Below, piece by piece: positions 1 to 64,000 of a stretch of 64,000 nucleotides of DNA. The number at the start of each line of letters is the position of its first letter. Position 1 is the stretch's first letter. Below the pieces are notes generated by a model. That model searched no databases and had not been told where the DNA came from. It was given only the letters and a program-made list of their open reading frames with translations. The position numbers and the translations under genes are program-made. Source of the DNA: Agaricus subrufescens (lineage: Eukaryota; Basidiomycota; Agaricomycetes; Agaricales; Agaricaceae). Where the stretch lies: contig CM057059.1 in assembly GCA_029945375.1 (NCBI GenBank), positions 4,185,452 through 4,249,451 of the forward strand, in the 5' to 3' direction.

Positions 1-331
1 TGTCCTCATCCCGTATATCATCATCTACCTTGTCATCGGCCTCGGCATTCATCTCCCGCTCTTCGTTGTCACCGCCGGCGTCATTATTATCGTCAATGTG
101 ATCATCGACCTTCTCACCTTCTGTCTCAACCGTTCTGTCTACCTCTTCCTGGCTCACCATCTCCACATCCTCCTTTTCCTCCTCCACTCTTGCTCTCTTA
201 TTCCCACTCTCCGCCGGTTCACCAGTCATAGACTCCGACCTCGCCCTCTTACCCACACTATTTCTGATGTTTGAGATTAGTTCGGGGTGGGCGTTGATAT
301 AAGCAATTTCTTCTTCAGTGAGGCCGAACAT
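1..331 (-). CDS. N-terminal part of an acidic hypothetical protein, cut by window edge
   Basis: An ATG at 331 opens a frame that stays open for 110 codons to the left edge, so the gene is partial. The protein starts MFGLTEEEIAYINAHPEL and then becomes strongly charged. It has two short basic patches (GKRARSES, NKRARVEEE) that could act as nuclear localisation signals, followed by long Glu/Asp-rich stretches. No domain is recognisable. A nuclear acidic protein is a guess from composition only. The length of open frame and the even codon use argue for real coding sequence, but a low-complexity acidic frame can also stay open by chance. Confidence 0.5.
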   Translation of the reverse strand, partial: MFGLTEEEIAYINAHPELISNIRNSVGKRARSESMTGEPAESGNKRARVEEEKEDVEMVSQEEVDRTVETEGEKVDDHIDDNNDAGGDNEEREMNAEADDKVDDDIRDED

Positions 332-694
332 TTTTTGGGAAGAGTGCGAATTGTCGTTCGATTACCACCGGTCTGTCTTTTATGTTGAGACCAATTTTAG
401 GATTAGCCTTTGCTTCTTTTTTACTTCCCAGGCTTGGGCCTCGGGCACGGCGAGAGATCTTCCTCCGATCGAGATTCATCCTTCTTAATGACACTTTATG
501 CTCATCAACCTCCGTTGAGATATTCCTTCTCTCCAATCGGAGGAAGGGCCTTCGGGTGATGCATTCCGTTAATCACGACGTCATAGTTATCTGATTGGTA
601 GAAAATCATTAACAGGCACCGGAGGCCGAAGTTCAAAGTCAAAAGTTAGACTATAAAGAAGAGAAGCCTCGGTCTTCTACTGAAACGGATACCA

Positions 695-1380
695 ATGAGC
701 CCTGTTCTAATATTGGATCAGCATCGTGGGAACCTCAGTGAGAATCCCAAAGGAAAAAGTTTATCTATAAAGAAGAGAAGCACAGAGGAGACACCGTTGG
801 TGATCGGTGTCCCTTTCCCGAGGCAATGTTGTGTCTATCATCTATCCTGCAATACCCCGGTGGTCTCCATGGCAAACTCTATCTGTCGTATAAAAGTCAT
901 GAACGACGGGATCGGAGCTCACTCCTTCCCTATGTCCCGTCCATATCATCGCTCTGAAACACTTGAACAGCGCCGGCGGAAGAAGCGTAGGCTTAATACA
1001 CCACCAGAAGATCCAAACCCTTGTCATTCGTCAGAAGCGCCTAACATCCGTTCAAGTGAACGGCGCCAAACGAAGAGGAAGACATGCCTACTCCCAACAC
1101 CGGCGGAGCCAGTAGGTTCCACTTCGTTCTCGGAAAGTTCAAACAAGTGGCAACCAGGATCGGATGAGGTGTGTATTAGCTCTATCTTGATACAAGTTAC
1201 TTATCATTTTGTAAGGTAACGTTGATACCACCTGATGTAATGCCTCATTTGGAACATATAGTTGAAGCACTCCGTCATCTCGTGCGTCTACTGCCGTCGG
1301 CCCATCTAACAACTGTAACACCGACGGTAGGCTCCCAAACATGGTTCATGGTCAAGTTCACGTATAGCCCTGTTCACTGA
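695..1380 (+). CDS. Hypothetical two-exon gene, low-confidence model
   Basis: The frame from 695 to 1167 encodes a basic C-terminal half (residues about 90-130 contain EQRRRKKRRLN and ERRQTKRKT, plausible nuclear localisation signals). A 48-nt intron with GTGTGT donor and TTTTGTAAG end (1168-1215) would join it in phase to 1216-1380, which reads VTLIPPDVMPHLEHIVEALR and continues without stops to a TGA at 1378. The second exon looks like ordinary amphipathic protein sequence. The acceptor is weak and the start is uncertain; a later ATG near 870 or 930 is possible. No family is recognised. Confidence 0.3.
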
Positions 1381-1381
1381 T

Positions 1382-1822
1382 ATGGACGACACACCAGTCG
1401 AAGCCTTAGCGTCACTACAGGAGACACTAGAAACTGTTTTGCAGTACCTGGTCCAGCTCGCTGACTTAATGGTGGCTCGTTTACAACTGAAGGAACAGCA
1501 ACTTTTGTTGCAGAAAAAGTCAATGCCAGACTTCCAACTGCCACCCATCCCCGATACTTCCGCCATTCTTAAACAATGTGCGGCCGTCGACCTAGAGAGA
1601 AAGCTGCTTGCCATTGAACGTCAGGATATGCGATGGGCGAATTCAGACTCGCCGGACATCCACCGCTATCTTGCTAACCGTACTAAGTATATCAACTACG
1701 TTGATATGATTCAACAAGCAGACATCACCTACTTGAACACTGACGGGTTATATGCCTTCAGTTTGGTCAACAGTGGCTTGAAGGAGACAAGGGCCCGTCA
1801 CATGGATGAATGCAGTGGATAG
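1382..1822 (+). CDS. Hypothetical 146-aa helical protein
   Basis: An ATG-started frame begins two bases after the stop of the preceding model. The protein has a leucine- and glutamine-rich N-terminal half (LQETLETVLQYLVQLADLM, then LQLKEQQLLLQKK) that could form a coiled coil. It continues with a normal-looking segment, RYLANRTKYINYVDMI. No catalytic motif or known family is visible. It may be the downstream part of the gene at 695-1380, joined through an unrecognised intron, because the two are contiguous and on the same strand. Coding is supported by composition only. Confidence 0.4.
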   Translation: MDDTPVEALASLQETLETVLQYLVQLADLMVARLQLKEQQLLLQKKSMPDFQLPPIPDTSAILKQCAAVDLERKLLAIERQDMRWANSDSPDIHRYLANRTKYINYVDMIQQADITYLNTDGLYAFSLVNSGLKETRARHMDECSG

Positions 1823-1925
1823 GCCATATGGAGGAGAGTGATCAGCTTCAGCCCCTCCAAATCGTTAACACTATTTTGGTGTATATAATTATATTGTATC
1901 ATATTCATATTGATCTAGGACAACT

Positions 1926-2060
1926 ATTCTCTAATAGTCTACATAACACTATCCAATTTAAACATAGTCATCTTCAGAAGGCGTCCGGCTTGATTATTCT
2001 CTAATAGTCTACATAACACTATCCAATTTAAACATTGTCATCTTCATAAGGCGTCCGGCT
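1926..2060 (+). repeat. Direct repeat, two 65-bp copies with 70-bp period
   Basis: The segments 1926-1990 and 1996-2060 both run from ATTCTCTAATAGTC to GGCGTCCGGCT and differ at two positions. The copies are separated by 5 bp. This is a recent local duplication downstream of the 1382-1822 frame. The rest of 2061-2539 holds no gene I can support. Confidence 0.85.
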
Positions 2061-2539
2061 CTGTCAATCAACCCACAGGGCTCTGTTTGCCATTTACGTC
2101 AAGTGCAGACTTTACCAACCCATTCATCTTGCCTTGTGTGCCCATTCCAAACACTGCAGCATATATAGCCATAATGAACGTCAACCAAGTCAACGAAGTC
2201 GATCCTTTATTATCATCATTCTGCTTTCCAGTTCAGGGTATTCTGTATCGAGCACTATGAGTAACACTCACAGCATCACGAACGTTGACAAGCGTTGACG
2301 GTAAGTATGATTATTGTTGCTTTAACGGCAAATCCATTCATCTGATAGTACTGTCGCCTCCTTTCTCTTACCTCTCTCTCAGTTATATTTCAATCGCGAA
2401 GTTAGGTGAGGCTAGTCGAGAACTTAACATGATGAAAAGAATGGGCTTCAGGAAGCTTGTCTACGGCTCAACTATCTTTTTTCTTGCCTCCTCCTGTGAA
2501 CACCAAAATACTATGTCTATAAAGTTTGAGTGACATTCG

Positions 2540-3647
2540 CTAAATCAATCTATTACACCTTTCACAGTGATAGAGTGGGCTCCTGTCTCCGTCAAGCATC
2601 TTTTTTATCAACCGCCGCTCTCCCTCATCATCAATGCATCCTATTTCCTGATACTCTTTACTCCAATTGTCAATAAACGGTTTCGGACCCGTTATCACCC
2701 ATGGCTCCGCCTTGGTTTCAGACAAGCCTCCTCTACCCCTTACCCACGGAATGTTGTACAACATTTCTACACAACTACCTATATTACCCTCATTCACATC
2801 AGTGATTGCATCCCGGGGTGAGCCGCCGGTGAAATTTTTGATCAAACAGTGGGAATGCCACCACCGCCGGCATACCTTACACCAGTGTTGCTTGTCTTTG
2901 TCCGGGTGGTATGGCAAGTTACAAGTACAATCAAGGACTACACCCTGCGAACACAAAAATGGATTGACCACACTGGACCGAAGTAGAGACACAAAAAGTG
3001 CTTACCTCCAATGACCAAGGCCTACTTTCGGCGCGCTGAATCAATCGCCACCTGTAATACCAACCTCCTTTGTTTATATATTCATCCTGATGTTTGCTGT
3101 CCTCCAGCTTGACCACATTTGCAATATCTATTATGACAGGGTCGTTAGGTATCGCTCTTATATTAAGATGTTTTATGTACCCTCAACAACAGCGGAGCTG
3201 ACAATGTCCTTGTGACTAGACAAAAGAACTTCTGTCCGACCCATATAATGCAATAACTCTCTGTGCCTGGTCCAGTGTATGAGGCGCGAGAAACCCAAAG
3301 GACAGTAAAGACTTACCTCGACGACATGCGAGCCAGAGCGATGGCATCCTCCTTCTTGTAATACCAGTAGCCCTGTATCCACTGGTCTTGCTTATCTTGA
3401 TGAACACCGGTGAGTAGCATCAACCAATAACCTGCCGCACCGGCGGTGGTGTTTGCGGTGGTGTTGTTTCCGTCGTTCCCTTCGAAGCGTACATACACAC
3501 TACCCGACAAAGCTGAATACAATGAAAGTTAGAACAAGAACTGCTGCACCTTTGACCTGCTCTAACTCGTTGTTGATTGCCTACAGGCCCAATCCAGCCA
3601 AACGGAATTTGAGGCAGACTTTCGATGTCACGGAGAGAAGGAAACAT
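2540..3647 (-). CDS. BAH domain plus PHD finger protein
   Basis: Five exons on the minus strand (3647-3557, 3512-3317, 3266-3181, 3127-3006, 2944-2540) join in consistent phase to 299 aa. Introns are 44-61 nt; the first has a clear CTAAC branch site. Residues about 30-150 look like a BAH module: GYWLMLLTGV, QWIQGYWYYKKEDAI, then RTEVLLSSHKDI and a C-terminal GGWYYRWR. A C4HC3 PHD-type zinc finger follows: DCTC, WCKVC, WWHSHC, and after a long insertion YHCERC close to the C-terminus. BAH and PHD modules bind nucleosomes and histone tails, so a nuclear chromatin-reader role is expected. No enzyme domain is present. The start Met is the first in frame after the splice analysis; further 5' exons are possible. 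Confidence 0.75.
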
Positions 3648-4064
3648 GGGCACGGTGAGACATTGACAGCATGTCTCAGATCTAATATCTTTCATTATCA
3701 ACAAATCGAGTCAACGGAGCTCCGCATAGCCAATGGGCGGCACTCATACTATCTAATACTATTAGCTTAGATCCAATTTAAACAGGTCCAATGTTACACG
3801 AGTCCACCGTCAATATAAAACGATACTCTTCAGACTTGAGTGGACCCTTTTAGCTCTCTCAGGTAGTAAAAACATATATTCTACTATTCTTTAAGTCTCT
3901 ACTCCCACCTTGCCGTTCCAGTAAAGCCTCTTATATTCCTCCAATGCCGCACTGGGATCCCTCATTTTTTTCATCCTCCCTCCCGATACACCATCGACGT
4001 GTCGCTGTGCTTCCGCTCTAACAGATCTCTTAATCAGTATCCAATTAACTATCCAGTTCTGCTC

Positions 4065-4442
4065 TTACTCTGTACCGTAGATTCCTGGCACACGCCCAAG
4101 CCATACTAGATAGCACTCTTCCCTCTTCGGGATAAACCTAATTCTTTCCTCGACCTCTTTAACTGTCGGCGGATCTCTCAAGATCACGATTCCCGACGAC
4201 TCCGATGACGCTGAGCCCTCCGTAACCGTTGTTTCTCCACTATTCTGAAAATCTGGCGGGTATTCTGATTGAAGGTCTTCCACCCGAGCCTCAAGGTCTG
4301 CAATTCATGAGAAATGTCCGACAAATTAGATACCACATTCCTTACCATCAATTGCATCAACCAAATCCCCAAACTTTTCACGAACTTGCGCCACACCTTG
4401 GCTTACACTGTCGAGTACATATTCAATCTCCCTGGCCCACAT
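4065..4442 (-). CDS. Small coiled-coil protein, two exons
   Basis: Exon 1 starts at an ATG at 4442 (MWAREIEYVLDSVSQ) and splices through a short intron (GTAAGGAATG ... ATGAATTGCAG). Exon 2 reads DLEARVEDLQSEYPPDF and ends with GRVPGIYGTE before a stop at 4065. Across the junction, heptad-spaced Leu/Ile/Val residues (VLDSVSQGVAQVREKFGDLVDAIDDLEARVEDL) suggest a coiled coil; the C-terminal half is acidic and serine-rich. A possible alternative intron just upstream (GTATGG ... CCAG) would add a 5' exon, so the N-terminus is uncertain. The family is not recognised. It sits 420 bp upstream of the BAH-PHD gene in the same orientation. Confidence 0.45.
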
Positions 4443-4612
4443 GGAAGTTGATGTTAATCCTCAAATCACGCCATACCTTTCATTTTGTCTACCATTTGTC
4501 ATCCTCAATGTTTCTTCATGCCGAACCCCAACGATCAATTCCGCTACTATTTATTTGTTTTTATACGATTATCGTTGATATATATCAAAGTAACAGATCA
4601 ATGCGCATGCTC

Positions 4613-4741
4613 CACTGTGAGCCCAAAAGGGTTGTTTTTCTCCAAGTTAAACGTAAGTAAGTATAAATAACAAGCACTAGCGTGGTTTTTTGAAAGTACA
4701 AATTAAATGCATTTAATTTCCCCGCTTTTGGGCTCACAGTG
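4613..4741. mobile_element. 129-bp MITE with 17-bp perfect inverted termini, CACTG ends
   Basis: CACTGTGAGCCCAAAAG at 4613-4629 is exactly reversed at 4725-4741, with an AT-rich 95-bp middle that has no coding capacity. Both flanks carry CTC (4610-4612 and 4742-4744), a possible 3-bp target duplication. CACTR-type termini with 3-bp duplications are typical of CACTA (CMC/EnSpm) DNA transposons, so a non-autonomous member is the likely identity. A related single end (CACTGTAGTGAGCCCAAAAAG) occurs near 23604. Confidence 0.6.
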
Positions 4742-5127
4742 CTCCTGAGCAGTATTCCTTTCGCGATCGCAACGACATCGAGCTTACATACTACAGGTGG
4801 GTAACCCCTCTTCTGTGTATTTCACCACTATTATGGCTTTTATAGTCAATCTCCGCCTATTCAAACACTGACTATGGGTCCTTCCTCTGCGAGTTAGGTA
4901 GGGCTGGTGGGCGAGTTCTTACGGGTACAAAACTCCATACTTCATATGCACAAAAATTGGTGCAGCGTTTTGTTCCGATCACAACGAAAGTAGACTTTAT
5001 AGACTAGAACAAGCGTCGCTAATATATATATCATAAGTATCATGGCTTTTATAGCAAATTCACGCACGTTTTCAACACCAATAACCCTATCACTGTGTTC
5101 ATCATCAGAGTGATATACTCATACTTT
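4742..5127. other. Gene-free spacer before the satellite
   Basis: I see no supported gene. Two loosely similar segments (ATTATGGCTTTTATAG near 4831 and ATCATGGCTTTTATAG near 5039) suggest an old local duplication of about 200 bp. A short open stretch just right of the MITE (EQYSFRDRNDIELTYYR) could be the remnant of an exon interrupted by it. Confidence 0.4.
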
Positions 5128-7165
5128 TCTTCTCGCTGGCCGTGGTGGTCCTGAGCTCCTCAAGCGTACACAAAAGGCTTACTTTGAACGTCCTACCACC
5201 GCCCTTCCCTACCTTCGTCTGTTCCAATCCAAGGTTAGTAAGGAGCGGGGCCACCCGGGGATCCGGACTATCGTGGGGTTTATAATGACAGTACACACAT
5301 TGTAACACCCACAGTGCATCGGCAGGCACCCAGGCCCTGTCGATGACGTCTTGGTGTACCCCCAGCGTGTGTACGCCAGCGGCGGTGGTCAGCAAGTCAC
5401 CATCGTGCTTGGAATGTGGTAAACTGTGCCCCTCAAGTTTACACAAACGGTTTACTTTGACTGTCATACAACTGCCCTTCCCTACCTTCGTCTCTTCCAA
5501 TCCACGGTTAGTAAGCAGCGGTGCCGGCGGGGTCCGCCCATAGAGTAAGCGCAGGAAAGAGGTTAGTATGCAGCGGTGTTCTTTTGTTGCTGCCCCCATT
5601 GGTTCAGTCCATAGTCCGTTACATCGGAAGCACTCAAAAATAATGGTTTCAAAATCTATCCCACCGATGAATCTGAATCAGTCCATTTGTCACCACGGTG
5701 CTTGTCTGGATGACTTTGATTCCGCTGTATCACTGTGTTTATCATCAGAGCGATATAATGGTGCTATTATTTTCGCTGTTCGTGGTGGTCCTGAGTTCCT
5801 CAAGCGTACACAAAACGCTTACTTTGAATGTCGAACCACTTCCCTTCCCTACCTTCGTCTGTTCCAATGTGTATGCCGGCGAGTCGCTATCGCGGTTGAA
5901 ATGCGGTAAACACTGACCCCCACTCTCCTGGATCCTTTGACGGCGAAACTACGCATGATAATAGCAAGAGAAACCTGAATATCCGCCTTCTCGCGCTCAG
6001 TTTGACGTATCAAATACGTGGCAGTCGTGGTACTACGCACCCCATGGATTATGTGTAGTACCCCCTTCCTCGTTGCTGTTCATAGCTTGATCTCACGATA
6101 GGGACAACTGTCAAGGCTGTGAACTAGCACCATAGCCTGCCTAGCGCTTACCGGACTATTGTGGGGTTTATACCGACTAGACTGTAAGAGTGTTGTCACA
6201 CCGACTGCGAGTCAGGGAAGCTCTTGGGTCCTGTACATGACTTCTTCCTGTTGGTCCTGAGGTCTTCAAGCTTATACACAAAGCTTACTTTGAACATCAT
6301 ACCACTGCCCTTCCTCACCTTCGTCTCTACCAGTCCAAGGTTAGTATGGTTACTTTGAACATCGTACCATACCCCTGCCCCACCTTCGGCGCCGGCGGGG
6401 TCCCGTATAGACACAGAGGGCAGAGAAATGTTAGTAGGGAGCAGAGGTCTTCTGTTACGGCCACCATTGGTTTCTGTCCATCTTTTGTTATAGTGGAAGC
6501 ACTCAAAGGCACTCGTGGTTGTACTGAGCGGCTCAAGGGTACACAGAACGCTTACTTTGAACGTCGTACCACTGCACATCCTCAGCTTCTTCTCTACCGG
6601 TCCAAGGTTAGTAAGGATCGGCGCCGGCGGGTTCCACGCATAGGGAAGGCGAGTAGTGAGGGGCCCTGGGTCTAGAGAAAGAGGTAGGAGTAGGGAGGGA
6701 CACCCCAGAAAACGAGGCAGGAGAAAGGCTAGTAGGAGGGGCGCCACCGGCCCCGGGCTCAGAAAAAGAGGCAGGAGAAAAATTAGTAAGGAGGGGCACA
6801 GCCAGAAAAAGAGTCGGGAGAAAGGGCAGTAGGGAGGGGCGCCGGCCCCGGGCCTAGAAAAAGAGGCAGGAGAAAGGTTAGTAAGGAGGGGTGCCCCCAG
6901 AAAAAGAGGCGGGACAAAGGGCCGTAGGGAGGGGCGCCCAAGGGCCCCGGGGATGGGAACAGAGGCATGAGAAAGGTTAGTAGGGAGGGGCGCCCCTCTG
7001 CTCCGCCCATAGAGAAAGAGGCTAGAGAAAGGGTAGTAAATAATGGCGCTCTTCTGTGGCTACCACCATTAGTTCCGGTCCATCATCCGTTACATCGGAA
7101 GAACTGAAGAGCAATGGTTTCAAAAACTACGCTACTGATGGATCTGTATCAGCATAGAAAAAAAG
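5128..7165 (+). repeat. Diverged leading edge of satellite 1
   Basis: A module with CTTACTTTGAACGTCGTACC followed by CCTTCCCTACCTTCGTCT recurs at about 5179, 5451, 5817, 6285, 6349 and 6550. It is usually preceded by CTCAAGCGTACACAAA and followed by CCAAGGTTAGTAAGGAGCGG and a GGCGCCGGCGGGGTCCGC segment. From about 6630 these give way to the regular purine-rich units. Blocks at 5590-5720, 6450-6500 and 7045-7158 are diverged relatives of the spacer seen later (CCGTTACATCGGAAG ... AATGGTTTCAAAA). Short ORFs here are chance products of the repeat. I infer that this is the older, less homogenised edge of the array. Confidence 0.75.
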
Positions 7166-7684
7166 GCAGGAGATAGGTCAGTAAGGAGGGGTGCCGCCGG
7201 TGTGCGTCTATAGGCAGGAGAAAAGGTAGCAGGGAGGGTCACCACCGGGCCCGGGACTAGAAAAACGAGGCAGGAGACAGGTTAGTAGGGAGGGGCGCCC
7301 CCATAAAAAGGGAAGTAGAAAGGCTAGTAGAGAGGTTCGCCCCGGGCCCGGGCCTAGAGAAAGAGGCAGCATAAAGGTTAGTAGGGAGGGACGTCCTGAG
7401 AAAAAGAGGCAGGAGAAGGGGCAGTATGGAAGGGTGCCCAAGGTCCCCTGGCAGATGGAAAGAGGCATGAGAAAGGTGGGTAGGGAGAGCCGGCCCCAGA
7501 AAAAGAGGCAGGAGAAAGGGTGGAGGAGGGAGGTTAGGCGCTCGCAGAAAAAGAGGCAGGAGAAAGGATAGTAGGGCGGGGCGCCGTGCCCTGGGCACAG
7601 GAAAAGAGGCATGAGAAAGGTTAGTAGGGAGGGGCGCCACCAGAAAAAGAGGCAGGATGAAGCACAGTAGGGAGGGGCGCCCAA

Positions 7685-10600
7685 TAGTGGAGTGAATGTT
7701 TGCTTGGGCTGCAACAGGAACAGTAGGAGCTGCAACGGCACTTTCACGTACAGGTAAAGTTGCAGTGGTAGCTGAGATTCTCTCCCTTTCCGAAGTGAAA
7801 TCAGCACCACCCGAGCCTTTACAATCCAAGGGAACCAGCTCGAGCAATGGTCTCAAAGGCTATGCTACCGATGAAAGCATACCAGCATAGAAAAAGAGGC
7901 AGTAGATAGGTTAGGAAGAGGGGCGCCGCCGGGCTGTGCGTATAGAGATAGTAGCGAGAAGTGCCTGTAGAAAAAGAGGTAGGACAAAGGGTAGTAGGGA
8001 GGGGCGCCGCCGGGCTGCGGGCCCAGGAAAAGAGGCATGAGAAAGGTTAGTAGAGAGGCGTCCCCAGAAAAAGAGGCAGGGGAAAGGGTAGTAGGGAGGG
8101 GCGCCCAAGGTCTCCGGGCCTAGTGAAAGAGGCATGAGAAAGGTTAGTAGGGAGGGGCGCCCCCAGAAAAAGAGGCAGGAGAAAGCACAGTAGGGAGGGG
8201 CGCTCAAGAGTGGAGTGAATGTTTGCTTGGGCTGCAACAGGAACAGTAGGAGCTGCAACGGCACTTTCGCATACAACAGGTAAGGTTGCAGTGATAGCTG
8301 AGATCCTCTCCATTTCCGAAGCGAAATCAGCACCACCCGAGCCTTTACAATCCAAGGGAACCAGCTTGAGCAATGGTCTCAAAAGCTATGTTACCGATGA
8401 ATCTATACAAGCATAGAAAAAGAGGCAGTAGACAGGTTAGGAAGAGGGGCGCCGACGCGCTGCGCGTATAGAGAAAGAGGTAGGAGAAAGGGTAGCAGGG
8501 AGGGGCGCCGCCGGGCCCCGGACTAGGAAAAGAGGCAGGAGAGAGGTTAGTAGGGAGAGGAGCCCCCAGAAAAAATAAGAAGGAGAAAGACTAGTAGGGA
8601 GGGGCGCCCACAGAAAAAGATGCAGGAGAAAGGGCAGTCGGAGGGGCGCCGCCGGCCCCGGGGCCTAGGAAAAGAAGCCTGAGAAAGGTTAGTAGGGAGG
8701 GGCGCCCCAGGAAAAGAGGCAAAAGAAAGGGTAGCAGGGAGGGGCCCCGGGCCTAGAGAAAGAGGCAGGAGACTGGTTAGTAAGGAGGGGCGCCACCAGA
8801 AAAAGAGGCAGGAGAAAGCACAGTAAGGAGGGGCGCCCAAGAGTGGAGTGAATGTTTGCTTAGGCTGCAACAGGAACAGTAGGAGCTGCAACGGCACTTT
8901 CACGTACAAGGGATAAAGCTACAGTGATAGCTGAGATCCTCTCCCTTTCCGAAGCGAAATCAGTACCACTCGAGCCTTTATAAGCCACGGGAACCAGCTT
9001 GAGCAATGGGTTCGTAATCTATGCTACTGATGAATGTGTATCAGCATAGACACAGAGGCAGGAGATAGGTCAGTAAGGAGGAGCGCCACTGCGCTGTAGA
9101 GAAAGAGGTAGGAGCAAGGGTAACAGGGAGGGGCGCCGGAAAAGAGGCATAAGAAAGGTTAGTAGGTAGGGGCGCCCCCAGAAAAAGAGGCAGGAGAAAG
9201 GGTAGTAGGGAGGGGCGCCCAAGGTCTCCGGGCCTAGTGAAAGAGGCATGAGAAAGGTTAGTAGGGAGGGCGCCCCCAGAAAAAGAGGCAGGAGAAAGCA
9301 CAGTAGGGAGGGGCGCCCAATAGTGGAGTGAATGTTTGCTTGGGCTGCAACAGGAACAGTAGGAGCTGCAACGGCACTTTCGCATACAACAGGTAAGGTT
9401 GCAGTGATAGCTGAGTTCCTCTCCCTTTCCGAAGCGAAATCAGCACCACCCGAGCCTTTATAAGCCACGGGAACCAGCTTGAGCAATGGGTTCGTAATCT
9501 ATGCTACTGATGAATGTGTATCAGCATAGACACAGAGGCAGGAGATAGGTCAGTAAGGAGGAGCGCCACTGCGCTGTAGAGAAAGAGGTAGGAGAAAGGG
9601 TAACAGGGAGGGGCGCCGCCAGGACCCGGGCCTGGAAAAGAGGCAGGAGAAAGGTTAGTAAGGAGGGGCGCCCCCAGAAAAAGGGGCAGGAGCAAGGTTA
9701 GTAGGGCGGGGCGCCGCCGCGCCCTGGGCCCAGGAAAAGAGGCATGAGAACGGTTAGTAGGGAGGGGCGCCCCAGAAAAAGAGGCAGGATGAAGCACAGT
9801 AGGGAGGGGCGCCCAAGAGTGGAGTGAATGTTTGCTTGGGCTGCAACAGGAACAGTAGGAGCTGCAACGGCACTTTCACGTACAACAGGTAAGGTTTCAG
9901 TGATAGCTGAGCTCCTCTCCCTTTCCGAAGCGAAATCAGCACCACCCGAGCCTTTATTATGCACGGGAACCAGCTTGAGCAATGGGTTCGCAATCTAGGC
10001 TACTGATGAATGTGTATCAGCATAGACACAGAGGCAGGAGATAGGACAGTAAGCAGGGGCGCCGCCGGGCTGCGCCTACAGAGCAAGAGGTAGGAGAAAG
10101 GGTAGCAGGGAGGGCCGCCGCCGGGACGCGGGCCTAGAAAGGAGGCAGGAGAAAGGTTAGTAAGGAGGGGCGCCCCCAGAAAAAGCGGCAGGAGAAAGTG
10201 AGGGGGGCCGCCGGGCCCCGGGCCCAGGAAAAGAGGCCTGAGAAAGGTTAGTAGGGAGGGGCGCCCCCAGAAGAAGAGGCAGGAGAAAGGGTAGCAGGGA
10301 GGGGCGCTGCCAGGACCGGTCCTAGAAAAAGAGGCATGAGAAAGGTTAGTAGGGAGGGGCGCCCCCAGCAAAAAAGGCAGAAGAAAGGCCAGTAGGGAGG
10401 GACACTGCCGGGACCCGGGCCCAGGAAAAGAGGCAGGAGAAAGGAGGGTAAGGAGGGGCGCCCCCAGCAAAAGAGGAAAGAGAAAGGGTAGCAGGGAGGG
10501 CCGCCGCCGGGACGCGGGCCTAGAAAAAGAGGCAGGTGAAAGGTTAGCAGGGAGGGGCGCCCCCAGAAAAAGTGGCAGGAGAAAGTGAGGGGCGCCGCCG

Positions 10601-13600
10601 GGCCCCGGCCCAGAAAAAGAGGCATGAGAAATGTTAGTAGGGTGAGGCGCCTGCAGAAAAAGAGGCAGGGCAAAGGGTAGTAGGGAGGGGCGCGGACGGG
10701 CCCCGGGCCCAGGAAAAGAGGCATTAGAAAGGTTAGTAGGCAGGGGCGCCCCCACAAAAAGAGGCAGGAGAAAGGATAGTAGGGCGGGGCTCCGCCGGGC
10801 CCCGGACACAGGAAAGGAGGCATGAGAAAGGTTACTAGGTAGGGGAGCCCCCAGAAAAAGAGGCAGGAGGAAGCACAGTAGGGAGGGGCGCCCAAGAGTG
10901 GAGTGAATGTTTGCTTGGGCTGCAACAGGAACAGTAGGAACTGCAACGGCACTTTCACATACAACAGGTAAAGTTGCAGTGATAGCTGAGATCCTCGCCA
11001 TTTCCGAAGTGAAATCAGCACCACCCGAGCCTTTATAATCCAAGGGAACCAGCTCGAGCAATGGTCTCAAAGGCTATGCTACCGATGAAAGCATACCAGC
11101 ATAGAAAAAGAGGCAGTAGGTAGGTTAGCAAGAGGGGTGCCGCCGGGCTGCGCGCATAGAGAAAGAGGTAGGAGAAAGGGTAGCAGGGAGGGGCGCCGCC
11201 GGGCCCAGAGTAGAAAAAGAGGCAGGAGAGAGGTTAGTAAGGAGAGGCGCCCCCAGAAAAAAGAAGGAGAAAGGTTAGTAGGGAGGGGCGCTCCCCAAAA
11301 CCAGGCAGGAGAAATTGTAGCAGGGAGGGGTCCTAGAGACAGCGGCAGGAGAGAGGTTAGTAGCGAGAGGCGCCTGCAGAAAAACAGGCAGGACAAAGGG
11401 TAGTAGGGAGGGGCGCCGCCGGGCCCGGGCCCAGGAAAAGAGGCATAAGAAAGGTTAGTAGGTAGGGGCGCCCCCAGAAAAAGAGGCAGGAGAAAGGGTA
11501 GTAGAGAGGGGCGCCCAAGGTCTCCGGGCCTAGTGAAAGAGGCATGAGAAAGGTTAGTAGGGAGGGCGCCCCCAGAAAAAGAGGCAGGAGAAAGCACAGT
11601 AGGGAGGGGCGCCCAATAGTGGAGTGAATGTTTGCTTGGGCTGCAACAGGAGCATTAGGAGCACTGCTTGGCTTTTTATATCCCTAACGGGTAAATTCGG
11701 TAATCATTGATTCTCCCTTCAAAAATAATCAGCACTTATTTGAGCTATTATACGCGGGGAACCCAGCTTGAGCAATGGGTTCACAATCTAGGCTACGTAG
11801 ATATCAGCGCCAGACACAGAGGCAGGAGATAGGTCAGTAAGGAGGAGCGCCACTGGGCTGCGCGTATAGAGAAAGAGGTAGGAGAAAGGGTAGCAGGGGG
11901 GGGCGCCGCCGGGCCCCGGACTAGGAAAAGAGGCAGGAGAGAGGTTAGTAGGGAGAGGCGCCCCCAGAAAAAAGATGAAGGAGAAAGACTAGTAGGGAGG
12001 GGCGCTCTAGGCCTAGAGAAAGTGGCAGGGGAAAGGTTAGTAGGGAGGGGCGCCCACAGAAAAAGATGCAGGAGAAAGGGTAGTCGGGAGGGGTGCCGCT
12101 GGCCCCGGGGCCTAGGAAAAGAATCCTGAGAAAGGTTGGTAGGGAGGGGCGCCCCAGGAAAAGAGGCAAAAGAAAGGGTAGCAGGGAGGGGCCCCGGGCC
12201 TAGAGAAAGAGGCAGGAGACAGGTCAGTAAGGAGGGGCGCCACCAGAAAAAGAGGCAGGAGAAAGCACAGTAAGGAGGGGCGCCCAAGAGTGGAGTGAAT
12301 GTTTGCTTGGGCTGCAACAGGAACAGTAGGAGCTGCAACAGCACTTTCACGTACAACAGGTAAAATTGCAGTGATAGCTGAGATCCTCTCCCTTTCCGAA
12401 GCGAAATCAGCACCACCCGAGCCTTTATAATCCAAAGGAACCAGCTTGAGCAATGGTTTCAAAAACTATGCTACCAATGAATTTGTATCAGCATAGAAAA
12501 AGAGCCAGGAGATAGGTCAGCAAGGAGGGGCCCCACGGGGCTGTATCTATCGAGGAAGAGGTAGGAGCAATGGTGGTACGGATGGACGCCGCCAGGCTGT
12601 GTATAGAGAAATAGGTAGGAGAAATGCTAGTAGGGAGGGGTGCCGCCGGGCTGCGCCTATAGAGAAGCAGGTAGGAGGAAGGGTAATAGGGTAGGGCCCC
12701 GCCGGGCCTGGGACTAGAAAAAGAGCAAGGAGAAATGTTAGTAGGGGGGGGCGCCCCGAAAAAGCGGCAGGAAAAGGGCCAGTATGGCAGGGCGCCCAAG
12801 GGGCTTCCTACACCTATAGAAACAGAGGCAGGAGAAAGTGTAGCAGGGGCGGAGCCGCCGGGGCCCGGGCCTAGAAAAAGAGGCAGGAGAAAAGGTAGCA
12901 GGGAGTGGCGCCGCCGGGACCCAGACCTAGAACAAGAGGCAGGAGAAAGGTTAGTAGGCAGGGGCGCCCCCAGAAAAAGAGGCAGGAGCAAGTCTAGTAG
13001 CGAGGGGTGCCCCAGGCCCTGGGCGTAGACAAAGAGGCAGGAGAAAGGTTAGTATGGAGGGGCGCCTCCAGAAAAAGAGGCAGGAGAAAGGGTAGTAGGG
13101 CGGGTCGCCCAGGGGCCCTGGGCCTAATAATCTGCCCACTCGCGGCAGGAAAAAGGTGAGTAGGGCGGGGCGCCACCGGGCTGCGCCTATAGAGAAAGAG
13201 GTCAGAAAAAGGTTAGTAGGGAGGGCCGTCGCCGGGTTGTGGCTATAGACACAGAGGCAGGAGATAGAACAGTAAGCAGGGGCGCCGCCGGGCTGCGCCT
13301 AGAGAGCAGAGGTAGGAGAAAGGGTAGCAGGGAGGGCCGCCGCCGGGACGCGGGCCTAGAAAAGAGGCAGGAGAAAGGTAAGTAAGGAGGGGCGCCCCCA
13401 GCAAAAGAGGCAAGAGAAAGGGTAGCAGGGACGGCCGCCGCCGGGACGCGGGCCTAGAAAAAGAGGCAGGTGAAAGGTTAGCAGGGAGGGGCGCCCCCAG
13501 AAAAAGCGGCAGGAGAAAGTGAGGGGCGTCGCCGGGCCCCGGGCCCAGAAAAAGAGGCATGAGAAATGTTAGTAGCGAGAGGCGCCTGCAGAAAAAGAGG

Positions 13601-16137
13601 CAGGGCAAAGTGTAGTAGGGAGGGGCGCGGAGGGGCCCCGGGCCCAGGAAAAGAGGCATTAGAAAGGTTAGTAGATAGGGGCGCCCCCAGAAAAAGACGC
13701 AGGAGGAAGCACAGTAGGGAGGGGCGCCCAAGAGTAGAGTGAATGTTTGTTTGGGCTGCAACAAGAACGGTAGGAGCTGCAACGGCACTTTCACGTACAA
13801 CAGGTAAAATTGCAGTGATAGCTGAGATCCTCTCCATTTCCGAAGCGAAATCAGCACCACCCGAGCCTTTACAATCCGAGGGAACCAGCTGGAGCAATGG
13901 TCTCAAAAGCTATGTTACCGATGAATCTATACAAGCATAGAGAAAGAGGCAGTAGATAGGTTAAAAAGAGGGGCACCGCCGGGCTGCGCGTATAGAGAAA
14001 GAGGTAGGAGAAAGGGTAGCAGGGAGGGGCGCCGCCGGGCCCCGGACTAGGAAAAGAGGCAGGAGAGAGGCTAGTAGGGAGAGGCGCCCCCAGAAAAAAG
14101 AAGAAGGAGAAAGACTAGTAGGGAGGGGCGCTCTAGGCCTAGAGAAAGAGGCAGGGGAAAGGTTAGTAGGGAGGGGCGCCCACAGAAAAAGATGCAGGAG
14201 AAAGGGTAGTCGGGAGGGTAGTCGGGAGGGGCGCCGCCGGCCCGGGGCCTAGGAAAAGAAGCCTGAGAAAGGTTAGTAGGGAGGGGCGCCCCAGGAAAAG
14301 AGGCAAAACAAAGGGTAGCAGGGAGGGGCCCCGGGCCTAGAGAAAGAGGCAGGAGACCGGTTAGTAGATAGGGGCGCCCCCAGAAAAAGAGGCAGGAGGA
14401 AGCACAGTAGGGAGGGGCGCCCAAGAGTGGAGTGAATGTTTGCTTGGGCTGCAACAGGAACAGTAGGAGCTGCAACGGCACTTTCACGTACAAGGGATAA
14501 AGCTGCAGAGATAGCTGAGATCCTCTCCCTTTCTCAAGCGAAATCAGTACCACCCGAGCCTTTATAAGCCACGGGAACCAGCTTGAGCAATGGGTTCATA
14601 ATCTATGCTACTGATGAATGTGTATCAGCATAGACACAGAGGCAGGAGATAGGTCAGTAAGGAGGAGCGCCGCCGGGCTGAGCGTATAGAGAAAGAGGTA
14701 GGAGAAAGGCTAGCAGGGAGGGGCGCCGCCGGGCCCAGGAGTAGAAAAAGAGGCAGGGGAGAGGTTAGTAGGGAGAGGCGCCCCCAGAAAAAAGAAGGAG
14801 AAAGGTTAGTAGGGAGGGGCGCCCCAGGCCTAGAGAAAGAGGCAGGGGAAAGGTTAGTAGGGAGGGGCGCCCACAGAAAAAGATGCAGGAGAAAGGGTAG
14901 TCGGGAGGGGCGCCGCTGGCCCCGGGGCCTAGGAAAAGAAGCCTGAGAAAGGTTAGTAGGGAGGGGCGCCCCAGGAAAGGAGGCAAAAGAAAGGGTAGCA
15001 GGGAGGGGCCCCGGGCCTAGAGAAAGAGGCAGGAGACCGGTTAGTAGATAGGGGCGCCACCAGAAAAAGAGGCAGGAGAAAGCACAGTAAGGAGGGGCGC
15101 CCAAGAGTGGAGTGAATGTTTGCTTGGGCTGCAACAGGAACAGTAGGAGCTGCAACGGCACTTTCACGTACAAGGGGTAAAGCTGCCGTGATAGCTGAGA
15201 TCCTCTCCCTTTCTGAAGCGAAATCAGCACCACCCAAGCCTTTATAATCCAGCTTGCGCAATGGTCTAAAAAACTAAGCTACCGATGAATCTATATCAGC
15301 ATAGCAAAAGAGGTCACCGGGCTGCGCGTATAGAGAAAGAGGTAGGAGAAATGGTAGTAGGGAGGGGCGCCGCCGGGCCCCGGGCCTAGGAAAAGAGACC
15401 TGAGAAAGGTTAGTAGGGAGGGGCGCCCCAAGAAAAAGTGGCAGGAGAAAGGGTAGCAGGGAGGTGCGCTGCCGGGACCCAGGCCTAGTGAAAGAGGTAT
15501 AAGAAAGGTTAGTAGGGAGGGGCGCCCCCAGAAAAAAGCCAGGAGAAAGGGCAGTAGGGAGGGGCGCCCAAGGGCTCTGGGCCTAGTGAAAGAGGCATTC
15601 AAGTGTGCTCTCGATCGGTGGGTTAGGTTAGCTCTGCGGGCACCTGCCTCTTTGGGAAGTGTTAGTAAGCGCAATCAATGATGAGTGATGCGCGAGTGAA
15701 CAGCCACCTCAAGGGATCCTCTGGCTTGAACGCCACTTTAGGAAATATTGGTAAGGGAATCAGCCGAATCTCTCCGCTCCTAGTGAAAGAGGCATGAGAA
15801 AGGTGGGTAGGGGGAGGCGCTCCCAGAAAAAGAGGCAGGAGAGAGGCTAGTAGGGAGGGGCGCCCCCAGAAAAAGAGGCAGGATAAAGGATAGTAGGGCG
15901 GGGCGTCGCCGGGCTCCGGCCCCAGGAAATGAGGCATGAGAAAGGTTGTGGGGAAAGCAAACCCCAGAATTTTTTTGCAGGAGAAAGCACAGTAGGACGG
16001 GGCGCCCGATGGTCGAGTGAATGTTTGCTTGGGATACAACAGGAACGGTAGGAGCTGCAATGGTACTTTCACGTACAACAGGTAAGGTTGCAGTGATAGC
16101 TGAGATCCTCTCCCTTTCCGAAGTGGAAATCAGTTGA
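7685..16137 (+). repeat. Twelve copies of the ~205-bp spacer block inside satellite 1
   Basis: Each block starts near GAGTGGAGTGAATGTTTGC and ends near GAATCTATATCAGCATAG. The internal ATG lies at about 7696, 8219, 8852, 9332, 9828, 10907, 11628 (rearranged after ~70 bp), 12299, 13743, 14436, 15116 and 16021 (truncated by the junction with satellite 2). From that ATG most copies keep a frame beginning MFAWAATGTVGAATALS and reaching SAPPEPL. Three copies (7696, 8219, 13743) have CAA instead of TAA and read on to about 65 aa ending TDES(I)xA. Whether the frame is translated is unknown. Confidence 0.85.
15600..15780 (+). other. Non-repeat interruption of satellite 1
   Basis: About 180 bp (AAGTGTGCTCTCGATCGGTG through AATCTCTCCGCTCC) does not match the satellite unit or spacer. 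Normal units resume at about 15780. It could be a small insertion or a remnant of the sequence into which the array expanded. No coding potential or terminal repeats are evident. Confidence 0.5.
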
Positions 16138-19100
16138 TTTGTGGCCACGATGGAAAAAAATCATATTTTTGTGCCACGAGTAGACAAATGGTGACTTGCG
16201 GGCACCATGGAAAAAAACAATATTTTGTGCCGTGAGTGGAGAGGTGCTGACTTGCGGACAACGATGTATGCGCCGCGAGTCAAAAGCTGCTGACTCGCTG
16301 GCACTGCGGAAAAAAATAATATTTTGCGCCGCGAGTCGAGAGGTGCTGACTTGCGGACACTTTGGAACCAAATATTATTTTGTGCCGCGAGTCAAAGGGT
16401 GTTGACTCGTGGCCAGCTTTGAAAAAACAATATATGTGTATGTGCCACGAGTCAAAAGCTGCTGACTCACGGCTGCCGTGGAAAAAAATAATATTTTGTG
16501 CCGCGAGTCGAGAGGTGCTGACTCGCGGACACTTTGGAACCAAATAATATTTTGTGCCTCAAGTCGAGAGGCTTGACTTCATGAGACACTTTGGAACCAA
16601 ATAATATTTTGTACTCAAGTCGAAGGTGCTGACTCGCGGACAAGAATATATGTACCCTTGAAGTCAAAAGGTGCTGACTCGCGGCTGCTGTGGAAAAAAA
16701 TAATATTTTGTGCCCCGAGTCGACAGGTGCTGACTTGCGGACACTTTGGAACCAAACATTATTTTGTGCTGCGAGTCGACAGGTGCTGACTCGCGGACAA
16801 GAATATATGTGCCGCGAGTCAAAAGCTGCTGACTCGCGGCTGCCGTGGAAAAAAATAATATTTTGTGCCGCGAGTCGAGAGGTGCTGACTCGTGGACAAG
16901 AATATATGAGCCACGAGTCAAAAGCTGCTGACTCGCGGCTGCCGTGGAAAAAAATAATATTTTGTGCCGCGAGTCGAGAGGTGCTGACTCGCGGACAAGA
17001 ATATATGCAGCGAGTCAAAGCTGCTGACTCGCGGCTGCCGTGGAAAAAATAATATTTTGTACCGCGAGTCGGCAGTGCTGACTTGTGGACACTGGAACCA
17101 AATAATATTTTGTGCATAGTGAGCAGGTGCTGACTTCGCGGCTGCCGTGAAAAAATAATATTTTGTGCCGCGAGTCGACAGGTGCTGACTCGCGGACAAG
17201 AATATATGTGCCGCGAGTCAAAAGCTGCTGACTCGCGGCTGCTGTGGAAAAAAATAATATTTCGTGCCGCAAGTCAAGAGGTGCTGACTTGTGGACACTT
17301 TGGAACCAAATATTATTTTGTGCCGCAAGTCGAGAGGTGCTGACTTGCGGACACTTTGGAACCAAATAATATTTTGTGCCGCGAGTCGAGAGGTGCTGAC
17401 TCGCGGACAAGAATATATGTTACCCATGAGTCAAAAGCTGCTGACTCGCGACGCCTTCAGAGAAAAAAATAATGACTCGTGCATAAGTCAGAGGTGCTGA
17501 CTTGTGGACCCTTTGGAACAAATATTATTTTGTGCCGCGAGTCGAGAGGTGCTGACTCGCGGACAAGAATATATGTGCCGCGAGTCAAAAGCTGCTGACT
17601 CGCGGCTGCCGTGGAAAAAAATAATGTTTTGTGCCGCGAGTCGACAGGTGCTGACTTGTGGACACTTTGGAACCAAATAATATTTTGTGCCGCGAGTCGA
17701 CAGGTGCTGACTCGCGGCTGCCGTGGAAAAAAATAATATTTTGTGCCGCGAGTCGACAGGTGCTGACTTGCGGACACTTTGGAACCAAACATTATTTTGT
17801 GCCGCGAGTCGACAGGTGCTGACTCGCGGACAAGAATATATGTGCCGCGAGTCAAAAGCTGCTGACTCGCGGCTGCCGTGGAAAAAAATAATATTTTGTG
17901 CCGCGAGTCGACAGGTGCTGACTTGTGGACACTTTGGAACCAAATATTATTTTGTGCCACGAGTCGAGAGGTGCTGACTCGCGGACAAGAATATATGTGC
18001 CGCGAGTCAAAAGCTGCTGACTCGCGGCCGCCTTGAAAAAAATAATATTTTGTGCCGCGAGTGAAGAGGTGCTGACTTGTGGACACTTTGGAACCAAATA
18101 TTATTTTGTGCCACGAGTCGAGAGGTGCTGACTCGCGGACAAGAATATATGTGCCGCGAGTCAAAAGCTGCTGAATCGCGGCTGCTGTGGAAAAAAATAA
18201 TATTTTGTGCCGCGAGTCGAGAGGTGCTGACTTGCGGACACTTTGGAACCAAACATTATTTTGTGCTGCGAGTCGACAGGTGCTGACTCGCGGACAAGAA
18301 ATATGTGCCGCAGTCAAAAGCTGCTGACTCGTGGCTGCTGTGGAAAAAAATAATATTTTGTGCCTCAAGTCGAGAGGTGCTGACTCGCGGACAAGAATAT
18401 ATGTGCCGCGAGTCAAAAGCTGCTGACTCGCGGCTGCTGTGGAAAAAAATAATATTTTGTGCCGCGAGTCGACAGGTGCTGACTTGCGGACACTTTGGAA
18501 CCAAACATTATTTTGTGCCGCGAGTCGACAGGTGCTGACTCGCGGACAAGAATATATGTGCCGCGAGTCAAAAGCTGCTGACTCGCGGCTGCCTTGGAAA
18601 AAAATAATATTTTGTGCCTCGAGTCGAGAGGTGCTGACTTGTGGACACTTTGGAACCAAATATTATTTTGTGCCGTGAGTCAAAGGGTGTCGACTCGTGG
18701 CCAGCTTTGAAAAACAATATATGTATATGTGCCACGAGTCGAAAGCTGCTGACTCGCGGCTGCGGTGGAAAAAAATCACATTTTGTCCAGCAAGTCGACA
18801 AATGGTGACTCGCGGCCACCATGGAAGAAAACAATATTTTGTGCTGCAAGTCGAGAGGTGCTGACTCGCGGACAAGAATATATGTGCCGCGAGTCAAAAG
18901 CTGCTGACTCGCAGCCGCCGTGGAAAAAAATAATATTTTGTGCCGCGAGTCGACAGGTGCTGACTCGCGGACACTTTGCAACTAAATATTATTTTGTGCT
19001 GTGAGTCAAAAGGTGTCGACTCGCGGCCAGCCTTGAAAATTTTAATATTTTCCCCTGCAAGTCACAATATCTCAACTCGTGGCCAGCCTTCAAAAAATAT

Positions 19101-20660
19101 ATATATTTTGTGCGGCGAGTTGTAAGCTGCTGACTCCTGGCCACCATGTCACAGAATATTATTGTATCCCGCGAGTCAAAACGTCTTGAGGCGCGGTTAC
19201 CATTGCAACAAAATAATATTTGTGCCATGAGTCCAAAGGTGTTGACTCACGGCAGCTGTGAAAAAAAATAAAATTTGTGTCACGAGTCTAAAAGTGTAGA
19301 CTCGTGGCCACCCTTGAAAAAAATAATATTTATCCCCCACAAGTGGCAATAATTAATGTGTCAACTCGTAGCCAATCATCACAAAGATAACATGGTTACT
19401 ATGATAACCCCTTAACCCCTTAACCAACTTGTGGTTTAAAGCAATTTTTTTTCGGGGGGGAATGTGGTGTACTATTATTGTGTAAAATGAATGATGTAAA
19501 AATGGATTATAAAATGGTATTCTAAGGGGTAATGTATATATATATGTGCACTTGTTTTAAGTGGATCGTATTGTGGTAAATGCTAAAAACAACAATTGTG
19601 CTGCAGACTTGAGGCAGCCATGAAAAAAAAATGAGAATTGTGCCGCAAGTCAAAAGGTGTTGACTTGCAGCTGGCCTTGAAAAAAAAGAATTTGTGCCAA
19701 GAGTGGAAAACTGCTGACTCACAGCAACTGGACATTTTGTCCCGTGAGTTGAAAAGTCTGGGCTCACTGCCACCATTGAAACAAAATAATGTTTGTGTGG
19801 CGAGTCAAAAGGTGTTGACTTGCGGCCAGCCTTGAAAAAGCAATATATGTGCTGCGAGTCGAAAGCTGTGGACTCGCGGTCATAGCGGACAAAAATCATA
19901 TTGTGTCCTGCGATTCAAAAGCTGCTGACTCGCGGCCACCATTGAAAGAAAATAATATTTGTGCTGCAAGTAAAAAGGTGTTGTGTTGAGTCGTGGCCCC
20001 TGTGAAAAAAAATTTTTGTGCCGCGAGTCAAAAGGAGTCGACTTGCGGCGCCTATGAAAAAAACTAATAATGTTTGTGTTGCGAGTCACAAAGTGTTGAC
20101 TCGTGGCCAGCCTTGAAAAAAACCATATATGTGCCGCGAGTCGAAAGCTGTTGACTTGCGGCCACCGTGGAAAAAAAATCATACTTTGTCTAGCGAGTCA
20201 AAACCTGCTGACTCGCAGCTACTGTTGGACAAAATATTATTTTGTCCCGCGAGTCAAAACGTGTCGACTTGCGGCTGCTGTGAAAAAAACTAATATTATT
20301 TGTGTCGCAAGTCACACAGTGTCAACTCGCGGCCACTGTCAAAAGAAAATAATGTTTGTCCCGCAAGTCAAAAGGTGTTGACTCACAGCCCTTGTAAAAA
20401 AATAAATATTTTGTGCCTCGGGTCAAAAGGTGTCGACTCGCGGCCAGCCTTGAAAAAACCAATATATGTGCCAGGAGTGGAAAGCTGTTGACTTGTGGCC
20501 ACCGTGGAAAAAAAATCATACTTTGTCTCGCAAGTCAAAACCTGCTGACTCGTGGCTACTGTTGAACAAAATATTATTTATTTTGTCCCGCAAGTCAAAA
20601 CGTATTGACTTGCGGCCACCATTGAAACAAAATATTATTTGTGCTGCAAGTCAAAACGTC
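16138..20660 (+). repeat. Satellite 2: hairpin-forming ~50-bp units, ~99-bp dimer
   Basis: The array repeats an A/T block (GGAAAAAAATAATATTTTGTG or GGACAAGAATATATGTG) followed by CCGCGAGTC, a ~10-nt variable loop such as GAGAGGTGCT, and GACTCGCGG. Each unit therefore carries a 9-11-bp inverted repeat able to form a hairpin or cruciform. Two loop classes (AAAAGCTGCT and GAGAGGTGCT/GACAGGTGCT) alternate to give a dimer of about 99 bp. Units from 16200 to 19000 are well conserved; from 19000 to 20660 they are diverged. The 400-codon minus frame at 17457-18659 and similar ones are artefacts. A degenerate relic of the unit occurs at 23390-23540. Confidence 0.9.
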
Positions 20661-20770
20661 TTCTGGCCCCTCTCACATTAATCTCTTCTTACTTCATATC
20701 CTCACCACCATAATCCATCAAAGAGAATTTATTAGCCACAACTAACTACCACATGCCAACCCCCCACCCA

Positions 20771-21456
20771 TCACCCCTCCATACCCACTTCTTCCTCCCT
20801 AGCTTCTGCCCTCTCCCTCTTCAACCTCTTGAGCACCCCCACTGCCAGCCTCACATCCTTCACCCTCAGCAGCTTCCTACATAGGATAGTGCAGCAGAGA
20901 TGATTGCTCATCTGAAACACTTCATCCAGATACTCAGCACACCCCTGAATCAGGGCTGTCCAGGCTAGCTGCTCTATTGCCTGTTATACTTAATCAGTAA
21001 CTAATCGCCCGCAACATACTCACAACTTACCATGGGACACAGGTCGGGACATATCTCCATGATGATGTCCAGGATCATGGCCATGATCCCTCTAGTCATC
21101 TCATAGTCCATGATGGTGGGTATTCTCACCGTCTGTCCCTAATACATGGTCAGTAAATAATACCATCACTTTTATACATGCATTAACACTTACATCTATT
21201 GCTCTTTCCACCATGACAATGATGTTTCCATTCTGCAAAATAACAATTATTCAGTAATTTTGCCAACCGGAATGAAGGAATCAATACTCACAGCGTCAAG
21301 AGGATGATATTGAGGAGCCTCCTCCACAACCTCCACAGCCTCCTCCACCACCTCCTCAGCCTCCTCCACTATCACCTCCTCGACGCTCAGCGGTCCCTCA
21401 GCTATAGCCAGAGCCTCGGTCATCCCAATGAGAGCTATATCCTCTTGTTTCTGCAT
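20771..21456 (-). CDS. Histone H3-fold-like protein A, acidic N-terminus
   Basis: Four exons (21456-21292, 21232-21194, 21138-21031, 20980-20771) splice in frame with GT-AG introns to 173 aa. Residues 1-55 are acidic (repeated VEEA/VVEE). Residues 69-173 resemble the H3 histone fold: helix 1 MTRGIMAMILDIIMEIC, helix 2 LIQGCAEYLDEVFQMSNHLC, loop 2 plus helix 3 RVKDVRLAVGVLKRL. The comparable H3 segments are ALQEA.EAYLV.LFEDTNLC and KDIQLARR. The basic H3 tail and most DNA-contacting arginines are absent. It is homologous to the gene at 25757-26623 over the fold, the short exon before it and the 5' leader. I infer a chromatin or histone-pairing role; another histone-fold family (TAF, CENP or NF-Y type) is possible. 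The start is the ATG placed like that of the paralogue. Confidence 0.6.
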
Positions 21457-21462
21457 ATCGTT

Positions 21463-21483
21463 GTGGTGGTGTAGAACGATAAT
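21463..21483 (-). promoter_or_regulatory. 5' leader segment shared by the two histone-fold-like genes
   Basis: Just upstream of the start of gene A the leader reads ATCGTTCTACACCACCACAAC. Gene B has ATCATTCTACAACACCACCAC at about 26647-26667, also just before its start codon. Further upstream both have TTTAGTAATCA. Conservation of non-coding leader sequence supports common descent of the two genes and the choice of start codons. Confidence 0.5.
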
Positions 21484-21810
21484 TTGTTCACCGCCAGTCC
21501 ACCTTAAATATCTCTTGCACCCAGTGATTACTAAACACTTTACTAAACACTCACATACCCGACTCATCCAATAGCCATTCTCGGCGGCACAAAGATATCC
21601 GCCGAACAAAGATATGTGATCGCTTACTGAACCTTACCAAATAGCTTTCCATCCTCTCAGTCCTTGCTTTCTTATAAATGATGTCCCTAATTTTCCACCG
21701 CGCCTGGACCACAAATTAACAGTCTAATTTCTATTCTGAAGTCCCTTCTTTTAGTGAGAAATGTGCATGTTTTAGCATTCTGATATTCCAATGTTATATC
21801 TTTGTAGGAA

Positions 21811-21845
21811 TGACATGATTTTTTGTGTACGTCAAACCTAGACCC
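21811..21845 (-). promoter_or_regulatory. TGACGT-type upstream element of gene A
   Basis: TGACATGATTTTTTGTGTACGTCAAACC lies about 370 bp upstream of the gene A start. The matching element upstream of gene B is at 26746-26773. The core, read on the gene strand, is TTTGACGTA, like a CRE/ATF bZIP site. The same motif is amplified in the 102-bp tandem repeat at 22660-23068. Function is inferred from conservation and motif only. Confidence 0.45.
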
Positions 21846-21879
21846 CAAGAAGCTAGAATCGTAGATCCAGGCATCAAGC

Positions 21880-22650
21880 AAAATTTATGGCCGTTGTCCC
21901 TTAGCTATCGGGAACGACTTGGATTAAGAATTACGAATTATGAATTACAAAATGACAGGTGCAGAGCACCTTTAATTCCTTGCCGCGCTCACAGAAAATA
22001 CGACGCAGACACTTTTCTGTGTCCAGCCTACATTGCGTGGACTCATTATTTCTGCTGTAGCGCATCTATGTGAGACAGAAAACACAATCTGCACCCAACG
22101 GGAGATATGTGATGGATTGTTCTGAGGGCTCTCACCACTGCATGGCCTACGGCAAATACACTAATCTCCGAGATTACGTGAATCATATACTACTTCCGAG
22201 GGTGAAAAGCAGGGTAGCTTGCTTTAGACAACACAACTTGTCCAATCCGGAAAAATAGGTTCCATCACAAGCAGTCCCGTAGATCAACAGGATTTGTATA
22301 TTTTTCTTTTGTTTTTGTTTTTCGCCTTTTTTCTGGCAGTGTTATTAGGCGCAGGATGTAGCTAATGCTCTTTAGAAGCGTGTTGTGTCATACGAAGTAG
22401 ATGTTTTGTAAGAAAATAATTGAATGTTTATGTAGTCGGGCAGTACGTGTTCGGGATCTGCTTTATTTGGTTCAAACCAAAAATAGGCGAACAATTACAG
22501 AACTGTGCCCAATAGCTTTCCATGCTCTGAATATAATTGCTTTCCTATGATCTCGTTATTTTTCACCCTGGCTGCACCCAAGTTAAGCAGACAGATTGCC
22601 ATGTTTTGGACATCTGGTATTTGAATCCGATATCTTTCTAGCAGTTGCAT
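21880..22650. other. Region without a supported gene
   Basis: A short plus-strand frame at 22070-22258 encodes HHCMAYGKYTNLRDYVNHIL and reads like ordinary protein, but it has no recognisable family, start context or splice partners. I do not call it a gene. The remainder is AT-rich, with a T-rich tract at about 22300. Confidence 0.35.
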
Positions 22651-23075
22651 GATTTTTTGTTTACGACAAACCTAAACCCCAGGAAGCCAAAATTTTAAAT
22701 TGAGGTACCAAAATTTTCTAATTTACATTGTCTGTATTGTCCGTTGTATTGTCTGTCGTCCTTTACGTCGAACCTAAACCCCAAGAAACCAAAAGTGTAA
22801 ATTGAGGTATCAAAATTTTCTAATTTATATTGTCTGTATTGTCCGTTGTATTGTCTGTCGTCCTTTACGTCGAACCTAAACCCCAAGAAGCCAAAAGTGT
22901 AAATTGAGGTATCAAAATTTTCTAATTTATATTGTCTGTATTGTCCGTTGTATTGTCTGACATCCTTTACGTCGAACCTAAACCCCAAGAAGCCAGAATT
23001 GTAAATTGAGGTAATCAAAATTTTCTAAAATTTACATTATCTGTACTGTCCGTTGTCCCTTAGCTACCGGGAGTG
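22650..23075 (+). repeat. Tandem repeat, four copies, 102-bp period
   Basis: TTTACG(T/A)CGAAC plus CTAAACCCCAAGAAGCC starts at 22660, 22762, 22864 and 22966, exactly 102 bp apart. Each copy continues into CAAAATTTTCTAATTTATA and TTGTCTGTATTGTCCGTTGT. The first and last copies are more diverged. The unit contains the TTCGACGTAAA motif that also occurs upstream of both histone-fold-like genes. Sequence after the array (GTTGTCCCTTAGCTACCGGG, 23050) also matches 21893-21912, so the whole 21.8-23.1 kb stretch is an internal duplication. The minus frame at 22695-23018 only reflects the repeat. Confidence 0.85.
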
Positions 23076-24924
23076 ACAATGAAAATATGAATTATCAATG
23101 ACGAAATTGCAGGAAAGGATAAATTTAGAAATGACAAATGATCATGAATTGCTTCCCGCTCAATTTGCACCGGTGAATCCTCGGAGTGTGTCACGTGTGC
23201 ATCTCTCTAGTGAAGCCCGACTCACTCCTGTTAAATGACATTTTCTATGGGGCAGCGCTATTTGTTGTGACTGAGATTGTTATTTATTGGTATTTTAAAG
23301 CCTCGAGATAGGGTTCTTACATGGGCTCGCGGAGTAATGCAGGACGCTTTTTGTTGTGGAGCCTGCATTGGGCATGGTAGAGGGAATTTGTGTTGACTCG
23401 CAGCCACTCAATCTTGAGGATAAAAAAGTTTTTCTACTCAGGCTACAGGTTGATGGGTGCCAACTTGTGACTACTCGAAAAAAATTTTTTTGTGCCACAA
23501 GTGGCGAGGTGTCATCAACTCCCGGCTACAAGTGTGGAATCCACGTGAGGACGGGAACTAATGTGGGCTGGATGGACACTTGACATTGAATCAGCGGACA
23601 TGCACTGTAGTGAGCCCAAAAAGTTGATTACCCCCATTTGGATTAGTATATCATGGGAACTTTCAACAGGAGGAGTGCCAAATGAGCGTCAGAGATGCTA
23701 TCTGGGACAATGATTCTGACTATGGTAGCTGGGATCATAAGAGGAGGTGTCAGTATAGTGTGAGTGGTAGATGAGATGACAAGTGTGGTTTGCTAGGCAG
23801 TATTGACGGAAAGACTGTTTCCGGTATTTAAACTGGTTGAATGCCGGAAATAGATTTTAGGTGAGACAAATAAGAGACAGCTGAAATACAGGGATTTGTA
23901 CTTAAATATGAAGGATATGAGTGCTTTCAAAATCGAGTTCAATGAAAGAACCCCGGAATGCCAACCTCTGGGGATGGGTACGGTCCTACCCCAGGTGGGG
24001 ACAGGACATGGGATAGTGTCGGGCAAAAGTGCGGATCCGGCGGGCGGGCGGACTTGACAGGGAATAACCCGAGGTGGACATGGCTTGCATGTTGGAGGAA
24101 AGTATGATTGTGTAGAATAGATGGTATAATGGGTAGAGATAGAGCAAGGGTATTGAAAATTTAAACACACAAGGTGAATGATAGTCAGATTATGGCAACG
24201 CAGAAACAATATCAAGGCATGGCGGGGCTGGATGCGTGCTGATGCAGACCAATGAGGATGGGTGCGGGCATCATGCGGACGCCTTGGGTACTGATGCGGA
24301 CACCATGGGGACAGCGACACCTCCTTCAGATCTCCTTAACACTGATAAAACATGAATCTTATAATGGTTGTAACACTTATTAGGATATGTGTAAATGAAA
24401 AATTGGCAGATTTAAAAAGCTACAAAGTACCGTATGGATATATAGAAGTGGGTTGATAACATTCAAGAGAGGCTTGATGCGGACACAAGGCAGGCTGGAC
24501 GTGGAAAAAGAGTCGACATGGGTGTGTGCATTTTTCTGCAAGCGCATTTTAGGACTGATAAAAGGTCAGGGTTATAATGATTATCAGCATGAGTGTGATG
24601 AAGGAGAGAGGATATGATACGGAAAATAGCAGTCTACAGGAAATAGGAGGAGGGCGGGATGGGCATTTTTCCTGTGTTGTGAGGGTGTAGTGTGGATGGA
24701 GTAGAATAAGTGAGATAATTATAACAGAATAAAGATTATAGCACTCACGCGGGGCTCTCATAATAATAAATAAAAAAAGAAGTTGCTGTATCTGGGTTTA
24801 TGGATGAAAGTAGGAGAGTCAGTGTTTGGATTTGGGGTACCAGGGTTGTTGTGTTGGATAGTAAATAAATTGGAGCTTATGGGGACTGAGTGACATGTTA
24901 GATGCTACTGTAGGGCATAATTTA
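23076..24924. other. Intergenic, TE-derived sequence without genes
   Basis: There is no convincing coding frame. 23390-23540 carries a decayed piece of satellite 2 (TGTTGACTCGCAGCC ... AAAAAAATTTTTTTGTGCCACAAG). 23604 has a solo end of the CACTG MITE. 23940-24330 is rich in GCGGAC/GTGCGGGC words also seen at 27700-27860 and 30800-31370, probably remnants of one non-coding repeat family. Confidence 0.45.
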
Positions 24925-25569
24925 GGGCTACCAGAAATACGAGGAGCCCACTGCGGGCTGTTTTCCCGTGTTGAGCCCGCGTCAGCCTCTTTTTCCGCGT
25001 CTAGTCCGGGTCTAGTCGGTGTCGAGTAGAATAATCCACATAATTATAATAAAGTAACCTTATAATATTTAAAAAACATCCTCCCCTCCGTATAGAATTA
25101 TTTTTCTTGTGCTCTATCTTGCTTTATGTATGTAATTATGGCCTTAGTTTTCCCACTTGTTGCTCAAATATGGTGACCTTAGTTGTGTTATCTATACCCT
25201 CCCACGTCAAGCCCTCGTGAGCCCGCGTCTGATCCTCTGATCCCTCTTCGCGTCCTCATTTGTCCGTGTCGTACACTCGTGATCCCGTGTTATGTTTTCA
25301 TCATTAATTAGCTATATCTATTGAATATTTGAGTGGCCTACCACCCTTGCCGTCTTCTATAATAAATTAGCGGTTCCCCCCACTTCCTGCCTATGTTAGA
25401 CCCTCCTCTAGCCCATAATTAAACCTCCACCCATTTGCGCCCCTGGTGTTTGTCGGCGTGTGTCGGCGTGTTAGTTGGCGTGTTAGTTGGCGTGTTAGTT
25501 GGCGCATGTTAGTCAGCGTCAGCATGTAAGCCTTGTCAGCACACAGGCTCCTTGTATTTGCTGTAGCCC
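24925..25569. mobile_element. Non-autonomous TIR element, copy A, with 9-bp target duplication
   Basis: The 645-bp element begins GGGCTACCAGAAATACGAGG and ends CTTGTATTTGCTGTAGCCC. The ends are inverted relatives (GGGCTAC...ATAC.AGGAGCC). CATAATTTA flanks it on both sides (24916-24924 and 25570-25578), a perfect 9-bp target site duplication. It matches copy B at 32454-33033 along its whole length. Nine-bp duplications are typical of Mutator-like elements, so a MULE-derived MITE is the best guess. It has no coding capacity. GCGTGTTAGTTGG is tandemly repeated at 25460-25505. Confidence 0.8.
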
Positions 25570-25756
25570 CATAATTTAAGGTTGAGGGATTTGAAGTGGG
25601 TTGTGATTGTGTGTGAATAAGGATTGTGTGGGGACAGGGTGGTTGTATCTGGTATAGCTGGGGAAAAATAGGCAAGAAGGAAAAACAAGTAAAGTAAGAT
25701 TAGATAAGTGGGAATAAATTGATAACTAAAAATAACCATGTCTATGGATTAATTAA

Positions 25757-26623
25757 CTAGTGGCTTGATTCAGATTTAGCTCTGTTTATGATGTCTACTG
25801 CTAACCGGAGGTGCTTAGGCTGGAGCTCCTTCTTGAAGAGGGCAGTAAGGACATCAGAACTCTTGTCAAAAAGATCATCCAACATTTGAATAGATGCCTG
25901 GAGGAGGGGCAGCCATGCATCTTCTTCAAGTGGCTGTTGTGTGTATATGAGAAAAGAACATAGGAGATAGAGTTATAACGTACTAGAGGAGATATGTCAG
26001 TGACTATCTCCCTGACAAGTTGTGAGATGCCAGCTGTGATCTCAGGATGGATTGGGATCGGGATGTGTATGTTTTGTGTGCCTTGAAGACGGGGTAGGAG
26101 GACCAGCAGTCTGCCATCCTGAAAAATAAATAAATATGGAGGATTATGGTGGACATGAATGAATAGTTACGGGATGGAAAGGTTGCTCCTGCTGGCTGTG
26201 AATTTGGTCGGGTTGGGTCTGAACTTGGTCAGGTTGGATGTGAATTTGGTCGGGTTGGATGTGAATTTCCTCGAGTTGGATGTGAATTTCCTCGGGCTCA
26301 ATCTTGACGTCCTCCTGGACTGGTAGGGTAATAGGCTCCTCCTCCTCTATCTTGACCTCGTGTTTGAGCTCTGGTTTAACATGGGCGTCATGGTCGATCT
26401 TGACCTCAATCTTAATAGCTTCTTGCTCGGTCTTGAGCTCTGGTTTAATGTCGGGCTGCTCCATCTTGACCTCGGCCTTGACGTGTACGGGGATTTCGTG
26501 CTCGATTTTGCACTCGGTCTTGACTTGTTGGTTGAGGATTGCTCCTGCCAGTGGTCGTGTATCGCGGTTTGCACCGGGGGTGGCAGCAGTGGCGCTGGAG
26601 AGTGTCTTGTCCTTGACGTCCAT
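25757..26623 (-). CDS. Histone H3-fold-like protein B with SUMO-consensus tail
   Basis: Three exons (26623-26171, 26118-25984, 25933-25757) join in frame to 254 aa. Residues about 32-150 form an acidic low-complexity tail with about ten PsiKxE/D motifs (VKTE, VKAE, VKME, IKPE, LKTE, IKIE, VKID, VKPE, LKHE, VKIE twice). Repeated IHIQPDQ strings follow. Residues about 175-250 match the paralogue and an H3 fold: helix 1 ISQLVREIVTDI (H3 has RLVREIAQDF), helix 2 WLPLLQASIQMLDDLFDKSS, helix 3 region PKHLRLAVDIINRAK. PsiKxE is the consensus for SUMO attachment, so I infer a heavily SUMOylatable nuclear protein. No basic histone tail is present. The start was chosen by alignment of the leader with gene A. 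Confidence 0.62.
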
Positions 26624-26745
26624 CGTTATGCTGGTGTATTGGATGTGGTGGTGTTGTAGAATGATGATCGTTAATGCTGTATGCAAATTGAATAACTGTT
26701 GTACGAAATGATTACTAAAGACTGGGACACGGGAATAAAGGGAGA

Positions 26746-26773
26746 TGACATGATTTTTCCTTTACGTCAAACG
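26746..26773 (-). promoter_or_regulatory. TGACGT-type upstream element of gene B
   Basis: TGACATGATTTTTCC and TTTACGTCAAACGG lie about 140 bp upstream of the start of gene B and match the element upstream of gene A. On the gene strand the core is TTTGACGTAA, a CRE/ATF-like site. Confidence 0.45.
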
Positions 26774-26799
26774 GAAAGCGGACGAAGCTAAGATTGTAA

Positions 26800-28735
26800 A
26801 TGGAGGGATGAGATACTATGGATTACATTTCGGTTGTCTGTGGGGGAGTGGGAATGCGGACAAGTAGTAAAATATGAATGAATTTGGTGTGATCGGTGGG
26901 TGGATGCTGGACTCGGATGCTTGAGTATTTGATGCGTTATTGTAGAAGTGCCATTGTTGGTATGTCAGCTTGTAGGTGTTGTAATCTATGAGATAGGGTA
27001 TAGCGTGTTGTAGAGCTGCCTGGTCTGCAAGCATGTAACCTGAATAATTAGTTTGATACTGACGGCGGCTACTGTAGGACAGAAAGTCGATGTTGTTATA
27101 TACTCATGGGTATATGTATCCTGTAAGTGTGCTAAAGGAAATCAATAATGGATCCCAAGTATAGAGTCAGGTAAGCGGTTGCTCGAGAGCAGCGTTGGCT
27201 GAGCAAAGCTGAAGTGTTGTTTCGACTGCCCGGATCATTGCAGTGTTCTATGCTGGTTTGATGAGAGCGAGAACGTGAACAATAAGATTGTTAAGGAGAG
27301 GATACTGCACAATACGACACAATTACGATTTACGATTTAAGATATTTACAATAGGATATCTACGATACAACATTTACCGGATACAATATTTATGATTGAT
27401 TGACTGACCATACTGACGATATTATACCATACTGACGATATTATACCATACTGACCATTGACCGTTTGACCATCCATTCGATGCATTCCATCGGGCTACA
27501 GCAAATGCGAGGAGCCCGGGCGCGGACAACATTTCACACAGGCTTCACGCGGGATGTCAGTTTAGTTCTGGGTATAAAAGATGGGAATTTATACTTTGCA
27601 TGCTAGCTATACAGTAGCTATGTATAGTATTTATGTATATAAGCCAAGTGAAAAGGATTAAGGGAGTTATTGTAGTCAGTGGAAAGACTCTCAAACTGTA
27701 TGGATCTTTGCTGGGGATGAGCAAGTAAATGCGGCGGGCAGGTGCGGAGGGATGGGGACAGACAAAGGTATCTATATTTGGGGAGAGGACTTGGCGGGGA
27801 CATGACAGACTGCCCGAGGGCAAGGTGCGGGCAAGTTATGGGAGGGAAATCCAATGCTCAGAATGGATTTCGAGGACCCCAATGTGGACATTAGAGACTA
27901 CTGAAATAAGTACATGGTATTGGACCGGATACGCGACCAGGAAGCTGGGTAACAGTAAACACGAAGATGTTAAAGGGAGAGGAGCCAGTAGGCTAATGCT
28001 AGGTCTACACTTCAGGTTCAAGCTTCTTGAATTTTACATCAAACTCGTGCCACTGATCGTGAGTCCACATCTCTGTGCCAGTACTGACAGTCTCTAACAA
28101 TTACACTTGAAGTACTAAGGTCTTCGAATAGAGAACTGCCTTATTCAATTATTAGCTAGAATAATGTTCGTGTGTAAGGTTGATGATTTTTTGTAGTGTG
28201 ACGATGATGATTAGGATATTTACTCTTTAGGTCATTGTGCAGAGTGATGAGCTTAAAAGTGATTTGACAGAGCGACAGTACATGTATTACGAAATGCGAG
28301 GGTCATTATTACGAATATGGTACCGAGTATCATTTGACTAGTACAAGTGCTGGTAATGTATATCACACATAGTCAATGCTTGTGACTGCCCATGACCAGA
28401 AGTCCCAAACGCAACATAAGAGATAGAGTGAAAACCCTGTAGTCAATGTTTGAACTAGCGTATTCGGTGGCAGAAGTGAAGTGCAACGACATACACTCCA
28501 GCTGTATTATGAAAAAGACTGTCCACATAAACAATCTTGCTATCTGAGAACCTTCGCATTTACACAAGATTGATTACCAGACTTTGTTGCTTATAGCCCG
28601 AACCTGCTTGAGAATGCCATGGTCCAGGGGCTCACGGTGCGGAGACTGAGCCTTATGGATAAATTTAGTAAAGTAGGTAGGGTAGAACTCATCAGAACTC
28701 AGAGATACAAACTCTTGCGCAGCATCCAGAGGAAA
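26800..28735. other. Intergenic, no supported gene
   Basis: Several short frames exist but none has family resemblance or splice logic. At 27415-27450 CATACTGACGATATTATAC is duplicated. 27493 carries a single TIR end (GGGCTACAGCAAATGCGAGG) of the family at 24925 without a detectable partner. A minus frame ending at 28574 (EFYPTYFTKFIHKAQSP) is possible relic coding sequence. Confidence 0.4.
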
Positions 28736-28737
28736 GC

Positions 28738-28886
28738 ATAAGGTACATGTGCGAGGATAAGGTACATGTGCGAGGATAAGGTACATGTGCGAGGATAAGG
28801 TACATGTGCGAGGATGTAACACGGACAGCACTCGGGTAAGCGCTCCATACACGGGTAAGTGCTCCATACGCGGGTAAGCGCTCCAT
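28738..28886 (+). repeat. Two adjacent 19-bp minisatellites
   Basis: ATAAGGTACATGTGCGAGG is repeated perfectly four times (28738-28813). About 20 bp later a different 19-bp unit, CGGGTAAGCGCTCCATACG, is repeated about three times (28833-28886). It is followed by CCAT/CATT microsatellite sequence to about 28940. The equal unit length of two unrelated neighbours is notable. Confidence 0.85.
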
Positions 28887-29369
28887 TTCCATCCATCCAT
28901 CCCTCATTTCCATTCATTCATTCCATTCCATTCCTCGTCCTTCCCCACAAGGTTCGGGTAAGGGTTTCCGTATGCTCGTCGACACTATCCTCTCCACCTC
29001 TCTTACTAATTTCTTTCCCTCTCTCATCCATTCCTCTACCCTTTGCAGTTCATCTACCATTCTACTTCTCAACATCTATCTATCTTTCACAGTCCCACCT
29101 AACCTACCACTCACATCCTCACTAACAAGACCATACCCACCCTACACACTCAATTCACGCATCACGCCCCCAACCGCGCTCACCCGCACTCCACAAAACC
29201 AGTCTCGTAGACCGCCACAATACTCAAATCAACTCATATCATGTCAATCCACATATTACTAACAGGTAATCCCTCTCAAGTATCAATATTTCAACCCTTT
29301 TACCTCGCTTTTCCAACCACAGTCCCCACCACACGAGCCACTCCGAGCTCGTGAACATCGCAAATACCA

Positions 29370-29627
29370 TCAACCTCGCTTGCGAGGCAAAGAGCCCCGA
29401 CGCCAACATTTGCCAGGCTCACCCTCGACATTCCACAATCCCTCACTCTCGCTTGACGCACCCTCCTCAGCTATCTCATAAACCTCTATAAATCTAGTCA
29501 TCAAATGAACAAGAAAATATGTCCTCACAGACAGCATCCTCACTCTCCCCTCATCTTCATCATCCACAAAGACTTTACATTTCACCAGTCGATAACATGC
29601 ATGACCTCCACTCTTTTTTTTCATCAA
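29370..29627 (-). pseudogene. Relic of the N-terminal region of the AT-hook gene family
   Basis: A minus-strand frame reads KCKVFVDDEDEG and later TRFIEVYEIAEEG. The intact gene at 34419-36531 has KYKEFVDEEDEP and DRFVEAYENSVKR at the same spacing. The relic lacks the start region, AT-hooks and later exons, and the surrounding sequence is non-coding. It shows that the gene at 34419 belongs to a duplicated family. The first in-frame Met is probably not a true start. Confidence 0.5.
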
Positions 29628-29940
29628 CTCAGAACATTAATTCCCCCGGGACAAATTGTGCCCAGGACCTGGTTTTTCCAAGCAACCTTTGGTGTACTAA
29701 GTCTTGCACCATATACACAGCCCGGTAACAAATCAAAAAAATCAACTTACCAGTCTATAGCCCAAATGTTCCACCACCCATCGGGTTCACCAATCAACAG
29801 CCATCTCACAGTGATGCCGTCACTCCTCGATCCCGCTGATTAAAACCGCCACTCCCTATGCTTTATTCAAGATCATCAGATAAGATCTTGATTGGTTTTC
29901 CGATTATACAACGCCAAAGTCCACATACACGACATCTGCC

Positions 29941-30651
29941 ATGACCAGTATCCCTGACTCTCCAGAGATTTCTAACACCCCTGCCCAAATCCCATCCCCT
30001 CTCTCCCCAAATCCCACCAACGGCAAGAGGACAGCCCAAGATTGTACCAGCCCTATCCCCCCCAAACGCAGGACTACAGACAATAATCCCACATCTTATC
30101 TCAACCCTGACTCTTCCCGGAAGCACAACTTCTGGGTCAGCGTTTGGTACAATGGCGAGAGAACCGCCACACGCAGCGTCGTTTTAACCTACACTGCCCT
30201 CGCCGTCTACAAGTGTGTGGGACATGACGTCACCTCCAATATAACGGTTAATCAGACCTTGTCCATGACCTACGAGGACGACCCCATGTGGTTCAAGGCC
30301 ACCTTCTCCCTACCCCCAAGCGTGGGAAAAACACTCCTCTCAGCTACCTATGTCGAATCAAAGGTTGCCCTCGTCATTTTTGCTCCCTACCCTTGCACCA
30401 CCCAGATTATCACACTTGCAGACTTGGAAGAGTGGAAGAATTATAGGGCAAAGACAGGAGTTATGGGGGACCTTATGGCAAAGTCAGTCATCACAGGAGG
30501 TAGACCGTATACCTGGAGCATAGCCAAGTGTTCTCTTGTCAATGAGAGCATTGCGCGAAACCGGAAGGCAAGAGTTCCCGATCTCCCCAAGCACCCTTTG
30601 CAGGAGTATTTCCACCGCACTGAATCCATCGCAAAGGTTGAGATCATTTGA
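29941..30651 (+). CDS. Single-exon orphan protein, 236 aa
   Basis: An ATG at 29941 opens 236 codons to a TGA at 30651. The N-terminal 60 residues are Pro/Ser-rich with a basic PPKRR motif (possible nuclear localisation). The rest (from about residue 62, HNFWVSVWYNGERTA) looks like a folded beta-rich domain with regular hydrophobic spacing, ending LPKHPLQEYFHRTE. No family is recognised. It has no predicted membrane segment or signal peptide. It sits between repeats, with no neighbour suggesting a pathway. The balanced codon use, absence of stops and sensible composition support a real gene. Confidence 0.6.
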   Translation: MTSIPDSPEISNTPAQIPSPLSPNPTNGKRTAQDCTSPIPPKRRTTDNNPTSYLNPDSSRKHNFWVSVWYNGERTATRSVVLTYTALAVYKCVGHDVTSNITVNQTLSMTYEDDPMWFKATFSLPPSVGKTLLSATYVESKVALVIFAPYPCTTQIITLADLEEWKNYRAKTGVMGDLMAKSVITGGRPYTWSIAKCSLVNESIARNRKARVPDLPKHPLQEYFHRTESIAKVEII

Positions 30652-30779
30652 AACGAGCTCGATAATCATGTCCCTAGATAGACCTTAGTCATACATTGTC
30701 CTTGCACTTGGAAATTTCTTCAACCGTATTCAAATAGCCCTTCACTCATCATAAATGGTCCTTAAATAATAATAATAAT

Positions 30780-31770
30780 ATGATGCACCCAGGCAAGCAT
30801 GGCCTGTGGACAGGCTCTCACAAAAGTGCGGACAAGCACACCAGACACTTTCCCGCGTACTGTACTGTCCGCGCCTTTAACCCAAAGGGGCGACAGTCCA
30901 CCGTGAGTCCGCGCCGCTATGTAGGAGTCAGTGATACAGATGCCACCACCCCGTGTCTACACCGCGCCTCTAGTCCCACTCCGCCGTGCGCAGCTCGGTA
31001 GTATTGACGGCCCTTTAGCTGATCATCAATCAATAACTCCACCCTAGACAATCTTCTAACACAGCCGCGTATTGATGACCTGTTTACAAAACAACATGTA
31101 TGTTTGTACTATACATTTAAGAGTTCAATGCCCTTCTTCACTTAATAATTTATTGCCATATGGATGTGAATTGCCAACTCCCAAAATATAGAGGAAAGAG
31201 CAGGAATCCCCGTCCTGTCCGCGTCACTTAGGTAGAGACCGCACCATCTGCGTCTGGTCTGCGTGGATTCCGCGTCCATTCCTCATTGGTCCATTCCTCA
31301 TTGGTCCGCGCCCCCCGCACCTGCCCTCACTTGTCCGCGCGTGCCATTACTTGTCCACATCAAAGTGTAAGACTCATGTTCCCTTTACTATGATTATGCC
31401 TCTAGTACTCACTAAATGTTCTCTATTGACTACTGATGTCCTTCACAGATACGTTACTGATAGCTGCAAATAATTCTGTAGGTTTATCCGCCTATATCTT
31501 ATCATGTGTTGGTCTTCTGCAAGGCCTTTATCCATGCCAGACCCGCGCTGTCACCCACGTTCGTGTGCGTACTTGTCCGCACTTCTCTGCGAGCCCTGGA
31601 CAGAGAGAGTTTTTGTATTTCCCAGCGGACACGCGAGGTCTTGACGCAGACATGCCAGTCTTTGTGTGGGCAAGCCCCGGGACAGGCAGCCAAACCACAC
31701 AAAAACGTCTGTATGACACTATTCTCTATTGGCTACTTGGTTTCTCCAGAGCCTTCGTATTCCAGCACTA
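30780..31770. other. Intergenic repeat-derived sequence
   Basis: I see no gene. The segment is rich in TGTCCGCG/GCGGACA words related to 23940-24330 and 27700-27860. CCATTCCTCATTGGT is tandemly duplicated at about 31276-31306. Short overlapping frames at 31500-31800 on both strands have no family resemblance. Confidence 0.4.
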
Positions 31771-32202
31771 CTAGGTTTCTCTACAGCCCCAACTTTTCCT
31801 CAGAAGACTTATTTGTGTTCTGAACTCCGCTAGGACTACTAGGCACATATCACACAGCGTAGCTTTCAAACCCCAGCTACCAATCTTTCGGCTAATCGGC
31901 TTAGTGGTAGTATACATTCGCCTATGACCCTTAGTGGTAGTATACATTCGCCTATGACCAAGGCAATCATATGCTGTTTCCATCATATAATTCTGGTATG
32001 CCTTATTGACCGCTGGTGGTTGATTCTCACTCTGATTTTTCCGATAAATCTGCTCTTCCTTATCCAGGAACAAGAATGATGCTGCTCTCGGGAATTTGAG
32101 GATCCGTTGTCGAGCTCGTGTTGTAGTGAGCGCCTTATTTTTTGGTTTTGAAATCAAATAATTTATATACCGGTGCCCTAACACAGTCCGGTCCTTACAC
32201 AT
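31771..32202 (-). pseudogene. Gypsy integrase zinc-binding region, decayed
   Basis: The frame contains DKEEQIYRKNQSENQPPAV and AYQNYMMETAYDCLGHRRMY. This parallels the better copy at 37158-37655 (DKEGLLYRNDKGENQQLVV, ...HHCLGHRGIYATVKLI), the HHCC-type zinc-binding N-terminus of Ty3/gypsy integrase. A perfect 30-bp tandem duplication (31900-31929, 31930-31959) inserts ten codons in frame. Downstream sequence is scrambled. With the gag relic at 33102-33990 on the same strand it probably forms one internally deleted gypsy copy. Confidence 0.65.
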
Positions 32203-32453
32203 TTATATGCACTAGAGTTATTTGAGGAGAAAGAAAGGAAACCCTCTAAACCTAAGACGTGATGCTGCCTTCCAGCCAATATAGTGCCTGCCCCTGGCGG
32301 GGACCCAGTAGCAGACAAGAAGAAAGTGGGCTGATTGCTCGTCCAAACAGTAAAGTTCTGCCCATCAGTACTTTTTTTTTTTTTTGGTGGGGCAAGGTAC
32401 TGGTATCGCAAACAAGGTTAGCATATCAGTACCTTAGCATATCAGTACTGCAG

Positions 32454-33033
32454 GGGCTACCAGAAATACGAGGAGCCCGCGGCGGGCTTTTTTCCCGTGT
32501 TGAGCCCGTGTCAACCTCTTTCTCCGAGTCTAGTCCGCGTCGAGTAGAATAACTCACATAATTAAAGTAACATAAACCTTAGTATATTTGAAAAACAACT
32601 TCCCCTCCATATAAAATTATTTTATTTATGCTCTATCTCACTTCATGTATGAAATTAGGACCTTCAGTCTTTCCATTTGTCACCCAAATATGATGGCCTT
32701 ACTTGTCTAATCTATACACTCCCGCGTGAGCCCGCGTCTGATCCTCTGATCCCTCCTCACATCCTCATTGGTCCGCATCAAACACTCGTGATCCCGAGTC
32801 CTGTTTTCATCAATCCTCATTAATTAGTTACATATATTGAATATTTGAGTGGCCAGTATCACTCTTGTCATCTTCAGTAATAAATAAACCCTTCCCCCCA
32901 CTCCCTGTCTACATTAGACTCTCCTCTACCCCACATACAACCTTCACCCATCTGCGTCCCCTCGTGTTTGTCTGCGTGTTAGTCCGCGTGTAAGGCTTGT
33001 CCGCGCGCGGGGTCCTCGTATCTGCTGTAGCCC
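32454..33033. mobile_element. Non-autonomous TIR element, copy B
   Basis: This 580-bp segment aligns end to end with the element at 24925-25569. It begins GGGCTACCAGAAATACGAGG and ends CCTCGTATCTGCTGTAGCCC. No 9-bp flanking duplication is seen, so it is older or rearranged. It lies between gypsy gag and integrase relics. Just upstream are a T14 tract (32372-32385) and a duplicated TAGCATATCAGTAC. Confidence 0.75.
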
Positions 33034-33101
33034 GAAATTTCAATAAGGAGTCATAACATAACACCCTTCCTATGATCGAATGCACTGCATTCCACTAATT
33101 T

Positions 33102-33990
33102 TTAAAATAAAACCGGAGTGTCCATGTGATTCTCAGTACGGTGGTCACTGAAATTGTCAATTTGATGAGCTAACGTAGTCCACTCGTCGAACTTCATAGG
33201 AAGAGGAAGTCGTGTTCGGATTTCCATCTGGATATAAGTGTCGATCACCTTCTCATAGTAGTCAATCAGAACTTGGTCATCTTTGAGTCCAGCTCGATGG
33301 GCAGTGATCCTGAAACGAGAGTTGAAGGTTGATATAGCTTCACCTTGCTGGTGGATGGAGGTCAACTCATGAAACGCATGAGCTCGAGTATCTGTTGGAG
33401 TGAAAGACTCATCCAGTTTGTCCAGCAAGACCCGATGAGACAGAGGAATTAATACGTGATTAATTGTGTATTTGTCCACAGACAATTGAACCCAGATTAC
33501 GGCCTTACCTCTGTTCATTAATCCCGGCATGGACAAGGTTTTGTCATTTCATTAGTGAAATCCGCAGCATGAAAGGTGAAGAAAACTTCGCATTGAGTTC
33601 TCCAGTGCATGTAGTCGTCACGGTGCCCGTAGAATGCTGGAGGTTGAGGGAGCTCATATTTTGGACTGAGTGGTGTGGATAGTGGCAGCAGAGACAGTAG
33701 CGACCTGCGCTTGCAATTGTGCTTGTTCAGCTGATGCCACTTGAACGGCAGCGTTGGACATATCAATAGAAGGAAAATGGATAGGTGTTGGAGGGCATAT
33801 GGGTGAAGTCGCAGTATGAGATGCCAGGGGCTTGTTTGATAAATCCGAAGTTTCTAACGATTGGAGTGCAGGAGATGTACGCAAAGGAATATCCGAATCA
33901 AGGGGAGTACCAGCCCCCAAGTCAATTAGGACTTGAGTCTGCAAAGGTCGGATGCGAGAAGGACTTCTTGACGTTATTGGGTAGTTTACA
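33102..33990 (-). pseudogene. Ty3/gypsy gag, frameshifted
   Basis: Read on the minus strand, the order is: a Q/A-rich leader (VASAEQAQLQAQVATV), a typical gag start (QPPAFYGHRDDYMHWRTQCE) in another frame, and a capsid-like segment (LDKLDESFTPTDTRAHAF, FNSRFRITAHRAGLKDDQV). These match the retrotransposon gag fold of gypsy elements. At least two frameshifts or stops break it, and protease and RT are missing downstream. Confidence 0.7.
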
Positions 33991-34418
33991 GTGAAGGGGA
34001 GGGGGGAGAAGGTCGACTGCTGATCCTGGCGGGGGTGTGTTGAATGTTTCTTTGTCTGAACTAGAGGATGGGGGTCGAAAGGTAGAAGGACTCGTGAGTG
34101 GATGATGAGAGAGAGAAAGAAATGAAGAAGCGAAATTTTACGTTACGTGGTCACTCTGCCTATACAGACTTAGGCGATTACACGTGCGGATTCTGAGGCG
34201 CAGTGTATTCTCAAGGGGACACCACTGCTAGCTTTTTATCTTATCTTTTATCTCGACGTCCTATTTATATCACCTTGTGGTTTTAATCACCGAGCTCTCC
34301 ATCTGATGGCATCAGCCCGGGATCACATTTGATTGGTGGGCTTTTAAGGATCCTCGATCATTCACCCTACCATATATGAGCCAGTAGGCTGTTTATTTTT
34401 CTTTCTTACCGCCCCACT

Positions 34419-36531
34419 ATGCCTGCTAGGTCTTCTGCAGAATCATCCTCGAGGAGGCCCGGACCCGGGCGCGATTCTTATGGTAGAGTGGACCTGCCAG
34501 TCTCTTCAAAACGGACGCGATCCTCCCGTTCTGCTACGCGGGTTAAGTACAAAGAGTTCGTCGATGAGGAGGACGAACCAGACAGTGAGGACGCCGTTTG
34601 CGATATGCTCTTTTATTCCTCATTCGATGATCGTTTTGTAGAAGCTTACGAGAATAGTGTAAAACGCAAACGAGCGCGCAAGGCCGCCACTGACGCTGCT
34701 GCCCGGGATCCGGAGGAGGATGGATCCAACGATGACCGTGAAGGCTCTCCTGGTACTGATCCTCAACCGGTAAAGCGTTCGCGACGCGACTCCCATTCTT
34801 CTCACAACCGTGGGCGCTCTTCTGCCAAACAATCCTCTCGTCACTCCCAATCTCGCAACCGTTCGCCTCGTCGTCATCGTCTATCAAAAAGGCGTTATGT
34901 TAGCCCTTCGTCGTCTTCTTCCGCCTCGCGGTCTTCGTCTGAGTCGCGGTCTTCTTCTGGGTCACACACCCCGGTTCCTGCTCCGCCCATCAATGTTGGA
35001 AAACCGTCTTCAAGTGCAGAAGATGAGCATCAAGAGGAGGACAATGAATTAGCCGGCCATTCCTCGGAGCCGGTGGCTGAGCCAGTTGCTCGTAAACGTG
35101 GCCGTCCTCGCAAACATCCGGTCAAGGAGGTGCCTGCCACTGGTTCTCCTCCTGTGGTGCCGGTGGCTGAGGCTGCCAGTGCTGCGGCTGAGCCGGTTGC
35201 TCGTAAACGCGGCCGTCCTCACAAGCAGCTGGTCAAGGAGGCGCCTGCCACTCCTTCTCCTCCTGTGGATCCTCCTGTGGTTTCTTCTTTCTTGGAGGCA
35301 CCCTCCATTGTTGTTCTTCCGGCACCTTCCAGTGTCGTGCCTCCTGCTCCTGTGCCTCCTCCAATGCCTGTAGTTCCCACTGTTGCTGGGAGTCGTCGTT
35401 TACCTAATTCTCGCGTGACCAGGACTCATGGTGCGTTTTGTTTCTTTTCTCTATATCTATCTATATATCTTTATTCTTATTCTTTTTTTGTAGGCGCCCG
35501 TTCTCAAGGCGAGTTGGCACTTCAGTTTGGTACTAAAAGTCCCTTGGTTCTGCAAGCGGGGCTTCTGGAACTTTTCAAAGTTCCTACCGTGCCTGTAAGT
35601 TTTTCTTGTCGTATTATCTTATTTCTGTATCTTTAATTTTCTTTTAGTCTCTATCCTTGCCTGTTCGCTGCATGAACTGTATCATTCGTCAAATCCCTTG
35701 TACGGTGCCTCCTGGCTTGGATCAAACTTGCTTGGAGTGCCGGGTGTCTGGAACCGGTTTTTGCTCGTTCAATTCTCTCCCCGCATTGCAGCATGCTCGT
35801 ATCGAAGAGCTCCATCGGATTACCATTCCGGCCTTTACCCGTCAGTCTTTATTTTTATTTCTTATTTTTCTTCTAACTTAAGACTTTTTTTTTTAGCCCT
35901 CTCTCATTCCATTCGTAATTTGGCTGCTCAGCATTCGTCCCTGTTGTTGATTCTAAAACAACTCGAGTTTTCGCTGACTCAATATTATCGGATGCTTAGC
36001 GAGTTCGCCTGGGATTTCCGGACCGCTGTAGTGCAGGTTGGGTCTGAAAGGATGGCGTCTATGGGGCTGGCCAATTCAGCCGCCGACATTAATGCTTTTA
36101 TATCTTTTCTTAACGCCTCTGGCCTTACTGACAACGAAGCTTCGCATGCCTCCCGCCTTGCGGATGCCTTTGAGGCTCATTCTCGTCTTTTATCTTTTCT
36201 GGCCCCCGGTCTTTCTCAGGCCCTTGCTAACGCCGCTGCCTCATCGTCTTCGTCTGTTCCTCCGGCCACTTCTCCATCTCCTTCCTCCGCGCCTTCTATC
36301 GTTTCTGTCGCTGATTTTATTGCCCCTGCGGCTACTCCTTCTGCTTCCTCTGCGCCTTCTACCATTCCTGTTGTTGATTTTGTTGCCTCTGTGTCTACTC
36401 CTTCCGGTCGCGAGGCTGACGCAGCTGCTGGGGCTACCGCTCCGCTTCCTACCCGATCTACTCGTTCTCGCACGGCCGCGTCCGCAGTTACGCCTTCGGC
36501 TAAGGCTCTGGGCAAGAAGAGGCCGGATTGA
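34419..36531 (+). CDS. AT-hook and cysteine-cluster nuclear protein, 646 aa
   Basis: Four exons (34419-35430, 35494-35594, 35648-35840, 35897-36531) join in phase; introns are 53-63 nt with pyrimidine-rich 3' ends. Residues ~1-110 are Ser/Arg-rich and contain KYKEFVDEEDEPDSEDAV. Residues 110-190 form an RS/SR-rich tract with basic nuclear signals. Two AT-hook cores follow (ARKRGRPRKH, ARKRGRPHKQ), then a Pro/Val-rich linker. Exon 3 encodes a cysteine cluster (RCMNCIIRQIPC, TCLECRVSGTGFC) able to bind zinc. The last exon is helical (LAAQHSSLLLILKQLEF) and ends with a Ser/Ala/Pro tail and KALGKKRPD. AT-hooks bind the minor groove of AT-rich DNA, so a DNA-binding role is expected. Exact family unknown. 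No internal stop is seen, unlike neighbouring TEs. Confidence 0.72.
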
Positions 36532-37157
36532 GGACGTGAGAGCTCGTGGTGTATATTTCTCTTGCGTATATACAAAATGGAACAATTTTCTTTTTTTTGT
36601 GTCTTTGTCGTGTGTCTGTTTTTGCGATTTAGACTTCTTACATGTTTCCTTGTACTAGTCTAATGGACTTCTCTGTCTTTGATTTGTTGTCTGCTACTCA
36701 TGTGTTGTTCTTTTTTGATGAGAATATGATTGCTATCTTGTGTCCGTCTTGGGCGGTATATTCTGTGCTCTAGAGTGTCCTAGTGTTTTCTCCCTCTCCC
36801 CCTTAAAATTGTTCTAGCGAGCGCCTAAGGTACTCAAAATAAACAAAGAAAATTATTTACTTGTCCGAACTATTGTACGCCCTGCCGTTTGGCGCATCAA
36901 GGTCCAGATCTTGCAGGGTGAGGGTTTCTTCGGCTACATGCCTTTTTTCTTCCGAGATCCTCGCTCTACCTGTCGCTTACTCGGCATTGCATCGGCTACA
37001 GCGCATTCTCTTTCCTGTCTTGCTGCCGATCTCAGATTTTCAGTCTTCAGTTTCGTGTCTTACTTTTTTCATCGTGAGTTGGCGTTTGCCATAAAAGACC
37101 CCTTGCCATGGCTGTAGGTCTCTCCAGCTCCCAGTTGTCTTTTACTGCACTTGCTCT
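36532..37157. other. 3' flank of the AT-hook gene, no further gene
   Basis: The T-rich segment with TATATACAAAATGG and later CTCAAAATAAACAAAG probably includes the 3' UTR of the gene. The stretch 36860-37110 has frames on the plus strand without recognisable content. Confidence 0.35.
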
Positions 37158-37935
37158 CTAGTTTTTGCATCGCTTTGTTCTCCTGCTATTTTGTTGCACA
37201 TACCACGCGACGTCGCTTTCAAAATCAGGCCACCAAAACCTTTGGCTAATTAGCTTAACAGTAGCGTATATCCCCCTGTGTCCAAGGCAATGGTGTGCTG
37301 CTTCCATCATGTAGTTTCGGTGTGCCTTGTCGACTACTAACTGCTGATTTTCGCCTTTATCATTCCTATACAACAGTCCCTCCTTGTCCAGGAAAAAGTG
37401 CGAGGCTGCTCTTAGAAATTTTAGGTGCTCAGGGTCTGTTATAGAACTCGCGTTGTAGGTGGCGCCTTGTCGTAACCTCTCTTTTATTTTTGGCAACCTG
37501 TCGTCTTGGCTCCTCGCCATTGCTGTTCGGTGCCCTTCTTCGTATCCGTCTTCTAAATCTTCCAGAGTCCGATTTTCCAGGTCTGGAATTAATTCTTGTA
37601 ACGTAAATATCAGGAATTCCCACTGCTCTTTGGGGCAGTTAGGATCATTGATCATTTTCTTTTTTTTCTTGATTTTCTCTGTGTAACAAGACTTTAGCGT
37701 CGCTTAATTCTTTTTCGAAGTTGAGAAGCGAGCTCGCTACGCCCCGGTAACCAATCAATTGCACGTGAAGTGGAACTGTGACCTGATGTATTCGACCCAT
37801 CTATTGGTGGTTGCGTTTGGCATCCTTCCCGGGTTGTCTAACATGCCATACAGGTACTTAGCGTCTGTTTCTATTTCGAGCTTGCGACAGCCCATTAATA
37901 AATATATTTCTTCTTCCAAAACAATTCTTAGCCCA
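37158..37935 (-). pseudogene. Gypsy RNase H end and integrase zinc-binding domain
   Basis: On the minus strand, 37935-37755 reads LRIVLEEEIYLLMGCRKLEI, then ETDAKYLYGMLDNPGRMP and NATTNRWVEYI, the RNase H/connection end of gypsy pol. It stops at FTCN. A new frame at 37655-37158 gives DKEGLLYRNDKGENQQLVV and HHCLGHRGIYATVKLISQRF, the integrase HHCC domain. The catalytic integrase core is missing. Confidence 0.75.
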
Positions 37936-38052
37936 CAGAGTTCTCTTTACGGTTGTGAGTAGCGCTGTTGCCGGTTGTTCATTAATATTAAATTGAACTT
38001 TATGTAATTAATGATTTTGGGGTCATCTTCGTCTTTTTGGTAGATATAATAC

Positions 38053-38130
38053 GGGCTACAGCAAATGTGCGGAACCCACGTGCGGGCGCGGATAAATGCG
38101 GACTGATGCGGGAAGGGTGCAGGTAGATAG
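38053..38130 (+). mobile_element. Solo end of the GGGCTAC TIR family
   Basis: GGGCTACAGCAAATGTGCGG begins at 38053 and continues into GCGGGCGCGGATAAATGCGG, resembling the end at 27493 and the inverted right ends of copies A and B. No partner end is found before the gypsy RT piece resumes at about 38333, so this is a truncated insertion inside the gypsy element. Confidence 0.5.
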
Positions 38131-38332
38131 TAAACACGCACTAACATATCATAAGAACTGAGGCTCGCTCACATACTAAATCATTAGCGCTTGTCACTTA
38201 CACAGTTGCTCGCCATGATGAATTGACTGATAGCACTACTGGGGATTTACTAGGGAACTTTATTTTTCTTGTGGGGAAGCAATTTTGTATAGTCGCCTTG
38301 AGGTTATCCATAGCCTTTTGCTCAACAGGGCC

Positions 38333-39008
38333 CTAATTAAATTCTGCATCTTTCTTCAGTAGATCGTACAACGGCGCGGCGATTACTGCGAAATTGGGCA
38401 TATGGTGCCGGCACCTGACCGCGGTTCCTAAGAAGGATCTTATATCGGTGGTGTCTTCACATGCTCCCCATCGCATGATAATTCCGATTGAATCGGTCGT
38501 GGCTAGATGGCCCTTGTAGGATACATGGAAACCGACTATTGTGATTGTGTCGGCACATGCTATCGTCTTGTGCCCTGAAAACGTTCCTCCCGCATATTTC
38601 ATGCGTTGTAATATTGGGTTGACATTTTCTAAATGTTCCCACACAAATCTCCTTATCCTGAATTCTCGGGGATAGTTTTGTGCGAACCATCAGCTTGCTC
38701 ATATCGAGTCAAGGTTCCTCTTACAGGTACGTCATCGATATAAGGAATAGTCTGGGAATAGTTATTTCCGGAATTGTACGTGACATCGTCGTGGAATAAT
38801 CGCACTGAATTGGTCCAACCCATGGGCAAGGTCACTAATCGGAGGGCTCCAAAAATAGTTTGGAATGTAGTAAGGTCGCGAGATCCCTCAGATAATATGC
38901 GCTCGTCATAGCCTATGCGCAAATCAAAGGTTCCATTGCATGCCCTTCCTGCGAAGTGCATAGCTGACTCCTCTGTTGCCGGGGGCAATCCTGAGTGCGC
39001 CGTGGTTA
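38333..39008 (-). pseudogene. Gypsy reverse transcriptase, decayed
   Basis: The minus strand carries TTAHSGLPPATEESAMHF, FDLRIGYDERILSEGSRDL, LVTLPMGWTNSVRLFHDDV, then the catalytic box region PYIDDVPVRG. After a frameshift it continues with WEHLENVNPILQRMKYAGG and FLGTAVRCRHHMPNFAVIA (connection to RNase H). The upstream edge stops at the TG of a copia LTR at 39014. It is in line with the integrase piece at 37158 and forms one gypsy copy. Confidence 0.8.
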
Positions 39009-39271
39009 CTTACTGTTGGACTATCAGAAAGACATCTGATCTATAGTCAGATGACCTATGGTAATCAGCATGTGACCGTGTAGATACTAAAACCAATTCT
39101 CTCTTTGTAGCGTCTTCAGTTGTTTCCATCATCTGAAGACGTAAGTAATTGTATTCCTTCCTATCCCCTAATTTCCTGTAGTGACAACTATCACCATAGC
39201 TATATGTGTTAACGTCGTCTATAGGTACAATATAGTTTTTTTTTTTTTTTAAAAAAAATCAAATTTTATAT

Positions 39272-39312
39272 AGCGCTGCCCGATCGCGTAGCGCTCCTGA
39301 CCGGAGGTCAGG
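39272..39312 (-). other. LINE 1 3'-terminal RNA stem-loops
   Basis: Near the A-tail two short inverted repeats occur. AGCGCT at 39272-39277 and 39290-39295 (self-complementary, so able to pair) flank a 12-nt loop. CCTGACC (39296-39302) and GGTCAGG (39306-39312) flank GGA. The truncated LINE copy at 53095-53135 keeps both structures with different stem sequence. This could be the 3' signal recognised by the LINE reverse transcriptase. Confidence 0.6.
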
Positions 39313-39935
39313 AAAAATATGGTAAGACAAATCACCGAACAACAAAGTGAGAAATAACAAGTGAAAACAAATCCCCGGAACACAAAACCATACTAGCACT
39401 GACAGGTGCCCCGAGTGACATTGAGAAGCTGGGGTTGAGAGAAAGTAGAAGGGGAAACTTAGCATATAAATACAGGACTGTATCATGAGACGCATAGTAA
39501 GAGAGAGAGAGAGGGAACAAAAAGAAAATTCCATAACCTGAAACAGTCTGAGCAAGCTCAGGGGGATCCAGGACGGTTGGAAACCGATTACCTGTTCAGG
39601 ACCTGAATAAGAGTGGCACGATCCGAAGACCGCAGAGCCAATAGGAACCTTCCTCGACCATCCTATTTGCAGCTACAGTAAAGCCTAGGCCTCGGGGTTG
39701 CCGCCCCTGGCCTTGTCGTATGTCCGATCTTGTCGGATGTGATGATTGCCCAGTTCATTCAAGGGAACGGGGTGGAATTCGATTAAGGTGTCGGAATGGA
39801 TGATAAGTTTAGGGACGAGAAGGTCGGTGAGGGTGGGAGTGACCTGTTCCCCGATGAAGATAGGGGAGTGGTATGGGTCCGGTTTCAGCCCGATCAACTG
39901 CCGGCGATGGTTCTTGAGGCAGTGCATATATTCCA

Positions 39936-40055
39936 CATCAGCAAAAGGTTTGGCTACTTGAAGCTACTTGAAGCTACTTGAGGGCTACTTGAGAATTTTC
40001 AAGCAGCCCTCAAGTAGCTTCAAGTAGCTTTAAGTAGCCAAACCTTTTGCTGATG
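39936..40055. mobile_element. 120-bp fold-back element with 51-bp arms
   Basis: 39936-39986 and 40005-40055 are reverse complements with one mismatch; the 18-nt loop is itself partly palindromic. The ends read CATCAGCAAAAGG / CCTTTTGCTGATG. Each arm contains GCTACTTGAA repeated in tandem. CACAT occurs next to both ends and may be a target duplication. Comparison with the LINE copy at 58960-59000 shows that the LINE sequence is continuous without this segment, so it is an insertion that broke ORF2. Confidence 0.8.
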
Positions 40056-41861
40056 CACATGATGTTTCCACTCGCCTTCCTGGGTCTGTGAAGGGGGGAA
40101 GATGGTTTTGCCGTCAAACGTAGCGTGTTTTGCGGACATGGCAGTGTTTTTTGCGATGCACAATGCGCATTTCCGATTGTACATCTTATGTTTGCATTGT
40201 GGCATGCTGGCGGCTCGGAACCCACGGATGGAGATGTGAATGTGTGGGGCAATGTCAACCAGGTCGCTGAGTGCCCCGGCAAGGGCGATATTGATGGAGC
40301 GACCTTGATGAGGGGCATTGTTGAAGATGTGTCCTCTAAGGACAGGGACGCACAGGGATAGGAGGTGGATGTGTTGAATGGAGTGATGAGGGTGGGTACG
40401 TAGGTGCTCCGTAATTTTAGATATGGCCATAATGGCGGACCATGTGTGAGCGTTTGCTATGGACGTGCGCTGTCCTGCAGGGAGGGTGTTGTGATATATT
40501 AGCGTGCCCTTGTGAGTAATGGAATACGCAGCATGATGGTGTTTGGGAAGGTTGGGGTTGCCTGTCTCCTCTTTCTGTCTTTTTCCGCTCATGACGGCGC
40601 ATATTGAGTGGGGTTCAGGCGATGAGATGATCTTGCTGGCAAGGTCGTGGTATTCCTCAATTTCTTCTTTGGGAGCCTTGGGCGAGGATGGGGGAAGGGT
40701 GAGGGAGAGGTGAGAGTATTGTGTGTCCATGAACCTCTGGCCCGGAGTGACTAAGGGGTGGGTGGGGTGGAACGTTTCTGCAATAGAATCAAGGTCGCTG
40801 ACGTCGAGAGGGGATTTGGCGATGTGTTTGCGTGATTTGGACATGTGTTCTAAGCTATCCGGGTGAAGCCTAGTACCCTTGGTGACAGTTTTGTTGGTGA
40901 GGGCAAGAATGGGATGTCCTCTGTGTAGGGTGGCGATACGAGCTCTAGATTTGTCGTACAGCTTTTTGAGTGTGATGTGCATTGGAACAAGCCCTGCCAT
41001 GGCTAGAGCTCCACCTGTCGGTGTGGTGCAAAACCCGCCCGTGATCCATAAGGATGCAGCTCGATGCATGGAGTTGAAAATTTCTGTGTTGGTAATGAAG
41101 CTGTGTGTGCCTGGCTGATACCAGCATCGTAGGCTGTACGTGGCGATGGGACAACACATGACGTATATAGTAAGCGTTTGTGATGTGGAAGGAGGCCTCG
41201 GGCTGAGTTTCCTAAGATTTTGAGGCATTTGGCGGCGGAGTAGGACCTGGTGGCATATCTTTTGACGTGGTCCTTGAAGGTGAGGGAGCGGTCGAAGAAG
41301 ACGCCTAGATATCTCCAGACAGCCTTTGGGATGAGGGGGTGATCGCCCGTGTAGGGTGTAGGGTTTGATGCCTAGGTCGATGGGCAGATTAGGGACGCCA
41401 GGTTTTTTGGCGAAGTTAAAGAGCTCGGTCTTGGAATGTTCCATGACCAGCCTGAATTCTGTAAATAGAGAGGAAATATGTGAGTATGTGTGGAGGAGGG
41501 ATTTGTGAGTACAAGTGTAGTCCGAGCCGGTAGCTACAAGCAGTCCATCATCTATGTAGGAGAGAAATGAGGAAATGGGTTTGACAAATGAGTCATCTTT
41601 TTCAATCCAGTAATCTAAGAGGTGAAAGATGGGAGAAATATAGAGTGCGGACAAGATGGGTGAGAGAGCGCTTCCTTGTCCAACTCCTACGTTGCATGCG
41701 TATCTCTGTGATTTTTTGTTGTTAATATTATATGATGTGAAATGGTTTACTAAATAGTTCTCGAAGAAGGAAATAATCTGTGTGGGGTATCCGAAATGGG
41801 TCAGTGTGCAACATAATATGTGATGATTGAGAGAGGGGAAGAATTGGGCAATATTGAAAGT

Positions 41862-42293
41862 TAATAGAAAACAGACTCAGTGTTACAACGTTATCGAGTT
41901 GTCCACTAATGATATTCACCTAATAGAAAACAGACTATTCTAATGTCAGCGTATAGAAGAGGAATTTAGACTACTCTGCTCACCTCAGTGTTACAACGTT
42001 ATTGAGTTGTCCACTGAGGTGATCGGGTGGCTTTTGCGCCCTATATACCCGGCTACGTTGGCTTGTGTCAACTATACAGTTTTAGGTACCAAAGGAGAAA
42101 AGTAATAACATATAATCGGAAGAAACGAAAGAGGAAGTTGTACCGTGACTACTGATCTACAGTGCCCATATTTGGTAACCAACAAAAGGGGAAAAGATTG
42201 AAAGGTCGTCATGACCGAAAGTGAAAGTCCACAGACGTAAGAGAAAGGAAAAGAGATGTCAGATGGGATGTCAAAGTACTTACAACTTCAACA
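41862..42293 (-). mobile_element. Probable solo LTR, 432 bp, inside LINE 1 RT
   Basis: The RT motif before it (KQVVSVLTF) and after it (TFNIAQFF) become continuous when this segment is removed. AAAGT flanks it on both sides (41857-41861, 42294-42298), a 5-bp target duplication. Read on the minus strand it starts TGTTGAAGTTG. It contains a TATATAGGG box and imperfect direct repeats (CAGTGTTACAACGTTAT..GAGTTGTCCACT twice). The far end is TTA rather than the usual CA. No internal coding sequence is present. Confidence 0.65.
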
Positions 42294-44299
42294 AAAGTGA
42301 GAACCGATACAACCTGTTTCTGGCTCCAAGCATTCCTGACGGTGTGGGTGATGGCTACTGCTGCATCCTCAGTGGATCTTTGGAGAATGCCGCCAGTTTG
42401 ACATTGGTGAATAATGTCATGGGTGATCCTGTCAAATTGTAAGCAAGTAGCTATGATTTTTTCGAATAACTTCCCAGTGGTGTTGAGTAGGACAATGGGC
42501 CTGAAAGATTTGATTTTGTCATAAGTTGGCTTGTTGGGCTTAGGGATGATGACCAAAATGGATTCCTTGAAGTGCAAAGGCCATACACCATAATTGATGC
42601 ATGAATTGCATAGGGAGACAAGGGTGGCGGTGAACTCTGGGGATGAATGGATAAGTCACTTGAGAAGATGCCATGAGATATGATCAAGGCCAGGGGCAGA
42701 GTTCTTAGAGCAGCTATGGAGGGCGTCAGTGAGTTCAAGGGGGGAGAAAGGGTTCCAGGTTCACTCAGGAAGAGGAGGAAGGCAAGCTGATACTCTATCA
42801 AAATTGACCAGTCAGTCGTTAGCTGAGTCAAAGGTAGAGTGTATGGCGTTGAATAGCATGTCATCATTGTGACATGGGTTACCATTTTGATCTAAGATCA
42901 CTTCTGTAGCCAGGAGTTTCCTTTCCTGGGTCCAGTCAATGAGGTCCCAAGGTCGCTTCTTGTCAACAGCAGTGTGTTTGATGGTCTTGCTGAAGTACAC
43001 GTTCCTTTTCTCTCTGGCCATTTTTCTGAGGGCTGTATATTTAGTAGGATCGCGTTTATGCCCATGTTGGCAGTTACACCTCAAGTCATTGAATAGGGCT
43101 TTACAATCCTTGTCCCACCATTTTTTGGAATGGCGAGACAATTTAGCCATAACCTCGTGTGTGTTCCATGCATTATTGAAAATATTAGCCATACCTTGGG
43201 TGAAAGATTTGGTTTCTTCTGCTTTAGACGGGAGTCCTCTAATGAGTCTGAGGTTGTTAGTTTCCGTGATGACTTCTTGGACGAATTGATCCTCTTCTGG
43301 GGAGAATCTGTCAAGGAATATTTTACCTATTGTGTTGTCCTGTCCTTTGTTGGGTATTTTGATGAGGACTGGGTTGTGATCTGACCGGAGCCTGCTAGTG
43401 TCGTCGTCTTGGACTTCTACTTGGAATCTCTTGTCTTTGATGAAAAGGGGCGAGGCAAAGCACAGATCGATTATTGAGGGTCTGACCCCTGCCTGTTGAT
43501 GCGGGATATGTGTGGGGGCTAGGGGGTTAGTCGGGATTGCTCAGAGAGTGCCGAGAGTGCTGGTGACATCTGTTAACTGGAAGCTAAGTGAGTTTGGACC
43601 ATGGTGCACTCTAGCCCCGGGGTCCCATTCATTATCCTGAATATTAAAATCACCCGCACAGATGTCTATGTTAGGGATGCAGTTAGTATTGTTCTCAAGG
43701 AAGGAAAGTCCTGCGTTAGTACGGCCATCGTTGTATACGTTAACAATGCAGGTCACATGTCGCATTTTGCCAGGGTGTTTGAGGGTGACAATGGAGACAT
43801 CTGGGTGTTTGGCAATGTCAGACCAGTATTGTGGGTTGAGGGATGTTAATTGTCTGTTGACGTATGTAAGTACATGGGGTTTGAAGGATGTTTCGGTGGT
43901 GTTGTCAAATGCTGGGAGGATGGGGATCCAGGATGAGTGAATAGGGGGGCCAAATGCATTGTCTCTGTCTCTGTTGACGGTGGATGGTTGGGACTGGATG
44001 CATTTCCAGCCAGGTTCCTGAAATAAAATAATATCGATGAAGGGAGCACATTGTTCGAGTGTGAGAGAAGTGTTTTCCCAGCTCTTGTTAGCATTGTAGG
44101 ACCATAGATTAAAAGAAAGAGGGGCAAGTATTTGACACTTGTCCAAGGGCATAGAATTGTTGTTATTAATCATGGGGGATGATGACTCTGTTGGGATCAG
44201 AGGCCTTGATGGCTGCCTTGCGGGATGCGATGCGCCACTCTCTATCTGCCACTCTCTATCTTCCTCGTTTTGCTTGAAGTGCCACTGTCGGTCGTGCTA

Positions 44300-46990
44300 A
44301 TGCTGCTTGTATTCGCATTGAGCATCTTATGCAATGTGCCCTCCTCTGCAGTTTAGGCATTTGGGCAGGTGTGGGCATTCTGGAACATGGTCATCTGTTC
44401 ATGTTTTAGCACAGCATTCAGAGAAAAAATTGTGGTTATCCGTGTGGTGGCCATTGCCGCATCAGGCACATTTGTGATGGTTGATCCTGCATGCTGAGGT
44501 GCCATGTCGCCATGACCAGCATTTTTGGCATTGAGCAACAAATTCTCTAGGCCTGGCGTATTCTATGTATGTGGATTAGTTTACCATTAATGTGGTATGG
44601 TTTATTGACGATGTGCTTGGTGTTGGCTCCATTCTGGGAGTCCCACACATCGACAAACACAACTGCAGCGTCATATGATCCTCTAGACTGGACGACTCGT
44701 GGGGTACAGACACACATGAGGCCATTTGGGTGTGAATTCCTTCCTAAGAATTCAAGGACTTGCTGTCCAGTGAGGACATCCTCGTCGCATTTACTGTATT
44801 GTGTGGTATAGTAGTCGAAACCTTTGAGAATGAGATGAGCGGTGGATTGGGGGGTGTAGGGGACCAATGCATCTTTGGGGAGTTCTTGTCCACCTAGGAT
44901 GGCAGATTGGAGAGCTAGGCGGAGGTGCCTGAACTCTTCTTCTCTAGGAACAATGTTAAGATATAAATGGAAAGTATCACCTACAATCTTTCCTGTTTCT
45001 ACTCTGACGGTGCTTTGGATGCCTGTAAGGGGTTTGTTCATACGTTCAGTAACCTGCCCAATGTCAGTGAGGTGGGTGGCATGGAGGGTAGAGTCTAGGT
45101 TGAAAATGGCCGCTTTTCAGCTTGGGCCTTTAGAGATGGCCACTTGTTTGGGGGTGGGGGAGGCTTTGGGGTTGATGGGTTTGGGAGGAGTTTTGATTTT
45201 GGGAGTGGGGATGCGTTCAAGCCCCAAGATGGCAATTTTCTTGGATTTGTTATCCAGATCTGATGTAGAATCTGTGTCAGTAGCTTTTGTGCTTCCAGAG
45301 TATAAGGCAAGGGGGCCTGTTTGGCTGTGTCAGTGTAGGAGGTTTTAGGAGTGGGGGGTGAGGCGTTTTTGGGTTTACCATACTTTTCCACATGGATCTT
45401 TGTGTGTTCCTTGATGGCTTGCTCATCAGCGAGTTTAGCTGCATTGTCAATTTTTTGGAGCAAGGCAGATTTGCCTTTGGTGCCTAGATGTGACATGTCC
45501 TTGATGGATGACTTGAGGTCACCTGCTGGTTTGACAAATGCCAATTTGGTTGGGGCAGGCTTTGGGAGGGGTTTGGGAGGACCCATTCTAATGGGGGAGT
45601 GGGAGTGAGCTGGGACAGGGGCTTTGGGGGGGGGAAGGGTGCAGGGTTGGATGGGGCACGTGGGACATGTGTGGATCCCAATGCAGGGAAGTCTTTGTCA
45701 TTGACTTGAGTGGGGAGTTTAGGAGAGGCATACAAGAGCTCAGTGTGAGCTGGTGAGGTTTGGCAGGGGGGTGCAGGGAGGGGGTCATCCTTTGTGTCCA
45801 TTGCATTGGAGTCTGTGAAGGGCAGAACTTCAGTGCTGGGGGCAGGGTGGTAGGGGTTATACTGCAGGGGGTTAGTATATAGTTCTTTAGTGGAGGTAAG
45901 GCCAACTTTGACGTCAGCCCATTGGGTGGTGGGCTATCCCTTGATGAACCTGTATGCAGGTTCTGTGAGGACGCATGCGTTAGGGATGAACTCGGGAATG
46001 AAACTATCATAATAAACAATGAGTTCCACCCATAGAGCATTAATGTGGTCCATCTCCTCAAACAAAAAGGCCTTTTTGAGGGGAGCAGGAGTTGGAGTAG
46101 TGGGACAAGGGATGTCAGGTATGTTGATGTGATTGACACCGACTTTGCTTAGCATTACTGAGGTTTCAAACTGTTCAACCTGTTGGTGGTGAGTGATCTC
46201 CATAGGGTTGACATCACGATCTTTCTCCTGTAGGGCTTGAACAGCCTGAACTGTAATCCTAGTGACAGCTGGGGACCTTGGGGTCTTGTTGACGTCGAGG
46301 ATCAAATTCTTATTGGTGGGTGGGGTTGTTGGATTGCCGTAAGGGGTGATGGGGGCACCTTGGGAGGATGGGGAAGGGGCGTGGGATCTGGCAGCTTGAG
46401 CAAGTTTATGCTCAATCTGTTTGTCTGTGAGCTTCTGGAACTCCTCTTTGTCCTTCAAGGCTCAGAATTCAGCTCAAATCTGTTCATCTGTCATGTTAGT
46501 AAGTCTATCGCCCACGTTGGCACAGGCTTCAGCAATTTCTGAGGGAGTAAGGGATTTGTCCAAAATAGCCAAAACAGACAGGGCTGCATGTGGGTTCTGT
46601 ATGATAGCTGATGTGGGCCTAGATCAGCCATGTGGAAGGGGCTCTGCATTGGTGTTACAGGCAGTGCTGTGTGTGAGGAGGTTATCCTCTGTTAGTTTAG
46701 CTGGAGTGCCACATGGCACTGGGGTACAGCTGGTGGGGATGGTGGAGGACAAGCGGACACTACTCACCTTGAAGCGGCTTTTCTTTCCAAGCATCTCATT
46801 CTTGGGGTTGAAGCCCCTGCTTGCAAGGTCTTCTGCTTGTGCTCGGATGGCGTGCTTTGCTTGTTTTGCAGCTAGTCTGGTAGCACATCAAGCGGCAATA
46901 GAGTCAAAATTGGGGGGGAGGGGGGGAGGGGGAGACACTGGTGGGCCTGAAAATACAATGTATTCCTTAAAATGCACTACTTTTTCACCG
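44300..46990 (-). pseudogene. LINE 1 ORF1 with CCHC zinc knuckles
   Basis: Minus-strand frames in order: a leader with PPPPLPPNFDSIAA, then ATRLAAKQAKHAIRAQAEDL, EEFQKLTDKQIEHKLAQAAR, a Pro-rich linker, and a conserved region MNKPLTGIQSTVRVETGKIV ... GFDYYTTQYSKCDEDVLTG. It ends in a zinc-knuckle cluster (CQKCWSWRHGTSAC, C-x2-C-x4-H-x4-C, then CGNGHHTDNH and CLNCRGGH) at about 44545-44350. Stops fall between or inside the knuckles and after IAA near 46888; several are TGA where an Arg codon fits the family. Confidence 0.75.
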
Positions 46991-47085
46991 AGATGATGAA
47001 AGTAAGAGGCAAGAAAGGAATGGTACAATATAGTTGTTTCCATCATCTGAAGACCTATACATGTTAACATCGTCTACAGTTAACA

Positions 47086-47099
47086 GGTTATGGGCCCCA
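47086..47099 (+). other. Primer-binding site of copia element 2
   Basis: GGTTATGGGCCCCA begins immediately after the LTR-terminal CA. The same sequence follows the 5' LTR of the copia element at 53896-58852. It resembles the Drosophila copia primer site, which pairs with the 5' half (anticodon arm) of initiator tRNA-Met rather than with a tRNA 3' end. Confidence 0.65.
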
Positions 47100-47230
47100 C
47101 CATCAACTGACTGTAGAACATGTATCATTCTTTGCAACTCACCAGTTTTTCACTTGATAGGATTTATCATGACACATACATCCATCCACAATTATTCACG
47201 ACCACATATAAACAATCTTGATCATTCATC

Positions 47231-50145
47231 ATGCCTGGACGACGACATAAAGTTCATCCAAATCCACCAAACTTCCCACCAATTGAAAATAGCTTCCCTT
47301 CATCGATTTCACAAGCACAAAACCCTCCAGTTGGTAATCATGTGCCCTCTTTGCATTCACAACCACAAATTTCTTCTTTCAATTCTTTTTCTTCGCATCA
47401 TTGCTTGAATTCAAACCATCCTTCTTCCAATAGTATAGATGTTCACTTTCCTCCCATTCCTGGTTCTGCTCTGAACAATTTTTCTCAAAAATTTAATTTG
47501 CATATTGACGGTCCACCCAGCCATCCCTTGCCAGCCATTCTAAAACAGTCGCATATATCCCATGTGGGATGTTCTACTGAGTCTGGTCATTCTGTTTGAG
47601 CTACTCCTTCTCCTTCTGTGTCAGCACATCGTAATATGCACGCTACTACAAATGGGCTTCTCTTTTGCCATCTCTTTTTATTTCTGTTCAACCTTCTTTA
47701 CCACCTTTTCAACAACAACAACCAGCCACATCCCACTCTTCCAGGTCCTTTGTCCTTCCTGTACCACCAGCAAAGGTGCTCAGCAGAGTCATCCTTTGCA
47801 TGACAATCAGGCAGATGCTATTGGTGGTCTTATTCATATTGATGTGTGTGGCCCCTGGCCTGTACAGACCTCTATGAAGGTGCACTATGCTTTCTCCTTG
47901 CTTGACGACTTCTCAAATTTCAGCTTCACATACTTGTTGTCCTCTTGCTCTGCTGTCTTTGATTCCTTTTGCCTGGCTGAAGCATTCCTCCTTAAGCAGT
48001 GTTTGGCTGCTGTTTGGTCTGTTCACCTTGATGGTGCCAAGGAGCTGGTTGTGGATAAGCTGGGGACTTACCTGCGTGAGACTGGCATTCTTGTCCAAGT
48101 CATGGCTCCATATGCCCATCATCAGAATGGGAAAGCTGAACATTTCATCCAGACACTTGAGGATGGTTGTCAAACTCTGCTTGCTGCCTCTGGTTTACAG
48201 GATCAATTTTGGGGTGATGCTGTGTCGACCATGCAGTATCTTCATAATAGGTTGGCTGGTCCTCACCAATATGAGGCCATATTTGTTGGGTATGAGGAGG
48301 GGCATGTTGGTTGGCATGTGCGTTCCACATCAGGAGCATATTCATTCTCTGCTGATGTTGTCTTCAATGAGGTCCATCCTGGTCACCTCGGTGTCCCATG
48401 TCCGCTCACTCTTCCAACTCTGTTGGATGGGGGTGTCAGACCACAAGTGTGAACTGTTGGGGGGAATGGCCTATCTTGACAAAATTGAGGACTGTGCTGC
48501 AAAGCGAGCAAGTCATAAAATCAGCAGTAAGCCACTTCACTCACCAGAGGTTGTCTGAGCTTTGGTTGCATATGGTGGACTGGAGAACATTGTTCATGAG
48601 GGATATCTTGCTGAATTCACTGAGTTTGCGATGGCCAGATGTGAAGACATACTGACCAAATTGATGATTGACAGACCAATCTTGATGGCCATCACATCCT
48701 ATGGTTACAACAAGGCACCTGAGACTTATTGTGAGGCTCAGAAGAGTAGAGACTGGGTAATGTTTAAAGCGGCTATGGATAGAGAGTATAACAGTTTGAT
48801 GAAGATGAAGGCATGGGATACTTGTGTGTTACCTAAAGGACAGAAGGCTATTGATGTATGTTGGGTGTTTGCTTATAAATTGGATGATATGGGGGTGCCA
48901 AAGGAAGGGGAAGAAAAGGTGATACTAGTTGCAAAAGTTTTAGTCAATGGCCAGAGGACTATGGGGAAATGTATGCACCAGTTACACAAATGGCGAGTAT
49001 CAGGATTGTACTCTCTATTGCTGTGGTTAACAATTTAGAACTTTTCAGATGGGATTGCAAAACTGCGTTCTTACATGCTCATCTGTGCCAGGACATTTAC
49101 ATCAAACAGATCCCTGGTTATCCTCTCCCCAATCCTTCCCTTGTACTGAAGTTAAATGTTGCATTATACAGACTCAGGCAAGCCACATACAAATTCTATC
49201 AATTGGTCCTTTCCGTGATGCAGGGTATTGGTATGAGATGCAGTGAGGTTGACCACACATTCTTTTATGGCACATGGTCATCTCCTCCTGACCCCTTGAT
49301 TCCAATGCCACAATCTGGCCGCCTGCAGCTCCTTGTCCCAATTCATGTTGACGATGGTCTAACTGCTTCCACAAATCAGGAATTATATTCCTGGTTTTTG
49401 GGTCAATTGCAGAAATGACTTACTATCATTGATCTGGGACATGCTCAACTATACCTTGGTTGCTGAATTGTCCGTGATCACTTAAATCGATTGATATATC
49501 TTTCGCAGGAAACGTTCATGGCAGACTTGTTGGATGACTATTCGATGACTGATGCTCCACCTCTCAGTATACCAATCAAGTGTCAGTTATCTGAAATGAA
49601 GGATCCACCCCCTGGCACTTTACCCAGTATTCCTGATGATGATTTGAAGTGCACATACCAAAGTCTAGTGGGAAGTTTATTATATCTTGCCCTCTGCACA
49701 TGTCTGGATATAGTATATGAATGCATGGCTCTTGGCCAACACAACACAAATCCTACCCAGAAGCATATGGTTGTGGCCAAAAGCATTTTGCGGTATGTTG
49801 GGGGGTCTAGGAGAATGGGTATGGTATTTGGTCACAGGGATGATAAGTTTCCTACTGCTATTCAGGGGTATATTCAACATTGTGGCTTCTCAGATTCGGA
49901 CTGGGCACTGGATGTGGATAATTGTAGGAGCATTGTGGGCTTCTGTTTCTTTTTGCTTGGGTGTTGCATTTCATGGTTGGCTGTTAAACAGAAGTCAGTG
50001 GCATTATCTTCAGCAGAAGCCAAATACTACAACTTGACACATGCTGTTAAAGAAGTGCTATGGCTCCAAATGTTTCTCAGCCTCCTGGACATTCCCCTCC
50101 CAACTTCATATCCTATCCTCTGCAACAATTCTGCTGCTCTTAAAA
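47231..50145 (+). pseudogene. Copia element 2 gag-integrase-RT-RNase H remnants
   Basis: 47231-47599 encodes a gag-like Pro/Ser/His-rich leader (MPGRRHKVHPNPPNFPP). 47760-48450 carries integrase: CPSCTTSKG, IHIDVCGPWPV, VHLDGAKELVV and NGKAEHFIQTLEDG supply the D, D and E positions. 48562-49418, with a frameshift, gives RT (AAMDREYNSLMKMKAWDTC, LELFRWDCKTAFLHAHL, PIHVDDGLTAS). 49491-50145 gives the RT end and RNase H (SLVGSLLYLALCT, CGFSDSDWALDVDNCRSIV, KQKSVALSSAEAKYY). Protease and zinc knuckle are deleted. The frame is cut at NSAALKT. Confidence 0.8.
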
Positions 50146-50890
50146 CTCTCTCTTTCAGAGTCGTCCCATGCAAATGCTGCTTTCTGTTCTCTTATCATAT
50201 GGTGCATTAATTTTCTTTCTTCAGGCCACAGGAAATCTTTTTCATGTTGGCTATCCATTCTTGCTTGTTGCTCCTCAGTGTACCGTTCTAGTGGTGTAAA
50301 TTCTGGAGGATGAGTGGGTAGTCCCAGCATTCCCACTAGTGGGTCTCCTTTAATGTCTCTGATGATTCTGAATTCTCCGGGGAGTTCTGATAACACAGGT
50401 CTTACTTTCAAAGTGACTGGTTTATACTTTTTTGCCATCAGGCAATTGGCTTCCTGAGCTCTGTTTGTAATTGGCTCTTCTTTGAAAGTTACTTCAGCTA
50501 GAGGGTTCCCAATTTTATTCATGAGTACATCTAATTTGTCTTTACCTCTTTTATCTAATTTTTCTGGTTCCTCAAGACTTTTCAGTAAATATATTACCTT
50601 TAATTCATCTATTGTGAATTGTTTGGTCTTGAGGTCGAGTATTTCTGGAATCTTCATTTCCTTTCCTTCTTCATGGTCACTTATACAGAGTACCTCTCAC
50701 CGTCCTTCTTCCTGTGACAGTTTGTTGAGGTTATCTAAAAATTTCCCCCCAACTTCTGTGCTCTAGTCAAATACTCTAGCTTGTGCCAGGAAATAAATTA
50801 ATGGTTAGCTGTACACAAAGAGAGCAATTGTGGTGTGGAATTGCAATGAGCTGTGACTGCAACAATCAAATGAGGCCAAGGGGGGGTGCT
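50146..50890 (-). pseudogene. Gypsy pol fragment upstream of RT
   Basis: The minus strand encodes FKEEPITNRAQEANCLMAKK, GLPTHPPEFTPLERYTEEQQ and FLWPEERKLMHHMIREQKAA, then FAWDDSERESF, the segment just before the RT domain in basidiomycete gypsy elements. It stops where copia element 2 begins. The RT piece on the other side of that copia (39008 and below) starts about 75 residues further on in the family order. Both may be halves of one gypsy copy split by the copia, with some loss at the junction. Confidence 0.7.
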
Positions 50891-50893
50891 TAG

Positions 50894-51900
50894 TAGGGGT
50901 GACAGTTGTTGAACTGGTGGCATGTGTTCTCAAGGTTATTATCAAACTCAATGCCCTCTAGTACAATTGGTGAACTTCAAAAGCACCTGAAAATTGTTGA
51001 TCTTGGGCAGGATCAATTGTACCTTGGCTGGCAGATTATTTGTGATCACTTGCAAAAGACCTTGTGGCTATTAGCAGGAGCACTTTATTGACAACCTTCT
51101 TTCCAAATGGAATATTGTGGCAGTGCCCCTGACATCTGTTCCTATTCATGATCAGCTATTGAACAAAAAACCAGCTACACCTGATGCTTTACCTTCAATA
51201 CCTGACAGCAAACTTACTATCTCTTAGCAAAGTCTAGTTGGTAGCTTGCTCTATCTGGCCATCTGTACTAGGCCTGATATTGCTTATGTGTGCATGGCAT
51301 TGGGTCAGCACAATGCCAACTCCTCCAGACTCACATGCTTGTGGCAAAGGATGTTCTATGCTATCTGGCTGGCTTGAGATGTCATGCATTGCATATTGGC
51401 TGACAGTCTAGCAGATTTTCTGAGGCCATTAGCAGTTACATCCAACATGTGTGCTTCTCTGACTCTGACTGGGCATTGGACAAGTCAAAGCAGAGAAGTG
51501 TAGTGAGTTTCTGTTTTATGTTTGCTGGCTGCTGCATTTTGTGGTCAGCTGTCAAACAGAAGTCCATTGCCTTGTGTTCTGCTGAGGCCAAATATTATGC
51601 TCTGGCCCATGTCATTAAGGAAGCTCTCTGGCTGCAGTCCCTACTACTACTCATCCACATCCTCATTCCCAACTTGTATCCATACTCTGTGATAACTCTG
51701 CTGCCATCATGATTGGCACTACCAATTTGATTACTTCTCATACAAAATGCATTGAAATCTGTCATCATTTTTTACACCAATACATGGGTTGCAAACTTAC
51801 TGTAAAATGGATTTGGACCACAGAAATGCCTGCGGATATCTTTACTAAGCCTCTGCCATTGCCCTTGTAAGCATTGGCAGACTTGGGGGTGCTACCTTTA
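50894..51900 (+). pseudogene. Copia element 3: RT end and RNase H remnant
   Basis: Frames contain LKIVDLGQDQLYLGWQIICD, SLVGSLLYLAICTRPDIAYV, VCFSDSDWALDKSKQRSVV and KQKSIALCSAEAKYYALAHV, then TSHTKCIEICHHFLHQY and WTTEMPADIFTKPLPLPL. This is the C-terminal half of copia pol. It overlaps in domain content with element 2 but differs in sequence, so it is a separate copy. Stops and frameshifts are frequent; LTR and 5' half are missing. Confidence 0.75.
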
Positions 51901-53066
51901 CTACTGTCTTTGCCATGATTCCATCCTTTTCTTGTTTTTTCTTCTGTTTACCTTTTTTATCTGTCTCTTCCTTGTGTTCCTCTTCTTTGTTTGTCATTGT
52001 TGTTCTTCTACATTTGTTCTATGTTTCTTCTGGATCATAAAATTGTATCTGTTCTATTCCAACCTGTCCTGGATCATATTACTAGGTATTAATCAATTGG
52101 TTGTTCCTTCAATCAGAGAATCTCATACTACTAGATTAACACTGGGAAGCATGTATAGCCTCTTCAATAGCTGCAGGCAATGTAGAGGGTCCATTGCCAG
52201 CAAACGTGGGAACATCCAAGATCTTGCAATTAGACCTGGAGGCCAAAGTGAATAAGAAGAGGAAGGGGAGAGTTTCTCCCTCTCTAGGATAGCCCTCATT
52301 GTCTGCATGCACACAGAAGTCAATGAGCCTGTCAGAGGTGATGGACATGTTGGTGGCCATGGACCACCTGTGGTAAGCCTTAGATGTGGCCTCATCCCTC
52401 AGAGATGATCCTTCAGCCAGGGGCCTGGGTGGATCCTGTTAGATGCAGCTGCACAGAATGGTCTAGCAGGAGGGGCCTCCTTGGCCTGAGCAAGGTAGGA
52501 GCAAGGTCCTGAAGCTGACCACAAGGGCCAGGAGTTAGGGAGATCAGGTGGGAGGGCAGCTGGGAGAGGGCAGCTGGGAGGTTCCAGATTGCCTAGGAAT
52601 GGTAGGGTCATAACCCTGGTAGGTTCTGGTTCATTTTCATCAGAAGAGAGGCTGAACCCAACATGAGAGGTGCTAGCAGTGCCTGAGGAGACACTGCCAT
52701 AGGGGATCCTGCTGGCACCAAACCTCTCTTGTAATTTGGAGAAGAATTTGTCCAGGACACGCTGCCTGGAGCAAGGGCCCAATCAAGAACAAGAGTGTCC
52801 CTAGAAAACACTCCTTGCTTGTCTCTGGGACCAGATTTGTGTCCACTAGATTGGAACACCATTCAGCATGCAAACACTCAGGTTTACTAGATAAGCAACA
52901 GGTGTAGGGGCAATTTCAAACAATAAGCCTCTGAGGTTCTTGCTAGAGCCAGGCACTGAGGAGGAGGAGAAATATGTGTCCAGGCCAAGCTGCCTGGTGC
53001 AAGAGACCAATTGAGAACAAGAGTGCCCCCTAGAGAGCACTCCTTGCCTGTCTCTGGGACAAGATG
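51901..53066 (-). repeat. Unclassified sequence with a 228-bp-period duplication, interrupted by LINE 2
   Basis: The segment 52750-52877 (GTCCAGGACACGCTGCCTGG ... GCATGCAAACAC) is repeated from 52978. The second copy stops at 53066, where LINE 2 is inserted, and resumes at 59338 (GTGTCTGCCAG ... GCATGCAAACAC, to 59379). Minus-strand frames around it (GASRIPYGSVSSGTASTSH) look like old coding sequence, but I do not recognise a family and the starts are not ATG. 51915-52100 holds nothing identifiable. Confidence 0.6.
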
Positions 53067-53282
53067 TTTTTTTTTTTTAAATCAGATTTTATTAAGCGCT
53101 GCCTGATTGCATAGCGCTCCTGGTCAGAGACCAGGAAATGTGGTTAAAACAAAGCTCAGAACAACATGGAAAGAAGATAAATGAAAACAAAACCCAGAAA
53201 CACAGAACTGAACTGTAATACAAGTATGTTAGGGCTGAAGCAATGTATGAAGCAGGCAAAGAAGAGACTTAGGTTGTATATA

Positions 53283-53669
53283 CAGTGACGGACAAAAGGG
53301 TTGCAATGTTTGGCACCCCTTCAAAGATACCGCTATAGCGTGGGAACTATTAACTATGGAGTCACGTGAGTGGTACCGCCTGGTAGCCCAGCTTCTGTGC
53401 TTTCCCACAATATGCATATTATTATGTAATACTCAATATTGATGGACTTATAGGCAGTTTCTTGACAAAAGTCCATTGCAACCCTTTTGTCCGTCTCAGT
53501 CAAGGTTGAACAAAGTCACCTGACTTTGTTGATTGACAGGGAAATTCAGCACAGCCACAATCAACAAACATGAAAATCACCACAGCCACCTCTCCTATAT
53601 ATATAAAAGCCATCATTGACTCACTCCTTGAAGGGGTGCCAAACATTGCAACCCTTTTGTCCGTCACTG
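53283..53669. mobile_element. 387-bp MITE derived from the Tc1 element at 62077
   Basis: It is bounded by TA on both sides (53281-53282, 53670-53671). It contains a complete 219-bp terminal repeat (53283-53501) nearly identical to those of the autonomous copy. About 130 bp of the transposase promoter side follow, including TATATATATAAAAG, then only the last ~39 bp of the other terminal repeat. The transposase gene is deleted. It sits in LINE 2. Confidence 0.9.
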
Positions 53670-53895
53670 TACATGACCATATCAGGAGATGCATGTTGGA
53701 GGGGGAAGTGAAAAGGAAAGAGTCAGGAAGCATTCACAGGTCATGAGAGATGGAGAGGAGAAAGTGTTGTTAGGCCCAGAGGTTGCTGCCTCTGGCCTCC
53801 CAGTTGGGCCAGTCAGGGCAGGCTTGGATGAAGTTGCCAGCATATTCCTCAAGAGGGACATGGCGGACTTCTATGAGATTGTCAGAGTGTATGAT

Positions 53896-56800
53896 TGTCA
53901 GAGGTAGATCATAGCGCATACAGAGATGGTTCTAAATGTGGCAGTAATGAGTGAATCAGATTAGAAATGAATGAGATATTCTGTGAACAAGTCTAAGAAG
54001 CTAAAGGCTTCTAGAGCATTCACAGACAAGTTCAACATGTACTTACTAATATATCACATGATCAGAAAGTCATACCATCTCTAAGTCCATATACAAGACT
54101 GTTGGGGCACTCTAACACAAGACTGCTGGGGCAGTCTAACACACCCCCTTGATCCAACCAGTCCATACTAAGGTCCAAGTCCTAACAACAGCACAGCAAA
54201 GTCAACAACTTTCCTTGATACAGCCTTGGTTAGGATGTCCGCAACTTGCTGGTCAGTGGATACATAGAGAGGATCAATGACTCCATCTTCTACAGCCTTG
54301 CGGAGCCAATAGAAGCAAAGATCTAGGTGTTTCATGCACCCATGGTGCTCAGGATTCTTGGCTACACTGATACCAGACTTGTTATCCATGAAAAGCATTG
54401 AGGGAAGTGTCTGGTGATAGCCAAACTCAGTCAGAATGTTCCTAGTCCACTTGATCTCCTTTCCAGCTTCGATGGCAGCAACAAACTCAGCCTCAGTGCT
54501 CGAGAGAGTCACAAAGGGCTGATGCTTTGAGGACCATCCTACAGCAGCCCCAGACACTAGAGTCACATAACCACCTGTAGCTCAACCTGTGGCCTTGCAG
54601 CCACCATGGGAAGCATCAGAATAAGTGGTGAACAGCTCTCTGGAGTCACTACCTCAGTAGACAAGCTGGTAGTGCATTGTGCTTTTCCAATAGCAAAGTA
54701 AATGCTTTACAGCAAGCCAATGGGCAGGAGCAGGATTGTGATTGAATCTCCCAAGGTAGGAGACAGCATAGGCAATGTCATGACGAGTCATGGTGGCAAG
54801 ATACTGCAGGGTGCCTACAGCAGAGAGATAGGGAACAGACTTCATCTCAGCCTGCTCCTCAAGTGAGGGAACAATGTCCGAGAGCTCAGAGCCAGGAGGT
54901 AGAGGGGTGGAAAGGGAGTTGGAATCGTCCATATTGAACTGTTCTAGCAGCTCCTTGATGTAGTGCTCTTGGGAGAGGGAGATGGAATGCTTAGAGTGAT
55001 CCTGCTTTACCTGAATGCCCAGCAGAAGTGTGGTAGAGCCTAGATCTCGCAGTTTGAAGTGCCAAGACAGCTCCAAGACAGCAGAGGCCATGGCTGCATT
55101 GCTTTTAGAGACTAGGGTAATGTCATCAATGAAGACTGGTACAATGACCTTGATGTCTCCCTTGGAATAGATATAGATGGAGTTGTTGGAGCAAAGTCTG
55201 GAGTAGCCAATACTCTCTAGAATACCTTGGAGCTTCTTACTCCCTTGTCTGGCAGCCTGCTTAAGGCCATAGAGCAATTTATGGAGCCTGAAGACCATAT
55301 TAGGTCCCCCAGTATGATAGCCCTCTGGTTGTCTCATGTAGATCTCCTCCTCGAGTTCCCCATAAGTGAAGGCAGAGGAGATGTCAACAGAGTGCATTTT
55401 GAAGCCTTGTCTAGTAGCCAGAGCTATAATGAGTCTCAGAGAGGCAGGACAAAATGTAGGGGCAAAGACCTCGGTGTAATCGAAGCCAGGACGTTGGGAG
55501 AACCCTTTAGCAACAAGGTGAGCCCTATAGCGCTCAATAGAGCCATCAGCATGCCTTTTCACCTTGAAGACCCAGCCAGAGTTGACTACCTTCTTACCAG
55601 GAGGCAGTTCAGTCAGTTCCCAGGTCCTGTTAGCCTTGAGATTGAAGATCTCAGTATTACAGGCATCGACCCAGTGTTCCCTATCAGGGGACTGCATAGC
55701 CAACCTGTAGGTGCAAGGATCAGCTGTAGAAACAGCCCCAGCAAACTCGACCTTGTAGAAGTCAGTATCCACTGAAAGAGCAGCTTCATTGTCGTCTTCT
55801 GGGTCCCTGGCAGGCAAGTTAGGCTGTCTGACCTTCCACTAGTCACCAGGAGGCTTCCGAATGTGTCCAGTGCGACGTGGCACTCCAGAAGTGGGAGGAG
55901 TCACAGGGAGCAGAATTGGAGTTTGTGGAGGCAGAGTAGCAGGGCTAGGAGAAGGAGCAGGGAGAGGAGTCTCCTCTTTGAGAGGAACAGAAGGAGATCT
56001 CAGACTGGGAGGCTGAAAGCAAGCAGAGAGAGGGCTAGTATCACCCCCTTCATCTAGGAGAGGTGGCACTCCGAAATGTGACATCAGTGGTGCAGGAGAA
56101 GGCTCAGAAGTAGTCTGAGGCTCAGGGGAGGAGGGAGGGCCAGCAAATGAAGGTACAGCATTGAGTTGGGCTTTAGAAGTCCCAGGAAAGTACCTCTCGT
56201 CGAAATCAGCTCTCTCCAAGATCACTGAACGCTTAGTGACCAGATTGTAGAACTTCCAGCCCTTGTAGCCTGCAGGATAGCCTATAAACACGCATTTTTC
56301 AAAGTGAGGCTCTAGAGAAGTCCTCTTATCTTGCTGTATGTGCACATAGGCTGTACACCCCCATACTTGGAGGTGGGTGACATCAGGTTTTCACTTATAG
56401 AAAGCCGGGAAAGGTGTAGTCCCAGAAAACAAAGCAGTAGGCAGCCTGTTCCACACATGGACCATAGAAGAGACACATTCCCCCCAGAAAGAAGGGGGAA
56501 GTCAAGACTCTGAAAGCATAGCAGTGATCCTCTCACCCATAGTCCTATTAGCTCGCTCCGCAAGGCCATTTTGCTGAGGCCTGTTGCAAGTAGAGTGCCT
56601 TCTTTCAATGCCAGACTGCTCTGTGAACGTTAGAAAGGCTTTAAACATGTATTCACTGCCTTTATTGTCCTGTAGAGCCCAAATTTTGACTCCAAGTTGA
56701 TTTTCAGCCCAAGATTTGTAGACTTTGAATGCTTCAAAGGCTTCTGAGTTGCTTTTAAGCAAGTGTACAGCCTGGAATCGCGTCACATTGTCTATAAAGG

Positions 56801-58852
56801 TGATCCAGTACTTGTAGCCTGAGTGGGAAGCGACTGGGAGTGGTCCGTGAAGATCTGAGTGCACCAGCTTGAGAGGAGATTGATTATGGCTGGAGGAGGG
56901 GGGAAATGGAAGTGAATGCATCTTTCCTGCAAGGCAGGGCTCACATATTGGGTCAGGAGGAGCATTAGAATCAAGTTTGAGGCCTGTAACAAGGTCCTTA
57001 CTCAACATAGACTTCACATCAGCATAATTGTGATGAATGAAGTGACGATGCCACAGGGAGAGGTCAGCTGGCAGTGTAGAAACAGAAAAAGTGGCCTCAG
57101 AAGTGATTGTAGAGCCATCTAGCTCAGCAGAGTTGTTGGAGTGAATGGTGGCTGTGAAAAGTGTTGTTCCCTTGCACTGGAAAGCGATAGAGCAAGCCAA
57201 AATGGTGATATTAAAGCCCTTGTGCTGAGCAAGGTATAGACATGACAGCAGATTACTCCTGAGGTCAGGAACATGCAGTACTCTCGAAAATTCAACTGCT
57301 CTAGCCTCCTTTCCATTAACAAGTGGCCAAAAAACCACAGACCCTATCCCAGCAGAGTAGACAACTGAATTATCAGCTAATCGAATAGGAATGCAATTGG
57401 GGGCATAGTTTTTGAACCAATGACAATGTGGGGTCATATGAGAAGTGGCCCCAGTGTCTGCAAGCCAATAGAAGTTAGCATCGAGCTGTAGAGGCATAGA
57501 AAGCGAAGGGGAAGGGGAGGGATGTGTGGCACTTGCATTTCCAGCAAATCCACGGACTCTCTGCGCTTCTTTGGGGCTAGAACTCGAAGAGGAGCTTGCT
57601 GCAGAGCCTGAGGCATCATTTGAAGCATCCTGAGCCTTGTTAGCCTTGTTTCTGCAAGTTCTAGGCTTCTGAGCATCCTCCTGAGCACATTTCCTCACGT
57701 TTTCAAATGTCCTACACATCTCCACCTTGTGACCCAGCCTCCCACAGAATTTGCAAGTCCCTGACATGCTTTTGAAGCCAGAGTGAGTGGCCAGGGCCTG
57801 GGAGCCTCCCAAAGTGTCCCCAGCGCATTTTTTGCATTTTATGTCCTCTGTGACAAAGGCCTGGTGAATTGTAGTCTTGTCTAGCTTGTCCATAGGCAGG
57901 AGAGACGAGGAGAAAGCGGAATAGTCATCAGGAAGGGCTCTGATGAGTGCCATTGATGCCAGCTCATCATCCAGCATCTTGAGAGTGAAGGAGGAGGGTC
58001 TCAACTCCTTAATGCAACGCTTGCAGCCCTCTACCCTGTTGATGAGAGACTGTAGGGACTCCTCTTTGAGTTTCCAGATGCTGAAGAGGTCATCATAGGC
58101 ATTGAATTGCATTCCAGCCTTCTTCTGCCTGTGTACAGCCTCCAGAGCCTCCCACATCTTCATGGGGTCATCCTGGATGCCATTGAAGTGTACTCTCTGC
58201 TCCTGTTCAACCATAAGGAATAGCCAGCCAGCAGCCTTGTCACAACAAGCCTCATAAGCATCCAGAGCATCCGCTTCAGCCTGGGTAACAGTGGAGGAGA
58301 CAGTGGGGGACTTCTGCTTGCCAGAGATGATTCTCCATAGCCCAGAAGCTTGCAGCCATGCCTCCATCTCTCCAGACCACATTGTGTAGTTCTCCACATT
58401 GAGTTTTACGAGTGTGGGCATTCCAGAAGCCATCAGAGTTGATTTGAGAGCAGGGGAAGTGAAATAGATGAAGGAGAGTAGAGAAAGATAGAAGAATGAA
58501 TGAAAGTGTTGATTAAAAACTCCTTTTTTCAGCAGTTAGAAGCTGGGGCCCATAACCTGTCAGAGGTAGATCATAGCGTGTACAGAGACAGTCCTAACAG
58601 TGGCAGTAATGAGTGAATCAGGTTAGAAATGAATGAGATATTCTGTGAACAAGTCTAAGCTATCTATCAAGATATAGAACTCTATACTCACCTGTGAACA
58701 AGTCTAAGAAGCTAAAGGCTTCTAGAGCATTCACAGACAAGTTCAACATGTGCTTACTAATATATCACATGATCAGAAAGTCATACCATCTCTAAGTCCA
58801 TATACAAGACTGTTGGGGCACTCTAACACAAGACTGCTGGGGCAGTCTAACA
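53896..58852 (-). mobile_element. Ty1/copia element 4, complete with both LTRs and 5-bp duplication
   Basis: ATGAT flanks the element at 53891-53895 and 58853-58857. The 5' LTR (58852-58558, 295 bp) and 3' LTR (54141-53896, 246 bp) both start TGTTAGACTGCCCC and end CTGACA on the minus strand. The primer site GGTTATGGGCCCCA follows the 5' LTR (58557-58544). A purine tract, AAGGGGGTG, precedes the 3' LTR (54150-54142). Apart from a 49-bp length difference the LTRs are very similar, so the insertion is fairly young, yet the coding region has several stops. Confidence 0.92.
54168..58433 (-). pseudogene. Copia element 4 gag-pol, five in-frame stops
   Basis: ATG at 58433. Gag occupies residues 1-300 with a CCHC knuckle (CKFCGRLGHKVEMC). 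Protease motif YWLADTGATSHM. Integrase zinc region LWHRHFIHHNYADV ... CEPCLAGKMH; catalytic D, D, E in VHSDLHGP, LQDNKGSEY and NGLAERANRTMGE. After stops come WGCTAYVHIQQDKRTSLEPH, then RT (WVFKVKRHADGSIERYRAHL, MHSVDISSAFTYGELEEEIY, active box FIDDITLVS) and RNase H (SSKHQPFVTLSSTEAEFVAA, VADILTKAVS). Stops are at 56502 (TGA), 56391 (TGA), 55839 (TAG), 54654 (TGA) and 54582 (TGA). The reading frame is otherwise uninterrupted along 4.2 kb, so five point changes silence it. Confidence 0.88.
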
Positions 58853-59386
58853 ATGATGATTTTTGGAACAAGTAATTGGGCAAGGGAAGGGGAGGTCCAC
58901 TTGCAAATGAAGATGGGCTGGGGGTCAGGTTCAAATCCCAGGATTTGTTGTCTATGGTTTTGGATGTGGTGCATGCTTTCAACATCCTTCCTGGGGCATG
59001 AGGGGCCCTGGAAGGAGAATGCCTTTGGGTTATCTAAGAGAAAGAGAACAATGTCCTCAATTTTGGCATAGTCATAATCAATGCATCTGGCATACCATTG
59101 GCATTTGTTAGGGATGTGTCAACGGGACTCAGTGATGTGAGGGTGACCTGGGCATGTGATGGTGGGGGGGGGGGGTCTGATGTTCTGAAGAATCTGTTCC
59201 TATATTCTCCAATGGGTGCATGATTGGTTACAGCATGACAGAATCTGGTGTAAAGTTGGACCAACTCCATAGCAGAGGTGAAGAAGTACATGCCCATCCA
59301 TGGACCATTACCATGTGTGGATGGGTCTGGGACAAGATGTGTGTCTGCCAGATTGGGACGCCATTTAGCATGCAAACACAAAGGAT

Positions 59387-59590
59387 TTAGTTGCCTTCAT
59401 TACTAACCTGTCCCAGCCACAACAAGTGTTGAAAAAAAAAGTCATAGTGTCTGTAAGCAGCCATATACCAAAGAAATGACTCAGTGTCTAATTGAGGATA
59501 GCACTTGGGACACAAAAAGCTGTACAAAACAGCAGAGAAGGTAGTGCCAATATCAATAGCTACAACAAGTTTCTCTTTTTCCACCTTCAT
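59387..59590 (-). pseudogene. Hsp70-like N-terminal fragment
   Basis: From an ATG at 59590 the frame reads MKVEKEKLVVAIDIGTTFSA, the phosphate-binding loop 1 of the Hsp70/actin ATPase fold. It continues VLYSFLCPKCYPQLDTES and then loses resemblance. The type is the divergent fungal Hsp70-12-like family. It is divergent from, and not continuous with, the Hsp70-like sequence on the plus strand at 60382. About 450 bp separate its start from the heat-shock-element array. Confidence 0.65.
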
Positions 59591-60030
59591 GTCACTTGGG
59601 TCTTATACCATTTGAGTCATTGGGATGTAAAATAGAGGAAGGCATTGCTGGACATTCGGTAAATTGGTGAGGCATGAGTAAGAAGTACTACTAAGAATCA
59701 AAAAATGGGTGTTTATAAAGGGGTAGTAAGGCCTCCACAAGCACCCTACCCACATCTTATTCAGAACCAGTTCACAAGTCTGATTATGAGACTTCAACAG
59801 GAGGATCCTCATTGTTAAAGTCAATCAAAGTTTTTTTCTCCAGACTCTGCCAAGTCTACAGAAAGAAGTTTGATTCTGTCCATGTCAAAAAGAGCATAGA
59901 GATGAAAAGCCCAAGTCATCCACTTGCTATTTTGCTCAATGATCAATCTTTGAATGACAAAGTTATCTACTGAGGTGAGGGCATGAGTGGAAAAGAGGTG
60001 ATCTGTATAAGAAGCAGTCCAGACCATTCT
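59591..60030. other. Spacer upstream of the Hsp70-like fragment
   Basis: Two adjacent minus-strand frames (LFDMDRIKLLSVDLAESG; NKMWVGCLWRPYYPF) are open but unrecognised and lack convincing starts. They may be the decayed C-terminal part of a gene on that strand or chance. Nothing else is seen. Confidence 0.3.
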
Positions 60031-60036
60031 AAAACC

Positions 60037-60100
60037 TTCTAGAATCTTTTGAAACTTTCTAGAACCTTTTAGAACCTTCTAGAAGGTTTTAGAAGGTTCT
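60037..60100. promoter_or_regulatory. Heat-shock-element array
   Basis: TTCTAGAA occurs at 60037-60044, 60057-60064 and 60077-60084, exactly 20 bp apart. From 60072 the sequence reads GAAcc TTCta GAAgg TTTta GAAgg TTC, six contiguous 5-bp nGAAn/nTTCn units with one mismatch. This is the arrangement bound by trimeric heat-shock factor. It lies between the divergent Hsp70-like sequences (start at 59590 on minus; conserved region from 60412 on plus). Confidence 0.75.
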
Positions 60101-60381
60101 CTATTCACATCATTAAGGAGAGTAAACAAGAGTAACCCAGAGTAACTCAGAGTAGTAAAGGAATTGTTCCTATTGGTTGGTTGTTATTAGAGTAGCTAAA
60201 CTTAGATACATAATTACTCATGACTAGAGTCCCTGGAGTCATTGGTAGTATCCTTCTCAGGTGTGTATATCAGTTGTACTTTGTCATCTCATCTCTCTGC
60301 TTATCTAAAATTACTGCTCTTTCCCCATTTATCTCTCAAGGTTACTTAGGTAAGCAAGATTTGTGATACTATGTTTTTTTT

Positions 60382-62020
60382 TTGGCTCATCTCCTGATTG
60401 TCAAGTCAGTGCCAGATCTGAAAGTTCCCTCTGTGTTGCTACATGATAATAATTGGAACATTATGGCATGGGAAGTGCAAACATCTCATCAGGTTTGTTT
60501 GTTTCTACTCCTTGGAGCTTTTCTCTCTCTCTCTTTCTTTCTTGATGAATCATCACAAACAGAATACAAAAGACAAGGCAGCACAAAATGGTTGGATACA
60601 GACCCATTGGTAAGACATCTCATGCAATGTCCTCATTCCACTTTGTATGCTGATACAAAAAGGAGGCTTTGATCTGGCCTACTCCTCAGCTTCCAGGGTC
60701 AGAAATTTGAAACCTATATCCAGTTTAAGATGTCAATAAAGCTCTGAATGCCTACACAATATTTCTTTACCTTGTTTGGGATTATCCCAAGTCACATTTT
60801 TGTAAACATCTCAGCAGCAGGGCAGAATTCTGGACCTGTCTTTTTCCTACTCTTGAAGTTGTATTCACAACTGCAAATGGCTGGGAATTTTAACAACATA
60901 ACCTGATTTGCCAAGCAGCAGTGACAGCAGGTCTTATTGGTGTAAGTATGACCCCAGGTCCAAATGACACCACATGGGATAGAGTGAAATTTGTTTCAGA
61001 AGCAGAGGCTGCAATGGTGTATACAGCTGATAGTGGGAGTATTGACTCTTGGCTTCAGGTGGGATGGTTTCTGTGCTCTCTTATCTTGATAAACCTGAAG
61101 CTGTATGACTAGCCTGGTAATGATGTTATCTTATGCAATGCAGGGGAGGAACTATTGATGTTATGTATGTATCTAATCCAATGCCTAGGTATTCATGGTG
61201 CAGCCTTAACTCTCTTTCAATACTAGGATCTATAATGTTGTGAAGACACACCCATTGGAATCAAAGGAAAAAACTACACCAAAATGTAAGTAATAATCTC
61301 ATACAAAAGTTTCATCCTATGTCATCTTTTTGGTTGTTAAGCATAATTGCTGGGGCAGTTTTTGTTAACAACACTGCTGAATACTACTTTAAAAGTATGG
61401 TTGTCTCCCAGTTTAGACAATAGATCTCTCTGTTGACCAGTTTAGACAAACTCCATGGAACCAAGTGGGATGGCAATCCTGCCATTATCAAAGAATCAAC
61501 AAAGGAATTTGAAAGTGATGTCAAGAAAAATGTATGTTTTTTTCTGCCTCATTGAATACACTTATTCAATTGAAAGACATAAGTTTTCTGATGAGTCATT
61601 TGATTATGGTGTTGGGAGATTTGGTTCTGAATTGCATGACACAGCAAACATTAGAAATGGAAGACTCTATATTCCAGGGTAAGTGCCAAAAGTTGCTTTG
61701 CCTCCTGTATGTGGAGCCTCATATCTTTTGAGAAGAGAGATTGCCATCCCCCTTGAGCATATACTCAGTGCTATCAAGTCAACTATTCTGGATATGTATG
61801 AATGATCAGGAAAGACAGCCACAGTAGGATCACTACTGACATTTAGAATAATCATGGCAACACTAACTCAGATGCCAGAACATTGTTATGGTCAGCAGAT
61901 TCATGAACTTGTCCTATGTGTATGCAAAAATTGAGGAATGGGGTAAAATTTGAAGATTCAAATTCACTAAACCAGATGGCCCAATGGCAAAGGCAGTATC
62001 CCAGGGTGCTTTACTATGTT
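60382..62020 (+). pseudogene. Hsp70-12-like ATPase pseudogene
   Basis: Pieces in family order on the plus strand: LKVPSVLLHDNNWNIMAWE (60412-60500); NGWEF then QAAVTAGLIG (60870-60940); after a possible 16-nt gap, RVKFVSEAEAAMVYTADSGS (61000); IYNVVKTHPLESKEKTTPK (61230); IAGAVFVNNTAEYYF (61345); GTKWDGNPAIIKES (61460); DESFDYGVGRFGSELHD and IRNGRLYIPG (61580-61680); and KFTKPDGPMAKAVSQGALLC (61955-62015). This is the diverged fungal Hsp70-12-like ATPase. The P-loop exon is absent on this strand, and the segment normally carrying the second phosphate loop is lost. Several stops and shifts exist. Confidence 0.72.
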
Positions 62021-62076
62021 ATACAGTGGGCAACAAAACATTTCCAATGTTTTGTACATTTGTAAAGAATATGCTA

Positions 62077-63685
62077 CAGTGATGGACAAAAGGGTTGCAA
62101 TGTTTGGCACCCCTTCAAAGATACCGCTATAGCGTGGGAACTATTAACTATGGAGTCACGTGAGTGGTACCGTCTGATAGCCCTGCTGCTGTGCTTTCCC
62201 ACAATATGCATAGCATTATGTAATACTCAATATTGATGGAGTTATAGGCAGTTTCTTGACAAAAGTCCATTGCAACCCTTTTGTCCATCTCAGTCACAAA
62301 GTACAAATCTCTACTATTCAGTACTTTGTATACCCTCCCTTGGCCTGAATCACTGCTTCCACTCTCCTAGGCATACTTTCTATCAGATTCTGACACACCT
62401 CTGGTTCTATCTTGTTCCACTCTATATCCACCCTCTCCCAAAGTTCCTTTATCCCCCTTGGTGCTTCTTCATACTCCTCAAGCCTGAGTTTGAGATAATT
62501 CCACAGGTGTTCAATGGGGTTAAGATCAGGAGACTGTGCAGGCCATGGTAAAACATTAATTCCCTTGTCTTTGAACCAGTTTTGAGCTTTTTTGGACCTG
62601 TGTTTGGGGTCATTATCCTGCTGAAAGGTGAAATCCTCCCTCTCTTTCCCATAATACTCCAGGCTAGCCTCCAGGTTCTCCTCCAAAATCTCAACATACA
62701 GTTCACCATCCATCTTACCTTCAATCTGGCATGCATAGCCACATCCTTCCCAGAATATACAACCCCACATCATCAAAGATCCTCCTCCAAACTTCAGAGT
62801 CCCAGACACCAGCCTATCATCCAAGCTCTCCCCCTGTTTTTTCCATACCCACTTCCTCCCATCTGAGCCTAGACAATTGAACTTAGTCTCATCAGACCAT
62901 ACAATAGTCTTCCAGTCATCCACAGTCCAGTTTCTATGCTCTATAGCCCACTCCAATCTGCCCCTCTTATGCTTAGCAGTAAGAAGAGGATGTTTAACCT
63001 TAACTATAGCCTTCATGCCAGCGTGGGAAAGATTTCTGCGGATAGTCTTTGAAGATACTGAGTGGGGGAGTGTATGGGTAAGCATTCTTTTGACTTGGGA
63101 GGCATTGTCAGCTTTCTGGGAGGTGATTAAGCAGATGACATAGCGGGTATCTGAAGGAGAAAGTAGCTTGGGACGGCCACCAGTGGGCTTGGCAAGCTCA
63201 GGTCTGTGCTTAGACCTGACTCTGGATATAGTAGAGAGGCGTAGACCAGTTGTAGCAGAGGTGTGATGAGCAGATGCTCCAGAGTCAAGCAGATGGAGGA
63301 TGTGAGAGAGCTGACTGGTTGTAAGGGGCTTCATGGCTAAGGAGTGAGTCAATGATGGCTGTTATATATATAGGAGAGGTGGCTGTGCTGATTTTCACGT
63401 TTGCTGATTGTGGCTGTGCTGAATTTCCCTGTCAATCAACAAAGTCAGGTGACTTTGTTCAACCTTGACTGAGACAGACAAAAGGGTTGCAATGGACTTT
63501 TGTCAAGAAACTGCCTATAAGTCCATCAATATTGAGTATTACATAATGATATGCATATCGTGGGAAAGTACAGAAGCAGTGCTATCAGACGGTACCACAC
63601 ACGTGACTCCATAGTTAATAGTTCCCACGCTATAGCGGTATCTTTGAATGGGTGCCAAACATTGCAACCCTTTTGTTCGTCACTG
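62077..63685 (-). mobile_element. Tc1/mariner element with 219-bp terminal inverted repeats
   Basis: The 1609-bp element is flanked by TA (62075-62076, 63686-63687). The left repeat 62077-62295 and right repeat 63467-63685 are both 219 bp and highly similar. Each begins at the outer edge with CAGTGA(C/T)GGACAAAAGGG and ends at the inner edge with the same GACAAAAGGGTTGCAATG motif in inverted orientation. One intact transposase ORF lies between. A deletion derivative lies at 53283-53669. Confidence 0.95.
62318..63334 (-). CDS. Tc1-type DD34E transposase, apparently intact
   Basis: From ATG at 63334 (MKPLTTSQLSHILHLLDSGA) the frame is open for 338 aa. The N-terminal paired helix-turn-helix region includes HHTSATTGLRLSTISRVR and, after a GGRPKLLS linker, SQVKRMLTHTL ... 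SSKTIRRNLSHAGM. The catalytic triad is D in VWSDETKFN, D in FQQDNDPKH and E in NPIEHLWNYL, with exactly 34 residues between the second D and E (DD34E). The glycine-rich box FGGGSLMMWGC is present. An upstream TTG-initiated extension of six residues is unlikely in a eukaryote. It cuts and pastes the element at TA sites. Absence of stops in a region full of decayed TEs suggests recent activity. Confidence 0.93.
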   Translation of the reverse strand: MKPLTTSQLSHILHLLDSGASAHHTSATTGLRLSTISRVRSKHRPELAKPTGGRPKLLSPSDTRYVICLITSQKADNASQVKRMLTHTLPHSVSSKTIRRNLSHAGMKAIVKVKHPLLTAKHKRGRLEWAIEHRNWTVDDWKTIVWSDETKFNCLGSDGRKWVWKKQGESLDDRLVSGTLKFGGGSLMMWGCIFWEGCGYACQIEGKMDGELYVEILEENLEASLEYYGKEREDFTFQQDNDPKHRSKKAQNWFKDKGINVLPWPAQSPDLNPIEHLWNYLKLRLEEYEEAPRGIKELWERVDIEWNKIEPEVCQNLIESMPRRVEAVIQAKGGYTKY

Positions 63686-63855
63686 TATAGCAGTTTGAGT
63701 AAATTATGTAAAATCATGGAAATATACAGGAAGGTACAATGGCATCTTATTTACATGTATGTATATACAGTCTTGTGGTTGTGCTTGGAATTTAAGTTCA
63801 TTTTCAATAGGATTTAGGATTGAGAACCATTGGAAAGGTTTTGTTGCTGCCTGTT

Positions 63856-64000
63856 AAGACAATGACTGCAAAGTCAGAACTAGATAGTTCCAATTAAGGG
63901 ATGGGTGTTGGCCTTAGCAATGCAAAGGTGCACTATGCCCTCCAGCAGGTTCTGGGTGCCCAGAGAGTGAGAGCAGACAAGAATGTGAGATGTGGAAAGC
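63856..64000. other. Right edge, nothing identified
   Basis: The last 145 bases contain no recognisable gene or repeat. Confidence 0.4.

Follow-up and report, generated by a model that had tools for sequence, protein, structure and literature searches.

A tandem gene pair of Agaricus subrufescens encoding acidic-tailed proteins of probable histone H3 descent

Two genes, henceforth referred to as A and B, lie in tandem on the minus strand of a 64,000-nt stretch of Agaricus subrufescens DNA (the window). Their products share a C-terminal module of about 100 residues that very likely has a histone fold and that probably derives from histone H3. An earlier note on this DNA had observed a gene pair with a shared H3-like module, and this observation was confirmed.

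Gene structure and the shared module

Splicing was reconstructed and yielded a 173-aa product for gene A and a 254-aa product for gene B. Exon 1 of gene A (21456-21292), as judged from splicing and composition, encodes an acidic tail with the SIM-like stretches VIVEE and VEVVE. The conserved module begins in exon 2 (21232-21194) with NGNIIVMVERAID, where a third SIM-like stretch, IVMVE, is located; all three were found with a loose pattern used without a shuffle control. A pre-helix segment and α1 are encoded by exon 3 (21138-21031). Intron 3 (20981-21030), which was compared with H3 introns, falls within loop 1, and exon 4 (20980-20771) supplies α2, loop 2, α3, a charged C-terminus and the stop codon. 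In gene B, exon 1 (26623-26171) encodes a 151-aa tail containing an array of PSI-K-x-D/E motifs followed by HIQPDQ repeats. Exon 2 (26118-25984) encodes the conserved pre-helix segment and α1 with the motif LVREI, intron 2 (25934-25983) again lies within loop 1, and exon 3 (25933-25757) encodes α2, loop 2, α3 and the stop codon. All five introns are bounded by GT-AG and are 50–59 bp long; all exon lengths are divisible by three, which places each of these introns in phase 0. The product lengths and introns proposed earlier were therefore reproduced, while the description of the genes as divergent is correct for their sequences but not for their orientation.

The C-terminal modules of A and B are identical in 35 of 100 columns of a BLOSUM62 alignment (z 15.7 against 500 shuffles), and each identified the other as its relative in a tblastn search of the genome (E 6.8e-5 and 2.5e-5). 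The same searches returned no sequence other than A and B, each of them in two copies. Between the two genes, differences are fewest at the second codon position (34 of 100, versus 53 and 64 at the other positions). The dN/dS comparison that had been proposed for the pair gave a dN of 0.64, but the ratio is unusable because dS is saturated.

No relatives were found in the other collections searched. Searches of a protein database returned 10 candidates for residues 50–173 of A, none within E 1, 168 candidates for residues 150–254 of B, none within E 10, and 33 candidates for the profile A1, none within E 10. A scan of viral contigs returned 61 stretches that fit the pattern, none of which was a relative. 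The earlier statement that no described family has this build agrees with the Pfam, protein-database and viral-contig results, although these absences are weak evidence because the collections searched probably hold few fungal proteomes. Among the papers listed by the literature searches, none was found to describe such H3-derived, acidic-tailed proteins.

Resemblance to histone H3

The H3 order of α1, loop 1, α2, loop 2 and α3 is followed by both modules. Among 23 listed buried positions of H3, 21 are hydrophobic in A and 21 in B; V117 is replaced by lysine in both. When the register was slid along 22 core positions (V117 omitted), the count for B fell from 21 to 6–15. Of the motifs quoted in the earlier note, QLVREIVTDI occurs in B, whose partner A contains both GCAEYLDEVFQMSNHLC and KDVRLA; LVREI in B, F-x-x-S/T and K-D/H-V/L-R-L-A are also motifs of canonical H3. 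A phase-0 intron in loop 1 occurs in A and B as well as in all three H3 genes inspected. Identity to H3 is low, at 17 of 67 positions for A and 19 of 67 for B, so that roughly three in four positions of the fold differ. In a manual alignment, loop 1 of A exceeds that of H3 by three residues, and loop 1 of B is one residue shorter.

The basic tail and the αN region of canonical H3 are gone from A and B. Their tails are acidic, and only 3 of 11 basic fold positions remain basic in B and 2 of 11 in A. R83 of loop 1 and T118 of loop 2 are lost in both proteins. The earlier remark that few DNA-contact arginines remain is in line with these counts. Some basic residues are new: both proteins have K117, and A adds R120 and has a C-terminus that is basic. 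DNA contact by either protein may for this reason still occur. The retained core register would suit highly divergent but still nucleosomal H3 variants deployed at particular loci or stages. A also retains C110, R116, D123 and L126 of the H3-H3 bundle, and its longer loop 1 is reminiscent of CENP-A. Nucleosomal variants are nevertheless unlikely, given the few basic positions kept, the loss of R83 and T118, the bundle changes at H113, D123 and R129 in B and at H113 and R129 in A, and N-terminal tails that are acidic rather than basic.

Like A and B, CENP-A is a diverged form of H3 that has an N-terminal tail of its own and an altered loop 1. The earlier suggestion of a centromere factor is disfavored in the CENP-A sense, since a clear CENP-A gene is present separately on C2. 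That gene lacks the loop-1 intron, and A and B differ from CENP-A in keeping few of the basic fold positions of H3.

A two-sequence profile of A and B, searched blindly against PDB sequences, gave 94 matches with a best E of 0.013. Among the matches listed (60 of 94) all are H3 chains, 59 by name and one as "Histone domain-containing protein". The reversed profile, used as a control, gave 2 matches, both non-histone (E 0.3 and 1.8). With hhalign, H3 scored 16.8 against the A and B profile and was the best of nine histone-fold families, the other eight scoring 1.4–13.1. This score exceeded all 300 column shuffles (maximum 12.3, mean 3.5); the program's own probability for the match is only 7.5%, with an E of 0.0031 for one comparison.

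It is also unlikely that A and B are subunits of a transcription or kinetochore complex whose histone fold stems from a different branch, such as a TAF9-like one, and came to resemble H3 by convergence. KDVRLA and LRLAV recall α3 of TAF9 and H2A as well, the H2A genes of the same genome also carry a loop-1 intron, and the archaeal histone was second to H3 for the joint profile (13.1, reached by 4 of 300 shuffles) and ahead of it for B alone (11.9 versus 10.7). Set against this are the loop-1 intron shared with H3 genes, the uniform H3 identity of the PDB matches listed, and far lower scores for TAF9 (4.8), TAF6 (2.3), NF-YB (2.8) and NF-YC (5.3), each family being represented by one sequence.

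Other searches did not recover a histone. Pfam, with matches accepted up to E 10, returned nothing for A, four non-histone families for B and nothing for four pieces of the module, and H3 was not found in PDB searches with A alone, with B alone or with a profile of the last exons. The AlphaFold check proposed earlier was applied to the α2-loop 2-α3 halves of A and B only; it gave low-confidence three-helix models (pLDDT 70 and 74) with a broken helix 2. In Foldseek, the low-confidence model of A's half gave 0 matches and that of B's half gave 59 weak matches (best E 2.4), with no histone among the best 50 of 59. The earlier H3-fold reading is therefore supported by the blind profile search and its reversed control, the shuffles, the core register and the loop-1 intron; the low-confidence half-fold models are weighed neither for nor against it. 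The same models, the Pfam result and the low hhalign probability would fit helical proteins that lack a histone fold and resemble H3 by chance; in view of the supporting lines just named, we consider this quite improbable.

Tails and surroundings of the locus

The 54-aa tail of A contains 16 D/E and 1 K/R, whereas the 151-aa tail of B contains 32 D/E and 16 K/R. Over its first 60 residues A has a pI of 4.05, and over its first 152 residues B has one of 4.88. The long acidic N-termini described earlier are thus plain in A, while B is only net acidic with mixed charges. Twelve of the 14 lysines in the tail of B lie within the SUMO-consensus PSI-K-x-D/E, in an array spanning residues 34–109 (26524-26297). 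The tail has 10 strict SUMO motifs, compared to a maximum of 5 in 20,000 shuffles, and these acceptor motifs suggest that it is a candidate SUMO substrate. All 12 DNA 12-mers of the array are distinct, which counts in its favor; decayed repeats may, on the other hand, have produced it. A 21-bp repeat is also present in the tail region.

The upstream regions of the two genes are related. A proximal upstream or 5' UTR block of A (21460-21539, minus strand) is 69% identical to its counterpart in B (26645-26723, minus strand), and a distal block of A (21810-21874) is 74% identical to that of B (26745-26809). An extra copy of the upstream region of A occupies 22478-22711 (63% identity to 21607-21877), and a 102-bp tandem array built from distal upstream sequence occupies 22660-23056. 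On the other side of A, a 56-bp satellite with the dyad GCCGCGAGTC..GACTCGCGG extends over 16135-20656, with no TRF row at 19331-19769. The earlier note placed two satellites a few kb away; the 56-bp satellite is nearer, ending about 115 bp from the stop codon of A. At the second copy of the locus no trace of the adjoining 43-bp satellite was detected, and its junction with the present copy may exist in this assembly alone. The second copy of the A/B locus, at C3:3.93 Mb, may itself be an assembly artefact, and the surroundings form a mosaic that is duplicated and possibly misassembled. A megablast search of a neighboring 8 kb against plasmids gave no match.

A repeat-rich, duplicated setting and the lack of relatives in the databases searched would be expected if A and B were decaying, unexpressed copies derived from H3. 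Because the frames are open, the five introns are good and both a codon-position bias and a register-specific core are seen, decay is very unlikely. It is more improbable still that the locus is selfish, with A, B and their private dyad satellite acting jointly on chromosome segregation or spore survival in the manner of a driver. In favor of this, exact-type satellite units (98 matches at ≤ 2 mismatches) were matched nowhere but at the two copies of the locus on C3, the locus occurs twice, and the proteins have fallen to 35% identity while the upstream blocks stay at 69–74%. Against it, the link is one of association only and the second copy is uncertain.

Proposed role of A and B

A and B look like an H3 without most of its DNA-gripping residues and with new tails, one of them rich in SUMO-consensus sites; a role in regulating chromatin, not in packing DNA, is therefore probable. 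Our preferred account, which as a whole remains tentative, is that A and B are a tandem-duplicated pair descended from H3. Each has lost the basic tail, the αN region and most basic fold positions, and has an unrelated, acidic tail as well as a hydrophobic pre-helix segment that is conserved. As the H3 histone-fold core is kept, each would still be expected to form a handshake dimer, the likeliest partner being H4 or the other member of the pair. Proteins of the TAF9, NF-Y and CENP-T type use a non-nucleosomal histone fold for dimerization and carry functional tails. A and B look similar in this respect, even though TAF9, TAF6 and NF-Y are distant by score, and like TAF9-type or CENP-T-type proteins they could act outside the nucleosome, with the fold joining a complex and the tail recruiting. 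The tail of B would be SUMOylated at multiple sites along the PSI-K-x-E array and would attract SUMO readers, of which A could be one by virtue of its SIM-like stretches. A locus-bound version, in which the two proteins no longer wrap DNA but pair up, and in which B as a poly-SUMO scaffold and A as its reader act on the adjacent private satellite and control regional silencing or segregation, is highly improbable.

Lineage-restricted, H3-derived variants are known from other fungi. PMC6703697 describes H3V-CTG of Candida albicans, in which positions 31, 32 and 80 deviate from H3, and states that noncanonical H3 variants occur in Basidiomycota too. A and B, by comparison, deviate from H3 at about three quarters of the fold. 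The fungal H3 variants met in the literature consulted are close copies or CENP-A.

Few proteins are as conserved as histone H3. Two proteins that retain its core but have shed most of the residues that make a nucleosome would show how a packaging histone can become a regulatory scaffold, and would make it possible to test directly if folds derived from H3 can carry SUMO signaling. If A and B are linked to the private satellite, they would also bear on the co-evolution of satellites and histone-like proteins.

Gene structures and paralogy of A and B

The two genes encoding H3-like proteins are henceforth referred to as A and B: A lies at 21456-20771 and encodes 173 aa in four exons, and B lies at 26623-25757 and encodes 254 aa in three. 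The spliced products proposed in the earlier note were reproduced; each of the five introns is 50-59 bp long, in phase 0 and bounded by GT-AG. Introns 1 and 2 of B are equivalent to introns 1 and 3 of A, which contains one additional intron. The genes are arranged in tandem 4.3 kb apart, both on the minus strand, and are not divergent as had been described.

The C-terminal modules of ~100 residues, correctly recognized earlier as common to both proteins, are identical at 35 of 100 aligned columns, 15.7 SD above 500 shuffles, and the N-terminal tails gave no alignment (score -21 vs a shuffle mean of -14). Differences at codon positions 1, 2 and 3 (53, 34 and 64 of 100) leave the second position most conserved, which fits the expectation for coding sequence under constraint. 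Saturation was seen for dS. Judged by their sequences, A and B are paralogues. Two upstream blocks can be aligned between them, one of 80 bp at 69% identity and one of 65 bp at 74%. The stretch between the genes also contains a 102-bp tandem array of the upstream region and an extra, decayed copy of it. When 21457-23110 was searched against the genome, 22221-22481 was the sole part with matches beyond the two copies of the locus (two places, 73%); at the sensitivity of that search, the upstream blocks thus appear private to the pair.

Resemblance to histone H3

The H3-like fold described in the earlier note was not recovered by Pfam or single-sequence searches with A and B, which found no histone, but was supported by a profile built from both modules; a profile restricted to the last exons found no histone. 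The two-module profile, compared with 177,635 distinct PDB sequences and with no target chosen beforehand, produced 94 matches with E no higher than 10, and the best 60 of them were H3 chains (best E 0.013). Among these 60 listed matches, 59 were named H3 by their depositors and one "Histone domain-containing protein", and the alignment to the listed H3 chains spanned alpha1 to alpha3. The reversed profile, used as a control, matched two sequences, neither of them a histone (E 0.3 and 1.8). Upon hhalign comparison of the two-module profile with nine family profiles, H3 scored 16.8, archaeal HMfB 13.1 and the remaining families 1.4-5.4; hhalign's own probability for H3 was just 7.5%, with an E of 0.0031 for one comparison. 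Column shuffles, which covered H3 and HMfB, reached the H3 score in 0 of 300 cases (mean 3.5, maximum 12.3) and the HMfB score in 4 of 300. H3 was the top-scoring family for A alone (11.8), and for B alone HMfB (11.9) was slightly above H3 (10.7).

In the H3 register, each protein has a hydrophobic residue (counted as A, V, I, L, M, F, W, Y, C or T) at 21 of 23 positions considered buried in H3, and the V117 position is a lysine in both. With V117 omitted, shifting B by 1-6 residues left 6-15 hydrophobic positions vs 21 of 22 unshifted; for A, 21 of the 22 were placed, with 20 hydrophobic unshifted and 6-17 after the same shifts. Predicted models of the single-frame alpha2-loop2-alpha3 halves reached pLDDT 70 and 74 with helix 2 broken, and no histone was among their listed structure matches.

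A phase-0 intron lies in loop 1, between K79 and T80, in all three H3 genes examined, and A and B also carry a phase-0 intron in loop 1, ~4 codons or less from that of H3 by hand alignment. Since loop 1 of the CENP-A gene (contig C2) is without an intron, this points to an H3 gene rather than CENP-A as the ancestor. H2A genes of this genome contain a loop-1 intron too, so the intron by itself is no proof of H3 ancestry. A histone fold in A and B is highly likely, and an H3 origin is likely.

Satellites and mosaic surroundings

As the earlier note had indicated, a large satellite lies nearby: the 56-bp array ends ~115 bp from the A stop. Its dyad unit, searched as a 29-base pattern with up to 2 mismatches, which more diverged copies would escape, was matched 98 times in the 44.65-Mb assembly (79 times forward and 19 times in reverse), and the matches listed all fall at the two copies of the A/B locus on contig C3. 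Satellite-like sequence is also present inside the gene pair (23391-23513, 65% identity to the 56-bp satellite). Any link of A and B to the satellite is very improbable. The adjoining 43-bp satellite (6689-15905) is G+C-rich (AGAAAAAGAGGCAGGAGAAAGG..GGGGCGCC); its 34-base unit, with up to 3 mismatches, gave 56 matches, all on C3 and C4.

The segment from 16.3 to 64 kb is repeated 270 kb upstream (C3:3.931-3.979 Mb). From 20 kb on, 17 mismatches and 1 gap separate the two copies, none of them inside A or B, and the satellite arrays differ. Left of the 3.93-Mb copy no 43-bp array was detected, and a 169-base piece shows 97% identity to 15596-15763. The left end resembles C4: 1-6000 matches from C4:3622642 at 100% (rounded; bit score slightly below the self match), 6000-8356 has satellite units at corresponding places with a 3-base shift, and 8356-9270 shows complete identity to C4:3631000-3631914, beyond which C4 departs from the satellite. 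A 500-base probe ~5.5 kb left of the window was identical to C4, and more distant probes on that side (C3:4150000, 4100000 and 4000000) were not. These C4-like left and C3-like right matches make the window a mosaic joined through two satellites and ending at the contig end. A misjoin, a haplotype left unmerged or a genuine segmental duplication could each account for it, and the second gene copy may therefore exist only in the assembly. Elsewhere, histone gene matches at C5:1961533-1961876 and C17:22240-22583, the latter a small contig, have equal scores, which suggests that a haplotype copy was left unmerged during assembly.

Several transposons occupy 28000-64000, where a gag-like ORF (33105-33548, below Pfam's cut-off) and reverse transcriptase (40023-41876), Copia-type (56505-58535) and Tc-type transposase (62321-63361) ORFs were identified. 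A minus-strand ORF (2543-3001), whose several CxxC pairs resemble a zinc finger by eye, and a 255-residue open frame beyond B (29884-30648, plus strand) gave no Pfam match at E 0.01.

Altered residues, tails and putative role

Few DNA-contact arginines remain, as noted previously: B keeps 3 and A keeps 2 of 11 basic H3 positions. Loop-1 R83 and loop-2 T118 are absent from both proteins, and new basic residues occur at K117 in both and R120 in A, whose C-terminus is charged and basic. In place of the alphaN region, both proteins have a common hydrophobic segment (NGNIIVMVERAIDGQTVRIP and DGRLLVLLPRLQGTQNIHIP), which could form two short strands. Ordinary nucleosome formation has fairly probably been lost.

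The acidic N-termini reported earlier describe the 54-aa tail of A (16 acidic vs 1 basic residue) but not fully the 151-aa tail of B, which holds 14 lysines. Loosely SIM-like motifs are found in the A tail (VIVEE, VEVVE) and at the module start (IVMVE). In the B tail, PSI-K-x-D/E motifs take in 12 of the 14 lysines, and strict motifs number 10 vs a maximum of 5 in 20,000 shuffles. The 12 motifs are encoded by 12 different DNA 12-mers and are thus no fresh tandem copy; decayed internal repeats, visible by eye, could be the source of the array. The chances that SUMO is used are about even.

The best reading, which goes beyond the sequence facts, is that A and B would use their H3-derived module for dimerisation outside nucleosomes and their tails for recruitment, which in B would be SUMO-based. 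In keeping with the earlier statement that no described family of this build was known, no relatives were found in the databases searched and no description of proteins of this build among the literature entries listed. Since noncanonical H3 variants are already mentioned for Basidiomycota in PMC6703697, there is nothing new in divergence from H3 by itself; unlike that divergence, the build of A and B appears to be new.
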